64,000 nt of DNA. It comes from Cupriavidus sp. WKF15 (lineage in GTDB: Bacteria; Pseudomonadota; Gammaproteobacteria; Burkholderiales; Burkholderiaceae). The translations under genes were made by a program, and so were the position numbers. Below, one piece after another: positions 1 to 64,000 of this stretch (positions within the stretch are counted from its first letter, which is position 1; each line of letters begins with the position of its first letter). The DNA lies in assembly GCF_029278605.1 (NCBI RefSeq), contig NZ_CP119573.1, positions 1,364,001-1,428,000 of the forward strand. Direction: 5' to 3'. The notes under the pieces were generated by a model. The model made no database searches and had not been told where the DNA came from. It saw only the letters and a list, made by a program, of their open reading frames with translations.

Positions 1-1
1 T

Positions 2-91
2 GGCGTGCGGCTGACGGAGGACAAGGTGTCTGCGTTCGGCCGCTTGCTGGTCACTGAGGCGGCAACGCTTTCGAAGGCGCTCGGGCAGTGA
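2..91 (+). CDS. C-terminal tail of a regulator, possibly IclR family (partial)
   Basis: Only the last 29 codons are present, ending in TGA at 89-91; the rest lies left of the window. The visible peptide (LTEDKVSAFGRLLVTEAATL then SKALGQ) resembles the amphipathic C-terminal helix of IclR-type effector-binding domains, which commonly end in a short leucine/alanine-rich helix and 'LG'. That resemblance is the only evidence; any other protein ending in such a helix is possible. It points towards the cupin gene, which is transcribed in the opposite direction. Confidence 0.35.
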   Translation, partial: GVRLTEDKVSAFGRLLVTEAATLSKALGQ

Positions 92-179
92 TTCGCCTGA
101 GGCGATCCGGTAGCCAGAGCACCTTCGGTCGATCGCACAGGTCCCAGCCCTCTCCGGGTAGGGAACCTGTGTATCGCTG

Positions 180-554
180 TCAGGCCTTGGCGAAGGTGTC
201 AGCGGACATCACCTCAAGCGCAACGAAGGGTTGATCGCCTTCAACCCAGGCTTCGTGTTCTGGCGGGATCGTGTAGGAATCGCCAGCGCTTATCGTCTTC
301 TCGGTCCCGTCCTTCATTCGAACCGTAAGACGGCCGGATACCGCATAGCCCACGTGGGAGGCCTGGCATTGGTCCGTCTTCACGACCGGCTTGATGCACT
401 CCGACCACCGCCATCCGGGTTCGAAATTGAATCGTCCGATCGTGAAACCTTCGAGTTGGACAACCTCGATTCGGGTCTTCGCAGGGGCGCGAACTTCGTC
501 GGGCGACGCGTGGGATTTCACTTCAAATCTTGTTACGGCGACTGGGGCTCCCAT
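180..554 (-). CDS. Small single-domain cupin protein
   Basis: A 124-residue protein that is essentially one cupin beta-barrel. The second cupin motif is clear (GDSYTIPPEHEAWVEG, about residues 91-106, with the metal-type His), while the first motif (around CQASHVGYAVSG) keeps only one His and lacks the usual HxH pair, so metal binding may be altered. The start ATG follows a GGAGG ribosome site. Such proteins range from dioxygenases to small-molecule binding proteins; no substrate can be assigned. It stands alone, convergent with the partial gene on its left. A short perfect stem-loop lies about 26 bases upstream of its start. Confidence 0.75.
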   Translation of the reverse strand: MGAPVAVTRFEVKSHASPDEVRAPAKTRIEVVQLEGFTIGRFNFEPGWRWSECIKPVVKTDQCQASHVGYAVSGRLTVRMKDGTEKTISAGDSYTIPPEHEAWVEGDQPFVALEVMSADTFAKA

Positions 555-579
555 GTCTTCACCTCCATCTGTCCGGTAT

Positions 580-597
580 GGTCAGTTGCCACTGACC
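580..597. promoter_or_regulatory. Short inverted repeat upstream of the cupin gene
   Basis: GGTCAGT and ACTGACC (7-bp perfect arms) flank a TGCC loop. It sits 26 bases before the cupin start codon, in the place expected for an operator or a 5'-leader hairpin. No regulator can be named. Confidence 0.3.
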
Positions 598-728
598 GGG
601 ATCACACCGCCAGAGAAACTGTTGCCGGTTCGACTGGCACTGCCCGGCGGTGACAATCCAAATCTAGTACAGACTGCAAGCCCGTGCGGATTCAAGAATG
701 TCGGCGGCCGAACAGGTCGGAGCGGCAA

Positions 729-1370
729 TCACCAACGGAGCATCCGTGGCCCGAGCATCGCGCCGATGGCAGTCGGGACCAGCATGCCGAGCACGTACCA
801 GACGCCCCAGAACGCGACGCCCATCTCCGGGCAGTGAAGGCAGTACACCAGGGTCGCTACGGCACCGGAGAGCAGGCCGCCCACGGCGCCGGCCAGCCGC
901 AATCGCGTCGGAGCCAGTCCGCGCAATGCCCAGAACACGGCAATGAATACGGGCACGGACAGCACGGCGATATTGAACGGGCAGACTCGCCAGGTCTGTC
1001 CTAACACCGCTGCGGCGCGTTCTCCAGCGGGCGTTTGCGTGATGACATGGATGGCACCGATCCAGACGGCGGCGAAGGGTACGGAAACCCCAAGCCAGCC
1101 GGCACCGATTGCCATCCCGGGACGCGCCAGCCGTGTCGCTATCCACAAGGCACCAAACAGCAGCGAGAGCGGCAGCGCCACCTTGGCCCAGAACAGCGGG
1201 GTGACGGCGACGTCGGCCAGGTCGGGGCGGATATGCAGCGTGGCGGCCATCAGCAAGGTTGCCAATGCCGCGCCCGTCGCTATCGCGATGCCAAAACGAC
1301 GGCTGACCACATGCCGGTCGACTGGCGTGACGCCCGTGGCAAGCATGGAAATCAGGTCGTTCGTTCTCAT
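729..1370 (-). CDS. nrsF: NrsF-family anti-sigma factor (DUF1109)
   Basis: A 213-residue inner-membrane protein with about six hydrophobic segments and almost no soluble domain, the DUF1109/NrsF architecture. In the family it holds the partner ECF sigma factor SigF inactive until an oxidant such as hypochlorite is sensed, and conserved cysteines are implicated. Visible candidates are Cys130 (WRVCPF) and the Cys177-x-x-Cys180 pair (VYCLHCPEM) at a predicted membrane face. The gene starts inside the end of sigF (ATGA overlap), so the two are translationally coupled, as is usual for sigma/anti-sigma pairs. Function is well supported by family and context; the sensing residues are inference. Confidence 0.9.
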   Translation of the reverse strand: MRTNDLISMLATGVTPVDRHVVSRRFGIAIATGAALATLLMAATLHIRPDLADVAVTPLFWAKVALPLSLLFGALWIATRLARPGMAIGAGWLGVSVPFAAVWIGAIHVITQTPAGERAAAVLGQTWRVCPFNIAVLSVPVFIAVFWALRGLAPTRLRLAGAVGGLLSGAVATLVYCLHCPEMGVAFWGVWYVLGMLVPTAIGAMLGPRMLRW

Positions 1371-1939
1371 CGCGTTCCTCGAATCTTCGCCGCGAGCGCC
1401 TTCAGCCCGCGATGCACGCCCACCTTCACCGCCGATTCCGACATCCCGGTCATCTGCGCGGCCTCGCTGACGGATAGTCCCTCCAGCTTGACGTACACGA
1501 TCGGCAGGCGCTGACGGTCCGGCAACTGGTCAAGCAGCAGGTTCAGGTCGCGCTTCGCTTGCGCCGGCTCGAGGTCGGGCGCTGCCAGCACCTCCTCCGC
1601 CGCGTCCAGCGGCTCGCTCAGTGCATCGCGCCGCGCATGCGCGCGAAAATGGTCGGCGAGCTTGTACCGGGCGATCGCGTACACCCACGCCGTGAGCGGC
1701 TGTCCCGGCAGGTAGGTATGGCGCGCGTTGTGCACGGCCAGCAGGACTTCCTGGACCAGATCCTCGACGTCACCCGCTTGCTGCGGAAGCCGGTTGCGGA
1801 AATAGCCGCGCAGCATCGCGCCCAATTCGGTGAGGAATTGCGCATACGTCACCTGGTCGCCCGCCAACCCGCCCGTAAAGAGACCGAGCAGGCGAGACTC
1901 CCGCTTTTTCAGCGCATCCTGTTCGACAGTTCGCTCCAT
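1367..1939 (-). CDS. sigF: ECF sigma factor SigF
   Basis: 190 residues with the two ECF domains only: sigma2 at about 57-103 (DVEDLVQEVLLAVHNARHTY through the IARYKLADHFRAH helix) and sigma4 at about 130-186 (LPDRQRLPIVYVKLEGLSV and the recognition helix SESAVKVGVHRG). It directs RNA polymerase to stress promoters when released by NrsF. The annotated ATG at 1939 gives a longer N-terminus than many relatives. A promoter identical to that of mrpX overlaps this start, with its -10 at 1930-1933 inside codons 3-4, so an sigF transcript from that promoter would need an internal start (for example the GTG at codon 30) or another promoter must supply the full-length form. Confidence 0.9.
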   Translation of the reverse strand: MERTVEQDALKKRESRLLGLFTGGLAGDQVTYAQFLTELGAMLRGYFRNRLPQQAGDVEDLVQEVLLAVHNARHTYLPGQPLTAWVYAIARYKLADHFRAHARRDALSEPLDAAEEVLAAPDLEPAQAKRDLNLLLDQLPDRQRLPIVYVKLEGLSVSEAAQMTGMSESAVKVGVHRGLKALAAKIRGTR

Positions 1940-1955
1940 CGGTCGCGTTGGTTAC
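1930..1955 (-). promoter_or_regulatory. SigF-type promoter of sigF-nrsF
   Basis: On the minus strand GTAACC (1955-1950) is followed after exactly 16 bases by CGAA (1933-1930). The same hexamer, spacing and tetramer occur at the divergent mrpX promoter, indicating autoregulation of sigF. The -10 falls just inside the longest sigF reading frame. Confidence 0.7.
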
Positions 1956-2083
1956 ACCGGGCCCTGTTGATTGCGTGGATTCTACGACGCGGCGGCGGTC
2001 ATGTGTGTTGCAAGGCGCATTGCCGATAAGTCGGTTCCGTCACCAGAAGCGCCGCACGCCGGCAGGAAAATTCTCCGAATGCT

Positions 2084-2109
2084 GTAACCGGACGCGCCGC
2101 CGCGGCGAA
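2084..2109 (+). promoter_or_regulatory. SigF-type promoter of the mrpX operon
   Basis: GTAACC at 2084-2089, 16-base spacer, CGAA at 2106-2109. It matches the sigF promoter element exactly and leaves a leader of roughly 105 bases before mrpX. ECF sigma factors typically read AAC-containing -35 boxes and CG-containing -10 boxes. Confidence 0.75.
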
Positions 2110-2223
2110 TTTCCCATCAGACGCACACATACCGTGTGAATCTGGCGCCTGCCTGGCATGGCAGGCGCGATGTTCGGTCAACCGGGACGCTCCCGGTCCA
2201 TCGCAAGGCAACGAGGAGTCAAA

Positions 2224-2523
2224 ATGAACAAGATCGCAATCGCCGTGGTTTCCGCCGCGTTCCTGATGTCTGGCACCGCATTCGCCCAGACCGGCGGATC
2301 GATGGCCAAGGATTCGATGGCCAAAGATTCAATGTCGAAGGACAGCATGTCGAAGGACAGCATGTCGAAAGATGCAATGTCGAAAGATGCAATGTCCAAG
2401 GACGCAATGTCCAAGGACAACATGTCCAAGGACGGCATGCACAAGGACAAGATGGGCAAATCGAAGTCGCACGACAAGATGGGCAAGGAAGGCGACGCCA
2501 CGTCTGGCGGCATGAACAAGTAA
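2224..2523 (+). CDS. mrpX: Methionine-rich periplasmic pentapeptide (MXKDX) repeat protein
   Basis: A 99-residue precursor with a Sec signal peptide (residues 1-21, cleavage after TAFA) and a mature part built of ten back-to-back pentapeptides of the form [S/A/N/G]-M-x-K-D. I count 13 methionines and no cysteine in the 78 mature residues. In Azospira the homologous MrpX scavenges hypochlorite in the periplasm by oxidation of its methionines and is re-reduced by the YedY1/YedZ1 pair; the same genes follow here. The start was set at 2224 because GAGGAG lies just before it; an upstream in-frame ATG lacks a signal peptide. The repeats are 15 nt long at DNA level, so repeat number may vary between strains. 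Confidence 0.9.
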   Translation: MNKIAIAVVSAAFLMSGTAFAQTGGSMAKDSMAKDSMSKDSMSKDSMSKDAMSKDAMSKDAMSKDNMSKDGMHKDKMGKSKSHDKMGKEGDATSGGMNK

Positions 2524-2539
2524 CACTGGAGCAAGCTCG

Positions 2540-2582
2540 ACCTGGCACCATGCACGACATCCTGTTGCGCACGGTGCCAGGT
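2540..2582 (+). promoter_or_regulatory. Intercistronic stem-loop between mrpX and yedZ1
   Basis: ACCTGGCACC (2540-2549) and GGTGCCAGGT (2573-2582) form a perfect 10-bp stem with a 23-nt loop. No T-run follows and the yedZ1 ribosome site begins a few bases later. It may stabilise or separate the abundant mrpX message from the downstream enzyme genes. Confidence 0.5.
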
Positions 2583-2599
2583 TTCCGGAGGAGGCTGAA

Positions 2600-3226
2600 A
2601 TGGGACCCTCGCAAGAAGCAGTCATGCCCCGAGCCGCGCCACGCACGATCCAGCCGCGCTGGGTGCGCATCACACACTGGCTCAATGCGCTGGCCGCCAT
2701 CGTGATGATGCTGTCGGGCTGGCGCATCTACAACGCTTCACCGGTCTTCGCCGGGTTCCGCTTCCCTGGCGACATTACGCTGGGCGGATGGCTGGGCGGA
2801 GCGCTGCTATGGCATTTCGCGGCCATGTGGCTGCTGTTTTTCAATGGGCTGTTCTATCTGGCGATGAACATCGCCACGGGCCGGTTCGCCCGGAAGTTCT
2901 TTCCGCTGCGGCCGCGCGCCGTACTGGACGATCTGGTGGCCGCACTGCGAGGCCGTCTCTCTCATGCGGACCTCAGCCACTACAACGCCGTGCAGAAGCT
3001 CGCCTACCTGCTGGTGATGATCGTGCTGCTGGTGCTGGTGCTCTCCGGCATCGCCATCTGGAAGCCCGTGCAGTTCCCGCTGCTGCGCGAGATGATGGGC
3101 GGCTACGACTTCGCACGCGTGGTTCATTTCTGCGCCATGTCCCTGCTGGCCGCCTTTATCGTCGTGCATGTTGTGATGGTGGCGCTGGTGCCGCGCAGCC
3201 TGCTGACCATGATTCGCGGACGCTGA
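2600..3226 (+). CDS. yedZ1: Cytochrome b561-type membrane haem protein, electron donor to YedY1
   Basis: 208 residues with four or five transmembrane helices and histidines placed as haem ligands in helix 1 (RITHWLNALAA), in the second segment (ALLWHFAAMW), and in the last pair (RVVHFCAMS and FIVVHVVMV). This is the cytochrome b/b561 fold rather than the ferric-reductase fold of enterobacterial MsrQ. In the SigF locus of Azospira the equivalent protein passes quinol electrons to the periplasmic molybdoenzyme. The gene lies 76 bases after mrpX behind a stem-loop and 20 bases before the molybdoenzyme gene, consistent with one operon. Confidence 0.85.
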   Translation: MGPSQEAVMPRAAPRTIQPRWVRITHWLNALAAIVMMLSGWRIYNASPVFAGFRFPGDITLGGWLGGALLWHFAAMWLLFFNGLFYLAMNIATGRFARKFFPLRPRAVLDDLVAALRGRLSHADLSHYNAVQKLAYLLVMIVLLVLVLSGIAIWKPVQFPLLREMMGGYDFARVVHFCAMSLLAAFIVVHVVMVALVPRSLLTMIRGR

Positions 3227-3246
3227 CGTAACCTGGAGCCTGAATC

Positions 3247-4023
3247 GTGAAACCGAAACCTTCCAGACAAATGACGGTCGACCGCGAGTCGCTGATCATT
3301 GATGTGCGCCGCGAACTCGATTCACCGTCGCGGCGCCTGTTCGGCAAGCGCATCCTTACGCTCGGCGGCCTTGCCATGCTCACCGGCTGCAGCCTGAGCG
3401 ACGATCCCTCGGTGGAGACCTTCCTCATGCGTGTTTCGCGCATGAACGACAAGGTACAGGCATGGCTGTTCGACCCGAACCGCCTCGCGCCGACCTATAC
3501 GGAAGCGCAGATCACGCGCCCGTTTCCGTTCAACGCGTTCTACGGCATCGACGAGGTCACCGTGGTGAACGGCGACGACTTCCGGCTCAAGGTCGGTGGG
3601 CTGGTGCGGGATAAGAAGAGCTGGACCCTGGAAGAACTCTATGCCCTGCCCAAGGCCGAGCAGATCACGCGGCATATCTGCGTGGAGGGCTGGAGTGCGA
3701 TCGGGCGGTGGGGCGGCACGCCGTTTGCCGGCTTCCTGCAGCGGATCGGCGCCGACACCACCGCGAAGTATGTGGGATTCCGCTGTGCCGACGACTATTA
3801 CGAGAGCATCGACATGGCCACGGCGCTGCATCCGCAGACCTTGCTGACGTTCACGTATGACGGCGAGCGCCTGCCGCCCAAGTACGGCTATCCGATGAAG
3901 CTGCGGATGCCGACCAAGCTCGGCTACAAAAATCCGAAGCACATCATGGAACTGTTCGTCACCAACACTTACCCGGGCGGCTATTGGGAGGATCAGGGCT
4001 ACAACTGGTTCGGCGGCTCTTGA
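3247..4023 (+). CDS. yedY1: YedY/MsrP-like molybdopterin oxidoreductase, probable methionine sulfoxide reductase
   Basis: 258 residues of the sulfite-oxidase fold. The N-terminus has a twin-arginine motif (SRRLFGKR, Arg29-Arg30), a hydrophobic stretch and a lipobox-like LTGC ending at Cys48, so the protein may be Tat-exported and lipid-anchored, unlike soluble MsrP. The molybdenum-ligand cysteine is Cys145 in RHICVEGWSAIGRW. MsrP-type enzymes reduce methionine sulfoxide in periplasmic proteins; the obvious substrate is oxidised MrpX encoded upstream. The start is GTG with a GGAG a little far upstream; the next ATG (codon 9) is possible and does not change the export signal. Confidence 0.87.
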   Translation: MKPKPSRQMTVDRESLIIDVRRELDSPSRRLFGKRILTLGGLAMLTGCSLSDDPSVETFLMRVSRMNDKVQAWLFDPNRLAPTYTEAQITRPFPFNAFYGIDEVTVVNGDDFRLKVGGLVRDKKSWTLEELYALPKAEQITRHICVEGWSAIGRWGGTPFAGFLQRIGADTTAKYVGFRCADDYYESIDMATALHPQTLLTFTYDGERLPPKYGYPMKLRMPTKLGYKNPKHIMELFVTNTYPGGYWEDQGYNWFGGS

Positions 4024-4065
4024 GAAGCGCGGTGCCAGGCGAGCGCAATTGACCTGGCCACGAGC

Positions 4066-4746
4066 TTATACACTACCAAGTAGTGTGCCATTCCCCACCC
4101 GCACGCGCTGCCCCACGCCGACGTCAGGTTGCTGGTGGTAGGTGACGACACGACTCGATCCGTCTTCCATGCGGACGCGCACCTGGTACTCCGTGTCGGC
4201 GCGCACGCGCTGCTCTACCATGTTGCCCGCTACGCCGCCACCCAGGGCACCGAGAACCGTTGCCACGATCCGACCGTTCCCCCCGCCGATCTGGTGGCCC
4301 AGCAGGCCGCCGGCCACTGCGCCGCTGACCGCGCCTAGCCCGGTGCCCTGGCCCGGCTGCGTGATCGGCGTGATGGCTTCGACCGTGCCGACGTCTTGGC
4401 TAGCTGCCGTCCTTTGTTGCCGCTCGGGATAGTGGCGCGGCTCCGGATTGTAGTCCGGCGCGGAGGCGTAGCGCGCAGCGGTCAGACCTGGATGAGGCAC
4501 TCGATAAATGTGAGGCCTGGGCGAGACGGGCGTCGCGAGCTGGGGCGCGGCTGCAGCAGCCTGAGCAGTGGGTCCTGTTGGCGCCAGCGCGGCGGTTGCC
4601 GCAGCGGGTGTGCCAGCGCTGCCGTGGGCTGGGGGCAGTACGCCGGTCATCGCTGCGACACCCACCATGCTGACGACGATGACGGCGCCCGCAGCAGTAG
4701 CAATCAGCGGATGCAAACGATTTGATTGTTGGCTCGCGTTTTCCAT
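4066..4746 (-). CDS. Glycine-zipper 2TM domain protein
   Basis: 226 residues: one N-terminal membrane segment (about 15-40), a low-complexity Ala/Pro/Thr region, then a glycine zipper (LGAVSGAVAGGLLGHQIGGG and LGALGGGVAGNMV, about 140-180) and a short beta-rich tail. This is the SlyB / 17-kDa antigen type arrangement found in outer-membrane lipoproteins, but no lipobox is seen here, so inner-membrane anchoring is more likely. The start at 4746 has GGAGG six bases before it; a longer ORF begins seven codons earlier without one. It converges with the yedY1 operon and has no evident functional link. Envelope maintenance is a family-based guess. Confidence 0.8.
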   Translation of the reverse strand: MENASQQSNRLHPLIATAAGAVIVVSMVGVAAMTGVLPPAHGSAGTPAAATAALAPTGPTAQAAAAAPQLATPVSPRPHIYRVPHPGLTAARYASAPDYNPEPRHYPERQQRTAASQDVGTVEAITPITQPGQGTGLGAVSGAVAGGLLGHQIGGGNGRIVATVLGALGGGVAGNMVEQRVRADTEYQVRVRMEDGSSRVVTYHQQPDVGVGQRVRVGNGTLLGSV

Positions 4747-5149
4747 TTCGGCCTCCGAAGTGAGCAAGCGTTGTTCTTCGGAATCAGTGTGGCCGACCGG
4801 GGAACTCGCGTCGAATCCGGTTGTAACAAACTTCGGGAGCGCAGCGCGTCGGCGCGTGGAAAATGCCTGCAGGCTCAGCGCCCCAGAGAGTCGCCAAGGC
4901 CCGGCTGGAAAGGCTTGACTGGCGGGAAGGGGAGGCAGGAGGCCTCAGATTAGGCGGGGAAGATTTTACCGATACTTACACTCGGACGCGGCCGGCCGCG
5001 TGGCAATTTCGGCCGTATTGGCGGTGAAGAGTTTGTCTTTGCCACTGGTAGACCGCGTGCAGATTTCCCTTGTAGGAACAGTCATCACGCACGCGACCAT
5101 GCGCGAAGCCCCGTGATGCCGTGTCTTATCGCGGATTGCCCGCCTGCTG
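4747..5149. other. Gene-free stretch
   Basis: About 400 bases between the glycine-zipper gene and the end of the LexA-box gene. A 65-codon minus-strand frame at the right end has no ribosome site or recognisable sequence, and overlaps the neighbouring stop. I see no RNA gene, repeat or convincing promoter except the region directly before 4746 that must drive the glycine-zipper gene. Confidence 0.5.
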
Positions 5150-5578
5150 TCAGGCCATTTCACTGGCAGCTTTGCCAGCCAGCGCGACTTCCGTCTCGTC
5201 GGTCACCGTGCTTTCCGCCATCGCGTTGTCGACTTCGGAAACCATGTCGCCCAGACCGATGACGACCGTGATATTCGGCGTCCAGTTCTTGCGGTCGGTG
5301 CTGACCTCGGCAAACGTGGTCACCGTTGCGGTGTAGCCCTGCGCTTTGAGGTCGTCGGCTAGTCGTTGCGCGCGCGGTTCCAGCGCTGCTTGCGGATTGT
5401 CTTCGTTGATGTCGAGTACCAGTCTGGTCTCGAATTCTTCCTTGCCCCTCTGGATTGCCGTCTGCATTGCCTTGAGCTGCTTGTTCGCGAGCGCGACGAG
5501 CTTGCTGTACCTGGATTCTTCCTGGCTGGCGCGCAGTGCCTTGGCGGCGTTGATGATTTCGGTGCGGTCCACGAACAT
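5150..5578 (-). CDS. Unrecognised 142-aa protein under a LexA box
   Basis: A soluble protein without signal peptide or membrane segment. The first 50 residues are helical and lysine/glutamine-rich (RASQEESRYSKLVALANKQL), followed by an alternating region (LVLDINEDNP, ITVVIGLGDM) that may be a small alpha/beta domain with a winged-helix or ferredoxin-like look. I do not recognise a family. The ATG follows AAAGG. Its promoter region carries a strong SOS box overlapping the -10, so DNA-damage induction is the best clue to its role. It is monocistronic. A phage or mobile-element origin is possible but nothing nearby supports it. Confidence 0.65.
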   Translation of the reverse strand: MFVDRTEIINAAKALRASQEESRYSKLVALANKQLKAMQTAIQRGKEEFETRLVLDINEDNPQAALEPRAQRLADDLKAQGYTATVTTFAEVSTDRKNWTPNITVVIGLGDMVSEVDNAMAESTVTDETEVALAGKAASEMA

Positions 5579-5663
5579 GATTGCCTTTCGAGGTGGGGGA
5601 GAGAAAGCACGGCGCCGCGCGGGCTTGACTTCAGGAGCCAGTTCTTCCGGGATGCGACGACAA

Positions 5664-5700
5664 CTGTATAAATATACAGTGTTTGCCGGCTAACCGGCAA
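5664..5700 (-). promoter_or_regulatory. LexA (SOS) box overlapping a sigma70-type promoter
   Basis: CTGTATAAATATACAG at 5664-5679 matches the CTG-N10-CAG SOS consensus with an AT-rich core. On the minus strand TTGCCG (5700-5695) and TATATT (5676-5671) form a -35/-10 pair with an 18-base spacer, so bound LexA would cover the -10. A second inverted repeat (TTGCCGG/CCGGCAA, 5683-5700) sits at the -35. The remaining sequence from 5701 to 6016 shows no gene. Confidence 0.8.
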
Positions 5701-6016
5701 GGGTTGGCGTTTTTGATTTTCAAGAAATATGAAGGCGCGCCTGACCAGAAGCGGCGCTCCTCGGAAATCATTGAGTCCGCGCATAGTGGAGGACGAGGGG
5801 CCGACCGGCGCCTTCTGGCCGGCAAGCGACCTCCCTCCGGCCGATGCGGAGCAGGGACACTGGTGCGCATCGCGACATCCACTGGTCAAGGAGTATCACC
5901 CTCGCGCAGCGCCGCGACAGCTGCCTATACTTCCAATCGGACTAGGGGACACGCCGCCCGGTCCCGGGGAAGTTGCCGCCCCGCCTCGTCGGCGACGCTG
6001 CCCAAAAGGGGACAAA

Positions 6017-6559
6017 ATGGCAAAAGCAAGTCCCGCAGGTGCTATGGGGCGATGGGTCGCCCCTATGATCTTTGCACTCGCATTGCCCGTCTTCGCTCCC
6101 GCCATGAGCTATGCCCAGTCACCGGAAAGCGTAAAGCAGGCCATGGCATCACTGAAGGCCAAGACGGCCAAATTGGGCGTACCGGGGATTAAAGGAGAAG
6201 ATGCTGTTGCAGGAAAACCCGCGCCAGCTTTGTACTTTGGCGCGACCAAGATGAACAACAACTTTGCCGTAGTCGATGAAGTCAAGAAGGAGCATGGCGG
6301 CACGGCAACATTGTTCGTCAAGAGCGGCGATGATTTCGTGCGCGTGGCGACGAATGTACAGAAGGACGATGGTTCGAGGGCGATTGGGACTGTCCTCGAC
6401 CCCAAGGGCAAGGCCATGGGGGCAATACGCGGTGGTGGTGCCTACTACGGTGATGCCGACATTCTCGGCAAACCATACATCACTGGATATGAGCCGATCC
6501 GCGATGCCAGTGGGGGTGTCATCGGCATTTACTACGTAGGGTACCCGAAGACGCAATGA
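6017..6559 (+). CDS. Exported single Cache-domain protein
   Basis: 180 residues: signal peptide (about 1-33, ending MSYAQ) followed by one Cache-type small-molecule binding domain (about 40-178). Typical features are the repeated 'G-x-ATLF-x-x-x-G-DDFVRVATNV', the 'GTVLDPKGKAM' turn and the closing 'YEPIRDASGGVIGIYYVG'. There is no kinase, cyclase or methyl-accepting part, so it is a free periplasmic Cache protein of the sCache_3 type. Its ligand is unknown; family members bind small organic acids or amino acids. The start at 6017 has AAGGGGA in front. It stands alone, ended by a shared terminator. Confidence 0.75.
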   Translation: MAKASPAGAMGRWVAPMIFALALPVFAPAMSYAQSPESVKQAMASLKAKTAKLGVPGIKGEDAVAGKPAPALYFGATKMNNNFAVVDEVKKEHGGTATLFVKSGDDFVRVATNVQKDDGSRAIGTVLDPKGKAMGAIRGGGAYYGDADILGKPYITGYEPIRDASGGVIGIYYVGYPKTQ

Positions 6560-6566
6560 GCCGCTG

Positions 6567-6592
6567 GACTGGGCCTCTAACGAGGCTCAGTC
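6567..6592. terminator. Bidirectional terminator-like hairpin
   Basis: GACTGGGCCTC and GAGGCTCAGTC pair over 11 positions with one mismatch around a TAAC loop. It lies between two convergent genes and overlaps the stop of the right-hand one. T-tracts are weak. Confidence 0.5.
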
Positions 6593-7251
6593 GCATTGCG
6601 GGTGCCGTCGCGCCGCAACACGACATGCGTGGCCTTTTCCGATGCTACGGATTCGACGCATTCGTATCCCAGGGCCCGCAAATCAACCCCTTCGAACAGC
6701 GACTCTCCCCGGCCGAGCAGGACCGGCGCGATAGCAATATGCAGTTCATCAATGAGGCCCTCGCGAAGATACTGCCGGATCGTGTCCGGCCCGCCGCCGA
6801 TCCGCACGTCCATTCCGGCAGCGGCCTCGCGCGCACGGTCGAGCGCTTCGCGAATGCCTCCTGTTATGAAGGTGAACGTCGTGCCGCCTTCCATCTCGAT
6901 GGGGGGACGAGCATGATGGGTCAGGATGAAGACGGGAACGTGATACGGTGGATTATCTCCCCACCAGCCTTTCCAGTTGGTGTCCGGCCAGTTCCCGCGA
7001 ATGGGTCCGAACATATTCCTCCCTAGAATCCAGGCCCCGACATTGCGAAAGCCACGGGCGGCGAACTCGTCGTCAACCCCGGTCGTACCCTCGTCCTTGC
7101 CGAACAAGGCCCGCTGGAACGTGCGTGTCGGGACCAGCCACTGGTGCAGTTCCGTCCCGCCAATGCCGAGCGGATTATTGATGTCTTGATTCGGGCCGGC
7201 CCCGTATCCGTCGAGCGAAATGGTGAAGCCCTCAACGCGAACTCGTGTCAT
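6577..7251 (-). CDS. RibD/dihydrofolate-reductase-like family protein
   Basis: 224 residues of the RibD C-terminal / DHFR-like fold: N-terminal strand VRVEGFTISLDGYGAG, the AWILGRNMFGP segment, the nucleotide-binding VRIGGGPDTIRQYL near residue 150 and the closing HIAIAPVLLGRGESLFEG. Such stand-alone proteins are probable NADPH-dependent reductases of unknown substrate, not true riboflavin or folate enzymes. A GGAGG precedes the ATG. It lies just upstream of, and codirectional with nothing but, the GntR gene at 7300, whose start is further right; no operon is evident. Confidence 0.85.
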   Translation of the reverse strand: MTRVRVEGFTISLDGYGAGPNQDINNPLGIGGTELHQWLVPTRTFQRALFGKDEGTTGVDDEFAARGFRNVGAWILGRNMFGPIRGNWPDTNWKGWWGDNPPYHVPVFILTHHARPPIEMEGGTTFTFITGGIREALDRAREAAAGMDVRIGGGPDTIRQYLREGLIDELHIAIAPVLLGRGESLFEGVDLRALGYECVESVASEKATHVVLRRDGTRNATEPR

Positions 7252-7299
7252 CGTTTACCTCCGTCATGTCATGGGCTGCCGGGAAGGCGGGCATGCGTC

Positions 7300-8013
7300 C
7301 TATGCGGCGCCGTTCGCCCCCAGAGCGCGAATCAGCACATCTCGATTAGTCAGGATGTGCTCACGCATCAGCGCTTCGGCGCGGCCGACCTCGCGCAGCG
7401 CCAGCGCGTCCACGATGCGGTAGTGCTCCGCCAGCGCTTGCCGGCTGTGGTCGCGCTGGTACAGCAGCATCAGTGCGTCCTGATCATGGGGACGTGACTT
7501 GCTGTCGAAAATAATGGGCAGCTGGCGCGCGCGGTGCACGGCATCGGTCAGCCAGCTGTTGTCCGCCAGCTCAAGCAATGCAAAGTGGAAATCCAGATTC
7601 ATGTCCTGCCACAGCAGGGCCTGCTGGTCGTTCCACTCCTCGTCGTGAAGCACTCGCCGCTGCGCCTCCAGCAGTTCGCTGAGCCGCTGTTGTTCGGCGT
7701 GCATCAGGCCACGCTCGCCGATCAGCCGGCAACCCAGGGCCTCCAGCGTGGCCCGCACGGTGAAGGCGTCCTTGATGTCCTTGGGCTGAAACCGCCGGAC
7801 CAGGAAGCCGCGATTCGGCTGGTAGAGCAGCAGGCCCTCGTCGGCGAGCCGGGCCAGCGCATCGCGCACCGGCGTGCGGGACACACCCAACTCCTGGGCC
7901 AGCGTGACCTCCATCAGGTGGGATCCGGGCGGAATCTCTCCGTCGAAGATGCGGTTGCGCAGGGTCTCCGCGACCGAGAGCGCGCGGGTCCGGGAGGTTT
8001 CAGGTGAAGACAT
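7300..8013 (-). CDS. GntR/FadR-subfamily regulator of the adjacent catabolic cluster
   Basis: 237 residues: winged HTH at about 10-75 (ELGVSRTPVRDALARLADEG is the recognition region) and an all-helical FCD effector domain at about 85-220 with the usual metal-site histidines. FCD regulators normally repress catabolic genes and are released by a pathway acid. The gene follows the Bug gene by 17 bases in the same direction, so it is probably cotranscribed with it. Two TTATG-N-AT-N-CAT repeats in the divergent promoter region are its likely operators. Confidence 0.85.
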   Translation of the reverse strand: MSSPETSRTRALSVAETLRNRIFDGEIPPGSHLMEVTLAQELGVSRTPVRDALARLADEGLLLYQPNRGFLVRRFQPKDIKDAFTVRATLEALGCRLIGERGLMHAEQQRLSELLEAQRRVLHDEEWNDQQALLWQDMNLDFHFALLELADNSWLTDAVHRARQLPIIFDSKSRPHDQDALMLLYQRDHSRQALAEHYRIVDALALREVGRAEALMREHILTNRDVLIRALGANGAA

Positions 8014-8030
8014 CTTTGTGAGTCGGGAAA

Positions 8031-9029
8031 TCAGTCGGTGTGGATATGTCGGCTGCGGATGAGATTACCCCACATTGTCCGCTCGGCCGCAAGGAAGCGG
8101 CTGGCCTGCTCGGGCGTGGAGGGGAATTTTTCGGCGCCGCTGGCCTCGATCGCCTGGGCGAGCTGCCCGTCATCGAGCGCCTGCGCGAGCGCGCCGTGAA
8201 GCTTGCCGACGATTGCCTGCGGTGTCCCGGCACGCGTGAACAGGCAGGTCCAGCTATAGATCTCGACCGGGATGCCCGATTCCTTCAGCGTGGGTACGTC
8301 CGGCAGTGCGGCAATCCGCGCGCGCGAGGTCACCGCGAGCGGTTGCAGCGTGCCGCCGCGGATATGGGGCAGCACGGTGGCCGGATTGGAAAACATCATC
8401 TGCACCTGGCCGCCGATGGTGTCGGCGATGGCCGGCGCATTGCCGCGATAAGGGATGTGCGTGAGCACGACACCGGCGGCCTGCGCAAACAGTTCGCCAG
8501 ACAGGTGAGAGGTATTGCCATTGCCGGCGCTGCCGAAATTGATCTGTCCCGGCCGCGCCCGGGCCATGCGCAGCAGGTCCGCCAGCGTCTTTGCCTTCAA
8601 TCCTGGATTGACGACGAGCACATTCGGACCACGGCTGACGCAGCCCACCGGTGCGAAGTCACGGGCGGGGTCGTAGGGCGGACGCGCCATCATCAGCGGC
8701 GCATTGATCTGCTCGGCGGGCGTCCCCAGCAGCAGGGAGTAGCCGTCCGCCGGCGCGCGCAGCACTTGCGCGGCACCCAGCGTGCCGCTGGCGCCGCTCT
8801 TGTTTTCGACCACCACTGACTGGCCGAGCTGTCGGGACAGGTTCTTCGACAGCAGGCGGGCGATTGTGTCAGTGGTGCCGCCGGCGGGAAAAGGCACCAC
8901 CAGCGAGAGCGGTCGCGCTGGCCATGCCGCGCTCGATTCGGCGTTTGCCCGGGGTGTCTGGCAGATGGCGCACATGAGTGCGAGAAGCAGGACTGGGCGG
9001 GCCCGGCGGGGGGATGTGAGGCTAGCCAT
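8031..9029 (-). CDS. Bug/TctC-family periplasmic solute-binding protein
   Basis: 332 residues: signal peptide (about 1-30, ending ANAES) then a complete TctC/Bug domain, starting with PLSLVVPFPAGGTTDTIARL and containing the family's ligand-loop segments (NKSGASGTLGA near 80 and HIPYRGNAPA near 180). Bug proteins bind carboxylates or other small organic acids; many in Burkholderiales are orphan binders without a TctAB membrane pair, as here. AAGGAGA precedes the chosen ATG; the longer frame adds 14 residues without a signal. It is divergent from the lyase/hydratase genes and probably binds the same substrate. Confidence 0.9.
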   Translation of the reverse strand: MASLTSPRRARPVLLLALMCAICQTPRANAESSAAWPARPLSLVVPFPAGGTTDTIARLLSKNLSRQLGQSVVVENKSGASGTLGAAQVLRAPADGYSLLLGTPAEQINAPLMMARPPYDPARDFAPVGCVSRGPNVLVVNPGLKAKTLADLLRMARARPGQINFGSAGNGNTSHLSGELFAQAAGVVLTHIPYRGNAPAIADTIGGQVQMMFSNPATVLPHIRGGTLQPLAVTSRARIAALPDVPTLKESGIPVEIYSWTCLFTRAGTPQAIVGKLHGALAQALDDGQLAQAIEASGAEKFPSTPEQASRFLAAERTMWGNLIRSRHIHTD

Positions 9030-9048
9030 GCGTACGTCTCCTTTTTGG

Positions 9049-9125
9049 TTATGTATGCATGTTAGCATCAATGATGGCGAATAATGGCCAATCGTCCTTG
9101 AAAAATCTTATTTATGAATACATAA
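9049..9125. promoter_or_regulatory. Paired operator candidates in the divergent Bug/lyase promoter region
   Basis: TTATGTATGCATGTTA begins at 9049 and TTATGAATACATAATG at 9112. They share the pattern TTATG-[T/A]-AT-[G/A]-CAT; the second is a palindrome with TTATG/CATAA arms. The size and AT-rich symmetry suit a GntR dimer, and the sites lie beside both start codons. Confidence 0.5.
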
Positions 9126-9154
9126 TGTTCGCATTGCGACCAAAAGGACTCGTT

Positions 9155-10048
9155 ATGCGAAAGACAGCATTGCTCCAGAAACTGATCCATGCGCCCGAAC
9201 TCCTTGTCATGCCGGGTGCCTTTGACGCCTTATCCGCCCGCATCGTGCAAGAGGCTGGCTTTCCCGCCGTGCAGTGCTCCGGCTTCGGCATTTCCGTGAG
9301 CCGGCTGGGGCTGCCGGACTACAGCTTCCTTTCGATGTCCGACATGGTTGCGGCCACGCAGCACATCGTCGATGCCGTCGACCTGCCGGTCATGGCCGAC
9401 GGCGATACCGGCTTCGGCAATGCCGTCAACGCCTGGCATGCGGTCAAGGCGTTCGAGCGCATTGGCTGCGCGGGCGTCAATATCGAGGACCAGGTCATGC
9501 CCAAGCGCTGCGGACACCTGGAGGGCAAGTCCATCGTGCCGCTGGATGAGGCAGTGCAGAAGATCCGGGCCTGCGCCGAGGCGCGCACGGATCCGGATTT
9601 CGTGATCAACGCGCGTACCGATGCGCTTGCCGTGGGCGGTATCGGGGAAGTGATCCGTCGCGGCAATGCCTACCTGGAGGCCGGGGCGACCATGATCTTC
9701 GTGGACGGCATGACGTCCAGGGAGCTGGCACGGCAGGCCGTGCAGGGAATCCGCGGGCCAGTGGCGATCAATGTGGTCGAAGGCGGCAGGTCGCCAGAGG
9801 CCTTCACCTTCGAGGAGATGGAGCGCATCGGCATCGCGCGTGTGAGCGTGCCAGGCACGCTGATGCTGGCGGCCATCCAGGGCATGCGCGACGCGCTGGC
9901 GGCGCTGCGTGCCAACGGTTACGCCGGCGGCCCCGGCGCACGGCTGGCGGACTTCCGCGAGCAGCTCGAGCTGGTCGGCTTCAAGGAGGTGTTCGCGCTG
10001 GAGCAGCGCTATCTGGCCGGGCTGCAGCATCCCGGCACTGCGCGCTGA
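9155..10048 (+). CDS. Isocitrate-lyase/PEP-mutase family C-C lyase
   Basis: 297 residues covering a full ICL/PEPM barrel. The metal site ADGDTGFGN (Asp82, Asp84) and IED (Glu111-Asp112) are intact, and MPKRCGH carries the catalytic Cys119 found in lyases (isocitrate, 2-methylisocitrate, 2,3-dimethylmalate lyases) but not in PEP mutase. The expected reaction is retro-Claisen cleavage of a 2-hydroxy dicarboxylate to pyruvate or glyoxylate plus a carboxylate. The following LeuC/LeuD-like genes resemble the order of the dimethylmaleate hydratase/dimethylmalate lyase step of nicotinate degradation. Start chosen at 9155 from AAAGGA spacing; the longer frame runs through the promoter. Confidence 0.85.
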   Translation: MRKTALLQKLIHAPELLVMPGAFDALSARIVQEAGFPAVQCSGFGISVSRLGLPDYSFLSMSDMVAATQHIVDAVDLPVMADGDTGFGNAVNAWHAVKAFERIGCAGVNIEDQVMPKRCGHLEGKSIVPLDEAVQKIRACAEARTDPDFVINARTDALAVGGIGEVIRRGNAYLEAGATMIFVDGMTSRELARQAVQGIRGPVAINVVEGGRSPEAFTFEEMERIGIARVSVPGTLMLAAIQGMRDALAALRANGYAGGPGARLADFREQLELVGFKEVFALEQRYLAGLQHPGTAR

Positions 10049-10058
10049 GGTGGGCAAC

Positions 10059-11465
10059 ATGCATGCATCGCCGCGCAACATCATCGAGAAGATCTGGGAC
10101 CGGCACGTCGTGGCCCAGTTGGAAGGCGGGCAGGCGCTGCTCCATGTCGACAGGGTCTTCCTCCACGACCGCGCTGGCCCCCGCGTGCTGGCAGGTGTGG
10201 AAGAGGGCGGGCACCGCGTGGCCCGGCCGGGGCTGGTGTTCGGCACCATGGACCACATCGTCGACACCCAGCCGGGCCGGGGCGACGACACGCTGGTCCA
10301 GGGCGGGCGCGGCTTTATCCAGGCCTTTCGTGCCGCCACCCAGCGCTCGGGTATCCGTCTGTTCGACCTCGGCAACCCCCATCAGGGCATCGCGCATGTG
10401 ATCTCGCCCGAGCTCGGCATCGCCTTGCCGGGCACTACGCTGGTCTGCTGCGACAGCCATACCTGCACGGTTGGCGGCATCGGCGCGCTGGCATGGGGCA
10501 TCGGCACCACCGAAGGCGAGCACGCAGTCGCCACGCAGTGCCTGGTGCGAAGCAAGCCAAGGACCATGCGGGTGTCGTTCCACGGCAGCGTTGCGCCGGG
10601 GGTGTCGGCCAAGGACATGGTGCTGGCGCTGATCGGCAGGTTCGGCGTGAGCGGTGGCGACGGCCATGCCATCGAGTTCGCCGGAGAGGCGATACGGGGG
10701 CTCGATGTGGAAGGGCGGCTGACCCTGTGCAATATGGCTGTCGAGTTCGGTGCCTGGACCGGGCTGGTGGCCCCCGATGCGCGCACGGTCGAATGGCTGG
10801 CCGGACGGCCCTTTGCTCCCGCCGGCGCGGACTGGGAGGCCGCGGTGACGGACTGGCTGGCACTGCGCTCGGACGACGGCGCGCGCTGGGACAAGGAGCT
10901 GGAGCTGAACTGCGCGGAGCTTGCTCCGCAGGTGACCTGGGGAACCCACCCCGGCCAGGTCGTAGGTATCGACGCCACCGTTCCGGTCCCCGCCGACGCG
11001 GATGCCGGGCGCGCGCTCCGCTACATGGACCTGCACCCGGCGCAGCCGCTGCTGGGGACGCCCATCGACGCTGCCTTCATCGGCTCCTGCACCAATAGCC
11101 GCCTGCCTGACCTGCGCGCTGCCGCGCAGGTGGTGCGGGGACGACGCGTGCGCCCCGGCGTCAAGGCCATCGTGGTGCCTGGGTCGACCAGCGTGAAGCA
11201 TGCCGCGGAAGCCGAGGGCCTGGATCGCGTGTTCACGGAAGCGGGCTTTGAATGGCGCGAAAGCGGATGTTCGTTGTGCTTCTTCGCCGGCGGCGACAAC
11301 TTCGACCAGCCGGGCAAGCCCGGGCGCCGCGTGATCACCAGCACCAACCGCAATTTCGAGGGCAGGCAGGGTCCGGGCGTGCGCTCTCACCTGGCCAGCC
11401 CGGCCACGGTGGCCGCCTCGGCCATCGCCGGCTGCATTGCCGATCCGCGTCCGCTGCTGCGCTAG
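10059..11465 (+). CDS. LeuC-like (de)hydratase large subunit
   Basis: 468 residues, the usual length for LeuC. Iron-sulphur ligands are present at Cys344 (FIGSCTNSR), Cys404 and Cys407 (ESGCSLCFF). The N-terminal segment CDSHTCTVGGIGALAWGIGT also fits aconitase-superfamily hydro-lyases. Its place between a malate-type lyase and a LeuD-like small subunit, away from leuB, argues for a catabolic hydratase (dimethylmaleate, citraconate or maleate type) rather than leucine synthesis. The start at 10059 follows GAGGTGG eleven bases after the lyase stop. Confidence 0.87.
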   Translation: MHASPRNIIEKIWDRHVVAQLEGGQALLHVDRVFLHDRAGPRVLAGVEEGGHRVARPGLVFGTMDHIVDTQPGRGDDTLVQGGRGFIQAFRAATQRSGIRLFDLGNPHQGIAHVISPELGIALPGTTLVCCDSHTCTVGGIGALAWGIGTTEGEHAVATQCLVRSKPRTMRVSFHGSVAPGVSAKDMVLALIGRFGVSGGDGHAIEFAGEAIRGLDVEGRLTLCNMAVEFGAWTGLVAPDARTVEWLAGRPFAPAGADWEAAVTDWLALRSDDGARWDKELELNCAELAPQVTWGTHPGQVVGIDATVPVPADADAGRALRYMDLHPAQPLLGTPIDAAFIGSCTNSRLPDLRAAAQVVRGRRVRPGVKAIVVPGSTSVKHAAEAEGLDRVFTEAGFEWRESGCSLCFFAGGDNFDQPGKPGRRVITSTNRNFEGRQGPGVRSHLASPATVAASAIAGCIADPRPLLR

Positions 11466-11483
11466 GGGGGCCAAGGAAATTCC

Positions 11484-12119
11484 ATGGAACAGTTCATCCA
11501 ACTGAAGGGGATCGCCGCGCCGCTGATGCGGGCGAACATCGATACCGACCTGCTCATTCCCTCGCGCGAGATCAACTCGCCCGAGCGCGATGGCTATGGC
11601 GAGAAGCTGCTCGCGCCATGGCGCTATGAAGGGGGAACGAACGGCAGGCGTGTCGAGCGGCCGGATTTCGTGCTCAATCGCGAACCCTACCGCCGGGCGA
11701 CGATCCTGCTGGCCGGCGACAACTTCGGCAGCGGCTCCTCGCGCGAGGCAGCCGTCTGGGCCGTCCGGCAGTTCGGCTTCCGCTGTGTCATCGCGCCGTC
11801 GTTCGGCGCGATCTTCCAGAACAATTGCTACCGCAACGGCGTGCTGCCGGTGGTGCTGCCCGCGCACGAGATTGCGGCGCTGGCGGCAGAAGCCGAGCGC
11901 GAGACGCTGGAACTGACCGTCGACCTGCGGTCGTGCTCGGTGCGACACCCGAATGGCCGCAGCCTGTCGTTCACCGTGCCTCCGAGCGAACGCACCTTGC
12001 TGCTCGAAGGGCTCGATGCGATCGGCCTGACCTTGAAACGCCGGGCCGCGATCGAGGCGTACCAGGAGCTACTGCGCGAGGCACGGCCCTGGGTCCTGGC
12101 CGTGGCCGAGCCGCACTGA
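11484..12119 (+). CDS. LeuD-like (de)hydratase small subunit
   Basis: 211 residues of the aconitase swivel domain. The signature GDNFGSGSSREAAVWAVRQF (about 78-97) forms the substrate-binding loop, and NIDTDLLIPSREI near the N-terminus is typical. It partners the large subunit encoded 18 bases upstream to form the heterodimeric hydro-lyase. Substrate specificity of this family is largely set by the loop after residue 25 (SPERDGYGEKLLAPWRYEG), which differs in length from common leucine-biosynthesis LeuD proteins as far as I can judge by eye, supporting a non-leucine role. Confidence 0.87.
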   Translation: MEQFIQLKGIAAPLMRANIDTDLLIPSREINSPERDGYGEKLLAPWRYEGGTNGRRVERPDFVLNREPYRRATILLAGDNFGSGSSREAAVWAVRQFGFRCVIAPSFGAIFQNNCYRNGVLPVVLPAHEIAALAAEAERETLELTVDLRSCSVRHPNGRSLSFTVPPSERTLLLEGLDAIGLTLKRRAAIEAYQELLREARPWVLAVAEPH

Positions 12120-12177
12120 GATCCATGGCGGCCGCATGCCATGCCGGCCGACTCACCGCAACGTTTCGATTCAGACC

Positions 12178-12756
12178 ATGACAAACACTGCATTCATCGG
12201 ACTCGACTATATCGTCGATATCACGCATCCGGACGGAAAGATCGCGCACGCTGCCCGCCAGGTCGCCGAGCGCGACGTGATCGGCGCGGCAAACCGCGCA
12301 CTGCGCTTCGCCCGCAGCCGGAACTGGCTAACGATCCTGGTCAACGTCGGCTTCGCCAGGGGCTATCCCGATCAACCCAAGCACTCGCCGCTGTTCGGGC
12401 GCGCACACGAAACCGGCGCGATCGAGCTTGGCACGCCCGGGACGGCGCTTCATCCCGGCCTGGACCAGCATCTGGCCGATCTGGTCATGGTCAAGCCACG
12501 CGTCAGTGCCTTCTATGGTACCGGCCTCGACGCGGCATTGCGGGCCCGCGGCGTGCAGCGGCTGCTGGTGGCCGGGGTCAGCAGCGCCTGGGCTGTGCAA
12601 GGCACCGTGCGCGACGCCCACGACCGCGACTATGAAGTACTCGTGCTGGAAGATGGCTGCGCCGCCGCGAATGAGGACCACCACCGTACGTCGATGGAGT
12701 TGCTCGGCACCATCGCCACGATCATCCGCATCGACGGGCTGGCTGAGCTGCATTAA
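12178..12756 (+). CDS. Isochorismatase-fold hydrolase lacking the cysteine nucleophile
   Basis: 192 residues with the cysteine-hydrolase/isochorismatase fold. The catalytic Asp10 (FIGLDYIVD) and Lys106 (MVKPRVSAF) are in place. In amidases of the family the nucleophile sits in the motif G-x-x-T-x-x-C-V; here the matching stretch is GVSSAWAVQGT, putting Ala139 at the Cys position. True isochorismatases (EntB, PhzD) also lack this Cys, so vinyl-ether hydrolysis or a non-amidase role is possible. It is the last gene of the lyase/hydratase operon, 58 bases after LeuD, with no clear ribosome site, so the exact start is uncertain. Confidence 0.75.
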   Translation: MTNTAFIGLDYIVDITHPDGKIAHAARQVAERDVIGAANRALRFARSRNWLTILVNVGFARGYPDQPKHSPLFGRAHETGAIELGTPGTALHPGLDQHLADLVMVKPRVSAFYGTGLDAALRARGVQRLLVAGVSSAWAVQGTVRDAHDRDYEVLVLEDGCAAANEDHHRTSMELLGTIATIIRIDGLAELH

Positions 12757-12767
12757 TGCAGTGATGC

Positions 12768-13625
12768 TCACGTTTCAAGCGCGGAAAGCGCCGCCTCCAT
12801 AAATCTGCTGACTTTGGCCGATATGTATTGGCGGGTGGGGTAGGCAAGCCAAAGGCACATATCGGGAAGGGGCGCTGCGCTCAATACTTGAATGAGGCCT
12901 CCTTGGCGTAGATCGTCCCCGACCATGAAGTCCGGCACTAGCGCTATCCCGCAATTCTCGAGCGCGAGCATTCTCAGCATGGCGCTGCTGGTACTGGTGT
13001 CGACGCGGTTACTCGGCAATGCACGGACCTTTTCGGTAAAGCGACGCAAACATAAGACTCGATGATCAATGAGATCGTGCCACTGGGTTGGAACTGGCCT
13101 GGATCCAAGATAGGCTGGGGTGCAACATGCGATGAACCGCCCGAAGGGCACACACCTACTGACGATAGATTCGCTGGTGAGCATTGTGTCAAGTGCGATG
13201 GCCATATCGTAGCCTTCTTCTACCAGGTCGATGTGGCGGTCGACGATCGAGATGTCGAGTGATACCTCCGGAAAGTGGTAAGTAAAGTCGGAGAAAACCC
13301 TTGGCAAAAGGGTAAGCGCGAGGGTGGAAGGCAGCGCGATCCTGAGCACGCCACTGGGGCGGATGTGGTCTTTTACCGCGGCTTCATCAGCCTGCGCGAC
13401 AGCATCGAGGATCGCTTGGCAGCGTTGGGCGTAGTCCAGTCCAATGTCTGTCGGCGTGACGCTACGTGTACTGCGTTGTAGCAGGCGAGTCCGGAGTCGG
13501 CTTTCCAGGCTGGCGACCGCGCGGGTCGCCATGGCAGGCGAGATGTCAAGCGCGCGAGCGGCGGCCGCGAACGAAGCATTCTCCACCACCTGCACAAAGA
13601 TGCGCATGCTGAAAAGTCGATCCAA
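12768..13625 (-). CDS. LysR-family transcriptional regulator
   Basis: 285 residues: HTH at 1-60 (DRLFSMRIFVQVVENASFAA to TRAVASLESRL) and a substrate-binding domain from about 90. The TTG start is preferred because MDRLFSM.. is the normal LysR beginning; the next ATG would cut the first helix. It is divergent from the small DUF4148 gene and has a GTTTCA-N5-TGAAAC palindrome directly upstream, a suitable T-N11-A box. Its target could be that small gene or more distant genes. Confidence 0.85.
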   Translation of the reverse strand: MDRLFSMRIFVQVVENASFAAAARALDISPAMATRAVASLESRLRTRLLQRSTRSVTPTDIGLDYAQRCQAILDAVAQADEAAVKDHIRPSGVLRIALPSTLALTLLPRVFSDFTYHFPEVSLDISIVDRHIDLVEEGYDMAIALDTMLTSESIVSRCVPFGRFIACCTPAYLGSRPVPTQWHDLIDHRVLCLRRFTEKVRALPSNRVDTSTSSAMLRMLALENCGIALVPDFMVGDDLRQGGLIQVLSAAPLPDMCLWLAYPTRQYISAKVSRFMEAALSALET

Positions 13626-13643
13626 TTTCGATGTCTCAGGATT

Positions 13644-13660
13644 GTTTCAGGGGGTGAAAC
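13644..13660. promoter_or_regulatory. LysR-type operator candidate
   Basis: GTTTCA and TGAAAC arms (6 bp, perfect) separated by GGGGG, 19 bases before the LysR start and about 125 bases before the divergent DUF4148 gene. Symmetry and T-N11-A character fit LysR autoregulation. Confidence 0.45.
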
Positions 13661-13783
13661 GCCATATGAGCGTTCCCAATCTGGTCGCATCGCGCTCGGG
13701 TCGCTACTGTTGTGAGTATCGAAACTGCGTATTGGACCGTATTGGACTGCCAGCGACTGCTGGCGGCTAGGAAAGGAGCGAAC

Positions 13784-13999
13784 ATGAAGAATCGAACTGG
13801 CTTGCTGGGTACACTTTTGCTCGTAATCCCGGTCATATTCCCCGCCGTTGCCGCGGAGAGTCAGCCCCCATGCGGTGCAACCCAGGCCGTGACCCGGGCG
13901 CAAGTGCGGCGGGAACTCGCTGAGGCAGTGGCGCAGGGGCGCGTCGTAACGGAAAACAACTACCCGGAGATCTTCCTTAAGCCTGCCGCTGTCCGCTGA
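13784..13999 (+). CDS. Small exported DUF4148 protein
   Basis: 71 residues: signal peptide (about 1-24, ending AVAAES) and a mature region with TRAQVRRELAEAVAQGRVVT, the DUF4148 signature common and expanded in Burkholderiales. Function is unknown; family members are often strongly regulated periplasmic peptides. An AAAGGAG sits before the ATG. It is divergent from the LysR gene and monocistronic. Confidence 0.75.
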   Translation: MKNRTGLLGTLLLVIPVIFPAVAAESQPPCGATQAVTRAQVRRELAEAVAQGRVVTENNYPEIFLKPAAVR

Positions 14000-14096
14000 G
14001 CAGACGTGGCGTAGAGGGCGCCGGAGGATTCACCAAGGCTCACCGGGCAGCCGCTTGTGCGAAGGCCCGGTTCAGTCCGTGCTGCCGTGCGAGGAA

Positions 14097-15305
14097 TCAG
14101 GGATGCCACCAGGGCGGCTCACCGCTGCCCTCGAGATATTCCCCTTGCTTCGTAATAAAGGTGCGAAGTTCGTGCTTCGGAGCGAACCCATTTGCCAGCG
14201 CGTGCCCAAGCCAGTCCAGTGAGGCTGTCAGCCATTCATCGGACTGTGGACCGATCGGGTGGAACTCATACTGGTAAATCCACAGTTCCTTGGGCCCGCG
14301 CAGCTTTTCATACACACCGATGCTGGAGTCCAGCGTGGTCAGCTCATCATTTTCGCCAGTGATGATCAGATACGGAATGTCGACCTTGGAGGCGATCTCG
14401 TCGAGCGTCATGGCCTTCGACAGCGCCTGAATTTCCTCTGTATTGGAAATGCCAGTCATAAACATCAGGTTTGCCATGAAACTGGGCTGTGCCTGATTAA
14501 GAAGCACGTACTTGTCGCCCAGGTTCGACATATTGGCGGCGATGGCACGAATGCGCGGTTCGACTGCGGCAGCACGAGTTGCCCACCAGGATCCCATGCT
14601 GGATCCCATGATCACGATCCGCTCGGGGTCTATGGCGGGGTGTGCGGACAGCCAATCGATCACCGCAGTAATGGCTCGATCATAGTTATCGAGCGACATT
14701 TTCAGGCCCCTGGTCAGGCTCTCGCCCTGCCCTGGGCCGTCGAGCGCAAAAGCGGCCCAACCGCGGGGAAGGATCCGCTGCTCCATCAGCTTATGCCAGT
14801 CCTCCTTAAACATGTCCATGCCGGGCAGCATGATCACGCAAGGCAGATTCTTGGCGTTGGGCGGCGTTTCCAGGATCCCATGCAGGTGGTGACCCTCGAA
14901 AGGCAGGGCGACCCGCTCGATAGGGTGGTCGGCGAACGCGATCACCTTTTCAAAGGACTGAACCACCTTCTTGAGATATCGCATGCGGCGAGGGTCGTCG
15001 CCGAGGATCGAGTAATGCGTGCGTGCATATAGCAGCGTGGCGCGCTCATATAGCCGACGCGCCGTCCGGCTGAAGCCGCGTGCATCCCAATGCCGGGCTC
15101 GATGCTCAATCTCCCTGGCGGCCGCGCTCCACGCGGAAGGGAGCATTGAGCCCGCCTTGACCGGCCCGAACACCCGCTTCAGGTCCGTCGAGTCGTAGCC
15201 AATCTGCTCGAAGATCGCGCCGGCGTCCGGGTGAAGGACATCCAGTCCACCGACAGCCAGGAACGCGTCGAGCACCCAACGCTGGCCTTTTCGCATTGCA
15301 TCCAT
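14097..15305 (-). CDS. Alpha/beta hydrolase with helical N-terminal cap (FrsA/PON-hydrolase type)
   Basis: 402 residues. A helical N-terminal part (1-120) precedes an alpha/beta-hydrolase core with oxyanion segment LPGMDMFKEDW, nucleophile Ser236 in GSSMGSW, acidic residue in ITGENDELTTLD and His in YEFHPIG. This domain order is that of 2,6-dihydroxypseudooxynicotine hydrolase, a C-C bond hydrolase acting on a beta-diketone-like side chain, and of FrsA-like esterases. The promoter contains a TGTGATCAC operator between -35 and -10, and a twin operator controls the divergent Liv operon, so the enzyme belongs to the same pathway as the transporter. AGGAGGG precedes the ATG. Confidence 0.85.
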   Translation of the reverse strand: MDAMRKGQRWVLDAFLAVGGLDVLHPDAGAIFEQIGYDSTDLKRVFGPVKAGSMLPSAWSAAAREIEHRARHWDARGFSRTARRLYERATLLYARTHYSILGDDPRRMRYLKKVVQSFEKVIAFADHPIERVALPFEGHHLHGILETPPNAKNLPCVIMLPGMDMFKEDWHKLMEQRILPRGWAAFALDGPGQGESLTRGLKMSLDNYDRAITAVIDWLSAHPAIDPERIVIMGSSMGSWWATRAAAVEPRIRAIAANMSNLGDKYVLLNQAQPSFMANLMFMTGISNTEEIQALSKAMTLDEIASKVDIPYLIITGENDELTTLDSSIGVYEKLRGPKELWIYQYEFHPIGPQSDEWLTASLDWLGHALANGFAPKHELRTFITKQGEYLEGSGEPPWWHP

Positions 15306-15332
15306 TGATTCCCTCCTATGTGTTTGGGTAGA

Positions 15333-15361
15333 AATATAGAGTGATATCTGTGATCACGCAA
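15333..15361 (-). promoter_or_regulatory. Promoter of the hydrolase gene with GntR operator in the spacer
   Basis: Minus strand TTGCGT (15361-15356), 17-base spacer, TATATT (15338-15333). TGATATCTGTGATCAC occupies 15342-15357 on the plus strand, so a bound repressor would block the promoter. Confidence 0.7.
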
Positions 15362-15470
15362 TAAAAGAATGCAGCCAGCGTAAAGTTATCTATGAGGCAT
15401 GTCATTCGCGCGAAACATCGCAAAATTCCGTAAGTCCGCGCTATTTGGTGGCTTGCCTCGTATACCCTAG

Positions 15471-15499
15471 TTGATATCTGTGATCACTAAAACGATAGT
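15471..15499 (+). promoter_or_regulatory. Promoter of the Liv operon with GntR operator in the spacer
   Basis: TTGATA at 15471-15476, 17-base spacer, GATAGT at 15494-15499. The 16 bases at 15472-15487 (TGATATCTGTGATCAC) are identical to those at 15342-15357 before the divergent hydrolase. Confidence 0.7.
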
Positions 15500-15549
15500 G
15501 TCAGCACGCAGGCCGTGCTTGGTGCCTGACCGCCAAAAGGGGAGAACAG

Positions 15550-16791
15550 ATGTCACGTCTAAGGCTTCGGATGGTGCTGGCCGCGTTGGTCGCCAGCGTG
15601 TGCAACGGGTCGCTGATGGCGGCGCAACCCGCGCCACTGCGCGTGGGGTTGCTGACCGTCAAGACAGGTGTTGCCGCGGGGATCGGGCAACAGATGCAGG
15701 ACGGTTTCGAATACCTGCTGCAAGAGCGGGGAGGAAAGCTTGCTGGCCGCGACGTGGAGGTAGTGGTGGCCGATACTGCGGCGTCGCCGGCGGTCGCGAA
15801 GGCTAAGTTCCTGCAACTGACTGAGCGCGACCGTGTCGATGTTGTGGTCGGCCCGCTAGCCGCCTTCGAGGCCGTTGCCATTCGCGACGATATCGCGCGC
15901 GCGAAGATCCCGGTCATTCTCAGTTCCGCCGCAGCCGAAGACCTGACCCAGCGCAAGGCGGACCCCTGGATGGTGCGAAGCTCGTCGACTTCCGCGCAGG
16001 CCATGCATCCGTTTGGCGAGTACGCCGCCAATACCCTCAAGTACCGGCGCATCGCGGTCGTTGCAGAGGACCTCTCCTTCTCCCATGAAACGGTAGCTGG
16101 ATTCCAGCGGACCTTCGAGGAAGCCGGCGGGAAGATTGTCCAAAAGCTGTGGGCGCCATTCAACGGCACGGATTTCGCGACCGTGATCGCGCAGATTCGC
16201 CCGAACGTTGACGCGGTCCTGATCAATTTCTCTGGCGGCAATGCAGCGCGCTTCCTGAAGCAGTACCGCGACTATGGGCTCAAGCAGAAGACTCCCCTGC
16301 TGGCGGGGATGAATACGGTCGATGAATCCCTGCTTGAGAAGATGGGCGACGAGGCCCTCGGCATTGTCTCCGCCGGTTGGTATAGCGGTGCCATCGCCAC
16401 GCCCGCCAACGACCGCTATGTCGCGGGCTTTCGCAAGCAGTACCACATCGCGCCAGGCTTCTATGCAACCGGCGGCTACAGCGCCGGGCTGATTCTCGAG
16501 CAGGCGCTGCAAGCGGGTGGCGCAACCACGCTGACGGGGCGAGCCCTTGCGGACGCGATGCATGCGGTTCGCATATCGCAAAGCCCTCGCGGTCCGCTAA
16601 CGCTGGATCGCCTCGGGAACCCCGTGGTGACTGTCTACATTCGCAAGGTCGCGCGCGTCGGGGGCAAGCTGGTCAACACGGTCGTTCGTGAATACCCCGG
16701 TGTCACCCAGTTCTGGACGTATGACCCGTCTGCGTTCCTGGCCAATCCCGTCTATTCGCGGGACTACCCACCATCACGCAACCTCGACTGA
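15550..16791 (+). CDS. ABC transporter periplasmic binding protein (branched-chain amino acid type)
   Basis: 413 residues with a signal peptide (about 1-25) and a full type-I binding fold of the LivJ/K class, starting PLRVGLLTVKTGVAAGIGQQ. Proteins of this class bind amino acids but equally amides, aromatic acids and other small catabolic substrates; no ligand residues can be assigned by eye. It heads a five-gene transporter operon continuing into LivH, LivM, LivG and LivF homologues and ending with a porin. The GntR operator in its promoter puts the uptake system under the same control as the HyuAB and SDR operons. Confidence 0.9.
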   Translation: MSRLRLRMVLAALVASVCNGSLMAAQPAPLRVGLLTVKTGVAAGIGQQMQDGFEYLLQERGGKLAGRDVEVVVADTAASPAVAKAKFLQLTERDRVDVVVGPLAAFEAVAIRDDIARAKIPVILSSAAAEDLTQRKADPWMVRSSSTSAQAMHPFGEYAANTLKYRRIAVVAEDLSFSHETVAGFQRTFEEAGGKIVQKLWAPFNGTDFATVIAQIRPNVDAVLINFSGGNAARFLKQYRDYGLKQKTPLLAGMNTVDESLLEKMGDEALGIVSAGWYSGAIATPANDRYVAGFRKQYHIAPGFYATGGYSAGLILEQALQAGGATTLTGRALADAMHAVRISQSPRGPLTLDRLGNPVVTVYIRKVARVGGKLVNTVVREYPGVTQFWTYDPSAFLANPVYSRDYPPSRNLD

Positions 16792-16808
16792 GGCGGCAAG
16801 GATTCACC

Positions 16809-17669
16809 ATGTCTACGTTTCTGATCCAGACGCTCAACGGGCTGACCTTCGCCTCAGTGCTGTTTCTGATGGCGGCGGGCTTCACGCTGATCTTCGGTTT
16901 GATGAGCATCCCCAACATGGCGCATGGCGCTTTGTTCATGCTGGGGGGATACCTCTGTGTCACGCTGGTCGATGCAGGACTGCCGTTTGTGCTTGCCGCA
17001 CTGGGTTGTGCCATCGTCGTCGGCATTCTCGGGATCGTACTGGAGCGCGCGATCTTGCAGCGGATTACGCAAAACGAGCTGGCACAGGTGCTGGCGACGC
17101 TTGGGATGGCATTCGTCATTGCCGACAGCTGCAAGACCGTCTGGGGCGGCATGCCGCTGGAGGTCGCGGTGCCACCACGCTTAACGGGTGCGGTGTCCCT
17201 TGGCGAGCTGACCTTTCCCATCTATCGACTCTTCGTCATGGCACTTGCCGTGGTGACCGCGGTGGCTCTGGACCTTTCGCTGTCCCGGACGCTGATCGGC
17301 GCCCGATTGCGCGCGGCCGTTGAGGATCGGGCCATGGCCCGCGCCGTCGGTATTCGCGTCGACCGACTCTTCATGACGATCTTCTTCGCCGGCGCGGCAC
17401 TCGTTGGCATGGGCGGCGCGATTGGCGCACCAATTTTGTCGGTGTTTCCCGGGCTCGATATGGAGGTGCTTCCGCTGGTGCTGATCGTCGTCGTGCTGGG
17501 GGGCACGGGGAGTATTCCCGGCGCAATGCTCGGAAGCCTGATCACAGGCCTGGTCCATAGCTTCGGACAGTCGCTTGTACCGGAGATGTCATACGTGCTC
17601 TTGTTCGTGCCGATGATCGTCGTGCTGGCGTATCGGCCCCAGGGATTATTCGGGAGGGTCGCAGCATGA
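16809..17669 (+). CDS. livH: ABC transporter permease, LivH type
   Basis: 286 residues, about eight membrane helices, with the LivH-type loop around ILERAILQRI and the EAA-like segment AVEDRAMARAVGIRVDRLF (about 170-190) that docks to the ATPase. It begins 17 bases after the binding-protein gene and overlaps livM by four bases (ATGA), indicating translational coupling. It forms the membrane channel with LivM. Confidence 0.92.
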   Translation: MSTFLIQTLNGLTFASVLFLMAAGFTLIFGLMSIPNMAHGALFMLGGYLCVTLVDAGLPFVLAALGCAIVVGILGIVLERAILQRITQNELAQVLATLGMAFVIADSCKTVWGGMPLEVAVPPRLTGAVSLGELTFPIYRLFVMALAVVTAVALDLSLSRTLIGARLRAAVEDRAMARAVGIRVDRLFMTIFFAGAALVGMGGAIGAPILSVFPGLDMEVLPLVLIVVVLGGTGSIPGAMLGSLITGLVHSFGQSLVPEMSYVLLFVPMIVVLAYRPQGLFGRVAA

Positions 17670-18610
17670 AGATTCCTACTTCTTTCTTCGGCCCTTGCCT
17701 TGCTGGTGCACTGGTCCTGATGCTGCCGCTGGCGAGCGATTCGCCTTTCTACCTGGACCTGGCGATCCACATCATGCTTGCGGCCTTGGTTGCAACCAGT
17801 CTTAATCTGCTTCTTGGGCTGGGGGGACTGCTGTCGTTCGCACAATCGGCGCTAGCGGGTGCGGCCGCCTATGGGTTAGCCATCGCCGGCCAGCACGCAG
17901 GGCTGGGGCCCTGGATGCTCGCAGCCATTGCAGTGGGCGCCGCCGTAGCGCTCTCTGTAGTCGTCGGGATGCTTGCGCTGCGAACCAGTGGACTCAGTAT
18001 CGGCATGATCACGCTGGCCATTGCCCAGGTGCTGTGGGGAGTAGCCATGCACTGGGGCAGCGTGACGGGCGGTGAGAATGGCATGACTGGAATTTCCAGG
18101 CCTGCGCTGCCGTGGATGGATACGGGAAATCCGATCGTCTGGTTCGAGTTCGTGGCGGTCTGCTTTCTCGCGATGCTGTGCCTGGTGCACAGGTTCATGC
18201 GCTCGCAACTCGGCCGCTGTCTGGACGGCACGAGATCGCAGCCGCGCCGGATGTCCGCCCTGGGCTTTGATGTCTGGCGTATTCGACTGCTCGCCTTCGC
18301 ATTTGCCGGACTGGTAGCAGCGATTGCGGGGGTGCTGCTTGCGTTCCACCAGCAATTCATCAGTCCCCACGCGCTATCGCTTGGCGAAACCGCGGAAAGC
18401 TTGCTGATGGTCATAGTCGGCGGCCCTGCCACGCTGCTCGGACCTGTGATCGGTGCAGCGATCGTTGTCGGCTTTCGTGTACTGGTAAGCGGCTATATCG
18501 AGAGCTGGCCAACGTTCCTGGGCCTGCTGCTCATTGCTGTGGTGCTGTTTGTTCCCGCGGGGATCGTGCCCGGCCTGGCTTCTCTCTTTCGCAGCAGGAG
18601 CATTCGATGA
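17666..18610 (+). CDS. livM: ABC transporter permease, LivM type
   Basis: 314 residues with eight to nine membrane helices. LNLLLGLGGLLSFAQSAL near residue 50 is the LivM hallmark and the QPRRMSALGFDVWRIRLLAF segment (about 191-210) is the ATPase-docking loop. It overlaps livH and livG by four bases at each end. It completes the inner-membrane channel of the transporter. Confidence 0.92.
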   Translation: MKIPTSFFGPCLAGALVLMLPLASDSPFYLDLAIHIMLAALVATSLNLLLGLGGLLSFAQSALAGAAAYGLAIAGQHAGLGPWMLAAIAVGAAVALSVVVGMLALRTSGLSIGMITLAIAQVLWGVAMHWGSVTGGENGMTGISRPALPWMDTGNPIVWFEFVAVCFLAMLCLVHRFMRSQLGRCLDGTRSQPRRMSALGFDVWRIRLLAFAFAGLVAAIAGVLLAFHQQFISPHALSLGETAESLLMVIVGGPATLLGPVIGAAIVVGFRVLVSGYIESWPTFLGLLLIAVVLFVPAGIVPGLASLFRSRSIR

Positions 18611-19416
18611 TCCACTCCGCAGTCCTACCGGTGGCCACGCGTGCCGCCGCTTCGGGGGTCTCTGTCGACGGCAGTTCGACTGCAATCGGCCTGGTTGACC
18701 TGTCTATCTCGTTCGGCGCCTTGCGCGTCGTGGATGGTGTAAGTCTGACGATACGGCGGGGGGAGCGCAGGCTACTCCTGGGGCCGAACGGCGCCGGAAA
18801 GACAACCTTGCTGAATCTGATCGCGGGAGATCTGCGTGCCACGCGCGGCCGTATCTCGTTGCTTGGACAAGATGTCACAGCCAAGCCTACGCATGCCCGG
18901 GCGCGCATGGGCCTGGGCAGGACCTATCAGATACTCACGCCCTTTCGCGACAAGACGCTGTTGCAAAACGTGCTGATGTCGCTGACTGGGAAATCAACTA
19001 CACCCGACCGTTTGAGTCCTTGGAAGCGTTTCGGCGGCTCAGCGCTCGAGGCTGAGGCCCGTGCCGTGCTGGCGCGTGTGGACCTCGAGGTCCGCGCCGA
19101 AACACCCGTGCACGCCTGCTCGTACGGAGAACTGCGGCGGCTGGAGATTGCTATGGCCCTTGCACAGCAGCCCAGCATCCTGCTTCTGGACGAGCCGCTG
19201 GCGGGGTTGTCGGGAGCTGAGCGCGTGGGCGTTGCCGAACTGCTGTCGCACCTGCCGAAGGCTCTGACGATTGTGATGGTCGAGCACGACATGGATGTGG
19301 CGCTTTCCTTTGCCGAGTCCATCACGGTGCTCCAGAGCGGCCGCGTTGTCGTTGATGGGGACAAGCGCTCTGTCCTGGCCGACCCGCGCACGCAGGAGAT
19401 ATACCTTGGCCACTAA
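18607..19416 (+). CDS. livG: ABC transporter ATPase, LivG type
   Basis: 269 residues. Walker A GPNGAGKTT (about 59-67), the Q-loop region GRTYQILTPF, a degenerate signature CSYGELRRLEIAMAL in place of LSGGQ, and Walker B ILLLDEPLAGL followed by the H-loop VEHDMDV are visible. The first 20 residues are an extra N-terminal extension before the ATPase domain. It pairs with LivF to power uptake. It overlaps livM by four bases. Confidence 0.92.
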   Translation: MIHSAVLPVATRAAASGVSVDGSSTAIGLVDLSISFGALRVVDGVSLTIRRGERRLLLGPNGAGKTTLLNLIAGDLRATRGRISLLGQDVTAKPTHARARMGLGRTYQILTPFRDKTLLQNVLMSLTGKSTTPDRLSPWKRFGGSALEAEARAVLARVDLEVRAETPVHACSYGELRRLEIAMALAQQPSILLLDEPLAGLSGAERVGVAELLSHLPKALTIVMVEHDMDVALSFAESITVLQSGRVVVDGDKRSVLADPRTQEIYLGH

Positions 19417-20158
19417 TACCCTTCCCGCACTCGCGCTGTCCGGCGTCACCTCGGGCTACGACCAAAGTGAAATCCTGCAGGACGTTTCGCTGACCGTTCG
19501 CCCTGGTACCGTGCTTGCGCTGCTCGGCCGAAACGGCGCGGGCAAAACGACCTGCATCCATACGGTCATGGGCATGGTCCCAGCGTATCGAGGAGCCATT
19601 CAGTTGTTCGGCGAAAACATCGTCGCGCTGCCGGTTGACAGTATTGTCCGACGCGGCGTGGCACTGGTTCCGCAAGGTCGTCGCCTTTTCTCGCTCCTGT
19701 CGGTACGCGAAAACCTTACCGTTGCCAGGACCGCCGACGCTGCCCATGCAGGTCCGCCCTGGACTATCGCGCAGATTGTGGAGATGTTTCCACGACTAGG
19801 GGAACGATTCCATCAGCGTGCCGCAACGCTTTCCGGTGGTGAACAACAGATGCTGGCAATCGGACGGGCGCTGATGAGCCGCCCGCGCGTGCTGCTGATG
19901 GATGAGCCCACGGAGGGGCTTTCTCCCCAAATGATTGATGAAGTCTCGGCGATTGTTGCGCGGCTGCGGGAGGCTGGCATATCGATCCTGCTCGTCGAGC
20001 AGAACAGCAAGATTGCGCTTTCGGTCGCTGACGATGTGGCGGTTCTCGTCAGTGGACGCGTCGCATATACGGATCGCGCGACCAAACTGGCAGGCCAGCC
20101 GGTACTGATGGAGCGCTTCCTGGGCGTCGCGTCGGCAGAAGCACCGGCGCTGGCCTGA
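19406..20158 (+). CDS. livF: ABC transporter ATPase, LivF type
   Basis: 250 residues with Walker A GRNGAGKTT, signature LSGGEQQMLAIGRALM, Walker B VLLMDEPTEGLSP and the H-loop-like VEQNSKIAL. I place the start at a TTG (19406), which reads M-A-T-N-T-L-P-A-L and has AGGAGA seven bases upstream; it overlaps livG by 11 bases. A longer frame running back into livG has no ribosome site. It is the second ATPase of the transporter. Confidence 0.9.
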   Translation: MATNTLPALALSGVTSGYDQSEILQDVSLTVRPGTVLALLGRNGAGKTTCIHTVMGMVPAYRGAIQLFGENIVALPVDSIVRRGVALVPQGRRLFSLLSVRENLTVARTADAAHAGPPWTIAQIVEMFPRLGERFHQRAATLSGGEQQMLAIGRALMSRPRVLLMDEPTEGLSPQMIDEVSAIVARLREAGISILLVEQNSKIALSVADDVAVLVSGRVAYTDRATKLAGQPVLMERFLGVASAEAPALA

Positions 20159-20245
20159 TGAGTTACGCATATCGACAATGCGTTCCCGAGGCTGGTAAGG
20201 GCGGCAACCGGTATTGCATTGAAATGCTTTTCTTGGAGGAGACAC

Positions 20246-21469
20246 ATGAAGTGGAATCAAGAAGTGGCAGTCGTACAGTCAATGCGAGGCGTGGCCTGTC
20301 AGCGGCGGCGCAGGCAGGGAGTCAGGCGAGTCGGAATAGCGCTGGCTGCTATCGGTATGGGCTTTGGCGGATCCGCCCGCGCAAGCCTGAACTTATATGG
20401 CGTGCTCGACGTCGGTTTGAACTATCGATCGGTGGCCGGAGTGGATCCGTCCACGGGGCGCGCCGCTGGTGCGCTGGCACTCGCCTCCGGGAATGAGCTG
20501 ACCAGTCGCTGGGGTCTCATCGGCCTTGAAGACATTGGCGAGGGGTACAAGATTGCGTTCAAGCTGGAGAGTGGCTTTGCGGCGGACACCGGCGCGGCCA
20601 ATGCGTCTGTTCCATTTCCTCACGATAATGGATCGCTGTTCGACCGTGGGGCAACCATCGGTGTCGTTGCACCTTGGGGGACAGTGCGCTTAGGGCGCAA
20701 CTGGTCTTCATTCTTCGATGGCATCTCGGCCGGTGATGCTACGGGGTACATGAACTTCGGGTCGCTCGCGAACGCGACCTTCCAGAATTCATCGAACCTC
20801 AAACCGGGCGAAGGGTTTCCCGGTATTGCCTCAGGTATAAACAGCGCTGTCAATGGTGGCCTGATGTACACGTGGGTCAACAAGTCGATCAAGTACATGC
20901 TGCCGGATGAGTTCTATGGATTCAGCGGTGGCGTCACCTACGGCCTTGGCGGTACCGCGGGCAGCTTCTCGAACAAGTCCACGTTGACGGCCAACCTGAA
21001 CTGGACCAATGGAAAAATTGGCTTCGCGTCGGGATACTTCGATGGCAAGGATCCAACAGGGCAGACCAACGATCCCTGGATGCGCGCCTATACCATCGGC
21101 GTTACCTATACGTGGGGGGCACTTAAGACCGGGGTGAATTTTGCCAAGTTCAAGAACCCGACCACCGGAGCAGACCAGAATTACTACTACGTCGGAGCTG
21201 CCTATCAAGCGACGCCTGCCTGGCGCCTGACCGCCGACTGGCTGCACCTCCAGGACAAGCAGGTCAGTGAAGCCGGTGCAGACCTCTACAAGATCGGGGC
21301 TGGCTATGCGTTCTCGAAGCGCACCACCTTGTACGTCGACGTCGCGTACTCAAATAACAAGCCCAAGGGCATGTTGGGTGCGGGGAGTAACACAAGCATC
21401 CTCGCCAGCCCTGCGACGATCGGACACAATCAATTGGCGGTGGGCGCCGGTATCCGTACGCTGTTCTAG
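20246..21469 (+). CDS. General porin (OmpC/Burkholderiales type)
   Basis: 407 residues: a long positively charged N-region and signal peptide (to about 45, ending ARAS), then a 16-strand porin starting NLYGVLDVGLNYRS with typical features ELTSRWGLIGLEDIGEGYKI and a C-terminal Phe (AGIRTLF), the outer-membrane insertion signal. It follows livF by 87 bases in the same direction and ends at a strong hairpin, so it probably is the last gene of the transporter operon and provides outer-membrane entry for the same substrate. GGAGGA precedes the ATG. Confidence 0.88.
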   Translation: MKWNQEVAVVQSMRGVACQRRRRQGVRRVGIALAAIGMGFGGSARASLNLYGVLDVGLNYRSVAGVDPSTGRAAGALALASGNELTSRWGLIGLEDIGEGYKIAFKLESGFAADTGAANASVPFPHDNGSLFDRGATIGVVAPWGTVRLGRNWSSFFDGISAGDATGYMNFGSLANATFQNSSNLKPGEGFPGIASGINSAVNGGLMYTWVNKSIKYMLPDEFYGFSGGVTYGLGGTAGSFSNKSTLTANLNWTNGKIGFASGYFDGKDPTGQTNDPWMRAYTIGVTYTWGALKTGVNFAKFKNPTTGADQNYYYVGAAYQATPAWRLTADWLHLQDKQVSEAGADLYKIGAGYAFSKRTTLYVDVAYSNNKPKGMLGAGSNTSILASPATIGHNQLAVGAGIRTLF

Positions 21470-21524
21470 GTGCCGCCGCAATTCAGCCGAACCTCCCATG
21501 GTTTAGCCGGCTGAGCTGTGTATC

Positions 21525-21552
21525 GGATGCGCCGGAGGATTCCGGCGCATCC
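21525..21552. terminator. Bidirectional terminator hairpin
   Basis: GGATGCGCCGG and CCGGCGCATCC form a perfect 11-bp stem around AGGATT, between the end of the porin gene and the end of the convergent Lrp-type gene. Confidence 0.7.
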
Positions 21553-21558
21553 GCATCA

Positions 21559-22035
21559 TTAGGAGCCATTTCGCTCCCGGACCGGCAGCGCTGTCTTGTA
21601 CACCACCCGTCGCAGCGCTAGCGAGGTACTGATATCACTGACGCCTTCAAGGGTCGTCAGTTGCGTCATGACGAATCGCTCGATACCTGCGATATCGGGT
21701 GCAACGACACGGAGCATGTAGTCGAAGCTGCCTGTCATCAAATAGCACTCCATCACCTCGTCGAGTTTCGCGATGGCCGCCTCAAAGCGTGCTAGCCGCT
21801 CTTCTGTCTTCTTTTCGATTGCCACTTGCACGTATGCGCTGACGGGAAAGCCGGCTTTCTCCTGATTTAGCAGCGTGACATAGCCGTCGATGACTCCCTC
21901 TTCCTCAAGTAGCCGGATACGTCGATAGAACGGGGACGGGGAGAGGCCAACTCGCTCCGCCAGTTCATTCGCCCGTACCCGCGCATCGCGCTGAAGTTCG
22001 GCAAGGATACGCACATCGATACGGTCAAAACGCAT
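21559..22035 (-). CDS. Lrp/AsnC-family transcriptional regulator
   Basis: 158 residues: HTH at about 1-50 (RIDVRILAELQRDARVRANE and GLSPSPFYRRIRLL) and an RAM ligand domain at about 65-150. The ATG at 22035 follows AGGTG; a GTG nine bases earlier is possible. It is divergent from the 2-oxoacid oxidoreductase and leucine-type dehydrogenase genes, the classic arrangement for a local Lrp regulator responding to the amino acid that those enzymes degrade. Confidence 0.9.
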   Translation of the reverse strand: MRFDRIDVRILAELQRDARVRANELAERVGLSPSPFYRRIRLLEEEGVIDGYVTLLNQEKAGFPVSAYVQVAIEKKTEERLARFEAAIAKLDEVMECYLMTGSFDYMLRVVAPDIAGIERFVMTQLTTLEGVSDISTSLALRRVVYKTALPVRERNGS

Positions 22036-22090
22036 TTGGCACACCTGGAGGTATTTCGGAAAAAAGATCAGCGGATCGTGCTAATTGGAG

Positions 22091-22102
22091 TCAATTATTT
22101 GA
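22091..22102. promoter_or_regulatory. AT-rich operator candidate for the Lrp-type regulator
   Basis: TCAATTATTTGA has TCAA/TTGA arms and lies in the only AT-rich patch of the divergent region, flanked by two GAGTCA words (22088-22093, 22101-22106). Symmetric AT-rich sites of this kind suit Lrp/AsnC proteins. Confidence 0.4.
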
Positions 22103-22177
22103 GTCAGTTTGGCACATATCAAAGGCGATGGATACCTAGAATTTTCGCACAAGCAATCAGAAGCACGGAGGCAAAGC

Positions 22178-25100
22178 ATGAACCAGCGCGCAAACGAGAA
22201 CCACTTTCTTACCGATGAAAGCTACCGACTGGAGGATCGCTATCTGCGCGCTTCCGGGCGGGTGTTTCTCACGGGGACACAGGCGCTGGTGCGTATCCTG
22301 CTCGAACAGGCCCGAGCCGACCGCGTCGCCGGGTTGCGCACCGGTGGTCTGGTGTCTGGCTATCGTGGATCACCGCTTGGCGGGCTGGATCAAGAGCTGT
22401 GGCGACAGCGCAAGATGCTCGCCGAGCACGATATTCGCTTCGAACCCGGATTGAACGAGGATCTGGGGGCAACAATGCTGTGGGGAGCACAGCAGATTGA
22501 TGCCTTTCCAGGGAAGCGGGTCGAAGGGGTGTTCTCGATGTGGTACGGCAAGGGGCCAGGCGTTGATCGAACCGGTGACGTGTTCCGCAATGCCAATATC
22601 CTCGGCACGTCGCGCCACGGTGGCGTACTTGCGGTCGCGGGGGATGATCACGCGGCGCAGTCTTCGATGTTCCCGCACCAGACGGATCACGTGTTCGAGG
22701 GGGCGATGATGCCCATCCTGTTCCCGTCCTCCGTGGAGGAGTACATCGAGTTCGGCCTGTTTGGCTACGCACTCTCGCGCTTTTCCGGATTGTGGATCGC
22801 GTTCAAGGCAATTACCGAAACGGTGGAGAGTGGCAGGTCGATGACGCTATCTGGCGCAGGCTTGCATGGTGGCTTTGCTGTTCCCACGGATATCCAGATT
22901 CCCGAACGAGGTTTCGGTCTCGATATCAACATACGATGGCCGCAGCAGCGCGCCGAACTGGAGCGGCGCCTGATCGAGGAACGGCTGCCCGCAGCGCTTG
23001 CCTTTGCCCGTGCCAATCCGATCGATCGCGCGGTGGTACGGCCGGCAAACGCCAGAGTCGGGATCATCACAGTGGGCAAGGCTCATCTCGATGTGATGGC
23101 GGCGCTGCGGCGCCTTGATCTGGATACGGCCGCGCTGGAATCCATAGGTATCGGTGTCTATAAGGTCGGCATGTCCTGGCCGTTGGAGGGGCAAGGGGTG
23201 GAGCGCTTTTGCGCGGGCATGCGAGCGCTCATCGTGGTGGAAGAAAAGCGCAGTATGGTCGAGCAACAGATCCAGGCGTTGCTGTACAACCACCGGGCGG
23301 AAGTCCGTCCCGCGGTGTACGGCAAGCACGGGCCTGACGGTGAAACGTGGTTGCCTGCAACGATGGAGTTTTCTCCCGAGCAGGTAGCAGGTGTCCTTCG
23401 CTGGTTCTTCGACGCTCAGGGCGTTGTTGTCGCAGAGGCGCGCGGGACGGACCGTGCCAGCGCCGAAGCGGGTGCCCGTTCACGGGTGATCCCAATCCAG
23501 GCGGCCGAGCCGGTCCTGTCGCGCAAGCCGTTCTTCTGCTCCGGCTGCCCGCATAACAGCTCGACGCGCCTGCCAGACGGTTCGTATGCTGCGGCCGGCA
23601 TCGGATGCCACATCATGGCGCTGGGGCAGCGTGAGCGAACCGCAACCTTCTGTCAGATGGGTGGCGAGGGCGTGCAGTGGGTCGGTCTTTCGAGCTTCTC
23701 CACCATGCCACATCTGTTCGTCAACCTGGGCGACGGGACCTACCAGCATTCGGGCAGCCTGGCAATTCGGCAGGCCGTGGCGGCGGGGACCGCCGTGACC
23801 TACAAGATCCTCTTCAATGATGCGGTCGCAATGACCGGCGGCCAGCCGACCGAAGGGGGCCTGACGGTATCGAAGGTCGCCGCGCAGCTCATGGCCGAAG
23901 GGGTGAGAGAAATCGTGGTGGTCTCGGAGGAACCCGCGCGGTATCACTCGACGGGCGAAATGCCCGCCAGTGTGGCTGTGGTGGAGCGCAGCGAACTTGA
24001 TACCGTTCAGAAGCGCCTGCGCGAGTACCGCGGCGTTTCCGCCATCATCTATGACCAGACGTGTGCGGCCGAGAAGCGTCGCCGGCGCAAGCGCGGTTCG
24101 CTGGCGACGCCCAAACGGCACGTCGCTATCCATCCTGCCGTGTGCGAGGGCTGTGGAGACTGCTCGGCGCGCTCCGGTTGTATTGCCGTCGAGCCGCTGG
24201 AGACGGAGCTTGGCCGCAAGCGTGCTGTCAACCAGTCAGCGTGCAACAAGGACATGACCTGCGTGCAAGGCTACTGCCCAAGCTTCGTGACCATCGAGGG
24301 GGAGCGGCAAAGCGTAGTGCAATCAGGCACGCTGCAGCGTCTGGAAGCCGAGTGGCAGCTTACGTTGCCACCACCCGCCACGACTTCGCCCGAGTTACTG
24401 CAGCATTGTGGGGTACTTGTGGCAGGGATCGGCGGGACCGGGATTGTCACCGTTGGCGCAATCCTCGCCATGGCGGCTCATCTGGAAGGTCGTGGCGCCT
24501 CGACGCTCGATTTCACGGGCCTGGCCCAGAAGAATGGGGCGGTTGTCAGCCATATACAGCTGGCCCGGTCGCCTGACCACATTGCCACGGCACGCATCGA
24601 GTCGAAGAGCGCCAATCTTTTGCTTGGCTGCGATGCTGTCGTGGCGGCCTCGCCGGATGTGCTGGCAAGGCTTCATCCAGGCTCGGCGCATGCTGTGGTG
24701 GAAACCGCAATGACACCGACCGCGGATTTTGTCGGCAATGGCGATATGCAGATTTCCCTGCTGGCGCATCGGCATGCAATCGAACGTGTGCTTGGTGAGG
24801 GCAGGGCGGAATTCCATGACTGGAGCGCCGCGGCGCAAACGATATTCGGTGATACTTTTGCGGCTAACCTGATGTTGGTGGGCCATGCCTTTCAACGCGG
24901 TTGGCTCCCGGTTTCGGAGATCGCTATCCAGCGTGCCATTGAACTCAATGGCGCTGCTGTCGAGACCAACCGGCGGGCGTTCCTGTGGGGCCGGATTCTG
25001 GCCCACGACCAGACGGCGTTGCAGAAGGCGGGGCAAGCTGCCGCTGCGGCAAGCGAGCCATTCACCATCGGCGGATTCGTCAGCGCACGCGCGCAAGACC

Positions 25101-25708
25101 TTGGTGCCTACCAGAATGCCGCCTATGGGCGGCGGTATGCCGTCCTCGTGGACCGTGTCGCCCGTGCGGAAGGTCATATCGCGGGTACGCCAGGGGCGTT
25201 GACGGAAGCCGTCGCACGTAGCTATTTCAAGGTCCTCGCCTACAAGGATGAGTACGAAGTAGCACGTCTTCACACGGACCCTGTGACGTCGCGAGCCCTG
25301 CTGCAAGGTTTTGCACCCGGAGCGCAGCGTGTCTTTCATATGGCTCCCCCGATCCTGGCGCGAGCCCGCGGTGCCGATGGAATGCGTCGCAAGATTGCCT
25401 TGAAGGGCTGGTTCATCGTGCCGCTGATGCATATGCTGCGGCACGGCAAGGTGCTGCGTGGAACGGTGCTCGATCCTTTTGGCCTGCAGGCCGACCGTCA
25501 GCTGGAGCGTAGGCTGATTATCGAGTTCGAGCGCGATGTCGATGCGGTTCTCGAGCGATTGTCACTGAAGACCGTGGATGACGCTGTCGCGCTGGTCCGG
25601 CTATACGAGAAGGTCCGGGGATTTGGGCACGTCAAGATCCGTCATTTCGAAGAGGCGAGGCCGGAGTTCGAACGCCTTCGAGAGAAGATCGGGCGCAGTG
25701 ACGGATGA
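22178..25708 (+). CDS. Indolepyruvate-ferredoxin-oxidoreductase-family enzyme (fused 2-oxoacid oxidoreductase)
   Basis: 1176 residues, the fused alpha-gamma architecture of proteobacterial aryl/branched 2-oxoacid oxidoreductases. In order: pyrimidine-binding domain (GYRGSPLGGLDQELW near 60), TPP domain with PFFCSGCPHNSSTRLP and IGCHIMALGQRE (about 450-500), a cysteine-rich segment for Fe-S clusters (CEGCGDCSARSGC, then CNKDMTCVQGYC, about 655-705), and the gamma domain GIGGTGIVTVGAIL (about 750). Such enzymes oxidise indolepyruvate, phenylpyruvate or branched 2-oxoacids to acyl-CoA without ATP. The dehydrogenase 60 bases downstream would supply the 2-oxoacid. GGAGG precedes the start at 22178. 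Confidence 0.9.
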   Translation: MNQRANENHFLTDESYRLEDRYLRASGRVFLTGTQALVRILLEQARADRVAGLRTGGLVSGYRGSPLGGLDQELWRQRKMLAEHDIRFEPGLNEDLGATMLWGAQQIDAFPGKRVEGVFSMWYGKGPGVDRTGDVFRNANILGTSRHGGVLAVAGDDHAAQSSMFPHQTDHVFEGAMMPILFPSSVEEYIEFGLFGYALSRFSGLWIAFKAITETVESGRSMTLSGAGLHGGFAVPTDIQIPERGFGLDINIRWPQQRAELERRLIEERLPAALAFARANPIDRAVVRPANARVGIITVGKAHLDVMAALRRLDLDTAALESIGIGVYKVGMSWPLEGQGVERFCAGMRALIVVEEKRSMVEQQIQALLYNHRAEVRPAVYGKHGPDGETWLPATMEFSPEQVAGVLRWFFDAQGVVVAEARGTDRASAEAGARSRVIPIQAAEPVLSRKPFFCSGCPHNSSTRLPDGSYAAAGIGCHIMALGQRERTATFCQMGGEGVQWVGLSSFSTMPHLFVNLGDGTYQHSGSLAIRQAVAAGTAVTYKILFNDAVAMTGGQPTEGGLTVSKVAAQLMAEGVREIVVVSEEPARYHSTGEMPASVAVVERSELDTVQKRLREYRGVSAIIYDQTCAAEKRRRRKRGSLATPKRHVAIHPAVCEGCGDCSARSGCIAVEPLETELGRKRAVNQSACNKDMTCVQGYCPSFVTIEGERQSVVQSGTLQRLEAEWQLTLPPPATTSPELLQHCGVLVAGIGGTGIVTVGAILAMAAHLEGRGASTLDFTGLAQKNGAVVSHIQLARSPDHIATARIESKSANLLLGCDAVVAASPDVLARLHPGSAHAVVETAMTPTADFVGNGDMQISLLAHRHAIERVLGEGRAEFHDWSAAAQTIFGDTFAANLMLVGHAFQRGWLPVSEIAIQRAIELNGAAVETNRRAFLWGRILAHDQTALQKAGQAAAAASEPFTIGGFVSARAQDLGAYQNAAYGRRYAVLVDRVARAEGHIAGTPGALTEAVARSYFKVLAYKDEYEVARLHTDPVTSRALLQGFAPGAQRVFHMAPPILARARGADGMRRKIALKGWFIVPLMHMLRHGKVLRGTVLDPFGLQADRQLERRLIIEFERDVDAVLERLSLKTVDDAVALVRLYEKVRGFGHVKIRHFEEARPEFERLREKIGRSDG

Positions 25709-25768
25709 CGCAATCATGCGTGCCGGCTTCGGTCGGCACCATTTCTATGGCACTTACCACTTTTCCCA

Positions 25769-26854
25769 ATGAACGCACACGAAGTTTCAGGCGCGGATCA
25801 TCATTCCGTGAGCCTTTTTTGCGTGGCCGGTACCACGCCCCACGAGCGCATCACGCTGGTTACGGATGAAAAGACCGGACTACGGGCCATCATTGCCATC
25901 CATAGCACAGCGCGCGGTCCGGCCTTCGGAGGATGCCGGTACTGGAACTATGGGTCGGACCTCGCCGCCATGGAAGACGCCTTGCGCCTGTCGCGGGGAA
26001 TGAGCCTGAAGAATGCAATGGCGGATCTTCCGTTTGGCGGAGGCAAGGCCGTTATCTTGCGCGGAGATGGGCAGCATGAGCGCAAGGCCATGTACCAGGC
26101 CTTCGGCCGGGCGGTGCAAGCCCTGGCCGGCAGCTATATCACTGGGGAAGATGTCGGCACATCGGTGTCGGATATGCTTTCGGTGCGCGAAGTCACGCCT
26201 TATGCGGCGGGTATTCCGCGCGCAAACGGCTTTGGTGGCAATCCCTCTCCAAAGACTGCCCTGGGGGTATTTGCCGCCATTGAGCGTGGCGCATTGCATG
26301 TATTCGGCGCTGGGCATCTGAAGGGCCTTCGCGTCGCGGTGCAGGGTCTTGGCGCAGTAGGCTGGGCGCTGGCCGAGCGCCTTCACCGCTCGGGCTGCAA
26401 GCTGGTGGTGGCCGATATTGACGCTACCCGCACCGCCGCGGCAAATCGCGCGTTCGACGCCACCGTCGTTGCGGTGGATGATATCGCCGCGCAGGATGTC
26501 GACATCCTGGCACCTTGCGCGCTGGGCGCGACGCTGGATCGGCACAGCATTCCTGCCCTGCGTGCGCGCCTGGTAGCAGGGGCGGCCAACAACCAGTTAG
26601 CCACAGATGCCGATGGCGACGCATTGCATGAGCGTGGCATCGCCTATCTGCCCGACTATCTCGTGAACGCGGGCGGAATTATCAGTTGCGTTCGTGAATA
26701 CGAGGGCGGCTTTGCTGAATCGGATGTGGATGCCGAGGTGCTGCGCATCGCCGACCGGGTAGAGTCGTTGTTCATGCGCGCCCGCCAGACGGGCGAGCCC
26801 CTGTCGCGCGCAGCCGACCAGTGGGCGCTGGAGAAACTCGCTGGCGTATCCTGA
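25769..26854 (+). CDS. Glu/Leu/Phe/Val dehydrogenase, leucine-dehydrogenase type
   Basis: 361 residues. The catalytic lysine motif LPFGGGKAVI, the N-terminal STARGPAFGGCRYWNYG and the Rossmann segment VAVQGLGAVGWALAERL (about 192-208) identify a leucine/phenylalanine-type NAD dehydrogenase. It deaminates an amino acid to the 2-oxoacid, which the preceding oxidoreductase can turn into an acyl-CoA. It ends just before the promoter of the GntR gene. It has no strong ribosome site, so the start is by family length. Which amino acid is used cannot be read from the sequence. Confidence 0.88.
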   Translation: MNAHEVSGADHHSVSLFCVAGTTPHERITLVTDEKTGLRAIIAIHSTARGPAFGGCRYWNYGSDLAAMEDALRLSRGMSLKNAMADLPFGGGKAVILRGDGQHERKAMYQAFGRAVQALAGSYITGEDVGTSVSDMLSVREVTPYAAGIPRANGFGGNPSPKTALGVFAAIERGALHVFGAGHLKGLRVAVQGLGAVGWALAERLHRSGCKLVVADIDATRTAAANRAFDATVVAVDDIAAQDVDILAPCALGATLDRHSIPALRARLVAGAANNQLATDADGDALHERGIAYLPDYLVNAGGIISCVREYEGGFAESDVDAEVLRIADRVESLFMRARQTGEPLSRAADQWALEKLAGVS

Positions 26855-26898
26855 GCCACTGCTCCTGTGGCGATTCGACAGTCCAATGCCGGATCGCC

Positions 26899-26915
26899 TA
26901 TAATTGTGATCACAA
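26899..26915 (+). promoter_or_regulatory. Promoter -10 and perfect GntR operator of the regulator gene
   Basis: TATAAT at 26899-26904 runs into TTGTGATCACAA (26904-26915), a perfect 12-bp palindrome. A TTCGAC/TCGACA -35 lies at about 26874-26880. This is the best-conserved of the five copies and implies autoregulation. Confidence 0.75.
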
Positions 26916-26993
26916 ATTAGCCCTAAAAGCGCATTCGAGGCGATCGATGCTGTTTTTAGGGCGCTTCTACTATCAGAGATCACAGGAGCATCC

Positions 26994-27794
26994 ATGGACG
27001 GGCTGGGCGAACAGGGGCGCCAAGACAAGGGCGGGTTCGACGACGACAGTCCGGCGGTTTCCCGGCTGACCAATGTTGCGCTCCGTGAACGCGCCTATAC
27101 CGAACTGGCCAACGCGTTGCGAGCAGGGCGTTTTTCGCCGGGGAGCTCGGTGACCATTCGCGGTCTTGCCGCCTTGCTCGGCACCAGCACAATGCCGGTC
27201 CGCGAAGCCGTAAGCCGCCTGGTAACCGAGGGCGCGCTGGAACTGCTGCCGAATCGGACGCTGCGTGTCCCGAATGTGTCGGTGGAGCGCCTGGACGATC
27301 TCATCGACACGCGTGCCACGCTCGAGGGGCGCGCTGCCTGGCTGGCCGCCGAGCGCATGACGCAGGCAGACTTCTCCCTGATCAAGGCTGCGGCGGAAGA
27401 CTACAGTCACGCTGTGGACGCTGGCGACGTGCCGGCCGCGGTCGCGGCAAACGAGCAATTGCACTTTACGATCTACCGGGCCTCGCGTTCGGAGTTGCTG
27501 GTCTCGCTCATTGAAATGCTCTGGCTGCAGAGCGGGCCCTACATTGCGGCGGTCATGAAGCAGATGCAGTCGACCCGCGAGATCCTGCATGACCGGGGCA
27601 TCATGCACCACTTCAATATTCTGGCCGCGCTTGCAAAGCGCGATCCGCAAGCCTCCAGCGACGCGGTGCAGTCCGATATCCTCGATGCGGCCAAGTGGTA
27701 CAAGACGCAGATCTTCGCTGCGGACGGTACGCCGATTCTGGTGCCTGCCGCGGAACGAAAGCGCCGGGGCAGGGCCCCGGCGACAACGGAGTAA
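26994..27794 (+). CDS. GntR/FCD regulator, likely repressor of the whole 14-35 kb regulon
   Basis: 266 residues: winged HTH at about 20-85 (LRERAYTELANALRAGRF; STMPVREAVSRLVTEGALEL), FCD domain at about 95-230. The first 20 residues are a polar extension. AGGAG precedes the ATG. The gene carries one perfect TTGTGATCACAA in its own promoter, and the same site occurs in the promoters of the alpha/beta hydrolase, Liv operon, HyuAB operon and SDR operon, all within 18 kb. Placement over -35/-10 elements indicates repression, presumably relieved by a pathway carboxylate. The assignment of the site to this protein is inference from position. Confidence 0.9.
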   Translation: MDGLGEQGRQDKGGFDDDSPAVSRLTNVALRERAYTELANALRAGRFSPGSSVTIRGLAALLGTSTMPVREAVSRLVTEGALELLPNRTLRVPNVSVERLDDLIDTRATLEGRAAWLAAERMTQADFSLIKAAAEDYSHAVDAGDVPAAVAANEQLHFTIYRASRSELLVSLIEMLWLQSGPYIAAVMKQMQSTREILHDRGIMHHFNILAALAKRDPQASSDAVQSDILDAAKWYKTQIFAADGTPILVPAAERKRRGRAPATTE

Positions 27795-27851
27795 TACGCT
27801 GGAGCTGACAGCGCATGGCAAGCGCCAGTGGCCTCCCGGCCTTCGCGGGCC

Positions 27852-28373
27852 CTAAAAGGCCTGTTCCGCTTCCTGCAGGTAGGCTCGGCCAAGCTTCACG
27901 TATTCATCGGCTGCCCAAGCCAGCTCGGCGACTTCCTCATCGGTCAACGTTCGCACGATACGGCCTGGCGTACCCATGACAAGGCTTCGCGGCGGGATGA
28001 CTTTTCCGGGAGGAATCAGCGCACCGGCCCCGATCAGGGACTGTTCGCCGATCCGCGCCCCGTCTAGCACCGTGGCCCCGATTCCGATCAAGGACCCATC
28101 CGCGATGATGCATCCGTGCAGCCGAGCCTGATGGCCGACGCTTACGCCATCGCCGATGATGACGGGGTGCCCTGGGTCGGCATGCACGACAACGCCGTCC
28201 TGGAGGTTGGTCCGGGCGCCGATGGTAATCGGTTCCACGTCCGCACGCAGTACCGCGGAGAACCATACGGAACTGTTCTCTCCCAGTGTCACGGCGCCCA
28301 CGACAGTCGCATTGTCGGCAAGGAAGCAGGACTTGCCGATCGACGGTATCGATTTGCCAAAACGTACCCGCAT
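27852..28373 (-). CDS. Gamma carbonic anhydrase-family protein
   Basis: 173 residues of left-handed beta-helix hexapeptide repeats. The zinc-site histidines of the family are seen at VVVHADPGHP and SVGHQARLHGC. It may be a true carbonic anhydrase, or a PaaY/CaiE-like relative acting as thioesterase or accessory protein. I take ATG at 28373, whose A is the last base of the hyuB stop codon (TGATG), so translation is coupled to hyuB. That tight coupling suggests a role in the HyuAB reaction, for example hydrating CO2 if HyuAB is a carboxylase. Confidence 0.88.
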   Translation of the reverse strand: MRVRFGKSIPSIGKSCFLADNATVVGAVTLGENSSVWFSAVLRADVEPITIGARTNLQDGVVVHADPGHPVIIGDGVSVGHQARLHGCIIADGSLIGIGATVLDGARIGEQSLIGAGALIPPGKVIPPRSLVMGTPGRIVRTLTDEEVAELAWAADEYVKLGRAYLQEAEQAF

Positions 28374-30169
28374 CACGCCGCCTTCCGTGTCGAGGCTTCG
28401 TTACGCAATCGCGCGGTCGCCGTGCTATCCATTGCGCCGTCGTAACTGACTACCACGGCATAGACGTCACGCGCACGCTCGATGCTTAAGTAACCCTCAG
28501 TCACGTCCTTTCGAACCAGCTCGGGGTCTCGGGTATGCGGGTCGCCGTAGCCTCCGCCCCCGCAGGAATAGGACAGGATGGTCTCGCCGTCGCGCAGTGT
28601 GACGACGCCGCCGGCCGGCAGGGCTTCGAGGCTGCCGGATACCAGGCGTCGCTGCTGCGCGGAGTTGGCACCGGCGAGACCGCCACGGACGCCCTTGGGG
28701 CCGTTAACAGAGCCATCGCTGACGTAGCCAATGTCCATTTCGCAACCGCGCGGGCCGAACTCGACAAACATGCTTCGCGCACCGTTGTAGCGTCCGGCTC
28801 CCTCGCTGTCGGGCACAAAGCTGCGAGAGCGAACAAACAGAGGGTGGCGCATTTCATCGAGTTCGACACTGTCCTGGAAGCACAGGCCCGCGTTACCAAC
28901 GTGTCCGATCGTCTGCCATGCGTCGGCCGTCGGTCCCGCGGCGCCGCCGGTGAAGCCAAGGAACAGCTGGTTGATGAAACGGTGACCCGTAGTGGGGTCG
29001 ACGCCCGAAATCACACCGATTGCCGGTGGGATCACGGCACCGCATTCCGCCAGTCCGGCGCCATCCGCCATCTCTGCCACGGCGGTCTGCACGGCATTGG
29101 CGACGCGGTCGGCCATATTCGTGGTGGCGACGGAACACGAGGTGGGATGCAGCGGGATGCCAACCACGCAGCCTTCGCGCAAGCGAATATCGATACGGCG
29201 GAAGGACCCTGAGTTCTTGGGCACGGTGTGCTCGATACTGTTGAAGACGCCGACCATCGCGGCCGTGCGTGCGCACGCTTCGCTGAGATTGAGACCACAC
29301 GGCAGGCAATCCGGGTTGTCACGCAGATCCACCGTCACCTTGCCATTGACGGCATCGACTTCGATCTCGGCGCGGATTGTTACGCCTTCCTCCGGCATGC
29401 CGGGGAATAGCGCGTCATGGGTGCTGGTGCCCGTCCCGCGCCCGGGAGTCAGGGACTGAATGGCGCTGATCATGCGCTGCTCGGAGTAATCCAGGTAATC
29501 GACTGCATACTGCTCCAGTCGGTCCCATCCGAGTTCTTCACCCAGCGCCAGCAGTTCGCGCTCTCCAATGCGGGCGGCACCAACCATCGCGAGATAGTCA
29601 CCCCACCATTGTTCGGGCACGCGAATGCGCATTTTGCACATGCGCACAATATCGTCGATATTGCTGTAGTCCTGCTGCACCTTGACCGCGGGGAAGATCA
29701 GGGCTCCCTCATGGTAGATGTCGCGGGCCCCGCCCATATAAGTGGTTGGCTCCGAGTTGCCGCAGTCGGCCTGGTGCGCCTTGGCCACCACCGTGAAGCG
29801 GTGAACGCCCTGGTCATCGATCACCGGCACCAGGATTGTGTGGTCGGCCGGGTGAGAGCAGCCGTGATAGGGCGAATTGTGGAGGAACGCATCGCCACGG
29901 CGCAGTTCAGGGTGGAACTGCTTCATGGTCGCGCTCATCATGTCCGGACCGCTCAGCACATGGATGGGAAGGCTTTCGGCCGCTGCCAGCAGCTGGCAAT
30001 CCGCGGTGACGATGCAGCAGGAGAAGTCCCGTGCGATATTGAGCACGCCCGACCGACCACTACGAAGCAGTGTATTGGCCATCTTGCGGGCGACGCCTTC
30101 AAGCCGGTTGGTAATCAATGCGAGCTGGACGCCATCCGTGGCGGGACGCTCGATCTGGTCTCGTTGCAT
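28373..30169 (-). CDS. hyuB: Hydantoinase B/oxoprolinase-family subunit
   Basis: 598 residues covering the whole HyuB domain, with HNSPYHGCSHPADH near residue 100 and the glycine-rich C-terminal GGGGYGDPHTRDPELV typical of the family. Together with HyuA it forms an ATP-dependent enzyme; known members hydrolyse hydantoins, 5-oxoproline or caprolactam, or carboxylate acetone and acetophenone. It starts 13 bases after hyuA behind AGGAG and overlaps the gamma carbonic anhydrase gene by one base. The reaction here is unknown; the neighbours favour a ring-opening or a carboxylation step in catabolism. Confidence 0.9.
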   Translation of the reverse strand: MQRDQIERPATDGVQLALITNRLEGVARKMANTLLRSGRSGVLNIARDFSCCIVTADCQLLAAAESLPIHVLSGPDMMSATMKQFHPELRRGDAFLHNSPYHGCSHPADHTILVPVIDDQGVHRFTVVAKAHQADCGNSEPTTYMGGARDIYHEGALIFPAVKVQQDYSNIDDIVRMCKMRIRVPEQWWGDYLAMVGAARIGERELLALGEELGWDRLEQYAVDYLDYSEQRMISAIQSLTPGRGTGTSTHDALFPGMPEEGVTIRAEIEVDAVNGKVTVDLRDNPDCLPCGLNLSEACARTAAMVGVFNSIEHTVPKNSGSFRRIDIRLREGCVVGIPLHPTSCSVATTNMADRVANAVQTAVAEMADGAGLAECGAVIPPAIGVISGVDPTTGHRFINQLFLGFTGGAAGPTADAWQTIGHVGNAGLCFQDSVELDEMRHPLFVRSRSFVPDSEGAGRYNGARSMFVEFGPRGCEMDIGYVSDGSVNGPKGVRGGLAGANSAQQRRLVSGSLEALPAGGVVTLRDGETILSYSCGGGGYGDPHTRDPELVRKDVTEGYLSIERARDVYAVVVSYDGAMDSTATARLRNEASTRKAA

Positions 30170-30182
30170 GAGTGGCTCCTGA

Positions 30183-32255
30183 TTAATCGCGGCCGGGAAG
30201 AATAGAAAGACTGCCGCTTGCCCGGCGCGTGGCGCTCGCCCCAGGGTTCAGCACGACAGTGGTGAATGACGACTCGATGATTGCTGGTCCCTGGACGGTT
30301 TCCGAGGAATCGAGTGCTTCGAAGCGGACCACCGCAGTGTCGACATAGCCCGCGCCCTCGAAATAGGCTTTGCGAACGGGGTTTGCGATCGGGCGCGCGA
30401 TCGAGTTGGCAAGCGTGCCGCCCTCCTGCGTGCGGATGCGGCAGGCAACCGTCGCTCGCCAGCCCACGATCTCGATGGGCGAGTCTGCATCGCGGATCGC
30501 AAAGACTTCTTCGTGGGCGCGGTGAAAGCCTTCGACCAGCGCGGCAATATCCGCTTCTGTGTGGAGTCCATCTGGAGGCAGCTGCACCTCAAGTTCCCAT
30601 ACCTGCTCCGGATAGCGTGCCTCTGCCCAGAGTGTTACGGTCTGAGCCAGGGAGCCCTTGCCTGGCCCATCGATGAATTCCTGGCAACGACCCGTGAGGT
30701 CGTTCAGGACTTCCCGCACTCCCGTGAAGTCAAAGGCGTCGCTTCGCGTGAAGAAGGTGGCGTGGTAATGAGAGGTCAGGTCGGACATCATGGCGCCGGC
30801 AGCGCTCATGGTGGCACCGACTTGCGGAATGACCAGGCGCGGCGAACTCAGGCGACGTGCAATCAGTACGGAATTCAGTCCGGCCGCGCCACCGCCGCCG
30901 ATGAGGACGGCCTCGCTTGGGTCGATGCCCTGGTTGATGGTGATGTCGCAGATGGCCTGAACCATGTTCTCGGTGGCAATGCTGATGATCGAGGCCGCGG
31001 CTGCTTCCACGGACATAGCCAGCGGAGTGGCGATATGGGCCTGAATTGCCTCACGCGCAGCGACGGCGTCCAGTTTCATGGTGCCGCCGAGGAAGAAGTC
31101 GGGGTCGATATAGCCCAACGCGAGCGAGGCGTCCGTGACAGTCGGGAACGTTCCGCCTCGGCCATAGCAAACGGGCCCTGGCACCGCGCCGGCACTGCTA
31201 GGGCCAACGTGGAGCATGCCGCCACTGTCTACCCAGGCGATGGAGCCACCCCCTGCACCCACGCTTTTCACGTCCACCGAAGGGAAGCCGGTCATGACGC
31301 CGCGGTAGGGCGCGCCGATCCAGGTTTCCTGGGACCACGGCACGCGGCCGCGGCGCACCAGGCTGACATCGTAGGTCGTGCCGCCGGTGTCGGCCACGAT
31401 TGCCGTTCCTGTGTCTTCGTCGGCCCGCGCGAAGTAGCGGCCGGAAACGGGGGCCATCGAAGGGCCGGAATTGATGAGATGAATGGGGGCGTCCGCGACA
31501 TGGTCTGCATCCATGACGCCGCCCTGCGAGGTGACCACCACGACGCGTCCCGGGAAGCCCGCTGACTTGAGCCGATCCACCAGCGTATGCATGTAGGCCC
31601 GCATCATCGGCTTCAGGGAAGCATCGATGCAGCTGGACGAGGTCCGACGGAATTCTCGCGGAATCGGGTTGAGGCGGTGCGACAGCGTAAACGGCACGCC
31701 GGGAAGGTGGGTTTGAATTAACTCCGCGATCCGCAGCTCGTGTGCAGGATTCACGATCGACCACAGAAGGCATACCGCAACGGCCTCGATCCCCGCGCGT
31801 CGCATCTCATCCAGGGACCGGATGAGGGCGGCCTCGTCCAGTGGCTCCAGCTCGGTTCCGTCAGCCAGGATGCGGCCAGGGACTTCCCAGGTGAGTGCCC
31901 TTGGCACAAAGGGATCGGGGTACGCCACCGTGAAGTTGAACGGCTCCAGGCGCCCTCCCTCCCGCAAGGTAAGGATATCGCGGTGGCCAGACGGCACGAT
32001 CAAGGCCGTACGCGCCGTGTTGCCAGTGATGATGGCGTTGATCGCGTGAGTGGTCCCGTAGATGAACATCTCGCCGAGCGACAACATGGTGTCGCGCGCA
32101 AGCCCAAGGCCGTCGGCGGCGACCTGCAGGGCATCCAGGACTCCGCTGATTGGATCCGACGGAGTCGTGGGCGACTTGAACATATGCAAGTTACCGACCT
32201 CATCTTCAACGATGAGGTCGGTAAAGGTACCGCCTGTGTCTACTGCAAAACGCAT
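30183..32255 (-). CDS. hyuA: Hydantoinase A/oxoprolinase-family ATP-binding subunit
   Basis: 690 residues. The actin-like phosphate motif VDTGGTFTDLIV opens the protein and DTGGTTYDVSLVRRG (about 275) and the GGGGAAGLNSVLIAR segment (about 450) complete the ATPase. The start at 32255 has AGGAG nine bases upstream; a much longer open frame to its right has no homology and crosses the promoter. The promoter carries a GntR operator. HyuA phosphorylates a carbonyl or amide oxygen while HyuB completes the reaction. A third, small subunit as in acetone carboxylase is not encoded here. Confidence 0.9.
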   Translation of the reverse strand: MRFAVDTGGTFTDLIVEDEVGNLHMFKSPTTPSDPISGVLDALQVAADGLGLARDTMLSLGEMFIYGTTHAINAIITGNTARTALIVPSGHRDILTLREGGRLEPFNFTVAYPDPFVPRALTWEVPGRILADGTELEPLDEAALIRSLDEMRRAGIEAVAVCLLWSIVNPAHELRIAELIQTHLPGVPFTLSHRLNPIPREFRRTSSSCIDASLKPMMRAYMHTLVDRLKSAGFPGRVVVVTSQGGVMDADHVADAPIHLINSGPSMAPVSGRYFARADEDTGTAIVADTGGTTYDVSLVRRGRVPWSQETWIGAPYRGVMTGFPSVDVKSVGAGGGSIAWVDSGGMLHVGPSSAGAVPGPVCYGRGGTFPTVTDASLALGYIDPDFFLGGTMKLDAVAAREAIQAHIATPLAMSVEAAAASIISIATENMVQAICDITINQGIDPSEAVLIGGGGAAGLNSVLIARRLSSPRLVIPQVGATMSAAGAMMSDLTSHYHATFFTRSDAFDFTGVREVLNDLTGRCQEFIDGPGKGSLAQTVTLWAEARYPEQVWELEVQLPPDGLHTEADIAALVEGFHRAHEEVFAIRDADSPIEIVGWRATVACRIRTQEGGTLANSIARPIANPVRKAYFEGAGYVDTAVVRFEALDSSETVQGPAIIESSFTTVVLNPGASATRRASGSLSILPGRD

Positions 32256-32315
32256 GAACTGTCTCCTGTGAGCCAACCCGGTGGGGCGTCGCATCATGAC
32301 GCCGTCAGCGAGGGC

Positions 32316-32344
32316 AGTATATTTACCGATGTTTGTGATCACAA
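32316..32344 (-). promoter_or_regulatory. Promoter of the HyuAB operon with GntR operator at -35
   Basis: Minus strand TTGTGA (32344-32339), 17-base spacer, TATACT (32321-32316). The perfect palindrome TTGTGATCACAA covers 32333-32344 and so includes the -35 hexamer. Confidence 0.75.
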
Positions 32345-32435
32345 GAATATTGAGCGCAAAATAGGATAAATACGGGTAAACCACTACTTTACGGCTGGTT
32401 ACGCCGAGTAATTTCGGTGCCAATGAAAAATATGT

Positions 32436-32464
32436 TTGATTTGTGATCACAAAAGAGCTACCTT
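32436..32464 (+). promoter_or_regulatory. Promoter of the SDR/BKACE operon with GntR operator in the spacer
   Basis: TTGATT at 32436-32441, 17-base spacer, TACCTT at 32459-32464. TTGTGATCACAA lies at 32441-32452, within the spacer. Confidence 0.65.
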
Positions 32465-32526
32465 TGCCCCTGATGCAGAACCCCGCCCGAAAGGCGGTCG
32501 ACGAGTTCAGAACAGAGGAGCAGGAA

Positions 32527-33294
32527 ATGCACGACACAACGAAAGTCGCCATCGTCACCGGCGGTTCACAAGGGATTGGCGAAGCCGCCGCAACGAAGCT
32601 CGCGGCCGAGGGCTTCCGCGTCGCCGTAGTTGCCAGCGCGGACCGGGCGAAGGCCGGCAGGGTCGCGCAAGCCATCCATGCCAAAGGGGGCGATGCGGCG
32701 GGTTTTGCATGCGACGTCCGTAATCCCGACGCGGCCCGCCGGCTTATCGCGGAGGTTCACGACGCGTTCGGCCGTATCGACGTCCTGGTGAATGCTGCGG
32801 GAATCTTCAAGCCGACACCGGCTGGCAGTTCCGACGCCACGCATGTCAACCAGATGATTGATACGAACCTGAAGGGCACATGGAACACCATTGACGCGGT
32901 GGTGCCGGTGCTGAGGGCCAATGGTGGAGGGCGAATCGTCAATGTGGCGTCGGTCGCCGGGCTGACCGGCTTTGGCTCCTATGCGATCTATTGCGCGACG
33001 AAGGCCGGCATCATCCTCGCGACGCGTGCCCTGGCCTGCGAACTGGGCCGTGAAAACATCAACGTCAATTGCGTGGCGCCCGGCAATACGGCCACCGCCA
33101 TGAACGACGACATTCGCAATGAGGCTGCCATGCAGGGGCTGCGTGATTTCATGGCGGCACGTACGCCCAGCACGCGAACGTTCTCCGAGCCCGAGGACAT
33201 CGCAGGCGCCATCGCGTTCCTAGCCTCCGACGCCGCGCGCGCCATGCATGGCAGTTGCCTGTTGATGGACGAGGGCATATCCGCCGGGCTGTGA
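32527..33294 (+). CDS. SDR-family oxidoreductase (first of two)
   Basis: 255 residues, classical short-chain dehydrogenase: cofactor motif VTGGSQGIGEAA, NAG segment LVNAAGIF, catalytic Ser in NVASVAGLTG and Tyr-x-x-x-Lys in IYCATKAG. It most likely oxidises a secondary alcohol (or reduces a ketone) with NAD(P). The start at 32527 follows GGAGCAGGAA; the upstream frame overlaps the promoter. First gene of a three-gene operon with a second SDR and a beta-keto acid cleavage enzyme, which suggests that the ketone product feeds that enzyme directly or after modification. Confidence 0.88.
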   Translation: MHDTTKVAIVTGGSQGIGEAAATKLAAEGFRVAVVASADRAKAGRVAQAIHAKGGDAAGFACDVRNPDAARRLIAEVHDAFGRIDVLVNAAGIFKPTPAGSSDATHVNQMIDTNLKGTWNTIDAVVPVLRANGGGRIVNVASVAGLTGFGSYAIYCATKAGIILATRALACELGRENINVNCVAPGNTATAMNDDIRNEAAMQGLRDFMAARTPSTRTFSEPEDIAGAIAFLASDAARAMHGSCLLMDEGISAGL

Positions 33295-33340
33295 AAGCGT
33301 GACCGGGTGTTCGAATCAACGATAAGAAGGCATTTCCAAG

Positions 33341-34102
33341 ATGAAAGAAAGAGTCCTGGTGACGGGTGGCGCCGATAGTGTCGGCCGCGTTATTGCGGAG
33401 CAGTTCCGCGCTGGCGGCGCGCTGGTGCATATCTGCGACGTACGTGCCGACGCGCTGGCCGAGACCCTGCGCGCCAACCCCGGCATGACCGGAACGGTCG
33501 CCAATGTGGGTAAGCCCGATGACGTTGGCAGAGTCGTGCGGGAGGCCGAGCGCCAATTTGGCGACATCTCGGTCCTCGTGAACAACGTCGGCATCGCGGG
33601 CCCTCGAGCGGCGATCGAAGATATCCCCGACGAGGCATGGCGAGAGACACTCGACGTCAATGTTGGCGCGATGTTCCAGTTCATGAAGCGTGTCGTCCCA
33701 GCCATGAAGCGGCACCGTCATGGCGCAATCATCAATTTCTCGACCGGGTCCACGCGCACCCGCCTGCCAATGCGCACGCCCTATGTGGTGTCAAAAGCCG
33801 CAGTCGAGTCGCTCACCTTGAATGCAGCCCGCGAGCTGGGTCCGTTCAATGTTCGTTGCAACGCGATCCTGCCGGGCATGATCGATAACGACAGGATGCG
33901 GCGAATCGTCGCCAACATCGCGCAGGAATCGGGGCGCGCCGCCGAAGAGGTGGAATCGGACTACCTGAAGTACATATCGTTGCGCAGCAAGGTTCAGCCA
34001 GAAGACCTTGCGCAGACCGTTCTCTTTCTCGCGTCGGATGCCGCGGCGAAGATTACCGGCGAGCTACTGGCCGTCAGCGGAAACGTCGAGTGGGAGATCT
34101 GA
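33341..34102 (+). CDS. SDR-family oxidoreductase (second of two)
   Basis: 253 residues, SDR fold with VTGGADSVGRVI (a variant glycine motif), LVNNVGIAGP, catalytic Ser in NFSTGSTRTR and Tyr-Lys in YVVSKAAVE. It is only distantly similar to the upstream SDR, so the two probably act on different alcohols or stereoisomers. The start overlaps nothing; the next gene begins three bases after its stop. The C-terminal region EEVESDYLKYISLRSKVQPE is typical of catabolic 3-hydroxy acid or polyol dehydrogenases of this superfamily. Confidence 0.87.
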   Translation: MKERVLVTGGADSVGRVIAEQFRAGGALVHICDVRADALAETLRANPGMTGTVANVGKPDDVGRVVREAERQFGDISVLVNNVGIAGPRAAIEDIPDEAWRETLDVNVGAMFQFMKRVVPAMKRHRHGAIINFSTGSTRTRLPMRTPYVVSKAAVESLTLNAARELGPFNVRCNAILPGMIDNDRMRRIVANIAQESGRAAEEVESDYLKYISLRSKVQPEDLAQTVLFLASDAAAKITGELLAVSGNVEWEI

Positions 34103-34104
34103 CA

Positions 34105-34998
34105 ATGTCACGCAAAGTTATCCTTACCTGTGCCGTAACAGGAAACGCTCCGTTTAATCCCAAGCATCCTTCGATGCCGATTACGCCGGCACAGATTGCT
34201 GATGCCTGCGTGGAGGCGGCGAAGGCCGGTGCATCTGTCGCGCACATTCACGTGCGCGACCCCAAGACGGGCGGAGGCAGCCGCGATCCATTGCTATTCA
34301 AGGAGGTGGTCGACCGGGTACGCTCTTCGGGTACGGACATCGTGCTGAATCTCACTTGTGGCTTGGGTGCGTTCCTGCTGCCGGATCCCGAAGACGAATC
34401 GAAGGCGCTACCGGAAAGTGACGTCATCCCCGTGGCTGAGCGGGTCAGGCATCTCGAAGATTGTTTGCCGGAAATTGCCTCACTCGATATTACGACTGGA
34501 AACCAGGTGGAAGGCAAACTCGAGTTTGTCTACCTGAATACCACTCGAACCCTGCGTGCGATGGCTCGGCGTTTCCAGGAGCTCGGCGTCAAGCCGGAGT
34601 TGGAGGTATTCAGTCCCGGAGACATTCTGTTTGGCAAATCGCTAATCGAAGAGGGCCTGATTGACGGAGTGCCCCTCTTCCAGATGGTACTGGGCGTCTT
34701 GTGGGGGGCGCCCGCGAGCACGGAGACAATGCTTTATCAACGCAACCTCATTCCACCGAATGCCCAATGGGCCGCGTTCGGTATTGGACGAGACCAAATG
34801 CCCATGATGGCGCAGGCAGCCTTGCTTGGCGGCAATGTGCGTGTTGGCTTGGAGGACAATCTGTACCTGAGCCGTGGCGTCTTTGCCACCAACGGCCAGC
34901 TTGTCGAGCGTGCTCGCAACGTGATTGAGCACCTGGGCATGTCCGTGGCCACGCCGGCCGAAGCCCGTGACATCATGGGCTTGTCTCGACCCGCCTAG
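34105..34998 (+). CDS. Beta-keto acid cleavage enzyme (BKACE, DUF849)
   Basis: 297 residues of the BKACE barrel. Zinc ligands His47 and His49 are seen in AHIHVRDP, and the later metal residue lies in VGLEDNLYL. The family catalyses beta-keto acid + acetyl-CoA giving acetoacetate + an acyl-CoA, first known from 3-keto-5-aminohexanoate in lysine fermentation. Start at 34105 follows GGAGA three bases after the SDR stop, so it is cotranscribed with both SDRs. It implies that the pathway passes through a beta-keto acid. Confidence 0.9.
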   Translation: MSRKVILTCAVTGNAPFNPKHPSMPITPAQIADACVEAAKAGASVAHIHVRDPKTGGGSRDPLLFKEVVDRVRSSGTDIVLNLTCGLGAFLLPDPEDESKALPESDVIPVAERVRHLEDCLPEIASLDITTGNQVEGKLEFVYLNTTRTLRAMARRFQELGVKPELEVFSPGDILFGKSLIEEGLIDGVPLFQMVLGVLWGAPASTETMLYQRNLIPPNAQWAAFGIGRDQMPMMAQAALLGGNVRVGLEDNLYLSRGVFATNGQLVERARNVIEHLGMSVATPAEARDIMGLSRPA

Positions 34999-35006
34999 CG
35001 GGCTAA

Positions 35007-35039
35007 GGGGCAGGGGTCGTACAACGACCCCTGCGCCCC
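35007..35039. terminator. Strong hairpin after the BKACE gene
   Basis: GGGGCAGGGGTCGT and ACGACCCCTGCGCCCC pair around an ACA loop with a two-base bulge. It ends the SDR/BKACE operon and may also serve the convergent phosphatase gene. No T-run follows. Confidence 0.65.
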
Positions 35040-35089
35040 AAGCGTCATGCCATTCCCCTGCGCGCAGAGCGAATGGCATCGCATATCAC

Positions 35090-35881
35090 TCATCCTCGCG
35101 CATTCAGTAGACGCAGAATCTCTTCATGCACGCGAGCGTCGCCACATGCGACCACTGCACCGCCATTCTGAGGGTCGTCGCCCGTCCAACTCGTCATGAC
35201 GCCGCCGGCACCCTCGATGATTGGGATCAGGGCCTGCACGTCATAAGGCTGTAGTCCCGCCTCGACCACGGCGTCGATCTGGCCTGCGGCGACCATGCAA
35301 TATCCGTAACAATCCCCGCCGTATCGCTGCATTCGCGCGGAACGTGCCACACGCTGGAAAGCTTCCCATTGTTCACCCGCTTCAAACATGTCGGGAGTCG
35401 TGCAGAGCAGCTTGGCGTCTGACAGGGCTTTGCAAGGCTGAACCCTTAATAGCTTGCCATTGAGCCAGGCGTGGTTGCCGTCACCGGAGAAGCGCTCGCG
35501 CGTGAACGGCTGATCCATGACCCCGAGTACCGGGTGCTGGCCATCGTTGAGCGCAATCAGCGTTCCCCAAAGTGGCAGTCCTGTGATAAACGCACGTGTC
35601 CCGTCAATGGGATCCAGTACCCACGTGAACGGCTCGGTCCCGACAATTCGCTGCTCCTCTTCGCCGAGAATGCCGTGGGTGGGATAGGTACTCCGGATCA
35701 GCTCGCGCATGGCCCGCTCGGCTTCCCGGTCGGCCACGGTAACGGGATCAAAGCGTGTGGCGCCTTTGTCCACCACATCGATCACTGCACGAAAATAGGC
35801 GAGTGTGACAGCGCTTGCTGCATCGGCCATGCGACCGGCAAAGGTGAGAAATTCGGCTTGCTGATCTGCGTGCAGTGGCAT
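35090..35881 (-). CDS. Inositol-monophosphatase-family phosphatase (HisN-like)
   Basis: 263 residues with the three metal-site motifs of the family: the EEEQ segment (GILGEEEQRI, about 75), DPIDGTRAF (about 94) and the late motif with WTGDDP. Length and the motif WVLDPIDGTRAFITGLP fit the histidinol-phosphatase (HisN) branch as well as generic sugar/inositol phosphatases. It is convergent with the BKACE operon and shows no GntR operator, so it may be unrelated to the pathway. Confidence 0.85.
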   Translation of the reverse strand: MPLHADQQAEFLTFAGRMADAASAVTLAYFRAVIDVVDKGATRFDPVTVADREAERAMRELIRSTYPTHGILGEEEQRIVGTEPFTWVLDPIDGTRAFITGLPLWGTLIALNDGQHPVLGVMDQPFTRERFSGDGNHAWLNGKLLRVQPCKALSDAKLLCTTPDMFEAGEQWEAFQRVARSARMQRYGGDCYGYCMVAAGQIDAVVEAGLQPYDVQALIPIIEGAGGVMTSWTGDDPQNGGAVVACGDARVHEEILRLLNARG

Positions 35882-35976
35882 AGTGAATTAAAGCATGATT
35901 CATAGAGAAATCGTGCTCGCTATTGTAGCCCTCTCGTGTCGCAGCTGATCGACTGCGCGGCGCAGGCGCCGAACCC

Positions 35977-36156
35977 TCAATGCCCTTCGTCTGAATCTCC
36001 CAGCATTCTGCGATTGACTGGCCGCATCAATCTTTCACAATGCGCTACTTGAGTGTGAACGGCAGCGCTCTTTAGACTGGTCGGGCTCCTGAAACAGCAG
36101 GGGTCGGGTGTGAGAGCCCGGTTCACGTCGAGGCGAATGATGGCTCGCGCCATCAT
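35977..36156 (-). CDS. Possible 59-aa peptide starting inside a hairpin
   Basis: GGAGG (36165-36161) is followed after four bases by ATGATG, opening a frame of 59 codons (MMARAIIRLDVNRALTP...). The start codons lie in the stem of the perfect 11-bp hairpin 36134-36159, and the inverted-repeat arm 36110-36125 lies in the coding part. I do not recognise the peptide. It could be a genuine leader or element-encoded peptide, or just a frame crossing a structured element. Confidence 0.25.
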   Translation of the reverse strand: MMARAIIRLDVNRALTPDPCCFRSPTSLKSAAVHTQVAHCERLMRPVNRRMLGDSDEGH

Positions 36157-36263
36157 TCGTCCTCCCGATGCGCTTGTGCACGCAATGACTTTACGGCGGG
36201 CCGGGCGGGGCCAGCTTCGGCTGGACCGGTTTCCATGAACCCCGGCTCTCACCCCCGCTGTCA
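36088..36263. repeat. Structured inverted-repeat element of about 175 bp
   Basis: GTGAGAGCCCGGTTCA (36110-36125) and TGAACCCCGGCTCTCAC (36236-36252) are nearly perfect complements, with weaker complementarity outward (about 36088 and 36263). Inside are a perfect 11-bp hairpin with a 4-base loop (36134-36159) and CCAGC-TTCG-GCTGG (36211-36224). The rest of the gene-free stretch 35882-36332 holds nothing else. It may be a structured RNA, an attenuator or a small dispersed mobile repeat. Confidence 0.55.
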
Positions 36264-36332
36264 GGCCCGCCACCTCACGTAAGAATGAGTGGCGCCCTCT
36301 TGTTCATACGTTATGGAGGTCGAGTGCCGGCC

Positions 36333-36848
36333 TTATCCTTGGCCCTTCAATAACTTCTTCAGCCCGAGATAGACCGCCCGCCTTTCATCCGGCTCCAACT
36401 GCCGGATCACGTCGGCCTGCCCGCGCCGCGCCAGCGGCATGACCTCGTCATGCAGCGCGATCCCGGCCTCCGTCACGCTGCAGATGAGCTTCTTGCGCGG
36501 GGTGTTCCCCTCCGTCTCCAGCAGGACAAGCCCCCGTTCCTCCAGTAGCCGCAGCGTGCGGCTGACCAGCGCCTTGTCCGACGTGGACTGGATCACCAGT
36601 TCCGAGAAGGGCAGCTGCTTCGCATGCGCGAGCAGCGCCAGGATGCGCCATTCCGGAACGGTCAGCCCGAACTGTTCGGCATAGGGCTGGGTCACCGTGC
36701 TGCGCAGCCTCGTGATGAGCTGGCTCAGCATGGTGGTCAGGAAGTTGTCCACCGTCAGGCCGCTGCCGGCCTCGTCCAGGTTCGTCCAGGGAGTGTCTTC
36801 CGTGCTGGGCGCCGACTGGCCTGTTGCAGGCCCGGTGCTTCGGGTCAT
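36333..36848 (-). CDS. MarR-family transcriptional regulator
   Basis: 171 residues with a winged helix in the middle (LTVPEWRILALLAHAKQLPF; STSDKALVSRTLRLLEERG) and the MarR dimerisation helices at both ends. The start at 36848 (MTRSTGPATG) has GGAAAGAA upstream; a frame 29 codons longer has none. It is divergent from the Bug/molybdenum-hydroxylase operon, and palindromes in between are likely operators. MarR proteins usually respond to aromatic acids or related substrates, consistent with a hydroxylase target. Confidence 0.88.
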   Translation of the reverse strand: MTRSTGPATGQSAPSTEDTPWTNLDEAGSGLTVDNFLTTMLSQLITRLRSTVTQPYAEQFGLTVPEWRILALLAHAKQLPFSELVIQSTSDKALVSRTLRLLEERGLVLLETEGNTPRKKLICSVTEAGIALHDEVMPLARRGQADVIRQLEPDERRAVYLGLKKLLKGQG

Positions 36849-36976
36849 CGCGTTCTTTCCGGTTGAGACGTATTCAGCACGTATATCGGGCCGAGAAGGC
36901 GCGAAAGCGGCGTGCAGGGCGCCAGATTGTCTCACAGGCGAAGGCTTTGCCCCTCAAAGGCAAAAGTGTGAACGGA

Positions 36977-37106
36977 AAACATATCAGTCAATTTGTCAAT
37001 TGGGAATAAACGTAAGTTGAGTAGTCAATATGCGCGCCCTACGATGGTGGTTGTGTTCCTGCAGTGAACATGCGTTTTACCAATAAAACATACGCAGATA
37101 TGTTTT
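36977..37106. promoter_or_regulatory. Operator cluster in the MarR/Bug divergent region
   Basis: AAAACATA occurs at 36977-36984 and again at 37085-37092, where it pairs with TATGTTTT (37099-37106) in a 22-bp palindrome with a 6-base centre. Between them are CAATT-TGTC-AATTG (36989-37002) and TTGA-GTAG-TCAA (37017-37028). The stretch 36849-37184 contains no gene and is much more AT-rich than its surroundings. Confidence 0.6.
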
Positions 37107-37184
37107 CCATCGAGCCAACCCTGTCTTCGCGTTGAGCACAACCGACCCGCCTCCCGCCGCGAAGCGCCCCCACAGGAGCTGTTG

Positions 37185-38171
37185 ATGAAACGAGACCGCC
37201 GACTTTTCCTTGCCGCCACTGCCATGGCGGCGCTGGCGCTTGCCGCGGGCAGCGCGGCCGCTGCCGCTGCCTATCCGACCAAGACCGTGACCATGGTGGT
37301 CGCCTATCCGCCGGGCGGCGACACGGATGCCATGGCGCGCCTGTATGCCGACAAGCTGTCGGCGCGCCTCAAGCAGCCCGTGATCGTGGAGAACCGCCCC
37401 GGCGCCGCGGGCGTGGTCGGTACCGCCTTCGTCAGCCGCGCGCAGCCGGATGGCTACACGCTGCTCTATACGCCGAACCCGTTCACGCTCGCGCCGATGG
37501 TGCTCAAGCTAGCGCCGGCAGCCAGCTATGACCCGCTGCACAGCTTCACGCCCGTGATTCAGACCGCGGTGCAGGCGGTGCTGCTGGTGGCCAACCCGGC
37601 GGCCGGCGTCAAGACGGTCCCGGAGATGATCGCCGCGGCGAAGGCGGGCAAGAGCTTCACCTATGCCAGCCCGGGCGCCGGCTCGCCGATGCACATTGCC
37701 GGCGAGATGCTGAACCGCGCCGCGGGCGTGAAGATCCAGCACGTGCCATACAAGGGCGTGGCGCCGGCCGTCAACGACGTGGTGGCCGGTCACGTGAACT
37801 TTGCCTACGTCACGCTGGGCCCGGTCGCGCAGTACATCAACACGGGCAAACTGATCGCCCTGGCCATCACCGATGCGAAGCGCTCCGCGCTGCTGCCGAA
37901 CGTGCCGACACTGGCCGAACTTGGCTACAAGGACGTGGTGGTCGGCGCATGGCACGGCGTGATGGCGCCCAAGGGCACGCCCGCCGAGGTGGTGAAGGTC
38001 CTCAACGAGCAGCTCAACGAGGTGATCAGGCTGCCGGACGTCGCCGAGAAGATGGCCACGTTCGGCGCTTTGCCGATCGGCGGCACGCCCGCGGCGCTCG
38101 AAAAGGTCAACGCTTCCGACTACGAGCGCCTTGGCAAGGTCATCCGCGACATGGGCATTTCCGCGGAATGA
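37185..38171 (+). CDS. Bug/TctC-family periplasmic binding protein
   Basis: 328 residues: signal peptide (about 1-28, Ala-rich, with an RDRR start that may be Tat-like) and a complete TctC domain (KTVTMVVAYPPGGDTDAMAR; IQHVPYKGVAPAVNDVVAGH). AGGAG precedes the ATG at 37185. It is the first gene downstream of the MarR operators and lies 46 bases before the hydroxylase large subunit, so it is probably the binding protein for the hydroxylase substrate. Confidence 0.9.
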   Translation: MKRDRRLFLAATAMAALALAAGSAAAAAAYPTKTVTMVVAYPPGGDTDAMARLYADKLSARLKQPVIVENRPGAAGVVGTAFVSRAQPDGYTLLYTPNPFTLAPMVLKLAPAASYDPLHSFTPVIQTAVQAVLLVANPAAGVKTVPEMIAAAKAGKSFTYASPGAGSPMHIAGEMLNRAAGVKIQHVPYKGVAPAVNDVVAGHVNFAYVTLGPVAQYINTGKLIALAITDAKRSALLPNVPTLAELGYKDVVVGAWHGVMAPKGTPAEVVKVLNEQLNEVIRLPDVAEKMATFGALPIGGTPAALEKVNASDYERLGKVIRDMGISAE

Positions 38172-38217
38172 CGCAGCACCCAGCAGATCGATGCAATACC
38201 AGACGCAGGAGGCGGGC

Positions 38218-40515
38218 ATGAGCCAGTCCATCGTGGGAGCGTCCACGCCGCAGGTGACCGCGCGGGAGAAGGTCATGGGACGCGCGCAATATGCCGGCGA
38301 CATCAAGCTGCCCGGCATGCTGCACGCGAAGGTGCTGCGCAGCCCGCACCCGCATGCGCGCATCGCCGCCATCGACACCTCGGCGGCGAAGGCGCTGCCC
38401 GGTGTCAAGCTGGTGGTGACCGGGCGCGATACGCCCACGCGCCTGTGGGGGCCGCACCGCAAGGAGCAGCGCATCCTGGCCGCCGGCATGGTGCGCCACG
38501 TCGGCGAGGAAGTCGCGGCCGTGGTGGCGGTGAGCGAGGAAATCGCCCGCGATGCGCTGGACCTGATACGCGTCGAGTACGAGCCGTTGCCGGCGCTGCT
38601 GAGCCCCGAGGCCGCTTTGGCCGACGGGGCGCCGGAGATCCATGCCGGCACGCGCAATATCGGCCATGAGATGCATATCGAGCGCGGCGACGTGGAAGCC
38701 GGCTTTGCCGAGGCCGCTGCGGTGTACGAGGCGACCTACGACATGCACTCGCAGTATCCGGGCTACCTGGAGCCGATGGCGTCCGTCGCGGCGCAGGATG
38801 GCAACGGGCGGCTGACGGTGTATGCGTCGACGCAGTCGGTGTTCCTCGCGCGCAGCCGCATGGCCGAGGCGCTCGATCGTCCGGCATCGACCATCCGCGT
38901 GGTGCAGGCCACCACGGGCGGGGGCTTTGGCGCCAAGATCGTCGAGGAGAACAACAGCCTGATCTGCGCATTCCTGGCGACCAGGCTCGATCGCCCGGTG
39001 CGGCTCGTCAACAACCGCCTTGAAGATTTCCAGGGCGCGCGCGCGAGTGTGCCCGCGAAGGTCTGGTTGCGCATGGGCCTGTCGGCGCACGGCATGATCG
39101 TGGCCAAGGACGTGCGCATCACGGCCGAGTGCGGCGCCTTTTCCGGTCTGGCCGGCGATGTCATGCACGTCAGCGCGATGCGCAGCGACAATATGCACCG
39201 CATCACCAACGTGCGCGCGCACGCGGTGCTGGCCTATACCAACAACCCGCCGCGCGGCGCCTTCCGCGGCTTTGGCGGGCAGCAGATGCAGTTCCCGCTG
39301 AACTGCCACCTGACGGTGCTGGCCGAGATGATCGGCATGGATCCGATCGAGGTGCACAAGCGCAATGCCATCGGCCGTGGCGAGACCAGCGTGCATGGCT
39401 GGCAGATCGGCAGCACGGGCATGCAGGAGTGCCTGGAGATGACGCGCCAGGCGATCGGCTGGGACGCCAAGCGCGCCGCGCCGCGCGGCACCGGCATGCG
39501 CCGGCGCGGCGTGGGCATTGCGGCGGCGATGCACGTCAGCGGCAACCGCACGCTTGGCAACTGGGACGGCTCGACCATCCTGCTCAAGCTCAATGAAGAC
39601 GGCCGCGTGATGCTGCAGACCAGCGAATGCGACATGGGGCAGGGCGCCAACACCATGCTCAGCCAGATCTGCGCCCAGGAGATGGGGATCCCGCTGTCGC
39701 ACGTGACCGTGACGGCGCCCGATACCGATACCTCGCCGTTCTGCCTGGGCTCGCTGGCCTCGCGCGTGACCATCATCTCGGGCAATGCCGTGCTGCGCGC
39801 CGCGCGCGAAGCGAAGCAGAAGGTGCTGGCGCTGGCGGCGGAGAAATTCGGCGTGGACGCGGACAGCCTGTCGTATGCCGATGGCCGCATCAGCGTGCCG
39901 GGCCAGGCGGACAAGTCGGCAACGCTGGCCGAGATCGCTCGGCTGCATATCTTCCGCCACGGCGGCGAGGGCATCCATGTGCGCGCTACCTATGACGCGC
40001 CCACCGTGATGCATGACGCCAACTACTACGGCAATGTCGCGCCCGCCTATTCGTTCGCGGCGCAGGCGGTGGAGGTCGAGGTCGATACCTGCACGGGCCG
40101 CGTGACCGTGATCGACAGCTTTGTTGCCGACGACTGCGGCAAGGCGATCAACCCGCTCGCGGTGCATGGCCAGACCCACGGCGCGACGGTGCAGGCGATC
40201 GGCTGGACGCTCTACGAACACTTGCGCTACGAAGACGGCCGCCTGCAGAACGGCAACTTTGCCGACTACACCATGGCCACGGCCGATGCGCTGCCGATGC
40301 TGCGCACCGACCTGGTGGAGTCCAACGATCCCAATGGCCCGTTCGGTGCCAAGGGCGCAAGCGAAACCGCGATCCTGCCCGGCGCGGCGGCGATTGCCAA
40401 CGCGGTGCATCACGCCATTGGCGTGCGTATCCACTCGCTGCCGATCACGCCGGAGAAGGTGCTGGCGGCGCTGCGCGAGCGCAATGAGACGGAGAAGGAG
40501 GCCGCCCATGCGTGA
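38218..40515 (+). CDS. Molybdenum hydroxylase large subunit (xanthine dehydrogenase family)
   Basis: 765 residues, molybdopterin-binding subunit. Motifs in order: N-terminal KVMGRAQYAGDIKLPGML, GGGFGAKI (about 240), PPRGAFRGFGGQQMQF (about 345), the EMGQG-like CDMGQGAN (about 475), and the catalytic glutamate in GAKGASETAILPGA near the C-terminus. The AYxCSFR motif of true CO dehydrogenase is absent, so it is an N-heterocycle, aldehyde or similar hydroxylase. AGGAGG precedes the start at 38218. The medium and small subunit genes follow directly. No XdhC-type maturation gene is in the window. Confidence 0.9.
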   Translation: MSQSIVGASTPQVTAREKVMGRAQYAGDIKLPGMLHAKVLRSPHPHARIAAIDTSAAKALPGVKLVVTGRDTPTRLWGPHRKEQRILAAGMVRHVGEEVAAVVAVSEEIARDALDLIRVEYEPLPALLSPEAALADGAPEIHAGTRNIGHEMHIERGDVEAGFAEAAAVYEATYDMHSQYPGYLEPMASVAAQDGNGRLTVYASTQSVFLARSRMAEALDRPASTIRVVQATTGGGFGAKIVEENNSLICAFLATRLDRPVRLVNNRLEDFQGARASVPAKVWLRMGLSAHGMIVAKDVRITAECGAFSGLAGDVMHVSAMRSDNMHRITNVRAHAVLAYTNNPPRGAFRGFGGQQMQFPLNCHLTVLAEMIGMDPIEVHKRNAIGRGETSVHGWQIGSTGMQECLEMTRQAIGWDAKRAAPRGTGMRRRGVGIAAAMHVSGNRTLGNWDGSTILLKLNEDGRVMLQTSECDMGQGANTMLSQICAQEMGIPLSHVTVTAPDTDTSPFCLGSLASRVTIISGNAVLRAAREAKQKVLALAAEKFGVDADSLSYADGRISVPGQADKSATLAEIARLHIFRHGGEGIHVRATYDAPTVMHDANYYGNVAPAYSFAAQAVEVEVDTCTGRVTVIDSFVADDCGKAINPLAVHGQTHGATVQAIGWTLYEHLRYEDGRLQNGNFADYTMATADALPMLRTDLVESNDPNGPFGAKGASETAILPGAAAIANAVHHAIGVRIHSLPITPEKVLAALRERNETEKEAAHA

Positions 40516-41374
40516 TTTCGAATTCCTGGAGCCGGCCACGGTCGGTGAGGCGAGCCGCATGCTGGTGGACCTCGGCGACAACTGCCGCGCCTACGCGGGC
40601 GGCACCGCATTGATACTCGGCATGCGTCAGCGCATGTTGACGCCGAGCCATGTGGTCTACCTCGGCAAGCTGGATGCGCTGCGCGGCATCGCGTTCGACC
40701 CGCGTCAGGGCCTGCGCGTCGGCGCGCTGAGCTTGCATGCCGAGGTGGCGCGCTCGCCCGTCGTGCAGGCGCACTATCCAATGCTGGCCAGCATGGCCGC
40801 GCGCGTGGCCAATCCGCAGGTGCGCAACCAGGGCACCATCGGCGGCAACCTTTGCTATGCCGATCCGGCCACCGATCCGCCGGGCTGCCTGATGGCCCTT
40901 GGTGCGCAGGTCGTGCTGAGCGGTCCGGGTGGAGAGCGCGTGCTGGCGATCGAAGATTTTCTCGTCGACTACTACGTCACGGCCCTGATGCCGGGTGAGA
41001 TCGTTACCGAGATCCGGTTGCCGGCGCCGGCAGCGGGTGCGGACGGGCGCTACGCGCGGTTCCTGCGTACAGCGGCCGAGCACCGCCCGCTCGCCAGCGT
41101 GGCGCTGTCGGTACGCCGCGAGGGCGATTTCTGCGTGGAGGCCCGGCTGGCCGTCGGCGCTTCCACGCCGATCCCGGCCCGCCTGCATCGTGCCGAAGCG
41201 CTGCTGATCGGCCAGGCCGTGACGGCGGAACTCGCGGCCGAGGCCGCGGAGATCGTGGCCGCCGACATCAACGCGGTATCGGACATGCGCGGTTCGGCGG
41301 ACTTCCGCCGCCACATCGTGCGCACGGTCGCACGCCGCACCATCGCCGAGCTGTTCGGCGTGGCCGCGGACTGA
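40508..41374 (+). CDS. Molybdenum hydroxylase FAD-binding medium subunit
   Basis: 288 residues of the CoxM/CutM type: FAD-contacting YAGGTALILGMRQRM (about 31-45) and NQGTIGGNLCYADPATD (about 107-123), then the C-terminal CO_deh_flav_C domain. The ATG at 40508 lies eight bases inside the end of the large-subunit gene behind AGGAGG, so the subunits are translationally coupled. It carries electrons from the Fe-S subunit to the final acceptor. Confidence 0.92.
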   Translation: MRDFEFLEPATVGEASRMLVDLGDNCRAYAGGTALILGMRQRMLTPSHVVYLGKLDALRGIAFDPRQGLRVGALSLHAEVARSPVVQAHYPMLASMAARVANPQVRNQGTIGGNLCYADPATDPPGCLMALGAQVVLSGPGGERVLAIEDFLVDYYVTALMPGEIVTEIRLPAPAAGADGRYARFLRTAAEHRPLASVALSVRREGDFCVEARLAVGASTPIPARLHRAEALLIGQAVTAELAAEAAEIVAADINAVSDMRGSADFRRHIVRTVARRTIAELFGVAAD

Positions 41375-41383
41375 GGAGTTGCC

Positions 41384-41860
41384 ATGAGCAAAATCACCAT
41401 CGATGTCACCGTCAACGGAGAAGAACATAGCGTCGAAGTTCCGGCGCGGCGCATGCTGTCCGACCTGCTGCGCGACGACCTGAACCTGACCGGCACCAAG
41501 CGCGGCTGCGAAACGGGCATTTGCGGCGCCTGCACGGTGCTGGTCGACGGCGAGGCCGTCAAGTCCTGCCTGATGCTGGCCGCGCAGGTGCGCGGGCGCC
41601 ACGTGATGACCGTAGAAGGCCTGGCGGCCGATGGCGAACTGCACCCACTGCAGCAAAGCGTCATGGAATGCGGCGGCCTGCAGTGCGGCTACTGCACGCC
41701 GGGCTTTCTGATGACGTCGTGCGCGCTGCTGGCCGACAACCCCAACCCAACGGAAGAGGAGGTCCGTCACGGGCTGAACGGGAACCTGTGCCGCTGCACG
41801 GGCTACGTCGGCATCGTCGAATCCATCCTGTCCGCCGCGGAGAAAATGCGTGGAAATTGA
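41384..41860 (+). CDS. Molybdenum hydroxylase 2Fe-2S small subunit
   Basis: 158 residues with both expected clusters: the plant-ferredoxin type CETGICGACTVLVDG with its fourth Cys in SCLMLA, and the helical C-terminal cluster CGGLQCGYCTPGF plus CRCTGY. It begins ten bases after the medium subunit and overlaps the CoxG-like gene by 11 bases. It links the molybdenum centre of the large subunit to FAD. Confidence 0.93.
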   Translation: MSKITIDVTVNGEEHSVEVPARRMLSDLLRDDLNLTGTKRGCETGICGACTVLVDGEAVKSCLMLAAQVRGRHVMTVEGLAADGELHPLQQSVMECGGLQCGYCTPGFLMTSCALLADNPNPTEEEVRHGLNGNLCRCTGYVGIVESILSAAEKMRGN

Positions 41861-42602
41861 AAAGACCCTGGTCACCGCGGCGCCGCCGGCGCGCGTGTGG
41901 GAACTGCTGCTCGACCCGAACGTGATGGGCGCCTGCGTGCCTGGCATGGAATCGATCGAGGTCATCAGCGATGTGGAATACATCGCGCACATGACGGTGA
42001 AGATCGCGTTCATCAATGCACGCTTCCGCCTGCATACGAAGATCGTCGAGACGCGCGCGCCGCATTACTTGCGCACCGAGGGCACGGGCGAGGATGCGTC
42101 GGTCGCCAGTTCGCTGCGCCAGGCGAGCGAGATCTTCCTGACGGAGCAGGAGGACGGCTCGACCCAGTTGCGCATCCGGGTCCAGGTCGACGTGCTGGGT
42201 CGGCTCGGCACCTTTGGCCTGAGCGTGATGAAGACCAAGGCCGACCGGATGTGGGACGAGTTCGGCGCCAACCTGCTGGCGCGGCTGTCGCCGCAGGCCG
42301 GCCAGGCCGCAGCGGTGCCGGCTGCTGCATCGACCGCGGCGCCACCGGTTGCCATGCCGGCGATGGCAGCGCCGGCACCGCTCGCCGCGCACAACGGCCA
42401 TGCAGCCAGCGCTCCGGCCTGGAACGGCCACAGTGACAACGGTGGCCTGCTGTCCAGGCTGTTCGGGCGTGCGCCGGCGCAGCGCGGGCCGCTCTCGGAC
42501 ATCTGCGTGGAATTGCGCCGGCGTGACGAGACCATCGTCGTGCGCTGGCCGGCCCAGCATGGCGAGCAGTGCGCGGCCTGGTTGCGCGACTATCTGAAGT
42601 AG
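41850..42602 (+). CDS. CoxG-like SRPBCC protein
   Basis: 250 residues: an SRPBCC domain at about 1-145 (ARVWELLLDPNVMGACVPGM is the family signature), a long Ala/Pro-rich linker (about 150-190) and a C-terminal block with LLSRLFGRAP and a final WLRDYLK. In Oligotropha CoxG helps recruit CO dehydrogenase to the membrane; here the linker and tail differ and lack an obvious membrane helix. The start is GTG at 41850, inside the small-subunit gene, so it is coupled to the hydroxylase. Role as accessory of the hydroxylase is inferred. Confidence 0.85.
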   Translation: MEIEKTLVTAAPPARVWELLLDPNVMGACVPGMESIEVISDVEYIAHMTVKIAFINARFRLHTKIVETRAPHYLRTEGTGEDASVASSLRQASEIFLTEQEDGSTQLRIRVQVDVLGRLGTFGLSVMKTKADRMWDEFGANLLARLSPQAGQAAAVPAAASTAAPPVAMPAMAAPAPLAAHNGHAASAPAWNGHSDNGGLLSRLFGRAPAQRGPLSDICVELRRRDETIVVRWPAQHGEQCAAWLRDYLK

Positions 42603-42789
42603 GGCGGGGGACGTGGCGTGGCGGGGGAACAACCCGCCGCCGCGCGAGGTTTGTCGGCGCGACGGGTACCCTATGGGGCTCAGGCGTGATATATGGGAAC
42701 GTTGCCGGTGTACGCAGGGGTGGAAAACGGCCCCGCAAGGCACCCGAAGCATGTCCGGAACGCCATAACACGCATAGCAGAGACAAACC

Positions 42790-43614
42790 ATGACCACCGA
42801 ATCGCCGCCCGAAGACGCCCAGGACAAGTACATCGTGCCGGGGCTGGAGCGCGGCCTGCGCTTGCTGGGCGAGTTCAGCAGCCGCGAGCGCACCCTGTCG
42901 GCCGCCGAGCTGGCGCGGCGCCTGAAGGTGCCGCGCTCGACCGTTTTCCGCCTGCTGGCCACGCTGGAGATGATGGGCTTCGTCGAGCGCACCGATGGCG
43001 GCCGCGAGTTCCGGCTCGGCATGGCGGTGCTGCGGCTAGGCTTTGACTACCTGGCCTCGCTGGAACTGACCGAGCTGGGCCGCCCGCTGCTGGACCGGCT
43101 GCGCGACGAGATCCATTACCCGTGCAACCTCGTGGTGCGCGACGGGCGCTCGATCGTCTACGTGGCCAAGTCCGTGTCGCCGCGCCCGTTTGCCAGCACG
43201 GTCAACGTCGGCACGCGGCTGCCGGCGCACGCCACGGTGCTCGGGCGCGTGCTGCTCGAAGACCTGTCGCTGGACGAGTTGCGGGCGCTGTATCCCGAAG
43301 CGCGGCTGGAGGTGTTTTCGGAAAGCACGCCACGCACGGTCGAGGAACTCTACGAGATGGTGCAGCGCGACCGTGAACGCGGCTACGTGCTGCATGAAGG
43401 CTTCTTCGAGGCCAGCATCTCGACGATCGCGGCGCCCGTGCGCGACCGTACCGGCAAGGTCGTGGCGGCACTGGGGGCAACCATCCCGGCTTCGCGTATC
43501 GACCCGGATCAACTGGACAATATGGTGGAAATGGTCAGGGGCGCCGGCGCGGAACTGTCGCGGCTGCTCGACTACCGTCCGCCCGAACCGCCCCGGCCGT
43601 TCGGCCTGGGCTGA
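42790..43614 (+). CDS. IclR-family transcriptional regulator
   Basis: 274 residues: winged HTH at about 12-75 (SAAELARRLKVPRSTVFRLLA) and IclR effector domain from about 90, including the segment STVNVGTRLPAHATVLGRVL. It lies 187 bases after the CoxG-like gene with its own leader and immediately before a Bug gene. It may control the hydroxylase operon together with the MarR protein, or only the following Bug gene. No operator was recognised. Confidence 0.9.
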   Translation: MTTESPPEDAQDKYIVPGLERGLRLLGEFSSRERTLSAAELARRLKVPRSTVFRLLATLEMMGFVERTDGGREFRLGMAVLRLGFDYLASLELTELGRPLLDRLRDEIHYPCNLVVRDGRSIVYVAKSVSPRPFASTVNVGTRLPAHATVLGRVLLEDLSLDELRALYPEARLEVFSESTPRTVEELYEMVQRDRERGYVLHEGFFEASISTIAAPVRDRTGKVVAALGATIPASRIDPDQLDNMVEMVRGAGAELSRLLDYRPPEPPRPFGLG

Positions 43615-43625
43615 ACCTTCAACCG

Positions 43626-44657
43626 ATGCAACAAAGTCATATCAGTTACGACGGCAAGCAGGCCGGATTCCCTACCCGACGCCGTTGGCTCGTTGCCATG
43701 GCGGCGGGTCTGCTGGTGACAGCCGGCCTCGCCACGCAGAATGCCTGGGCCGCCTGTGCCAACGTGCGCATCGTGGTGCCGTTCCCGGCCGGCGGGCCGG
43801 CCGACCAGCTCGCACGCACGCTCTCGCACGGGCTGCAGCAACGGCATGCGAACGTTCCGTATATCGTCGACAACAAGCCCGGCGCCAACGGCAATATCGG
43901 CATCGACGCCGTGCGCCGTGCCGCGGGCGATGGCTGCACGCTGCTGGTGGTGCCGGCCGGCAACCTGACCATCAACCCGACGCTGTTCCCGGCGCTGTCC
44001 TACCAGGTGGAGCGTGATTTCCGGCCGGTGTCGCTGCTGGCCAGTTCGCCCAACGTGCTGGCCGTGCATCCGTCGGTCAAGGCGAATTCCGTGCAGGAGC
44101 TGATCCGGCTCGCGCGGCAGTCGGCGCAGGCCGGCACGCCGCTTGGCTACGCCAGTCCAGGCGTCGGCAGCGGGCTGCACCTGGCCGGCGAGCTGTTCCG
44201 GCACAAGGCAGGCGTGACGCTGATGCACGTACCCTACAAAGGCACGACGCAGGCGCTCAATGACGTGGTGGGCGGCCAGGTACCGGTGCTGCTGGGCACA
44301 TGGCCGACGCTGGCGCCGTTCATCCAGTCGGGCAAGCTGCGCGCGCTGGCGGTGACGCAGTCGAAGCGTTCGCCTGCCGCGCCCGGCGTGCCGTCGCTGG
44401 CCGAGCAGGGCGTGGCCGGCATCGACGTCAGTTCCTGGTATGCGCTGCTGGTGCCGCGCGCCACGCCGGCGGCGGCCGTCGACGGACTGGCGGCCGAGGT
44501 GCGTGCCTTGCTGGGGACGGCCGCGGTCCGGACCGAGCTGCAGCGCCAGGGCATGGAGCCGGTGGCCAGTACGCCCGAGGCGCTGGCCGCGCGCATCCGC
44601 GAGGAAACCGCCGCATGGGCGAAGCTGATTCGCGAGTACGACATCAAGGCCGAGTAG
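43626..44657 (+). CDS. Bug/TctC-family periplasmic binding protein
   Basis: 343 residues with a long N-region, signal helix (about 20-42, ending NAWA) and TctC domain (RIVVPFPAGGPADQLARTLS; MHVPYKGTTQALNDVVGGQV). It begins 12 bases after the IclR gene, so the two are cotranscribed, an arrangement typical of substrate-sensing Bug proteins. A strong terminator follows. Confidence 0.9.
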   Translation: MQQSHISYDGKQAGFPTRRRWLVAMAAGLLVTAGLATQNAWAACANVRIVVPFPAGGPADQLARTLSHGLQQRHANVPYIVDNKPGANGNIGIDAVRRAAGDGCTLLVVPAGNLTINPTLFPALSYQVERDFRPVSLLASSPNVLAVHPSVKANSVQELIRLARQSAQAGTPLGYASPGVGSGLHLAGELFRHKAGVTLMHVPYKGTTQALNDVVGGQVPVLLGTWPTLAPFIQSGKLRALAVTQSKRSPAAPGVPSLAEQGVAGIDVSSWYALLVPRATPAAAVDGLAAEVRALLGTAAVRTELQRQGMEPVASTPEALAARIREETAAWAKLIREYDIKAE

Positions 44658-44675
44658 CGGCGGGATCTGACGGAG

Positions 44676-44731
44676 GCGGCTGGTACAAACAGAAACCCGC
44701 TTCGGCGGGCTTCTGTCTTCCACCAGCCGCC
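44676..44731. terminator. Two-tier terminator hairpin
   Basis: Inner stem CAGAAACCCGC/GCGGGCTTCTG around TTCG (44690-44715), ended by TCTTC, and outer stem GGCGGCTGG/CCAGCCGCC (44676-44684, 44723-44731). It separates the Bug gene from the convergent acyl-CoA dehydrogenase remnant. Confidence 0.85.
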
Positions 44732-44772
44732 GCCGCATCCGGCATGCGGCAGTTCGGCCGGTATCGGTAGCG

Positions 44773-45534
44773 CTAGAGTCCGAGCATCAGCTTGGCGATG
44801 ATATTGCGCTGAATCTCGTTGGAGCCGCCGTAGATCGAAGCCTTGCGGTAATTGAAATAGCGCGGCGCCAGCACGGCGGCATAGTCGGGCCCGACGCGCG
44901 GCGGCGCCTCCCGGCCCTGGATCTCCGCCCAGGTGTCCTGCACGAAGGGCAGCGCCGCCGGACCCGCCGCATCCACGGCCAGTTCGCTGATGGCCTGCAT
45001 GGCCTCCGTCCCCAGCAGCTTGAGCATGCTCGACGCGGCGCCGATCGATTTGCCCGATTCCACGCCGCTGAACAGCTTCAGTTCCACCGCCTGCAGCCCG
45101 GCCGCGCGCAGGTGAAGCTGGGCCAGCTTGCGGCGGAAGCACGCGTCCGCGAGTAGCGGCCGGCCATCGTCGCCGGGCTGGTCCGCGGCGATCGCCGCGA
45201 CTTTGGCCAGCTGTTTGCGCAAGGTCGGGCCATAGGTGCCGCCGCGCTCGAACTCGAGCAGGTACTTGGCGTAGGTCCAGCCCATGCCTTCTTCGCCAAT
45301 GCGGTTCTCGACCGGCACGCGCACATTGTCGAAGAACACCTGGTTGACTTCCTGCTGCCCGGGCATCGGGCCATCGAGGGTGGGTAGCGCGGCCACCGTG
45401 ATGCCAGGCGTGCGCATGTCCACCAGCACGAACGAGATGCCTTCCTGGCGCCGTGCGTCGCGGCTGGTACGCACCAGGCAGAACATCCAGTCGGCCATCT
45501 TCGGCGCAAGCCAGTCGCGCGCGCATCGTCGCAT
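44773..45534 (-). pseudogene. 5'-truncated acyl-CoA dehydrogenase
   Basis: The readable 253 residues begin to match the family only at ADWMFCLVRT and then continue intact through NQVFFDNVRVP, the middle and C-terminal helical domains and the terminal IYGGSNEIQRNIIAKLMLGL with the flavin-loop. A normal enzyme has about 380-400 residues, so roughly 130-150 N-terminal residues, including most of the N-terminal helical domain and part of the FAD/substrate site, are missing. No matching codons are found in other frames up to the acyl-CoA synthetase promoter. A deletion is the simplest cause. The remaining part probably cannot form an active dehydrogenase. Confidence 0.75.
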
Positions 45535-45592
45535 CGGACGAAGCCCCGGGCCCGGCGCTTGCCGCAGTGCCGCATGCCGGGCCTCGTCCCGT

Positions 45593-45637
45593 TCGTCGTT
45601 TCCGACGATGCCCGAGTCTGGCCGGGCTCATGAGAAT
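45593..45637 (+). promoter_or_regulatory. Activator-type operator and -10 before the acyl-CoA synthetase gene
   Basis: TCGTCGTTTCCGACGA at 45593-45608 (6-bp perfect arms), 23-base gap, GAGAAT at 45632-45637, then 60 bases to the start codon. The layout repeats at 51845 and 53397. A degenerate copy, TCGTCGCATCGGACGA, lies at 45526-45541 next to the truncated dehydrogenase. Confidence 0.65.
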
Positions 45638-45697
45638 GCATCCACCCCAACCGCCGCCGATGCGGCGGACCCTATTCGAATTCCAGGAGACCACGCC

Positions 45698-47242
45698 ATG
45701 CACCCGTATGTCCACGCGCAGCGCACCCCAGAGAAGCCGGCGGTCATCATGGGCGACGGCACCGTGGTGACATACCGCGAACTGGACGAGCGCTCCAACC
45801 AGGCGGCCCGTCTCTATCGCGGCCACGGCCTGCAGCGCGGCGATCGCGTGGCGTTCCTGATCGAGAACCATCCGCGGCTGTTCGAGCTGTGCTGGGGCGC
45901 GCAGCGCAGCGGCATTACCTTTATCTGCCTGAGCACACGCCTGAACGCGGCCGATGCCGCCTACATCATCCGCGACAGCGGCGCGCAGATGCTGGTTTCC
46001 TCCCGGGCGCAGGGAGAGGTCGCCGAGGCGCTGATGGAACAGGTGCCGGGCCTGAAGGGCTACCTGATGCTGGACGGCGCCTTGCCCGGCTACATGTCGT
46101 ACGAAACCACGCTTGCACGGTATCCGGCCCAACGCATCGAGGACGAAACCACGGGCGGCGACATGCTGTATTCATCGGGCACCACCGGACGCCCGAAGGG
46201 CGTCTACGCGCCGCCGGGCAGCCCGGACATCGACACACCGACTTCGCTGACCGCGCTCACGCAGAGGCTGTATGGCTTCGGTCCTGACATGCGCTATCTG
46301 TCGCCAGCGCCGCTGTACCACGCCGCGCCGCTGCGCTACAACATGTCGGTGCAGGCGCTGGGCGGTACCTCGGTGGTGATGGAGCATTTCGATGCGGAGC
46401 AGTTCCTGCGGCTCGTGCAGGAGCATGGCATCACGCATACGCAAGTGGTGCCGACTATGTTCTCGCGCATGCTGAAGCTGCCCGCGGAGACGCGCGCCCG
46501 CCATGACGTGTCGTCGCTGCGCGTGGCCATCCACGCCGCGGCACCATGTCCGGTGCAGGTCAAGGAGCAGATGATCGAATGGTGGGGGCCGGTCGTGTGG
46601 GAGTACTACGCCGGCACCGAGGGCAATGGCGTGACGGTGGTCAGCTCGTCCGAGTGGCTGCAGCGCAAGGGCACGGTCGGGCGCGCCATGATCGGCAAGC
46701 TGCGCATCTGCGATGCGGACGGTGCGTTGATGCCGCCCGGGCAGCCGGGCACGATTTATTTTGCCGAGGGGCGCCAGTTCGTGTACCACAACGACCCGGC
46801 CAAGACCGAGGAATCGCGCCATCCCGAACATGCGGACTGGAGCACCATCGGCGACATCGGCTACGTGGACGAGGACGGCTACCTCTACCTCACTGACCGC
46901 AAGGCCAACATGATCATCTCGGGCGGCGTGAACATTTACCCGCAGGAGGCCGAGAACCTGCTGATGACTCATCCGAAGGTCATGGACGTGGCCGTGATCG
47001 GCGTGCCGAACGAAGATTTCGGCGAGGAGGTCAAGGCCGTGGTGCAGCCGGCCAGCATGGCGGAAGCGGGGCCCGAGCTGGCCGCCGAGCTGATCGCGTT
47101 CTGCCGCGAGAACCTGTCCGGCATCAAATGCCCGCGCACCGTGGACTTCGCGGCCGAACTGCCGCGCCTGCCGACCGGCAAGCTGCTCAAGCGGGTGCTG
47201 CGCGACCGCTACTGGGCCGGCCACGGCAGCAAGCTGGTTTGA
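45698..47242 (+). CDS. Acyl-CoA synthetase (AMP-binding family)
   Basis: 514 residues with the adenylation motifs YSSGTTGRPKGV (about 165), YYAGTEGNG (about 305), the hinge region GDIGYVDEDGYLYLTDRK (about 386-403) and the catalytic lysine in LPTGKLLKR. It activates a carboxylic acid to acyl-CoA through an acyl-AMP. The start at 45698 follows CAGGAGA; a much longer open frame upstream crosses the promoter and the broken dehydrogenase. It belongs to the operator-linked set with NMO/thioesterase and thiolase. Substrate chain length is not readable. Confidence 0.9.
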   Translation: MHPYVHAQRTPEKPAVIMGDGTVVTYRELDERSNQAARLYRGHGLQRGDRVAFLIENHPRLFELCWGAQRSGITFICLSTRLNAADAAYIIRDSGAQMLVSSRAQGEVAEALMEQVPGLKGYLMLDGALPGYMSYETTLARYPAQRIEDETTGGDMLYSSGTTGRPKGVYAPPGSPDIDTPTSLTALTQRLYGFGPDMRYLSPAPLYHAAPLRYNMSVQALGGTSVVMEHFDAEQFLRLVQEHGITHTQVVPTMFSRMLKLPAETRARHDVSSLRVAIHAAAPCPVQVKEQMIEWWGPVVWEYYAGTEGNGVTVVSSSEWLQRKGTVGRAMIGKLRICDADGALMPPGQPGTIYFAEGRQFVYHNDPAKTEESRHPEHADWSTIGDIGYVDEDGYLYLTDRKANMIISGGVNIYPQEAENLLMTHPKVMDVAVIGVPNEDFGEEVKAVVQPASMAEAGPELAAELIAFCRENLSGIKCPRTVDFAAELPRLPTGKLLKRVLRDRYWAGHGSKLV

Positions 47243-47407
47243 TATCCAACGGCGCCGCGATTGGCAGTCGCGGCCTTGCTCGCCGACGCCCGGGCCGGTT
47301 TACGCCATAATTCCCTGTTCATTCACGGGCACGGCCGCGCTGTCACACCGGCTGGCCTGCAGTACAAAGGGCAAGGCTGAACCCGGATGCGGAGCACAAA
47401 CTAGCCA

Positions 47408-50191
47408 ATGGCGAGCAATGAGGAGACTGCCCGGCGCCCGGCGCCGGGCGCGGGCACTGGCGCCCTGGCGGCGAAACTGCGGCCGCCCCTGCTGACCCCT
47501 TACCAGGTGGAGCGCTCAGCCATCTGCGATACCGTCTGCGCGGCCGGCTTCGTGCGGCTCGTCCTGGTGCGCGCGCCGGCCGGCTTCGGCAAGACCACGG
47601 CCATGCTGCAATGCCGGGCGCGGCTGGAAGCGGCTGGCGTGCCGACGGTCTGGCTGACCCTGGACCGCGCCGATAACGACGCCACGCGCTTCCTCGGATC
47701 GCTGGAGGTGGCGCTGTCGCAGGTACTGGAGGGCGGCCCGAAGCGTCCCGCCGATCATGCCGGAGCGGATGCCGGCGAGCAGGCGCTCGCGCTGATGGAC
47801 CGCGTGGCGCGGCATCATGGCGCCTTTACGCTGTTCCTCGACGATTTCGAAGCGCTCCAGAACCCGGCCGTGGTGGGGCTGGTCTGGCAGCTCGTGGAAA
47901 GCCTGCCGCCGGGCGCGCGCGTCGTGGTCGGCACGCGCTGGGTACCGGAGACCGGCCTTGGCCGGCTGCGCGCGCGTGGCGAACTGCTCGAGATCGAGCC
48001 CGCCCAACTGCGCTTCAGTGCCAGCGAAACAGAATCGTTCCTGCGCCAGGCACGCGGCCTGAAGCTGGAACAGGCCGCCATCAGCGTCCTGCACCGGCGT
48101 ACCGAGGGGTGGCCCACCGCGCTGTGGCTGGCCTCGGTCTCCATGGAGCGTCGTGCGCAGCCAGAAACCTTTATCGCGGGTTTCTCTGGCTCGAACGCGG
48201 CCATTGCCGATTACCTGGTCGAGGACGTCTTTCACCACTTGCCAGAGCCCGTGCGCGACTTCCTGTTGCGCACGTCGATCCTCGACCAGTTGTGCGGACC
48301 GCTGTGCGACGCGCTGTACCAGTCAGCCGCGCAGGCCGGCGCGCCTGCCGAAGGCGAAGCGGCAGCCGGCAACAGCGCCGACATCCTGGCCTGGCTCGAG
48401 CGTGCCAACCTGTTCCTGCTGCCGCTGGAGAGCGAGCGCTACGGCGAGCGCGGCACCGGAGAGCAGCCGCAGCAGTGGTATCGCTATCACAGCCTCTTTT
48501 CCAGCTTCCTGCGCGGACAGCTCGCGCAGACCCTGCCGCAGGCAGTGCCCGCGCTGCACATGGCGGCCTCGCGCTGGTATGAAGGCCAGGGGCGCCCGGT
48601 GCCGGCCATCGAGCATGCCTTTGCCGCCGGGGCGGTGGCCCATGCGCTGCAATTGCTGGACAGCGCGGCGGGCGAGCTGCTGGCGCAGGGGCGCATGCGG
48701 TTGCTGACGCGCTGGCTCGAAGTGGTACCGCCAGACGAACTGGCGCGCTGGCCCAAGCTGCAAATCGCGCGCGCGTGGGCGGTGTCGTTCACGCGCGGGC
48801 CGGCCGAAGCCATTGCACTGCTGCAGGCTGCTTCCACCGAAGGTGCGGCAGGCGAGCTGCTGGCACATGTGCGCGCGCTGCGGCACATGCTGCTCAATAT
48901 GATGGACCGCTTCGACGATGCCCGCGCCTTTGCCCGCAACGAGTTGCCGCCGCTGCCGATGGGCTATGCCTTTCCCGATGCCATCCTGGCCACGTCGATG
49001 GCGCGGCTCGCGGCCGTCAGTGGCGACTACGGCGAGGCGCGCCGCCTGCTGGCCGTGGCGCGGCAGGCCGTGCGCGGTTCGGACAGCAACTTCAACAAGA
49101 TCTTCTCGGAGTCGGTGGAAGGGCTGATCGACCTGCGCCAGGGACGGCTGCAGCAGGCGCTGGGGCGCTTCCGCATTGCCGCGCGCACCATGTTGCCGAA
49201 CCGGTTCGGACCGACCAATGGCAATGCCATGGCCTGCATCCTGCTGGCCGAAGGGCTCTATGAGAGCGGCGATTCCGACCGTGCCGGCCGCTTGCTGAAT
49301 GTGTACCTGCCGCTGTCACGCGACCTGGGCTTGCCGGACCAGATCATTACCGGCCATCTGGTGCTGGCGCGCATTGCCTTCGAGCGTGGCGAAGCCGACC
49401 AGGCCCATGAATGGCTGGCCGCGCTGGAGCATCTTGGGCACCATCGCGGCCTGACGCGCCTGGTCATGTCCGCGATGCTCGAGCGCGCGCGCCTGGCCTT
49501 GCGCCAGGGCAACCGGCACGCTGCCGAAGAAGCCCTGCTGCGCGCGTCCGAGCCTGCGCTATGGCGTACGCGGCCGGGCGTCAGCTCGTTCGCGAACGAT
49601 GTCGAAGACATCACGGTAGGCCGCCTGCGCCTGGCTTTGCATGTCGAACCCACCGCGCAGGTGCGCGAGGCACTGGAGCGCGAACTGGCGGCCGCGGTGT
49701 CCAACCAGCTCATGCGGCGCGCGCTGAAGCTGCGCATCCTGCTGGCCCAGGCATACCAGCGCACGGGGGATGGCGCACAGGCGCTCGTGGTCATGGGTGA
49801 GGCGTTGCGCTTCGGCGCGGCGGAAGGGTTTGTCCGCATCTTTGCCGATGAGGGGGACGAGGTGCGCCGCCTCGTGGCGCAGGCCTGTGCAAGGCAAGGC
49901 GGCAACCTGCCGTCGGCGTATGTGGAAAAGCTGCTTGCAGCGTGCGGCATGGGACCGGACGCGGCGCCGGCTAACCAGGCCGCGCCCGCGCCGCTGGTGG
50001 AGCCGCTGACCCCGAAGGAGCAGAAGGTGCTGCAACTGCTGGCCGAAGGGTTCTCCAACGTCGCCATGGCCCAGCGGCTGTTCGTGTCGGAAACCACGGT
50101 GCGCACGCACTTGCGCAATATCAGCGCCAAGCTTCACGCCAGCAACCGCACGCAGGCCGTGGCCATCGCGAGGCAGCTCGGACTGCTGTGA
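47408..50191 (+). CDS. MalT/AlkS-like LuxR-family ATP-dependent activator
   Basis: 927 residues. N-terminal P-loop ATPase (Walker A APAGFGKTTAM with Lys62; Walker B FTLFLDDFEAL about 140), a long TPR-like helical sensor (about 400-830), and a C-terminal LuxR HTH (about 860-925: LTPKEQKVLQLLAEGFSNVA; FVSETTVRTHLRNI). Such LAL regulators activate transcription when an inducer and ATP are bound. It lies in the middle of the acyl-CoA genes and is the best candidate to bind the TCGTCG-N4-CGACGA sites; none is seen before its own gene. It ends at a perfect 11-bp terminator hairpin. Confidence 0.9.
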   Translation: MASNEETARRPAPGAGTGALAAKLRPPLLTPYQVERSAICDTVCAAGFVRLVLVRAPAGFGKTTAMLQCRARLEAAGVPTVWLTLDRADNDATRFLGSLEVALSQVLEGGPKRPADHAGADAGEQALALMDRVARHHGAFTLFLDDFEALQNPAVVGLVWQLVESLPPGARVVVGTRWVPETGLGRLRARGELLEIEPAQLRFSASETESFLRQARGLKLEQAAISVLHRRTEGWPTALWLASVSMERRAQPETFIAGFSGSNAAIADYLVEDVFHHLPEPVRDFLLRTSILDQLCGPLCDALYQSAAQAGAPAEGEAAAGNSADILAWLERANLFLLPLESERYGERGTGEQPQQWYRYHSLFSSFLRGQLAQTLPQAVPALHMAASRWYEGQGRPVPAIEHAFAAGAVAHALQLLDSAAGELLAQGRMRLLTRWLEVVPPDELARWPKLQIARAWAVSFTRGPAEAIALLQAASTEGAAGELLAHVRALRHMLLNMMDRFDDARAFARNELPPLPMGYAFPDAILATSMARLAAVSGDYGEARRLLAVARQAVRGSDSNFNKIFSESVEGLIDLRQGRLQQALGRFRIAARTMLPNRFGPTNGNAMACILLAEGLYESGDSDRAGRLLNVYLPLSRDLGLPDQIITGHLVLARIAFERGEADQAHEWLAALEHLGHHRGLTRLVMSAMLERARLALRQGNRHAAEEALLRASEPALWRTRPGVSSFANDVEDITVGRLRLALHVEPTAQVREALERELAAAVSNQLMRRALKLRILLAQAYQRTGDGAQALVVMGEALRFGAAEGFVRIFADEGDEVRRLVAQACARQGGNLPSAYVEKLLAACGMGPDAAPANQAAPAPLVEPLTPKEQKVLQLLAEGFSNVAMAQRLFVSETTVRTHLRNISAKLHASNRTQAVAIARQLGLL

Positions 50192-50216
50192 AAGGCGCGC
50201 CCGTCGGGCGCGCCTT
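50192..50216. terminator. Bidirectional terminator
   Basis: AAGGCGCGCCC and GGGCGCGCCTT (11 bp, perfect) around GTC, directly after the LuxR-type gene and before the end of the convergent nitroreductase gene. Confidence 0.85.
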
Positions 50217-50224
50217 CCTCCCGT

Positions 50225-50896
50225 TCAGATGCCCATGAACTCGGAGAACGCCTCCAGCGCTGCGCGCGGCGCGCGCAACTGGTTGGCGGGCGCCTCGGGA
50301 TCTTCGTAGCCGATTGCCATGCCCGTGAACAGCATCCGCTCCGGCGGCAGCGACAGGAAGCTGCCGAGCGTCTGCGGATAGATCGCCCAGCATTCCTGCG
50401 CGCAACTGTCCAGGCCTTCCTCGCGCAGCAGCAGCATCACCGTCTGCAGGTACATGCCAAGGTCCGACCATTGCGGCGGCCCCATGCGCCGGTCGACGCT
50501 GCAGAACAGCGCCAGCGGCGCGCCGAAGAACGCGAAGTTGTTGGCGAACTGCGCCAGGCGGCGCTGCTTGTCTTCGCGCGGGATATCGAGGCAGCGATAC
50601 AGCGCCTCGCCGACCTCGAAGCGCCGGTCGCGATAGGGGGAGGCGAGCTCGCGCGGATAGATGTCGTACTCGCGGTCTTCGCCACCGGGCGCTTGCGCCA
50701 CGCGCTGGCGCATGATGCCTTTCAGCCGATCCATCTCATCGCCGCCGACCACGTGAATGTGCCACGGCTGCAGGTTGCCGCCCGAGGGCGCGCGTGCCGC
50801 GGCGGCCAGCACGCGGCGGATGGTATCGGGAGCGACGGGCTTCGGCAGAAAACCACGCACGGATTTGCGGCTGTCCACCGCCTGGCTGACTTTCAT
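50225..50896 (-). CDS. Nitroreductase-family flavoprotein
   Basis: 223 residues: FMN-binding SRKSVRGFLPKPV near the N-terminus, PSGGNLQPWHIHVVGGDE (about 37-54) and GMAIGYEDPEAPANQL near the C-terminus. The start ATG at 50896 was chosen because AGGAG lies five bases before it; a GTG six bases earlier would overlap that site. It ends up 12 bases after the crotonase gene in the same direction, so both share a transcript. Family members reduce nitro groups, quinones or enones; an enoate-like role in an acyl-CoA pathway is possible. Confidence 0.88.
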   Translation of the reverse strand: MKVSQAVDSRKSVRGFLPKPVAPDTIRRVLAAAARAPSGGNLQPWHIHVVGGDEMDRLKGIMRQRVAQAPGGEDREYDIYPRELASPYRDRRFEVGEALYRCLDIPREDKQRRLAQFANNFAFFGAPLALFCSVDRRMGPPQWSDLGMYLQTVMLLLREEGLDSCAQECWAIYPQTLGSFLSLPPERMLFTGMAIGYEDPEAPANQLRAPRAALEAFSEFMGI

Positions 50897-50908
50897 GTCC
50901 ACTCCTGC

Positions 50909-51784
50909 TCAGGCGAACGGCGGCTCGCCGCTCCAGTCGAAGAAGTCCGGCAGGTCCTGCGACACGCGATCCGGGAAGGCGGCGGGGCGCTTTTCGAGGA
51001 AGGCGCTGACGCCTTCCTTGACATCGGCCGAACGGCCGCGCGACAGGATCGCCCGGCTGTCGAGCTTGTGCGCCTCCATCGGGTGGCTGGCCCCGGCCAT
51101 GCGCCAGATCAGCTGGCGCGAGATCGCGACGGACACCGGCGCCGCGTTGTCGGCGATTTCCCGCGCAATGGCGCGCGCGGCCGGCAACAGGTCCTCGGGC
51201 GCATGGAGCGAGCGGACCAGGCCGCGCTCGAACGCTTCCTGGGCCGAGAACACGCGGCCGGTGTAGCACCATTCGAGCGCGGTCGAGATACCGACCACGC
51301 GCGACAGGAACCACGAAGACGCGGCTTCCGGCGTAATGCCGCGCCGTGCGAACACAAAGCCGAACTTGGCATCGGTGGACGCCAGCCGGATGTCCATGGG
51401 CAGCTGCATGGTCACGCCGACGCCGACCGCCGCGCCGTTCACCGCGCCGATGACCGGCTTGAGGCTGCGGAAGATGCGCAGCGACACGCGGCCGCCGCCG
51501 TCGCGGTGGGCCGTGTCGGGCTTTGCGCCATAGCGCTTCTCGTAGTCGAAGGTGGAGCTGCCGCCCGACAGGTCCGCGCCCGCGCAGAAGGCGCGGCCGG
51601 AACCCGTGACGATGACGGCGCGCACGTTGTCATCGGCATCGGTGGCGTCGAAGGCGGCGATCAGGTCCTGCATCATCTGGCCGGTGAAGGCGTTGAGCTG
51701 CTCGGGCCGGTGCAGGGTGATGGTCGCTATGCCGTCTTCCACGGCATAGCGCAGGGTCTCGAAGGTCGGGGTGGGTTGGTTCAT
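50909..51784 (-). CDS. Enoyl-CoA hydratase/isomerase-family protein (crotonase)
   Basis: 291 residues of the crotonase fold: oxyanion segments AFCAGADLSGG (about 62-72) and GAVNGAAVGVGVTMQLPMDI (about 105-124), and the A-domain helical tail. The usual catalytic glutamate region reads FARRGITPEAASSWFLSRVVG, where a Glu is kept. The start at 51784 was preferred to a frame 20 codons longer that enters the operator region. It is divergent from the NMO-like gene and cotranscribed with the nitroreductase. Hydration of an enoyl-CoA is the expected reaction. Confidence 0.88.
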   Translation of the reverse strand: MNQPTPTFETLRYAVEDGIATITLHRPEQLNAFTGQMMQDLIAAFDATDADDNVRAVIVTGSGRAFCAGADLSGGSSTFDYEKRYGAKPDTAHRDGGGRVSLRIFRSLKPVIGAVNGAAVGVGVTMQLPMDIRLASTDAKFGFVFARRGITPEAASSWFLSRVVGISTALEWCYTGRVFSAQEAFERGLVRSLHAPEDLLPAARAIAREIADNAAPVSVAISRQLIWRMAGASHPMEAHKLDSRAILSRGRSADVKEGVSAFLEKRPAAFPDRVSQDLPDFFDWSGEPPFA

Positions 51785-51844
51785 GACGGTCCAGGCGGCG
51801 TGGGTGGGTCTGGCCCACACTAGTGCAGAATGCGTCTCCTGCAA

Positions 51845-52921
<1,077 letters not shown>

Positions 52922-52925
52922 GGCC

Positions 52926-53381
52926 ATGGCGGAAGCGGAGATTGCCGCCATGGCGGCCGGCGACGAGGCCTCGGCCGGGGGCGTGCCCGAGGGCTTCGTG
53001 GCCTTGCGCAAGCTGGACGGCTACATGGGCCACTTCGGCCAGCTGTACGTCAATTTGCAGCGCCGGACCCTGGCCGTGCGCGTCGGCGAGCACCATCTGA
53101 ACAATCTCGGCATTCCGCACGGCGGCATGCTGGCCACGCTGGCCGATACGGCGATCGGGATGATGATGCAGATCGAGACCAAGCGGAAGAACAACGCCGT
53201 CACGGTCAACCTGAGCCTGGACTACCTCGATGCCGCGCGCGTCGGCGACTGGCTCGAGGCACGCGTGGAATTCGACAAGCTCGGGGCGCGCCTGCGCTAT
53301 GGCACATGCCGCGTGATGAGCGGCGAGCGCTGCCTGCTGCGCGCGACCGCCATTTTCGCCGTGCTCGCGCCGCGGACCTGA
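52926..53381 (+). CDS. PaaI-type hotdog thioesterase
   Basis: 151 residues. The PaaI signature NNLGIPHGGMLATLADTAIG (about 58-77) includes the catalytic-loop Gly/His and Asp, followed by VTVNLSLDYLDAARVGDWLE. It hydrolyses acyl- or aryl-CoA to free CoA and acid, often as a rescue step. It starts just after the NMO stop, reusing a GAGG that overlaps that stop, so both are one transcript. A longer frame on the left lies inside the NMO gene. Confidence 0.87.
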   Translation: MAEAEIAAMAAGDEASAGGVPEGFVALRKLDGYMGHFGQLYVNLQRRTLAVRVGEHHLNNLGIPHGGMLATLADTAIGMMMQIETKRKNNAVTVNLSLDYLDAARVGDWLEARVEFDKLGARLRYGTCRVMSGERCLLRATAIFAVLAPRT

Positions 53382-53396
53382 TCGGCGGCGCTCGTT

Positions 53397-53440
53397 TCGT
53401 CGCTTCCGACGACGCGCGCGCCGCACGGCATCCCCAGAAT
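53397..53440 (+). promoter_or_regulatory. Activator-type operator and -10 before the thiolase gene
   Basis: TCGTCGCTTCCGACGA at 53397-53412, identical to the copy at 51845, 22-base gap, CAGAAT at 53435-53440, then 57 bases to the start codon. Confidence 0.65.
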
Positions 53441-53497
53441 GCGTGCATCTAGGCTATACGGCTGGCCATTGTCGCCGGCATCGTTCAAGGAGATCAC

Positions 53498-54676
53498 ATG
53501 GCAGAGGCATATATCGTTGGTGCGGTACGTACCGCGGGTGGACGCAAAGGCGGCAGGCTGGCCGGCTGGCATCCGGCCGACCTGGCTGCTGAAGTACTCA
53601 ACGCGCTGCTCGACCGCACCGGTGCCGATCCCGCGCTGGTCGAAGACGTCATCATGGGTTGCGTGAGCCAGGTCGGCGAACAGGCCGGCAACGTGGCGCG
53701 CAACGCCATCCTGGCGTCCCGCCTGCCCGAAAGCGTCCCGGGCACCTCGGTCGACCGCCAGTGCGGTTCGTCGCAACAGGCGCTGCACTTTGCGGCGCAG
53801 GCGGTGATGTCGGGTGCGATGGACATCGTCATCGCCGCTGGCGTGGAAAGCATGACGCGCGTGCCGATGGGACTGTCGTCGCAACTGCCGGCCAAGAATG
53901 GCTTTGGCGTGCCGAAGAGCCCGAACATCGAGCAGCGTTACCCGGGCGTGCAGTTCAGCCAGTTCACGGGCGCGGAAATGATCGCGCGCAACTACGGCTT
54001 TTCGCGCGAGGACCTGGACCGTTACGCATTGCTGAGCCACCAGCGCGCCGCCGCTGCGACCCGCGCGGGCCGCTTCAACGCCGAGATCGTGCCGGTAGAA
54101 GTCCGCCTGGCCGATGGCACCCGTAACGGCGAGCTGCATACCGCCGACGAAGGCATTCGCGCGGATGCGACGCTGGAATCGATCGGCAGCGTCAAGCTGA
54201 TCGCCGAAGGCGGGCGCGTGACCGCAGCCACGGCCAGCCAGATCTGCGACGGCGCGGCAGGCCTGATGGTGGTCAACGAAGCCGGCCTGAAGAAGCTGGG
54301 CGTCAAGCCGCTGGCGCGCGTGCACCACATGACCGTGATCGGCCATGATCCGGTGATCATGCTGGAGGCGCCGCTGCCGGCAACGCAGCACGCGCTCAAG
54401 AAGGCAGGCATGAGCATCAACGACATCGACCTGTACGAAGTGAACGAGGCCTTTGCGCCTGTGCCGCTCGCATGGCTCAAGGCGACGGGTGCGGATCCGG
54501 AACGACTGAATGTCCATGGCGGCGCCATCGCGCTGGGCCATCCGCTGGGCGGCTCGGGCGCCAAGCTGATGACCACGCTGATCCATTCGCTCCATACGCA
54601 TGGCAAGCGCTACGGCCTGCAGACCATGTGCGAAGGCGGCGGGCTGGCCAACGTCACCATTATCGAGCGCCTGTAA
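53498..54676 (+). CDS. Acetyl-CoA acetyltransferase (thiolase)
   Basis: 392 residues, a normal thiolase. The acyl-accepting Cys89 lies in SVDRQCGSSQQALHF; the other active-site motifs are NEAFAPVPLAWL, GGAIALGHPLGGSG and MCEGGGLAN near the end. It cleaves 3-ketoacyl-CoA with CoA, or runs in reverse. It has its own promoter with the shared palindrome and ends at a perfect hairpin. It gives the final step of a beta-oxidation-like route with the synthetase and crotonase; the dehydrogenase of that route is the broken gene at 44773. Confidence 0.92.
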   Translation: MAEAYIVGAVRTAGGRKGGRLAGWHPADLAAEVLNALLDRTGADPALVEDVIMGCVSQVGEQAGNVARNAILASRLPESVPGTSVDRQCGSSQQALHFAAQAVMSGAMDIVIAAGVESMTRVPMGLSSQLPAKNGFGVPKSPNIEQRYPGVQFSQFTGAEMIARNYGFSREDLDRYALLSHQRAAAATRAGRFNAEIVPVEVRLADGTRNGELHTADEGIRADATLESIGSVKLIAEGGRVTAATASQICDGAAGLMVVNEAGLKKLGVKPLARVHHMTVIGHDPVIMLEAPLPATQHALKKAGMSINDIDLYEVNEAFAPVPLAWLKATGADPERLNVHGGAIALGHPLGGSGAKLMTTLIHSLHTHGKRYGLQTMCEGGGLANVTIIERL

Positions 54677-54731
54677 GCGCTGCATTCGCCCGGTACGGCG
54701 GTGGGCAAGGTGTAAAGGGGGCAGTACCGGC

Positions 54732-54759
54732 GGCGCGGGCATGTCAAAGTGCCCGCGCC
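54732..54759. terminator. Terminator hairpin after the thiolase gene
   Basis: GGCGCGGGCA and TGCCCGCGCC, a perfect 10-bp stem with an 8-base loop, between the thiolase and the convergent phosphatase gene. Confidence 0.65.
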
Positions 54760-54845
54760 AGTTGCCGGGGCCACGCTCCATTCCGAGCCCGGATCCCCGG
54801 GAATCCATCCGGCAGGACCCATTGGCGGCGCCAGGCGCCGCGGAC

Positions 54846-55520
54846 TCAGGCGAACGTCTGCGCGCTGCGGCGGTCCGGCAGCTCCAGGTGCGGCACGCTG
54901 TTGAAACTCAGCAAGCGCCGCGTGCCGCGGCCGACGATGATTTCGCAGAACCCTGTATTGCGGAACTGAAGGTTCAGCTCGATGGCCGTTTGCGCAGGAG
55001 CGCCCAGCAGGTCGGCGGCTGCGCGGCCGATGGCGCCACCCGAGCTGACCACCAGGATGGCATCTTCACGCGAGGCACCTTCGCATGCCTGCATCAGCGC
55101 CGCGTCGATGCGTGCACCGAACTCGGCCCATGATTCCGGCATATCGGCCAGGGTGTCCTGGGTCCATGCCTGGTAGGCCGCCCTGAACGTACGCCAGTAG
55201 TCCTGGTAGTCGCCGTTCTGGTGGGCTCGATGGTCTGCGCCGCCGGTATAGGACCGGTACAGCGCTTCGCCGTCGTATTCGTTCAGGCCCGGATGCGATT
55301 CAATCGAGGATCCGCAGGTGCCCATGGCTGAGAGAATCTCGGCGGCCGTGTCCCGCTGGCGCACCAGCGTGCCGGCCACGACGCGCTTCAGGCCGATGCC
55401 CCGATCACGGAAATACTCGCCGAGCCAGCGCGCCTGCCGCCGGCCGGTTTCGGAAAGGCAATCGTAATTGGCCGCGCCGAACGAGGCCTGTCCGTGCCGT
55501 ACGAGGAAGAGGGTTGCCAT
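54846..55520 (-). CDS. Histidine-phosphatase-superfamily protein
   Basis: 224 residues. The phosphohistidine motif LVRHGQASFG at the N-terminus and the second His region ILVVSSGGAIGRAAADLLG are seen; the latter reads SSGG where most members have a His (SHGG), so the second catalytic histidine may be missing. This variant occurs in some phosphoglycerate-mutase-like proteins of unknown function. It is a single gene. Confidence 0.85.
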   Translation of the reverse strand: MATLFLVRHGQASFGAANYDCLSETGRRQARWLGEYFRDRGIGLKRVVAGTLVRQRDTAAEILSAMGTCGSSIESHPGLNEYDGEALYRSYTGGADHRAHQNGDYQDYWRTFRAAYQAWTQDTLADMPESWAEFGARIDAALMQACEGASREDAILVVSSGGAIGRAAADLLGAPAQTAIELNLQFRNTGFCEIIVGRGTRRLLSFNSVPHLELPDRRSAQTFA

Positions 55521-55623
55521 GAATGATTTCTAGGTTCGATTTGCCACGAATCAGCGGAGCGGTGGCAGGAACGGCCGGATGCACCGAAGGACACATCCAG
55601 TGTGTAAGCGGATTCTAGGGGGC

Positions 55624-55655
55624 TTGCATGCGCCGTCAAAGCAAGGCGCATGCAA
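55624..55655. other. Perfect inverted repeat, terminator or operator
   Basis: TTGCATGCGCC and GGCGCATGCAA (11 bp, perfect) flank a 10-base loop. A second hairpin-like pair (GCCGGCC/GGCCGGC) follows at about 55671-55696. They lie between the TetR stop and the phosphatase start, both on the minus strand; without T-runs their role is open. Confidence 0.5.
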
Positions 55656-55722
55656 ATTCATAGCGGCTATCGCCGGCCTGCATTACCTTCGGCCGGCAAC
55701 AGGCAGGCACCCGTAACGGGAG

Positions 55723-56409
55723 TCAGGCCGGCGCCACTTCCACGCCCAGGTAGGCGGTCAGCATGCGAGTCATCTCGACTGGCAGCCGTTCGTCGTCCAG
55801 ATGGAACGGCCCGGAATCGTTGAGCACCGCGTTGACAAGCATGCTGAATACCGCCTGCATGGCAAAGCGCACTCGCTGCTCAGCCTCGGTGGCGGGCAAG
55901 GGCAGGCGCGGCACCAGCAGCAGCACCATGCACTCGACCACCGCGTCGCCGTTCTGGCGATGTGGCAGCCATTCCTCAGGGCGAGTCGAAGCATGCCGTA
56001 GTGAAGCGCGGATGACGCCACGGTTGGCAATGACGCCGAGCACGAGGAAGCGCATGGTCTTCTCAAGCACCGTGTGCGTTGCGACATCCTCCCACCGCTG
56101 CTGGGCCAGGTAGCGTTCGACTGACTCGGCCGTTTCCTGGATCACCAGGGCGCGCAAGGCCTCGAAGTAGGCCATCTTGTCGCGGAAGCGGCCATAGAAG
56201 GCCCCCACCGACACCTGGCAGGCCGCAGCGATCTGGGCCACGGATACTGCGGCAAAGTCCCGTTGCGCCAGCAGTTCGCGTCCCGCGCCGAGCAGTGCCT
56301 GTTCGGTTTCGCGTGCGCGGCGCTGGCGCGGTGGCTGCAGGATCGAGGGGGTCTCCACGCGCGGAAAGGCGGAAGACGGGAAGGTGCCTCCTGTTGTAGT
56401 GTCTCGCAT
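55723..56409 (-). CDS. TetR/AcrR-family transcriptional regulator
   Basis: 228 residues: a polar N-terminal stretch, HTH at about 28-75 (ETEQALLGAGRELLAQRDFA; VSVGAFYGRFRDKMAYFEAL) and a helical ligand domain. The gene is isolated, with overlapping palindromes just upstream of its ATG, suggesting autoregulation. The target genes are unknown; no efflux pump is near. Confidence 0.88.
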   Translation of the reverse strand: MRDTTTGGTFPSSAFPRVETPSILQPPRQRRARETEQALLGAGRELLAQRDFAAVSVAQIAAACQVSVGAFYGRFRDKMAYFEALRALVIQETAESVERYLAQQRWEDVATHTVLEKTMRFLVLGVIANRGVIRASLRHASTRPEEWLPHRQNGDAVVECMVLLLVPRLPLPATEAEQRVRFAMQAVFSMLVNAVLNDSGPFHLDDERLPVEMTRMLTAYLGVEVAPA

Positions 56410-56421
56410 TTTTTATTTAGA

Positions 56422-56440
56422 TAATTCGAATTACGATTCG
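56422..56440. promoter_or_regulatory. TetR-type operator candidate
   Basis: TAATTCGAATTA (perfect 12-bp palindrome, 56422-56433) overlaps CGAAT-TACG-ATTCG (56427-56440). It starts 13 bases upstream of the TetR start codon. Confidence 0.5.
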
Positions 56441-56565
56441 GTTTTGAACCATACGGGCAGGGTGGTGGGGACGTCAAGCACGTTTTCACATTTCCGTCTG
56501 GTACGTCACTTGATATCGCGACGGTCTTACGGGGCGCGGGACGCCCACTCCTCATGTGCCGCGAT

Positions 56566-57300
56566 CTACAGCGAACCAAACAGGGCACCGAGTCCATAGG
56601 TGAATGCCGCGGCCATGGCGCCAATCAGGATCTGCCTGGCGGCGGAGAACCAGCCATTGCGGCCATTGAAGGTTGACGTGCCCCACCCGACCAGACCCAG
56701 GGCTCCAAGGCAGGCCAGGATGCTCGACAGCTTTGCCGAAGGGCCGCTAGTGACCAGGAAGGGCAGCAGGGGCACCAGCGCGCCGCTGCCATACAAGACG
56801 AACGAGATCACTGCCGCCTGCACCGGATTGCCGCCGCGCTCCTTGGGGTTGATGCCAAGGACATCGCGCGCGAAGGTGTCGACCGCTGCCTTCGGGTTGC
56901 GCATGATTTCCGCCGCTTCACGCTCGGCGTCTGCGCGCGTGACGCCTTTGGCGGCAAGCACCGATACCAGCCTGTGCATGGCTGTGTCCGGCGCGTGCGC
57001 AATTTCGTGGGCCATGTCGCTCAGTCGCTTGGTGTTCATCTCGCGGCTGTTGGTGACCGACAGCCACTCGCCCAGCGCCATCGAGCACGCGCCAGCGATC
57101 AGGCCGGCGAGGCCTGCCAGAACCACGGCTTCACGCGTGGCCGCCGCGCCTTCCATGCCCATGACCAGGCAAAAGCTGGAGACCAGGCCATCGTTGACGC
57201 CGAGCACCGCGGCGCGCAGGGCGTTGCCGGTGGGGCGGTGGATCAGCCTGCGCACACGGGAGGCGAGACCGGCATGAGGTGGGGCATCGGACAAGGGCAT
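56566..57300 (-). CDS. VIT-family (vacuolar iron/manganese transporter-like) membrane protein
   Basis: 244 residues with five membrane helices in the VIT1/CCC1 pattern: helix 1 around AAVLGVNDGLVSSFCLVMGM, helix 2 with MALGEWLSVTNSREM, a cytoplasmic helical insert with acidic residues (about 90-150), and three C-terminal helices. The family exports Fe2+ or Mn2+ from the cytosol or handles metal storage. It is a single gene. Confidence 0.88.
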   Translation of the reverse strand: MPLSDAPPHAGLASRVRRLIHRPTGNALRAAVLGVNDGLVSSFCLVMGMEGAAATREAVVLAGLAGLIAGACSMALGEWLSVTNSREMNTKRLSDMAHEIAHAPDTAMHRLVSVLAAKGVTRADAEREAAEIMRNPKAAVDTFARDVLGINPKERGGNPVQAAVISFVLYGSGALVPLLPFLVTSGPSAKLSSILACLGALGLVGWGTSTFNGRNGWFSAARQILIGAMAAAFTYGLGALFGSL

Positions 57301-57357
57301 GTCGCGTGGGGGGCACAGGTTGGTTCTCTGTGTAACGAACTTAGCAGCGGCCGGGCT

Positions 57358-58248
57358 TCAGCGAAAGCGCGGCTCGAGGTCCTCGCGCATCCATGCAAGG
57401 AAGGCGCGAGTGCGGGCCGGCAGCAGGCGCGCGTGCGGATAGATCAGCGATAGTGGCCAGGCGGGCAGTTCGAAAGGCTCGAGCACAATGCGCAACTGCC
57501 GGTGCCGGACCAGTTCGTCGACCTGGTAGGACAGGAAATGCCCGAAGCCCGCGCCGGCCGCGCACGCGGCCACCGCGGGAGCGGTCTGGTTGAATTCCAG
57601 GTTGCCCGTGACCGGTACCTGGAATTCCTTGCCTTGCTGCTGGAAGGTCCACCAGTGTGCGCTGGAGCCTGTCACGCGGATGCACGCAGCATGGGCCAGT
57701 TCATCTGGGTGCCCTGGCACGCCATGGCGGCGCAGTAGCGCCGGCGTGGCCACAACGACTCGGCGGATGTGGCCGACAGTCTGCGCGACCAGCGTGGAAT
57801 CGGCCAGCGGACCGATGCGCACGCCGACATCCAGGTCCTCTTCGAGCAGGTTGACGACACGGTCGGTGAATGACATGCGGCATTGCACCTTCGGGTAGCG
57901 CTGTGCGAAGCGTGTCACGGCGGGGGCTACGTACATCTGGCCAAACAGCATCGGTGCGGTCAGGTGGAGCTGGCCGGTTGGCTCGACGTGGCGTTCGGTC
58001 AGACCGGCTTCCACTTCGTCGATGGTGGCAAGGATGCGTCTGCAGCTGTCGAGATAACGCCGGCCCTCGTCAGTGAGCGACAGGCGCCGGGTGGTGCGGT
58101 TGAGCAGGCGGACCTGCAGCGCCGACTCCAGTGCGGCCAACGAACGTACCACGGCTGGCAGCGAGGAATCGAGCGACGCGGCGGCGGCGGTCAGGCTGCC
58201 GTCGTCGACGATGCGCACGAAAGTCTGCATGGCTCTCAGCTTGTCCAT
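57358..58248 (-). CDS. LysR-family transcriptional regulator
   Basis: 296 residues: HTH 1-60 ([35 protein letters not shown]) and effector domain from about 90 to 290. It is divergent from a glutathione S-transferase gene, with a 19-bp inverted repeat between them. The family logic predicts that it controls that gene and itself. Confidence 0.9.
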
Positions 58249-58258
58249 GTCGGCACAT

Positions 58259-58277
58259 TACTCCGATTTCCGGAGTA
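58259..58277. promoter_or_regulatory. LysR-type operator between LysR and GST genes
   Basis: TACTCCG-ATTTC-CGGAGTA: 7-bp perfect arms, containing the T-N11-A pattern, 10 bases upstream of the LysR start and 83 bases before the GST start. Confidence 0.6.
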
Positions 58278-58360
58278 GTCAAATACGATCGGTCATCTTT
58301 ATTGCGAGCCTGGCCAATCCCACAATGACCTCATTCCATCCCCAGCCAACGGAGTCTGCC

Positions 58361-59011
58361 ATGCCCAATCCGACCGCGCCGTCCGCTCCCCCGACACCGC
58401 TGATCCTGTATCGCTTTCCGCTGTCCGGCCACGCGCACCGCGCGGAACTGATGCTTTCCTTGCTGGGCCTGCCATACCGGCTGGTCGACGTCGACCTGCG
58501 TGGCGGCGAGCACAAGCGCGAGGCGTTCCTGCGTCTCAATCCGTTCGGGCAGGTGCCGGTGCTCGATGACGCCGGCACGATCGTCAGCGACTCGAATGCC
58601 ATCCTGGTGTACCTTGCCATGCGCTATGACGACGGCAACTGGCTGCCGCGCGATCCGGCCGGGGCCGCGGCGGTGCAGCGCTGGCTGTCGGTCGCGGCGG
58701 GAGAGATCGCGTTCGGTCCCGCCGCGGCGCGCCTTTCCGTGCTGTTCGGTGCCGCGCTGCCGGTTGAGGATGCGCGCGCCCGTGCCAACCGCCTGTTTGC
58801 GCTGATGGAGCCGATCCTGGCCGGCCAGCCGTTCCTGGCGGCCAGCCACGCCACGTTGGCCGATGTGGCCGCATACAGCTACATCGCGCGGGCGGAAGAG
58901 GGCGGCGTCGACCTGTCGCCATACCCGGCGCTCAATGCCTGGCTTCGGCGCATCGAGACACTGCCCGGATTCGTCCCGATGCCGGTGTCGCACGCAGGGC
59001 TCGCCGCTTGA
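58361..59011 (+). CDS. Glutathione S-transferase
   Basis: 216 residues: thioredoxin-like N-domain ([39 protein letters not shown] with the conserved Pro and the Ser that binds glutathione) and helical C-domain. GGAG lies before the ATG. It is divergent from the LysR gene and 55 bases upstream of a PNPOx-like gene in the same direction; a pair of this kind is common in proteobacteria and probably works in redox or electrophile detoxification. Confidence 0.9.
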
Positions 59012-59066
59012 GCGAACGCTCGCGAGCCAGCTGGCCGCGCGCGCTTTGACCATCCAGGAGTTCATC

Positions 59067-60056
59067 ATGGAACTGCCCGAACGACCCGATCGCGATTCCC
59101 CCTTTCATGCCGGCGAGCTTGCCGCTCAGGAGCGTGCAGGCGTGCGCGAGCGGATGGATGCCGCTGGCTGGCGAATGATCCGTGCCGAGATGCCCGAGCA
59201 GCACCGGACGTTCTTTGGTCAGCTGCCGTTCCTGGTTGCCGGTGCGGTCGACGACAGTGGGCTGCCGTGGGCGACACTGCTGACGGGGGAGCCGGGCTTT
59301 GCCTATTCGCCTGACCCGGGCCATCTGCGCGTGGATGCCTTGCCAACGGCCGGCGACCCGCTCCAGCCATGGCTGAAGGAGGGAAGGCGCATTGGTCTGC
59401 TCGGCATCGAGCTGCCAACGCGGCGCCGCAATCGCATGAACGGCACGATCGCCATGCGTGATGACGGCGGCATCACCGTGGCGGTCGAACAGAGCTTCGG
59501 TAACTGCCCGCGCTATATCCAGTTGCGCCAACTGGACCACGCCCGGTCTTCGGAGCCGTCGGCCGTTGCATGGCAGGGAAGTGAACTGGATACGGCCGCC
59601 ATGGCCCTGCTGCGCAGTGCGGACACCCTGTTCGTCGCCAGCCACTACAAGGCGAAGCAAGGCGAGGTTAGCGGCGATGGCGAAGGCGTCGATGTGTCTC
59701 ACCGCGGCGGCAAGCCAGGCTTCATTCGCGTGGACGACGCGCGCACGCTGACCTTTCCAGATTTCAGCGGCAACAATCTCTTCAATACCATTGGCAACCT
59801 GCTGGTCAATGCGCGTGCCGGGATCGTCGTGCCGGACTTCTGCAACGGTTCCCTGCTGCATCTCAGTGGCGAAGCCGAAGTGATCTGGGATGGCGCCGAG
59901 GTCCGTGCTTTTGCGGGCGCGGAGCGGCTGGTGCGCGTGCATGTGGCTTCCGTTGTGTGCCGCGAACATGCGCTGCCATGGCGTGGGCAACTTCATGAGT
60001 ACTCCCCGTGGCTGGCAGACACCGGCTCCTGGGCGGAAGGCTGGCGCGGGGCTTGA
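59067..60056 (+). CDS. Pyridoxamine-5'-phosphate-oxidase-like flavin-binding protein
   Basis: 329 residues with a split-barrel FMN-binding fold. FFGQLPFLVAGAVDDSGLPW (about 50-69) and the later ADTLFVASHY and NNLFNTIGNLLVNARAGIVV are typical of the large PNPOx-like proteins that sometimes carry a C-terminal ferredoxin domain; none is fused here. CAGGAG precedes the start. It is probably cotranscribed with the GST gene under LysR control. The reaction is unknown. Confidence 0.85.
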   Translation: MELPERPDRDSPFHAGELAAQERAGVRERMDAAGWRMIRAEMPEQHRTFFGQLPFLVAGAVDDSGLPWATLLTGEPGFAYSPDPGHLRVDALPTAGDPLQPWLKEGRRIGLLGIELPTRRRNRMNGTIAMRDDGGITVAVEQSFGNCPRYIQLRQLDHARSSEPSAVAWQGSELDTAAMALLRSADTLFVASHYKAKQGEVSGDGEGVDVSHRGGKPGFIRVDDARTLTFPDFSGNNLFNTIGNLLVNARAGIVVPDFCNGSLLHLSGEAEVIWDGAEVRAFAGAERLVRVHVASVVCREHALPWRGQLHEYSPWLADTGSWAEGWRGA

Positions 60057-60203
60057 ACGATTAGCACCAGACCTTGTTTGCATGGAAAGCCAATGTGAGG
60101 GCTACAAAAATGTCATAAAAACGTCACAATAGCGGCTGGCCGTCGCCGGACGTCTGCCGCTACCGCTGGTATCCGCGGTGGCCCATACAAGGAGAAATAA
60201 GAC

Positions 60204-61211
60204 ATGAAGACGTCGAAGAACGAGCCGCGGTCCCGTCCGAACCCTTTCCGGCGTGCCCTGCTTGCCTTGGCCGCGGCACCGCTCGCCATCGCGGCGGGTA
60301 CCGCGCAAGCGGCGTGGCCTGAGAAGCCGATCAGGCTGGTGGTGGCCTTCCCGCCGGGCGGGCCGGTCGATACCCACGCGCGGCTGCTGGCGGAAAAGCT
60401 GCAGCCGCTGCTTGGCCAGTCGATCGTGCTGGACTACAAGGCTGGTGCCGCGGGCAATATCGGCTCCGACAACGTCGCCAAGTCGGCCCCGGACGGCTAC
60501 ACCTTGCTACTGGCCAATACCGGACAGATGGCCATCAACAATTCGCTGTATCCGAAGCTGCCATACAGCATGCCGAAGGATTTCGCACCGGTCGCGCGTA
60601 CCGCGCTCATTCCGCTTGTGATGGTGGTGAACAACAACGTGCCGGCGCGCAACCTCAAGGAGTTCATCGCTTACGCCAAGGCCAACCCCGGGAAGCTGAA
60701 TTTTGCGTCGGGCGGCAACGGCGGCATCTCCCACCTGATGCCCGAACTGTTCAAGCAGGCATCGGGCACGTTCATCGTGCACATCCCCTACAAGGGCAGC
60801 GCACCGGCATTGACCGACGTGATGGGCGGCCAGGCGCAGATGATGGCCGATTCGATCCCGCTGTTCACGCAATACATCAAGGCTGGCAAAGTGCGCGCAC
60901 TAGGCGTGACATCGAAGCAGCGCTCGCCGGCCTTGCCCGACGTGCCGACCCTGGAAGAGGGCGGCCTGAAGGGATTCGAAGTGGTGGGCTTCTACGGCAT
61001 GCTCGCGCCGGCGGGCACGCCGAAGGAAATCGTGGCGCGCCTCTCGAACGCTTTGCATACGGTACTGGCCGACCCGGATACCAAGTCCAGGCTGGAGCAG
61101 CAGGGCGCCGAGCCTGCCTGGCAGTCGCCGGAGGCTTTTACGGCCACCATCGTGGCAGAGCAGAAGCGCTGGGGGCAGGCTGTAAAAGTGTCGGGCGCCA
61201 AGATCGACTGA
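60204..61211 (+). CDS. Bug/TctC-family periplasmic binding protein
   Basis: 335 residues: signal peptide (about 1-34, ending AQAAW), TctC domain (KPIRLVVAFPPGGPVDTHAR; FIVHIPYKGSAPALTDVMGG). AAGGAG precedes the ATG. It is an orphan with no regulator or enzyme gene beside it, so the ligand cannot be guessed. Confidence 0.9.
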   Translation: MKTSKNEPRSRPNPFRRALLALAAAPLAIAAGTAQAAWPEKPIRLVVAFPPGGPVDTHARLLAEKLQPLLGQSIVLDYKAGAAGNIGSDNVAKSAPDGYTLLLANTGQMAINNSLYPKLPYSMPKDFAPVARTALIPLVMVVNNNVPARNLKEFIAYAKANPGKLNFASGGNGGISHLMPELFKQASGTFIVHIPYKGSAPALTDVMGGQAQMMADSIPLFTQYIKAGKVRALGVTSKQRSPALPDVPTLEEGGLKGFEVVGFYGMLAPAGTPKEIVARLSNALHTVLADPDTKSRLEQQGAEPAWQSPEAFTATIVAEQKRWGQAVKVSGAKID

Positions 61212-61247
61212 GTCCGGCAGCGCCGGAAGCTGCGCGTACGCCGGCCC

Positions 61248-61700
61248 TTATTGGAGGGTGCGGTGTTTGAGTGCGCCGCAATTCCCGACGAGCGTGGTGA
61301 CGCAGCAAGCGTCGCCGCGCCATTCTCCCCACATGACCGCGTCGTCCGGCCCCGCTACCAGCCGGCGTTCGCAGCGGCCAGGCGGGCGCGATGCATCCGC
61401 GCCGGCGTCGTGGGCTTCAGTGCCCGGTGGCCTGGCGGGTGGCGGCACAATATCTTGCCAAACGTAGGCCGTGCCGCCGGGTACCGCCTGCACGGTCTGC
61501 GGTGGCCCCCACTGAGCCTTGGCCTCGTCGATGGGTACCCCCTTCCAGGAGTCGAGCAAGTCCTGCATCGTACGGTTTTCCATGCTGGCGCAAGCACTGG
61601 TCAGTGTCATTGCGAATGCTGCTGCCGCTGCGGGGGCAGTACAAACGATCGCGGCCCGGCGGGCGCGCCGGGCGAGGAGAAGGAAACATGAGGCCGGCAT
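61248..61700 (-). CDS. Small lipoprotein of unknown function
   Basis: 150 residues. An N-terminal positively charged hydrophobic segment ends in the lipobox LTSAC (about residues 33-37). The mature part opens with the helix TMQDLLDSWKGVPIDEAKAQ followed by WGPPQTVQAVPGGTAYVWQD, a pattern common in short proteobacterial lipoproteins, and ends with a cysteine-containing tail (CERRLVAG, DACCVTTLVGNC). I took the ATG at 61700; a GTG seven codons upstream is possible. It is convergent with the Bug gene. Function unknown. Confidence 0.65.
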   Translation of the reverse strand: MPASCFLLLARRARRAAIVCTAPAAAAAFAMTLTSACASMENRTMQDLLDSWKGVPIDEAKAQWGPPQTVQAVPGGTAYVWQDIVPPPARPPGTEAHDAGADASRPPGRCERRLVAGPDDAVMWGEWRGDACCVTTLVGNCGALKHRTLQ

Positions 61701-61821
61701 GGGGCGACTCCGCGGCTGCACATCAGGGAGCCAGGCCCCTCAATGAAGGCTAGCGGAGCCGCTCCGAGCGGTGCAAGCGGGCTATGCGTGCTGGCGCACG
61801 GAGGCTCGGAACTTTGACGCG

Positions 61822-63414
61822 TCAGACGTCGAACAGACCTGGCGATGGTTGATGCCGGGCCCGAGCCTTGCCTGATACCTGCCTGCGTGGTGCTGTCGAA
61901 ATGGCACCGTCGTTGGAAACGGGGGGCTCGCAAAGGGCAAGCTCGAAGCTGCGCGTAGAGGCAAGGTGCACGACGTGCGGCATCCACTGCGGCAGCCGTG
62001 AAACCAGGATCTGGTAGGTATCCAGTTCGAATCGCGCAGGCGCTGCAAGCAGGGCCGCGGCATCATCTTGGGTTGGTGCCGAGCCCAAATAGCACCAGTC
62101 CTCCACGACATGCCACCAGTTTTGCGTTCCCGAAGCTTCGGACCAGGCGACCGGGCCACTGAAGGGCCAGGGTTTGAGTTCCGATCCCGCCATGGCCTTG
62201 GCGATTCTCGCGCGGTGGCTGCGTGAATCCTCTTCACCGACGCAGGCACCCTCACATCGGTGAAGCTGTCGCGCGAAACAGGGACTACCTGCGCGTGTCG
62301 TCTTCTCCAGCAAAAGCGTTGCGTGGCAGAGTTGATGATCATCGGCCAGCCGGCGAAGCCAGGCTTGCGCTGCGCCTCGGCTCGGGAACGTGCCATACAG
62401 ATGGCCGCGGCGGCTGAAGTCGGTGTCGTCGTCCGAACGCAGGCGCGGCACGGGCAGTTCCGGAGCCAGCTCCCACGTGTACAGCCGGTTGTTCCGGCGC
62501 AGCATCTGATTGTGGATGGGCTGCATGGACTTGACCAGGCTTGCTTCGAGCAGCAGGGCGCCGATTTCCCCGCCGGTCTCGCGCCATTCCACGCGCCGGA
62601 CTAGCCGGGCCAGGCGCATGTCCTTGCCGACGCGGTGGTCGCCGGAGAAATGCGCGCCGATCCGTTGCCGCAGATGCACGCTCTTGCCTATATAGAGTGG
62701 CGCATCGTTGTCGCCGTAGAACAGATAGACTCCCGCGGTATCTGGCACGTCGTCCAGCGCCGTTTCTTCAAGGCCGGCGGGCAGGCTGGCGCGGCGGACC
62801 AGCGCTTGCGTGGCGGCAGCGATGAGCTCCACGGAATAAAGCGCATGGATCTTCTGCCAGAACTGCCAGAGCAGTTCGGCATCGGCCAGCGCCCGGTGGC
62901 GTGCGCGGGGCTCGAGCCCGAAGCGGGCAACAAGCGCGTCAAGCCCGTGCTTTGCCGCCGACGGGAACAGGGAGCGCGACAGCCTGACCGTGCACAGGAC
63001 ATCCGCACGGAAGGTGAGCCCGGCGCGGCGGAATTCGTTCTTCAGGAATCCGTAGTCGAAGCGCGCGTTGTGGGCGACGAAAAGCCGGCCTTGCAGCCGC
63101 TCGGCCAATGTCTCGGCGATCGACGCGAACGTGGGCTGACCTCGGACCATCTCATCCGTGATGCCGGTCAGGCGCTGGATGAACGGTGGAATGCTTGCGC
63201 CGGGGTCTAGCAGCGTGTCCCACTCCTGGATTCCATCCGGGCCGACCTCCACGACACCGATCTCGGTGATCCGGTCATGCTGGGCATCGGCGCCGGTGGT
63301 TTCCAGGTCCACGAACACGATTGGACGCAATAGCGCCGCCGCGAGGGATTGCGCGTCGGCGTAGGTCGCTTTTGCTGGCGGCTGGCCTGCGAGAGAGGGA
63401 GGAGTGTCCTGCAT
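61822..63414 (-). CDS. DnaQ-like exonuclease fused to a GIY-YIG (UvrC/Cho-like) nuclease domain
   Basis: 530 residues. The N-terminal 3'-5' exonuclease domain (about 28-200) has VFVDLETTG (DxE), the HNARFDYGF motif and ALADAELLW with HRALAD. A GIY-YIG endonuclease domain follows (GVYLFYGDNDAPLYIGKS, about 230-247), then a UvrC/Cho-like C-terminal part with the cysteine pair CFARQLHRCEGACVGEE. This fusion is found in several proteobacteria and is thought to act in DNA repair. It is single and lies next to the rrn operon promoters. Confidence 0.9.
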   Translation of the reverse strand: MQDTPPSLAGQPPAKATYADAQSLAAALLRPIVFVDLETTGADAQHDRITEIGVVEVGPDGIQEWDTLLDPGASIPPFIQRLTGITDEMVRGQPTFASIAETLAERLQGRLFVAHNARFDYGFLKNEFRRAGLTFRADVLCTVRLSRSLFPSAAKHGLDALVARFGLEPRARHRALADAELLWQFWQKIHALYSVELIAAATQALVRRASLPAGLEETALDDVPDTAGVYLFYGDNDAPLYIGKSVHLRQRIGAHFSGDHRVGKDMRLARLVRRVEWRETGGEIGALLLEASLVKSMQPIHNQMLRRNNRLYTWELAPELPVPRLRSDDDTDFSRRGHLYGTFPSRGAAQAWLRRLADDHQLCHATLLLEKTTRAGSPCFARQLHRCEGACVGEEDSRSHRARIAKAMAGSELKPWPFSGPVAWSEASGTQNWWHVVEDWCYLGSAPTQDDAAALLAAPARFELDTYQILVSRLPQWMPHVVHLASTRSFELALCEPPVSNDGAISTAPRRQVSGKARARHQPSPGLFDV

Positions 63415-63465
63415 GAGCAGATTCTAAGGGGGCTGGGCCGGCGTCAGAGTGTGATTAAAAAACGC

Positions 63466-63494
63466 TTGCCAAGGCTGCCCTGGTCCCGTAGTAT
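63466..63494 (+). promoter_or_regulatory. rrn promoter P1
   Basis: TTGCCA (63466-63471), 17-base spacer, TAGTAT (63489-63494), with an A-rich stretch (GATTAAAAAA) just upstream that could act as UP element. Confidence 0.6.
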
Positions 63495-63618
63495 TCGCCC
63501 CCTCGCAACACGACGCGGCGCTGCAAAGCAGACGCAGCAAGGGTTGCGGGTCGATCGGGTGGTTCGGCAGCGCGCAGTTGGCGCAGCCAACCGAAGCAAA
63601 AAAGATTGCTGACCCTGG

Positions 63619-63647
63619 TTGACGAAGCGAAGAAAGTTCTGCATAAT
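63619..63647 (+). promoter_or_regulatory. rrn promoter P2
   Basis: TTGACG (63619-63624), 17-base spacer, CATAAT (63642-63647), followed by a C/T-rich start region. It is the closer and better promoter for the rRNA operon. Confidence 0.8.
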
Positions 63648-63702
63648 CTTCCTTCTCTGCTGCTGACAACGCAGCGCGCTGAACGGCAAAGCCGGCGGCG
63701 AA

Positions 63703-63714
63703 GTTCTTTAACAA
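63703..63714 (+). promoter_or_regulatory. rrn boxA antitermination site
   Basis: GTTCTTTAACAA matches the boxA core (CTCTTTAACAA in E. coli) used by the Nus antitermination complex. It lies about 185 bases before the 16S 5' end. No protein gene is seen between 63415 and 63897. Confidence 0.75.
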
Positions 63715-63897
63715 TCAAACAACCGATAAGTGTGGGCGCTGGGTAGCGGACGCACGAGGTCTTCGGACTTCGGAGCTTCAAAAGTTATCAGTGCTCGCAC
63801 AGCAAAGCGTGACTGGATTTTCGGATCTGGTCAGTCAGTTTTCTGAGAGTGAGCGACCGCTCGAAAGAGCGAGGACCTTCGGGTCCACACAGAGATT

Positions 63898-64000
63898 GAA
63901 CTGAAGAGTTTGATCCTGGCTCAGATTGAACGCTGGCGGCATGCCTTACACATGCAAGTCGAACGGCAGCGCGGGCTTCGGCCTGGCGGCGAGTGGCGAA
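63898..64000 (+). rRNA. rrs: 16S ribosomal RNA, 5' end (partial)
   Basis: GAACTGAAGAGTTTGATCCT marks the conserved 5' end, followed by CTGGCTCAGATTGAACGCTG and the first variable region (GCAGCGCGGGCTTCGGCCTG), which suits Cupriavidus/Ralstonia. The mature start is placed by alignment to the E. coli 5' end. The gene continues beyond the window. Confidence 0.97.

What the first reader, a model, noticed from the sequence alone, without database searches (positions are those of the whole stretch)
27852..34998. Possible ketone-carboxylation route: SDRs, HyuAB, gamma carbonic anhydrase and BKACE
HyuA/HyuB relatives include acetone and acetophenone carboxylases, which make beta-keto acids. Here HyuB is translationally coupled (TGATG) to a gamma carbonic anhydrase, and the co-regulated divergent operon encodes two alcohol dehydrogenase-like SDRs and a beta-keto acid cleavage enzyme. 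A coherent, untested scheme is alcohol to ketone (SDR), ketone + bicarbonate + ATP to beta-keto acid (HyuAB with carbonic anhydrase), then beta-keto acid + acetyl-CoA to acyl-CoA + acetoacetate (BKACE). I know of no described pathway with this combination. Alternatives are hydantoin, oxoproline or lactam opening.
Basis: inference. Interest (0 to 1): 0.8.

Follow-up and report, generated by a model that had tools for sequence, protein, structure and literature searches.

The report
Conserved HyuAB, SDR and beta-keto-acid operon
Two back-to-back bacterial operons look like one regulated breakdown pathway, found in many soil and sea bacteria, that probably passes through a beta-keto acid; how the ATP-using HyuAB enzyme feeds it, by fixing bicarbonate onto a ketone or by opening a ring, is not settled.

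Summary
HyuA, HyuB and a gamma-carbonic-anhydrase-like protein face SDR1, SDR2 and a BKACE-family protein. A palindrome, TTGTGATCACAA, lies 75-79 bp before hyuA, sdr1 and the nearby gntR; its exact 13-base form occurs nowhere else in the 7.38-Mb genome, so this looks like one regulon. The partnership is conserved: of 47 clade loci with full flanks, 24 carry a BKACE, 36 an SDR1-type and 34 an SDR2-type protein, against 0 of 30 hand-picked other HyuAB loci. Two BKACE subfamilies replace one another at least 5 times on the HyuB tree, which points to a beta-keto acid intermediate. The carboxylase reading is only partly supported: HyuA falls on the caprolactamase side of a tree, away from acetone and acetophenone carboxylases; the gamma subunit is missing at the locus and in 13 of 17 carrier genomes; the published fingerprint is absent. 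The carbonic anhydrase is not diagnostic, since caprolactamase also needs bicarbonate and in one relative this protein sits in a slot that a thioesterase holds elsewhere. I rate two-subunit ketone carboxylation 0.40 and ATP-dependent ring opening 0.38. No paper in my searches describes the module.

The parts
26904..26915 (+). palindrome TTGTGATCACAA, 79 bp upstream of gntR; probable GntR operator
26994..27794 (+). GntR/FadR-family regulator (GntR + FCD domains), probable regulator of the module
27852..28373 (-). gamma-carbonic-anhydrase-like hexapeptide protein, ATG overlaps HyuB stop (TGATG); carbonic anhydrase or PaaY-like thioesterase
   Evidence: NCBIfam gamma-CA model 203.5 bits (cut-off 250), PaaY 111.5 (cut-off 319.6)
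28373..30169 (-). HyuB, 598 aa; metal ligands D48, H106, D109, H132 by alignment to caprolactamase CapB
30183..32255 (-). HyuA, 690 aa; ATP motifs DTGGTFTD, DTGGTTYD, GAVPGP
32333..32344 (+). palindrome TTGTGATCACAA, 78 bp upstream of hyuA ATG
32441..32452 (+). palindrome TTGTGATCACAA, 75 bp upstream of sdr1 ATG
32527..33294 (+). SDR1, short-chain dehydrogenase; SDR1-type in 36 of 47 full clade loci. A longer frame starts at GTG 32443, inside the palindrome
33341..34102 (+). SDR2, short-chain dehydrogenase; SDR2-type in all 24 BKACE-bearing full loci
34105..34998 (+). BKACE-family protein, nearly identical to PDB 3C6C; zinc ligands kept, Phe169 at the catalytic-Tyr position, long loop after strand 3

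Best explanation
This is a GntR-controlled catabolic module. Supported by sequence and comparison: the six enzymes look like one regulon, and HyuAB works in a pathway whose key intermediate is probably a beta-keto acid, processed by BKACE with acetyl-CoA. Inferred, and my single most likely mechanism: SDR1 (and perhaps SDR2) oxidises a secondary alcohol to a ketone; HyuA uses ATP to activate bicarbonate and the enol of the ketone; HyuB joins them at its metal site to give a beta-keto acid; BKACE converts it with acetyl-CoA to an acyl-CoA and acetoacetate. It would be a ketone carboxylase made of two subunits only, without the gamma subunit of acetone and acetophenone carboxylase. The gamma-CA would supply bicarbonate, or else hydrolyse the acyl-CoA.
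For: Regulon: three operator-like sites, unique as exact copies in the genome. The open frames of BKACE and HyuA lie on one strand with under 100 bp between them, or overlap, in 12 of 29 BKACE loci. Two BKACE subfamilies alternate at least 5 times on the HyuB tree of 28 of the 29 loci plus the window; sister loci L052/L056 and L004/L058/L067 keep similar gene sets but differ in BKACE type. Two of the 11 short-type BKACEs were scanned (L004 with Tyr, L051 with Phe); both score above the cut-off of the model '3,5-dioxohexanoate:acetyl-CoA acetone transferase'. P. denitrificans BKACE15, which takes that substrate, also takes beta-ketopentanoate and beta-ketohexanoate (passage of PMC11961710): acids without an amine, as carboxylation of simple ketones would give; that the two are one family I infer from the name. 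Only gntR and the hyuA and sdr1 operons lie behind exact operators. L006 has HyuAB, an SDR, an acyl-CoA ligase and a thiolase, the logic of the acetophenone route (PMC5214803). Metal ligands and ATP motifs are intact. Caprolactamase shows that a two-subunit member uses bicarbonate with ATP, and PMC5214803 judges direct participation of the gamma subunit in carboxylation unlikely.
Against: HyuA falls on the caprolactamase side of the tree, away from Apc and Acx; identity is 35% to CapA, 31% to Apc, 25% to Acx, and HyuB is 26% to CapB. Gene order and lengths are those of the hydrolase branch by the criteria of PMC5214803; no gamma subunit in 13 of 17 carrier genomes; fingerprint R/KERiDsxG replaced by PGRILADG. 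The CapB tyrosine proposed as acid/base for lactam cleavage is kept in 113 of 114 clade HyuB rows, while acetophenone carboxylase has Met there (my reading of the alignment). SDR2-type is in 24 of 24 BKACE-bearing full loci but 10 of 23 others, as if SDR2, not HyuAB, made the beta-keto acid; carboxylation leaves SDR2 without a clear role. Aminotransferases occur in some clade loci (L005, L006, L057, L076, L085). 23 of 47 full loci have no BKACE.
Confidence: 0.4

Rival explanations
1. HyuAB is an ATP- and bicarbonate-dependent hydrolase. It opens a lactam (or similar ring amide) bearing a hydroxyl or oxo group at the beta position, releasing a beta-hydroxy or beta-keto acid; SDR2 oxidises the former to the beta-keto acid and BKACE cleaves it, as dehydrogenase plus BKACE do for carnitine and deoxyribonate.
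For: Place in the HyuA tree. Nearest solved relatives are caprolactamase and N-methylhydantoinase. Two-subunit architecture, no gamma subunit, tyrosine kept in 113 of 114 rows. SDR2-type in 24 of 24 BKACE-bearing full loci. Precedents: deoxyribonate dehydrogenase plus BKACE (PMC6365646), carnitine dehydrogenase plus BKACE (PMC12482172). L057 has a class-III aminotransferase beside the module.
Against: No amine- or amide-handling gene behind the exact operators. Of the genes I labelled in the 29 BKACE loci, an aminotransferase appears in one (L057) and an amino acid dehydrogenase of the ScyB-like cluster in four (L009-L011, L051); many neighbours were not annotated. In the window that dehydrogenase (25769-26854) lies upstream of the gntR site. 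The two short-type BKACEs scanned match a model named for an acid without an amine.
Confidence: 0.38
2. The BKACE homologue does not cleave but transfers acetyl to the beta-keto acid, giving a 1,3-diketone after loss of CO2, as BsfD of flavophos biosynthesis does; the module would then be biosynthetic or detoxifying.
For: The window protein shares with BsfD the Phe at the catalytic-Tyr position and the long loop after strand 3 (PMC12871164).
Against: BsfD Arg91, which lies near the phosphonate, aligns with Phe in the window protein. Phe also occurs in two paralogues of this genome that score above the cut-off of the 3-oxoadipate:acetyl-CoA acetyltransferase model (position from an automatic alignment), and in L035 and L051 inside the short-loop group. 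Tyr-type and Phe-type proteins replace one another in clade loci, and a hotdog thioesterase-like gene is found in 7 of 29 BKACE loci, which suits an acyl-CoA product.
Confidence: 0.08
3. Two ordinary catabolic operons that share a regulator by chance of location, with no common pathway.
For: SDRs are common, and this genome has 15 BKACE matches in all.
Against: Shared operators that are unique as exact copies, association 24 of 47 against 0 of 30, repeated BKACE replacement, single-operon arrangements in other lineages.
Confidence: 0.04

Closest known systems
Caprolactamase CapAB (Pseudomonas jessenii, PDB 6YRA; PMC8453981)
   Same: two subunits of nearly the same length, same ATP motifs and four metal ligands, conserved tyrosine; same side of the HyuA tree, as sister group with weak support (84)
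   Different: 35% (HyuA) and 26% (HyuB) identity; the clade has His, Gly and Asn where CapB has Pro408 and Cys410-Cys411 (112, 114 and 111 of 114 rows); partners are SDRs and BKACE
Acetophenone carboxylase Apc and acetone carboxylase Acx (PDB 5L9W, 5M45; PMC5214803)
   Same: ATP-binding alpha subunit and metal-binding beta subunit; the Apc route also goes alcohol, ketone, beta-keto acid, acyl-CoA
   Different: no gamma (and no alpha' or epsilon) subunit, shorter subunits, no R/KERiDsxG fingerprint, separate branches of the HyuA tree; BKACE in place of CoA ligase plus thiolase. The genome has a separate acetone-carboxylase-type locus at C2:1069275-1074246
Dehydrogenase plus BKACE pathways for deoxyribonate and carnitine (PMC6365646, PMC12482172)
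   Same: a dehydrogenase makes the beta-keto acid that a BKACE cleaves with acetyl-CoA
   Different: the word hydantoinase does not occur in PMC6365646; not looked for in PMC12482172
BsfD and PDB 3C6C (PMC12871164)
   Same: the window BKACE matches 3C6C with few differences along its whole length and is 41% identical to the BsfD fragment, with the same Phe
   Different: no Arg91 equivalent; setting looks catabolic rather than phosphonate biosynthesis

Membership tests
ketone carboxylase (Acx/Apc branch) | gamma subunit (PF08882) encoded with alpha and beta | tested here: not met
   own genome has one match only, at C2:1069275, beside the second HyuAB pair and 322 kb from the module; 13 of 17 clade carrier genomes have none; in the 4 of 10 family genomes with matches none is near the module
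ketone carboxylase (Acx/Apc branch) | place in the tree with Acx or Apc | tested here: not met
   HyuA tree of 40 rows: Acx rows and Apc rows form their own groups; 99% SH-aLRT for the branch that holds clade, CapA and controls. Quick method, fragments for PDB rows
ketone carboxylase (Acx/Apc branch) | longer subunits (beta about 670-720 aa or more) | tested here: not met
   HyuB 598 aa, HyuA 690 aa against criteria in PMC5214803
ketone carboxylase (Acx/Apc branch) | R/KERiDsxG segment of Apc alpha | tested here: not met
   window PGRILADG; caprolactamase GGRIISDG; Apc RERIDSSG; Acx VERTDMMG, so Acx does not fit it well either
ketone carboxylase (Acx/Apc branch) | bicarbonate-dependent carboxylation of a ketone | not testable with these tools
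   needs enzyme assay
ATP-dependent lactamase/hydantoinase (Hyd branch) | two-gene hyuAB unit, HyuB about 570-600 aa | tested here: met
ATP-dependent lactamase/hydantoinase (Hyd branch) | ATP motifs and Asp-His-Asp-His metal site (shared with carboxylases) | tested here: met
ATP-dependent lactamase/hydantoinase (Hyd branch) | hydrolysis of an amide ring with ATP | not testable with these tools
   needs enzyme assay
caprolactamase CapAB proper | vicinal Cys410-Cys411 of CapB | tested here: not met
   Gly and Asn in the window; equivalog scores 541.6 and 252.2 against cut-offs of 1000
BKACE (PF05853) | zinc ligands His-x-His and Glu | tested here: met
   HIHVRD and RVGLEDN; PF05853 303 bits
BKACE (PF05853) | catalytic Tyr said to be in all BKACEs (PMC12871164) | tested here: not met
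   Phe169; but Phe occurs in other members too
gamma carbonic anhydrase | match to gamma-CA rather than PaaY model | tested here: inconclusive
   203.5 bits (cut-off 250) against PaaY 111.5; neither cut-off reached; three His of the zinc site seen by eye, positions recalled

The most novel reading that the evidence does not exclude
A widespread, undescribed ketone assimilation pathway in which a minimal two-subunit, gamma-less HyuAB carboxylase fixes bicarbonate onto a ketone and BKACE cleaves the beta-keto acid with acetyl-CoA, replacing the CoA ligase and thiolase of the acetophenone route.
Probability: 0.36. Interest if true: 0.8.

Novelty: new variant of a known kind. Interest (0 to 1): 0.62.

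Why it matters
The HyuA/HyuB family is large, poorly characterised and annotated by default as hydantoinase. A HyuB clade with its own active-site signature, tied to BKACE and SDRs across Alpha-, Beta- and a few Gammaproteobacteria, gives a concrete place to find out how this family switches between hydrolysis and carboxylation. If carboxylation is right, ketone carboxylation needs no gamma subunit. The repeated exchange of BKACE subfamilies also bears on the recent suggestion that a Tyr-to-Phe change sets BKACE chemistry.

Tried and rejected
Membership in acetone or acetophenone carboxylase was tested and not met (see Membership tests). The idea that IOR and the amino acid dehydrogenase (22109-26854) belong to the pathway was set aside: the only palindrome there lies downstream of them, before gntR, and an Lrp-type gene faces them; but they stay near the module in L009-L011 (both genes) and L013-L014 (IOR), and a dehydrogenase of the same cluster is near L051. 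Exclusion between gamma-CA and hotdog thioesterase (7 and 7 of 29 BKACE loci, 0 both) is suggestive only (about 0.11 by hand calculation, no call). The pocket comparison marks a distinct clade but does not tell hydrolase from carboxylase. No structure prediction was run.

Literature: the pair hydantoinase and '3-keto-5-aminohexanoate cleavage' had no paper; none of the 7 papers held 'beta-keto acid cleavage'; others (20 of 28 listed) showed no such pathway in titles and abstract starts. Seen of the papers: PMC5214803 opening text and sections 6-7; PMC8453981 abstract and sections 2.1, 2.7, 2.10; PMC12871164 passages and sections 7-8; PMC6365646, PMC11961710, PMC12482172 and PMC12133276 passages; PMC9618137 outline, abstract and opening text. 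Recalled, not from a call: Kce Glu14 as amine-binding residue (not used in the argument), gamma-CA zinc positions, that 3C6C is Reut_C6226 of JMP134.
Full report
What is there. The window lies in a 7.38-Mb, three-contig genome (contig C2); its HyuB is 94.8% identical to one on Cupriavidus pinatubonensis HN-2 plasmid p2, where the genes from BKACE to the Lrp-type regulator follow in the same order. On the minus strand: HyuA 30183-32255, HyuB 28373-30169, gamma-CA-like 27852-28373 (TGATG overlap). On the plus strand: SDR1 32527-33294, SDR2 33341-34102, BKACE 34105-34998. GntR/FCD regulator: 26994-27794.

Regulation. TTGTGATCACAA occurs exactly at 26904, 32333 and 32441, i.e. 79, 78 and 75 bp from the start codons of gntR, hyuA and sdr1. 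The exact 13-mer TTTGTGATCACAA has only these three places in the genome (four rows, one place read on both strands) and the reversed control none; near-matches were not sought genome-wide. The 12-mer also occurs in 15 of 183 fetched loci, among them L003, L009-L011, L013, L014, L023, L060 and L131-L136, mostly one copy between hyuA and sdr1, so the second intergenic copy is not general. A caveat: the SDR1 frame can also start at GTG 32443 (283 aa), as the HN-2 record has it by length; the third palindrome would then overlap that start. That GntR binds the sites is inferred.

Conservation. Many are short. Among the 47 with at least 7 kb on both sides of HyuB: HyuA 44, SDR1-type 36, SDR2-type 34, BKACE 24, gamma-CA 7; SDR2-type is in 24 of 24 with and 10 of 23 without BKACE, SDR1-type in 21 of 24 and 15 of 23. 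In 30 control loci (HyuA 34-38% identical, Burkholderiaceae, three stretches shorter than 20 kb) BKACE, SDR1-type and SDR2-type at the same thresholds were all 0 of 30, though three had some weaker SDR match; no gamma-CA or thioesterase was listed in any of them. The controls were picked by hand from the upper part of the list, leaving some out, and come from one family, so they are not a random sample. In 398 genomes of the family (two candidates scored per genome), 11 including this one hold a HyuA of 54% identity or more; the next matches are 40% or less. Of the 10 others, 7 have BKACE, SDR1, SDR2 and gamma-CA; the three at 54-59% identity have no BKACE; five of the ten repeat named loci. 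The module is accessory.

BKACE subfamilies. Eighteen of 29 loci have the window type (long loop, Phe); eleven have a short-loop type, nine with Tyr and two with Phe. On a HyuB tree of the window, 28 of the 29 loci and CapB, the type changes at least 5 times; several inner branches are weakly supported and L008 has a long branch. Similar gene sets in sister loci differ in BKACE type. I read this as repeated replacement of one protein by another that does the same step.

HyuAB. In a 123-row HyuB tree the clade (108 rows, some from one locus) has full local support (FastTree). In a 40-row HyuA tree (quick method) the 17 clade rows form one group (100); a weakly supported branch (84) joins it to CapA, two other rows and three controls; a branch with 99 separates these and the other controls from the Apc rows, and Acx rows, this genome's own second HyuA among them, lie further off. 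Metal ligands are present in 112 to 114 of 114 clade HyuB rows (two rows gapped at Asp41); the CapB tyrosine in 113 (one Met); His at CapB 408 in 112, Gly at 410 in 114, Asn at 411 in 111 (rows include repeats of a locus). Scores against solved structures fall from caprolactamase (HyuA 425, HyuB 184 bits) to N-methylhydantoinase (327, 113), acetophenone carboxylase (276, 92) and acetone carboxylase (180, 32). PF08882, the gamma subunit, is found in 4 of 17 carrier genomes reached through loci (L010 was not held; L060 and L085 have no BKACE in the stretch) and in 4 of 10 overlapping family genomes. In those four family genomes no match is near the module: in G709 it is about 500 kb away on the same contig, in the others on other contigs.

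Gamma-CA-like protein. It fits the gamma-CA model better than PaaY but reaches neither cut-off. The genome has a second copy of the family at 48% identity and a weak third match. Among L004-L088 it occurs only with BKACE (L009-L014, L062). In L062 the order is BKACE, gamma-CA, SDR2; in L040 and L054 it is BKACE, hotdog thioesterase-like gene, SDR2 (4HBT_2 shown for L040). So it may serve bicarbonate supply or acyl-CoA hydrolysis.

Other clade contexts. L008 pairs the module with 3-oxoacid CoA-transferase genes, which could recycle the acetoacetate made by BKACE. L006 has HyuAB with an acyl-CoA ligase and a thiolase. L005, L006, L076 and L085 have a kinase-like and a class-III aminotransferase gene. 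Marine alphaproteobacterial loci often have HyuA followed by two HyuB copies, a PF00144 esterase-like gene and SDRs, without BKACE in the stretch fetched.

Weighing. Architecture, tree and nearest relatives favour a hydrolase; pathway partners favour a beta-keto acid and a ketone. I commit, at 0.40, to two-subunit carboxylation, with ring opening at 0.38; this is close to a tie. The beta-keto acid step itself I hold at about 0.85. Probabilities are my judgement.

Verdict. A real, conserved module that the papers searched do not describe.

Noticed in passing
window 22109-26854: Indolepyruvate ferredoxin oxidoreductase-type gene (annotated so in L003) and a ScyB-like amino acid dehydrogenase, facing an Lrp/AsnC-type gene (21559-22044); near the module in related Burkholderiales.
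   Followed up: partly
window 37182-42602: Solute-binding-protein-like gene (37182) followed by reading frames that look like a molybdenum hydroxylase set (large subunit 38131, FAD subunit 40121, iron-sulfur subunit 41384) and an accessory protein (41850); judged by eye, not searched.
   Followed up: no
L172 7104-8456 (own genome C2:1141113-1141973): Another BKACE-family gene of this genome with the long loop, the Phe and an Arg aligned with BsfD Arg91, so a possible BsfD-like enzyme.
   Followed up: no
L012 5210-6113: BKACE frame in Cupriavidus necator UYPR2.512 is split into pieces (same in L137); intact copies exist in relatives.
   Followed up: no
L015, L016, L019, L027-L030, L033, L034, L036, L041, L042, L045: Tandem HyuB copies in marine alphaproteobacteria, the two copies forming separate tree branches.
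   Followed up: partly
L038, L039, L046, L047, L061: Clade HyuB directly after an SDR1-type gene, with no clade HyuA found in the fetched stretch.
   Followed up: no
window 35090-35881: HisN-type histidinol phosphatase-like gene, above the NCBIfam cut-off (316.8 against 275.15 bits).
   Followed up: no
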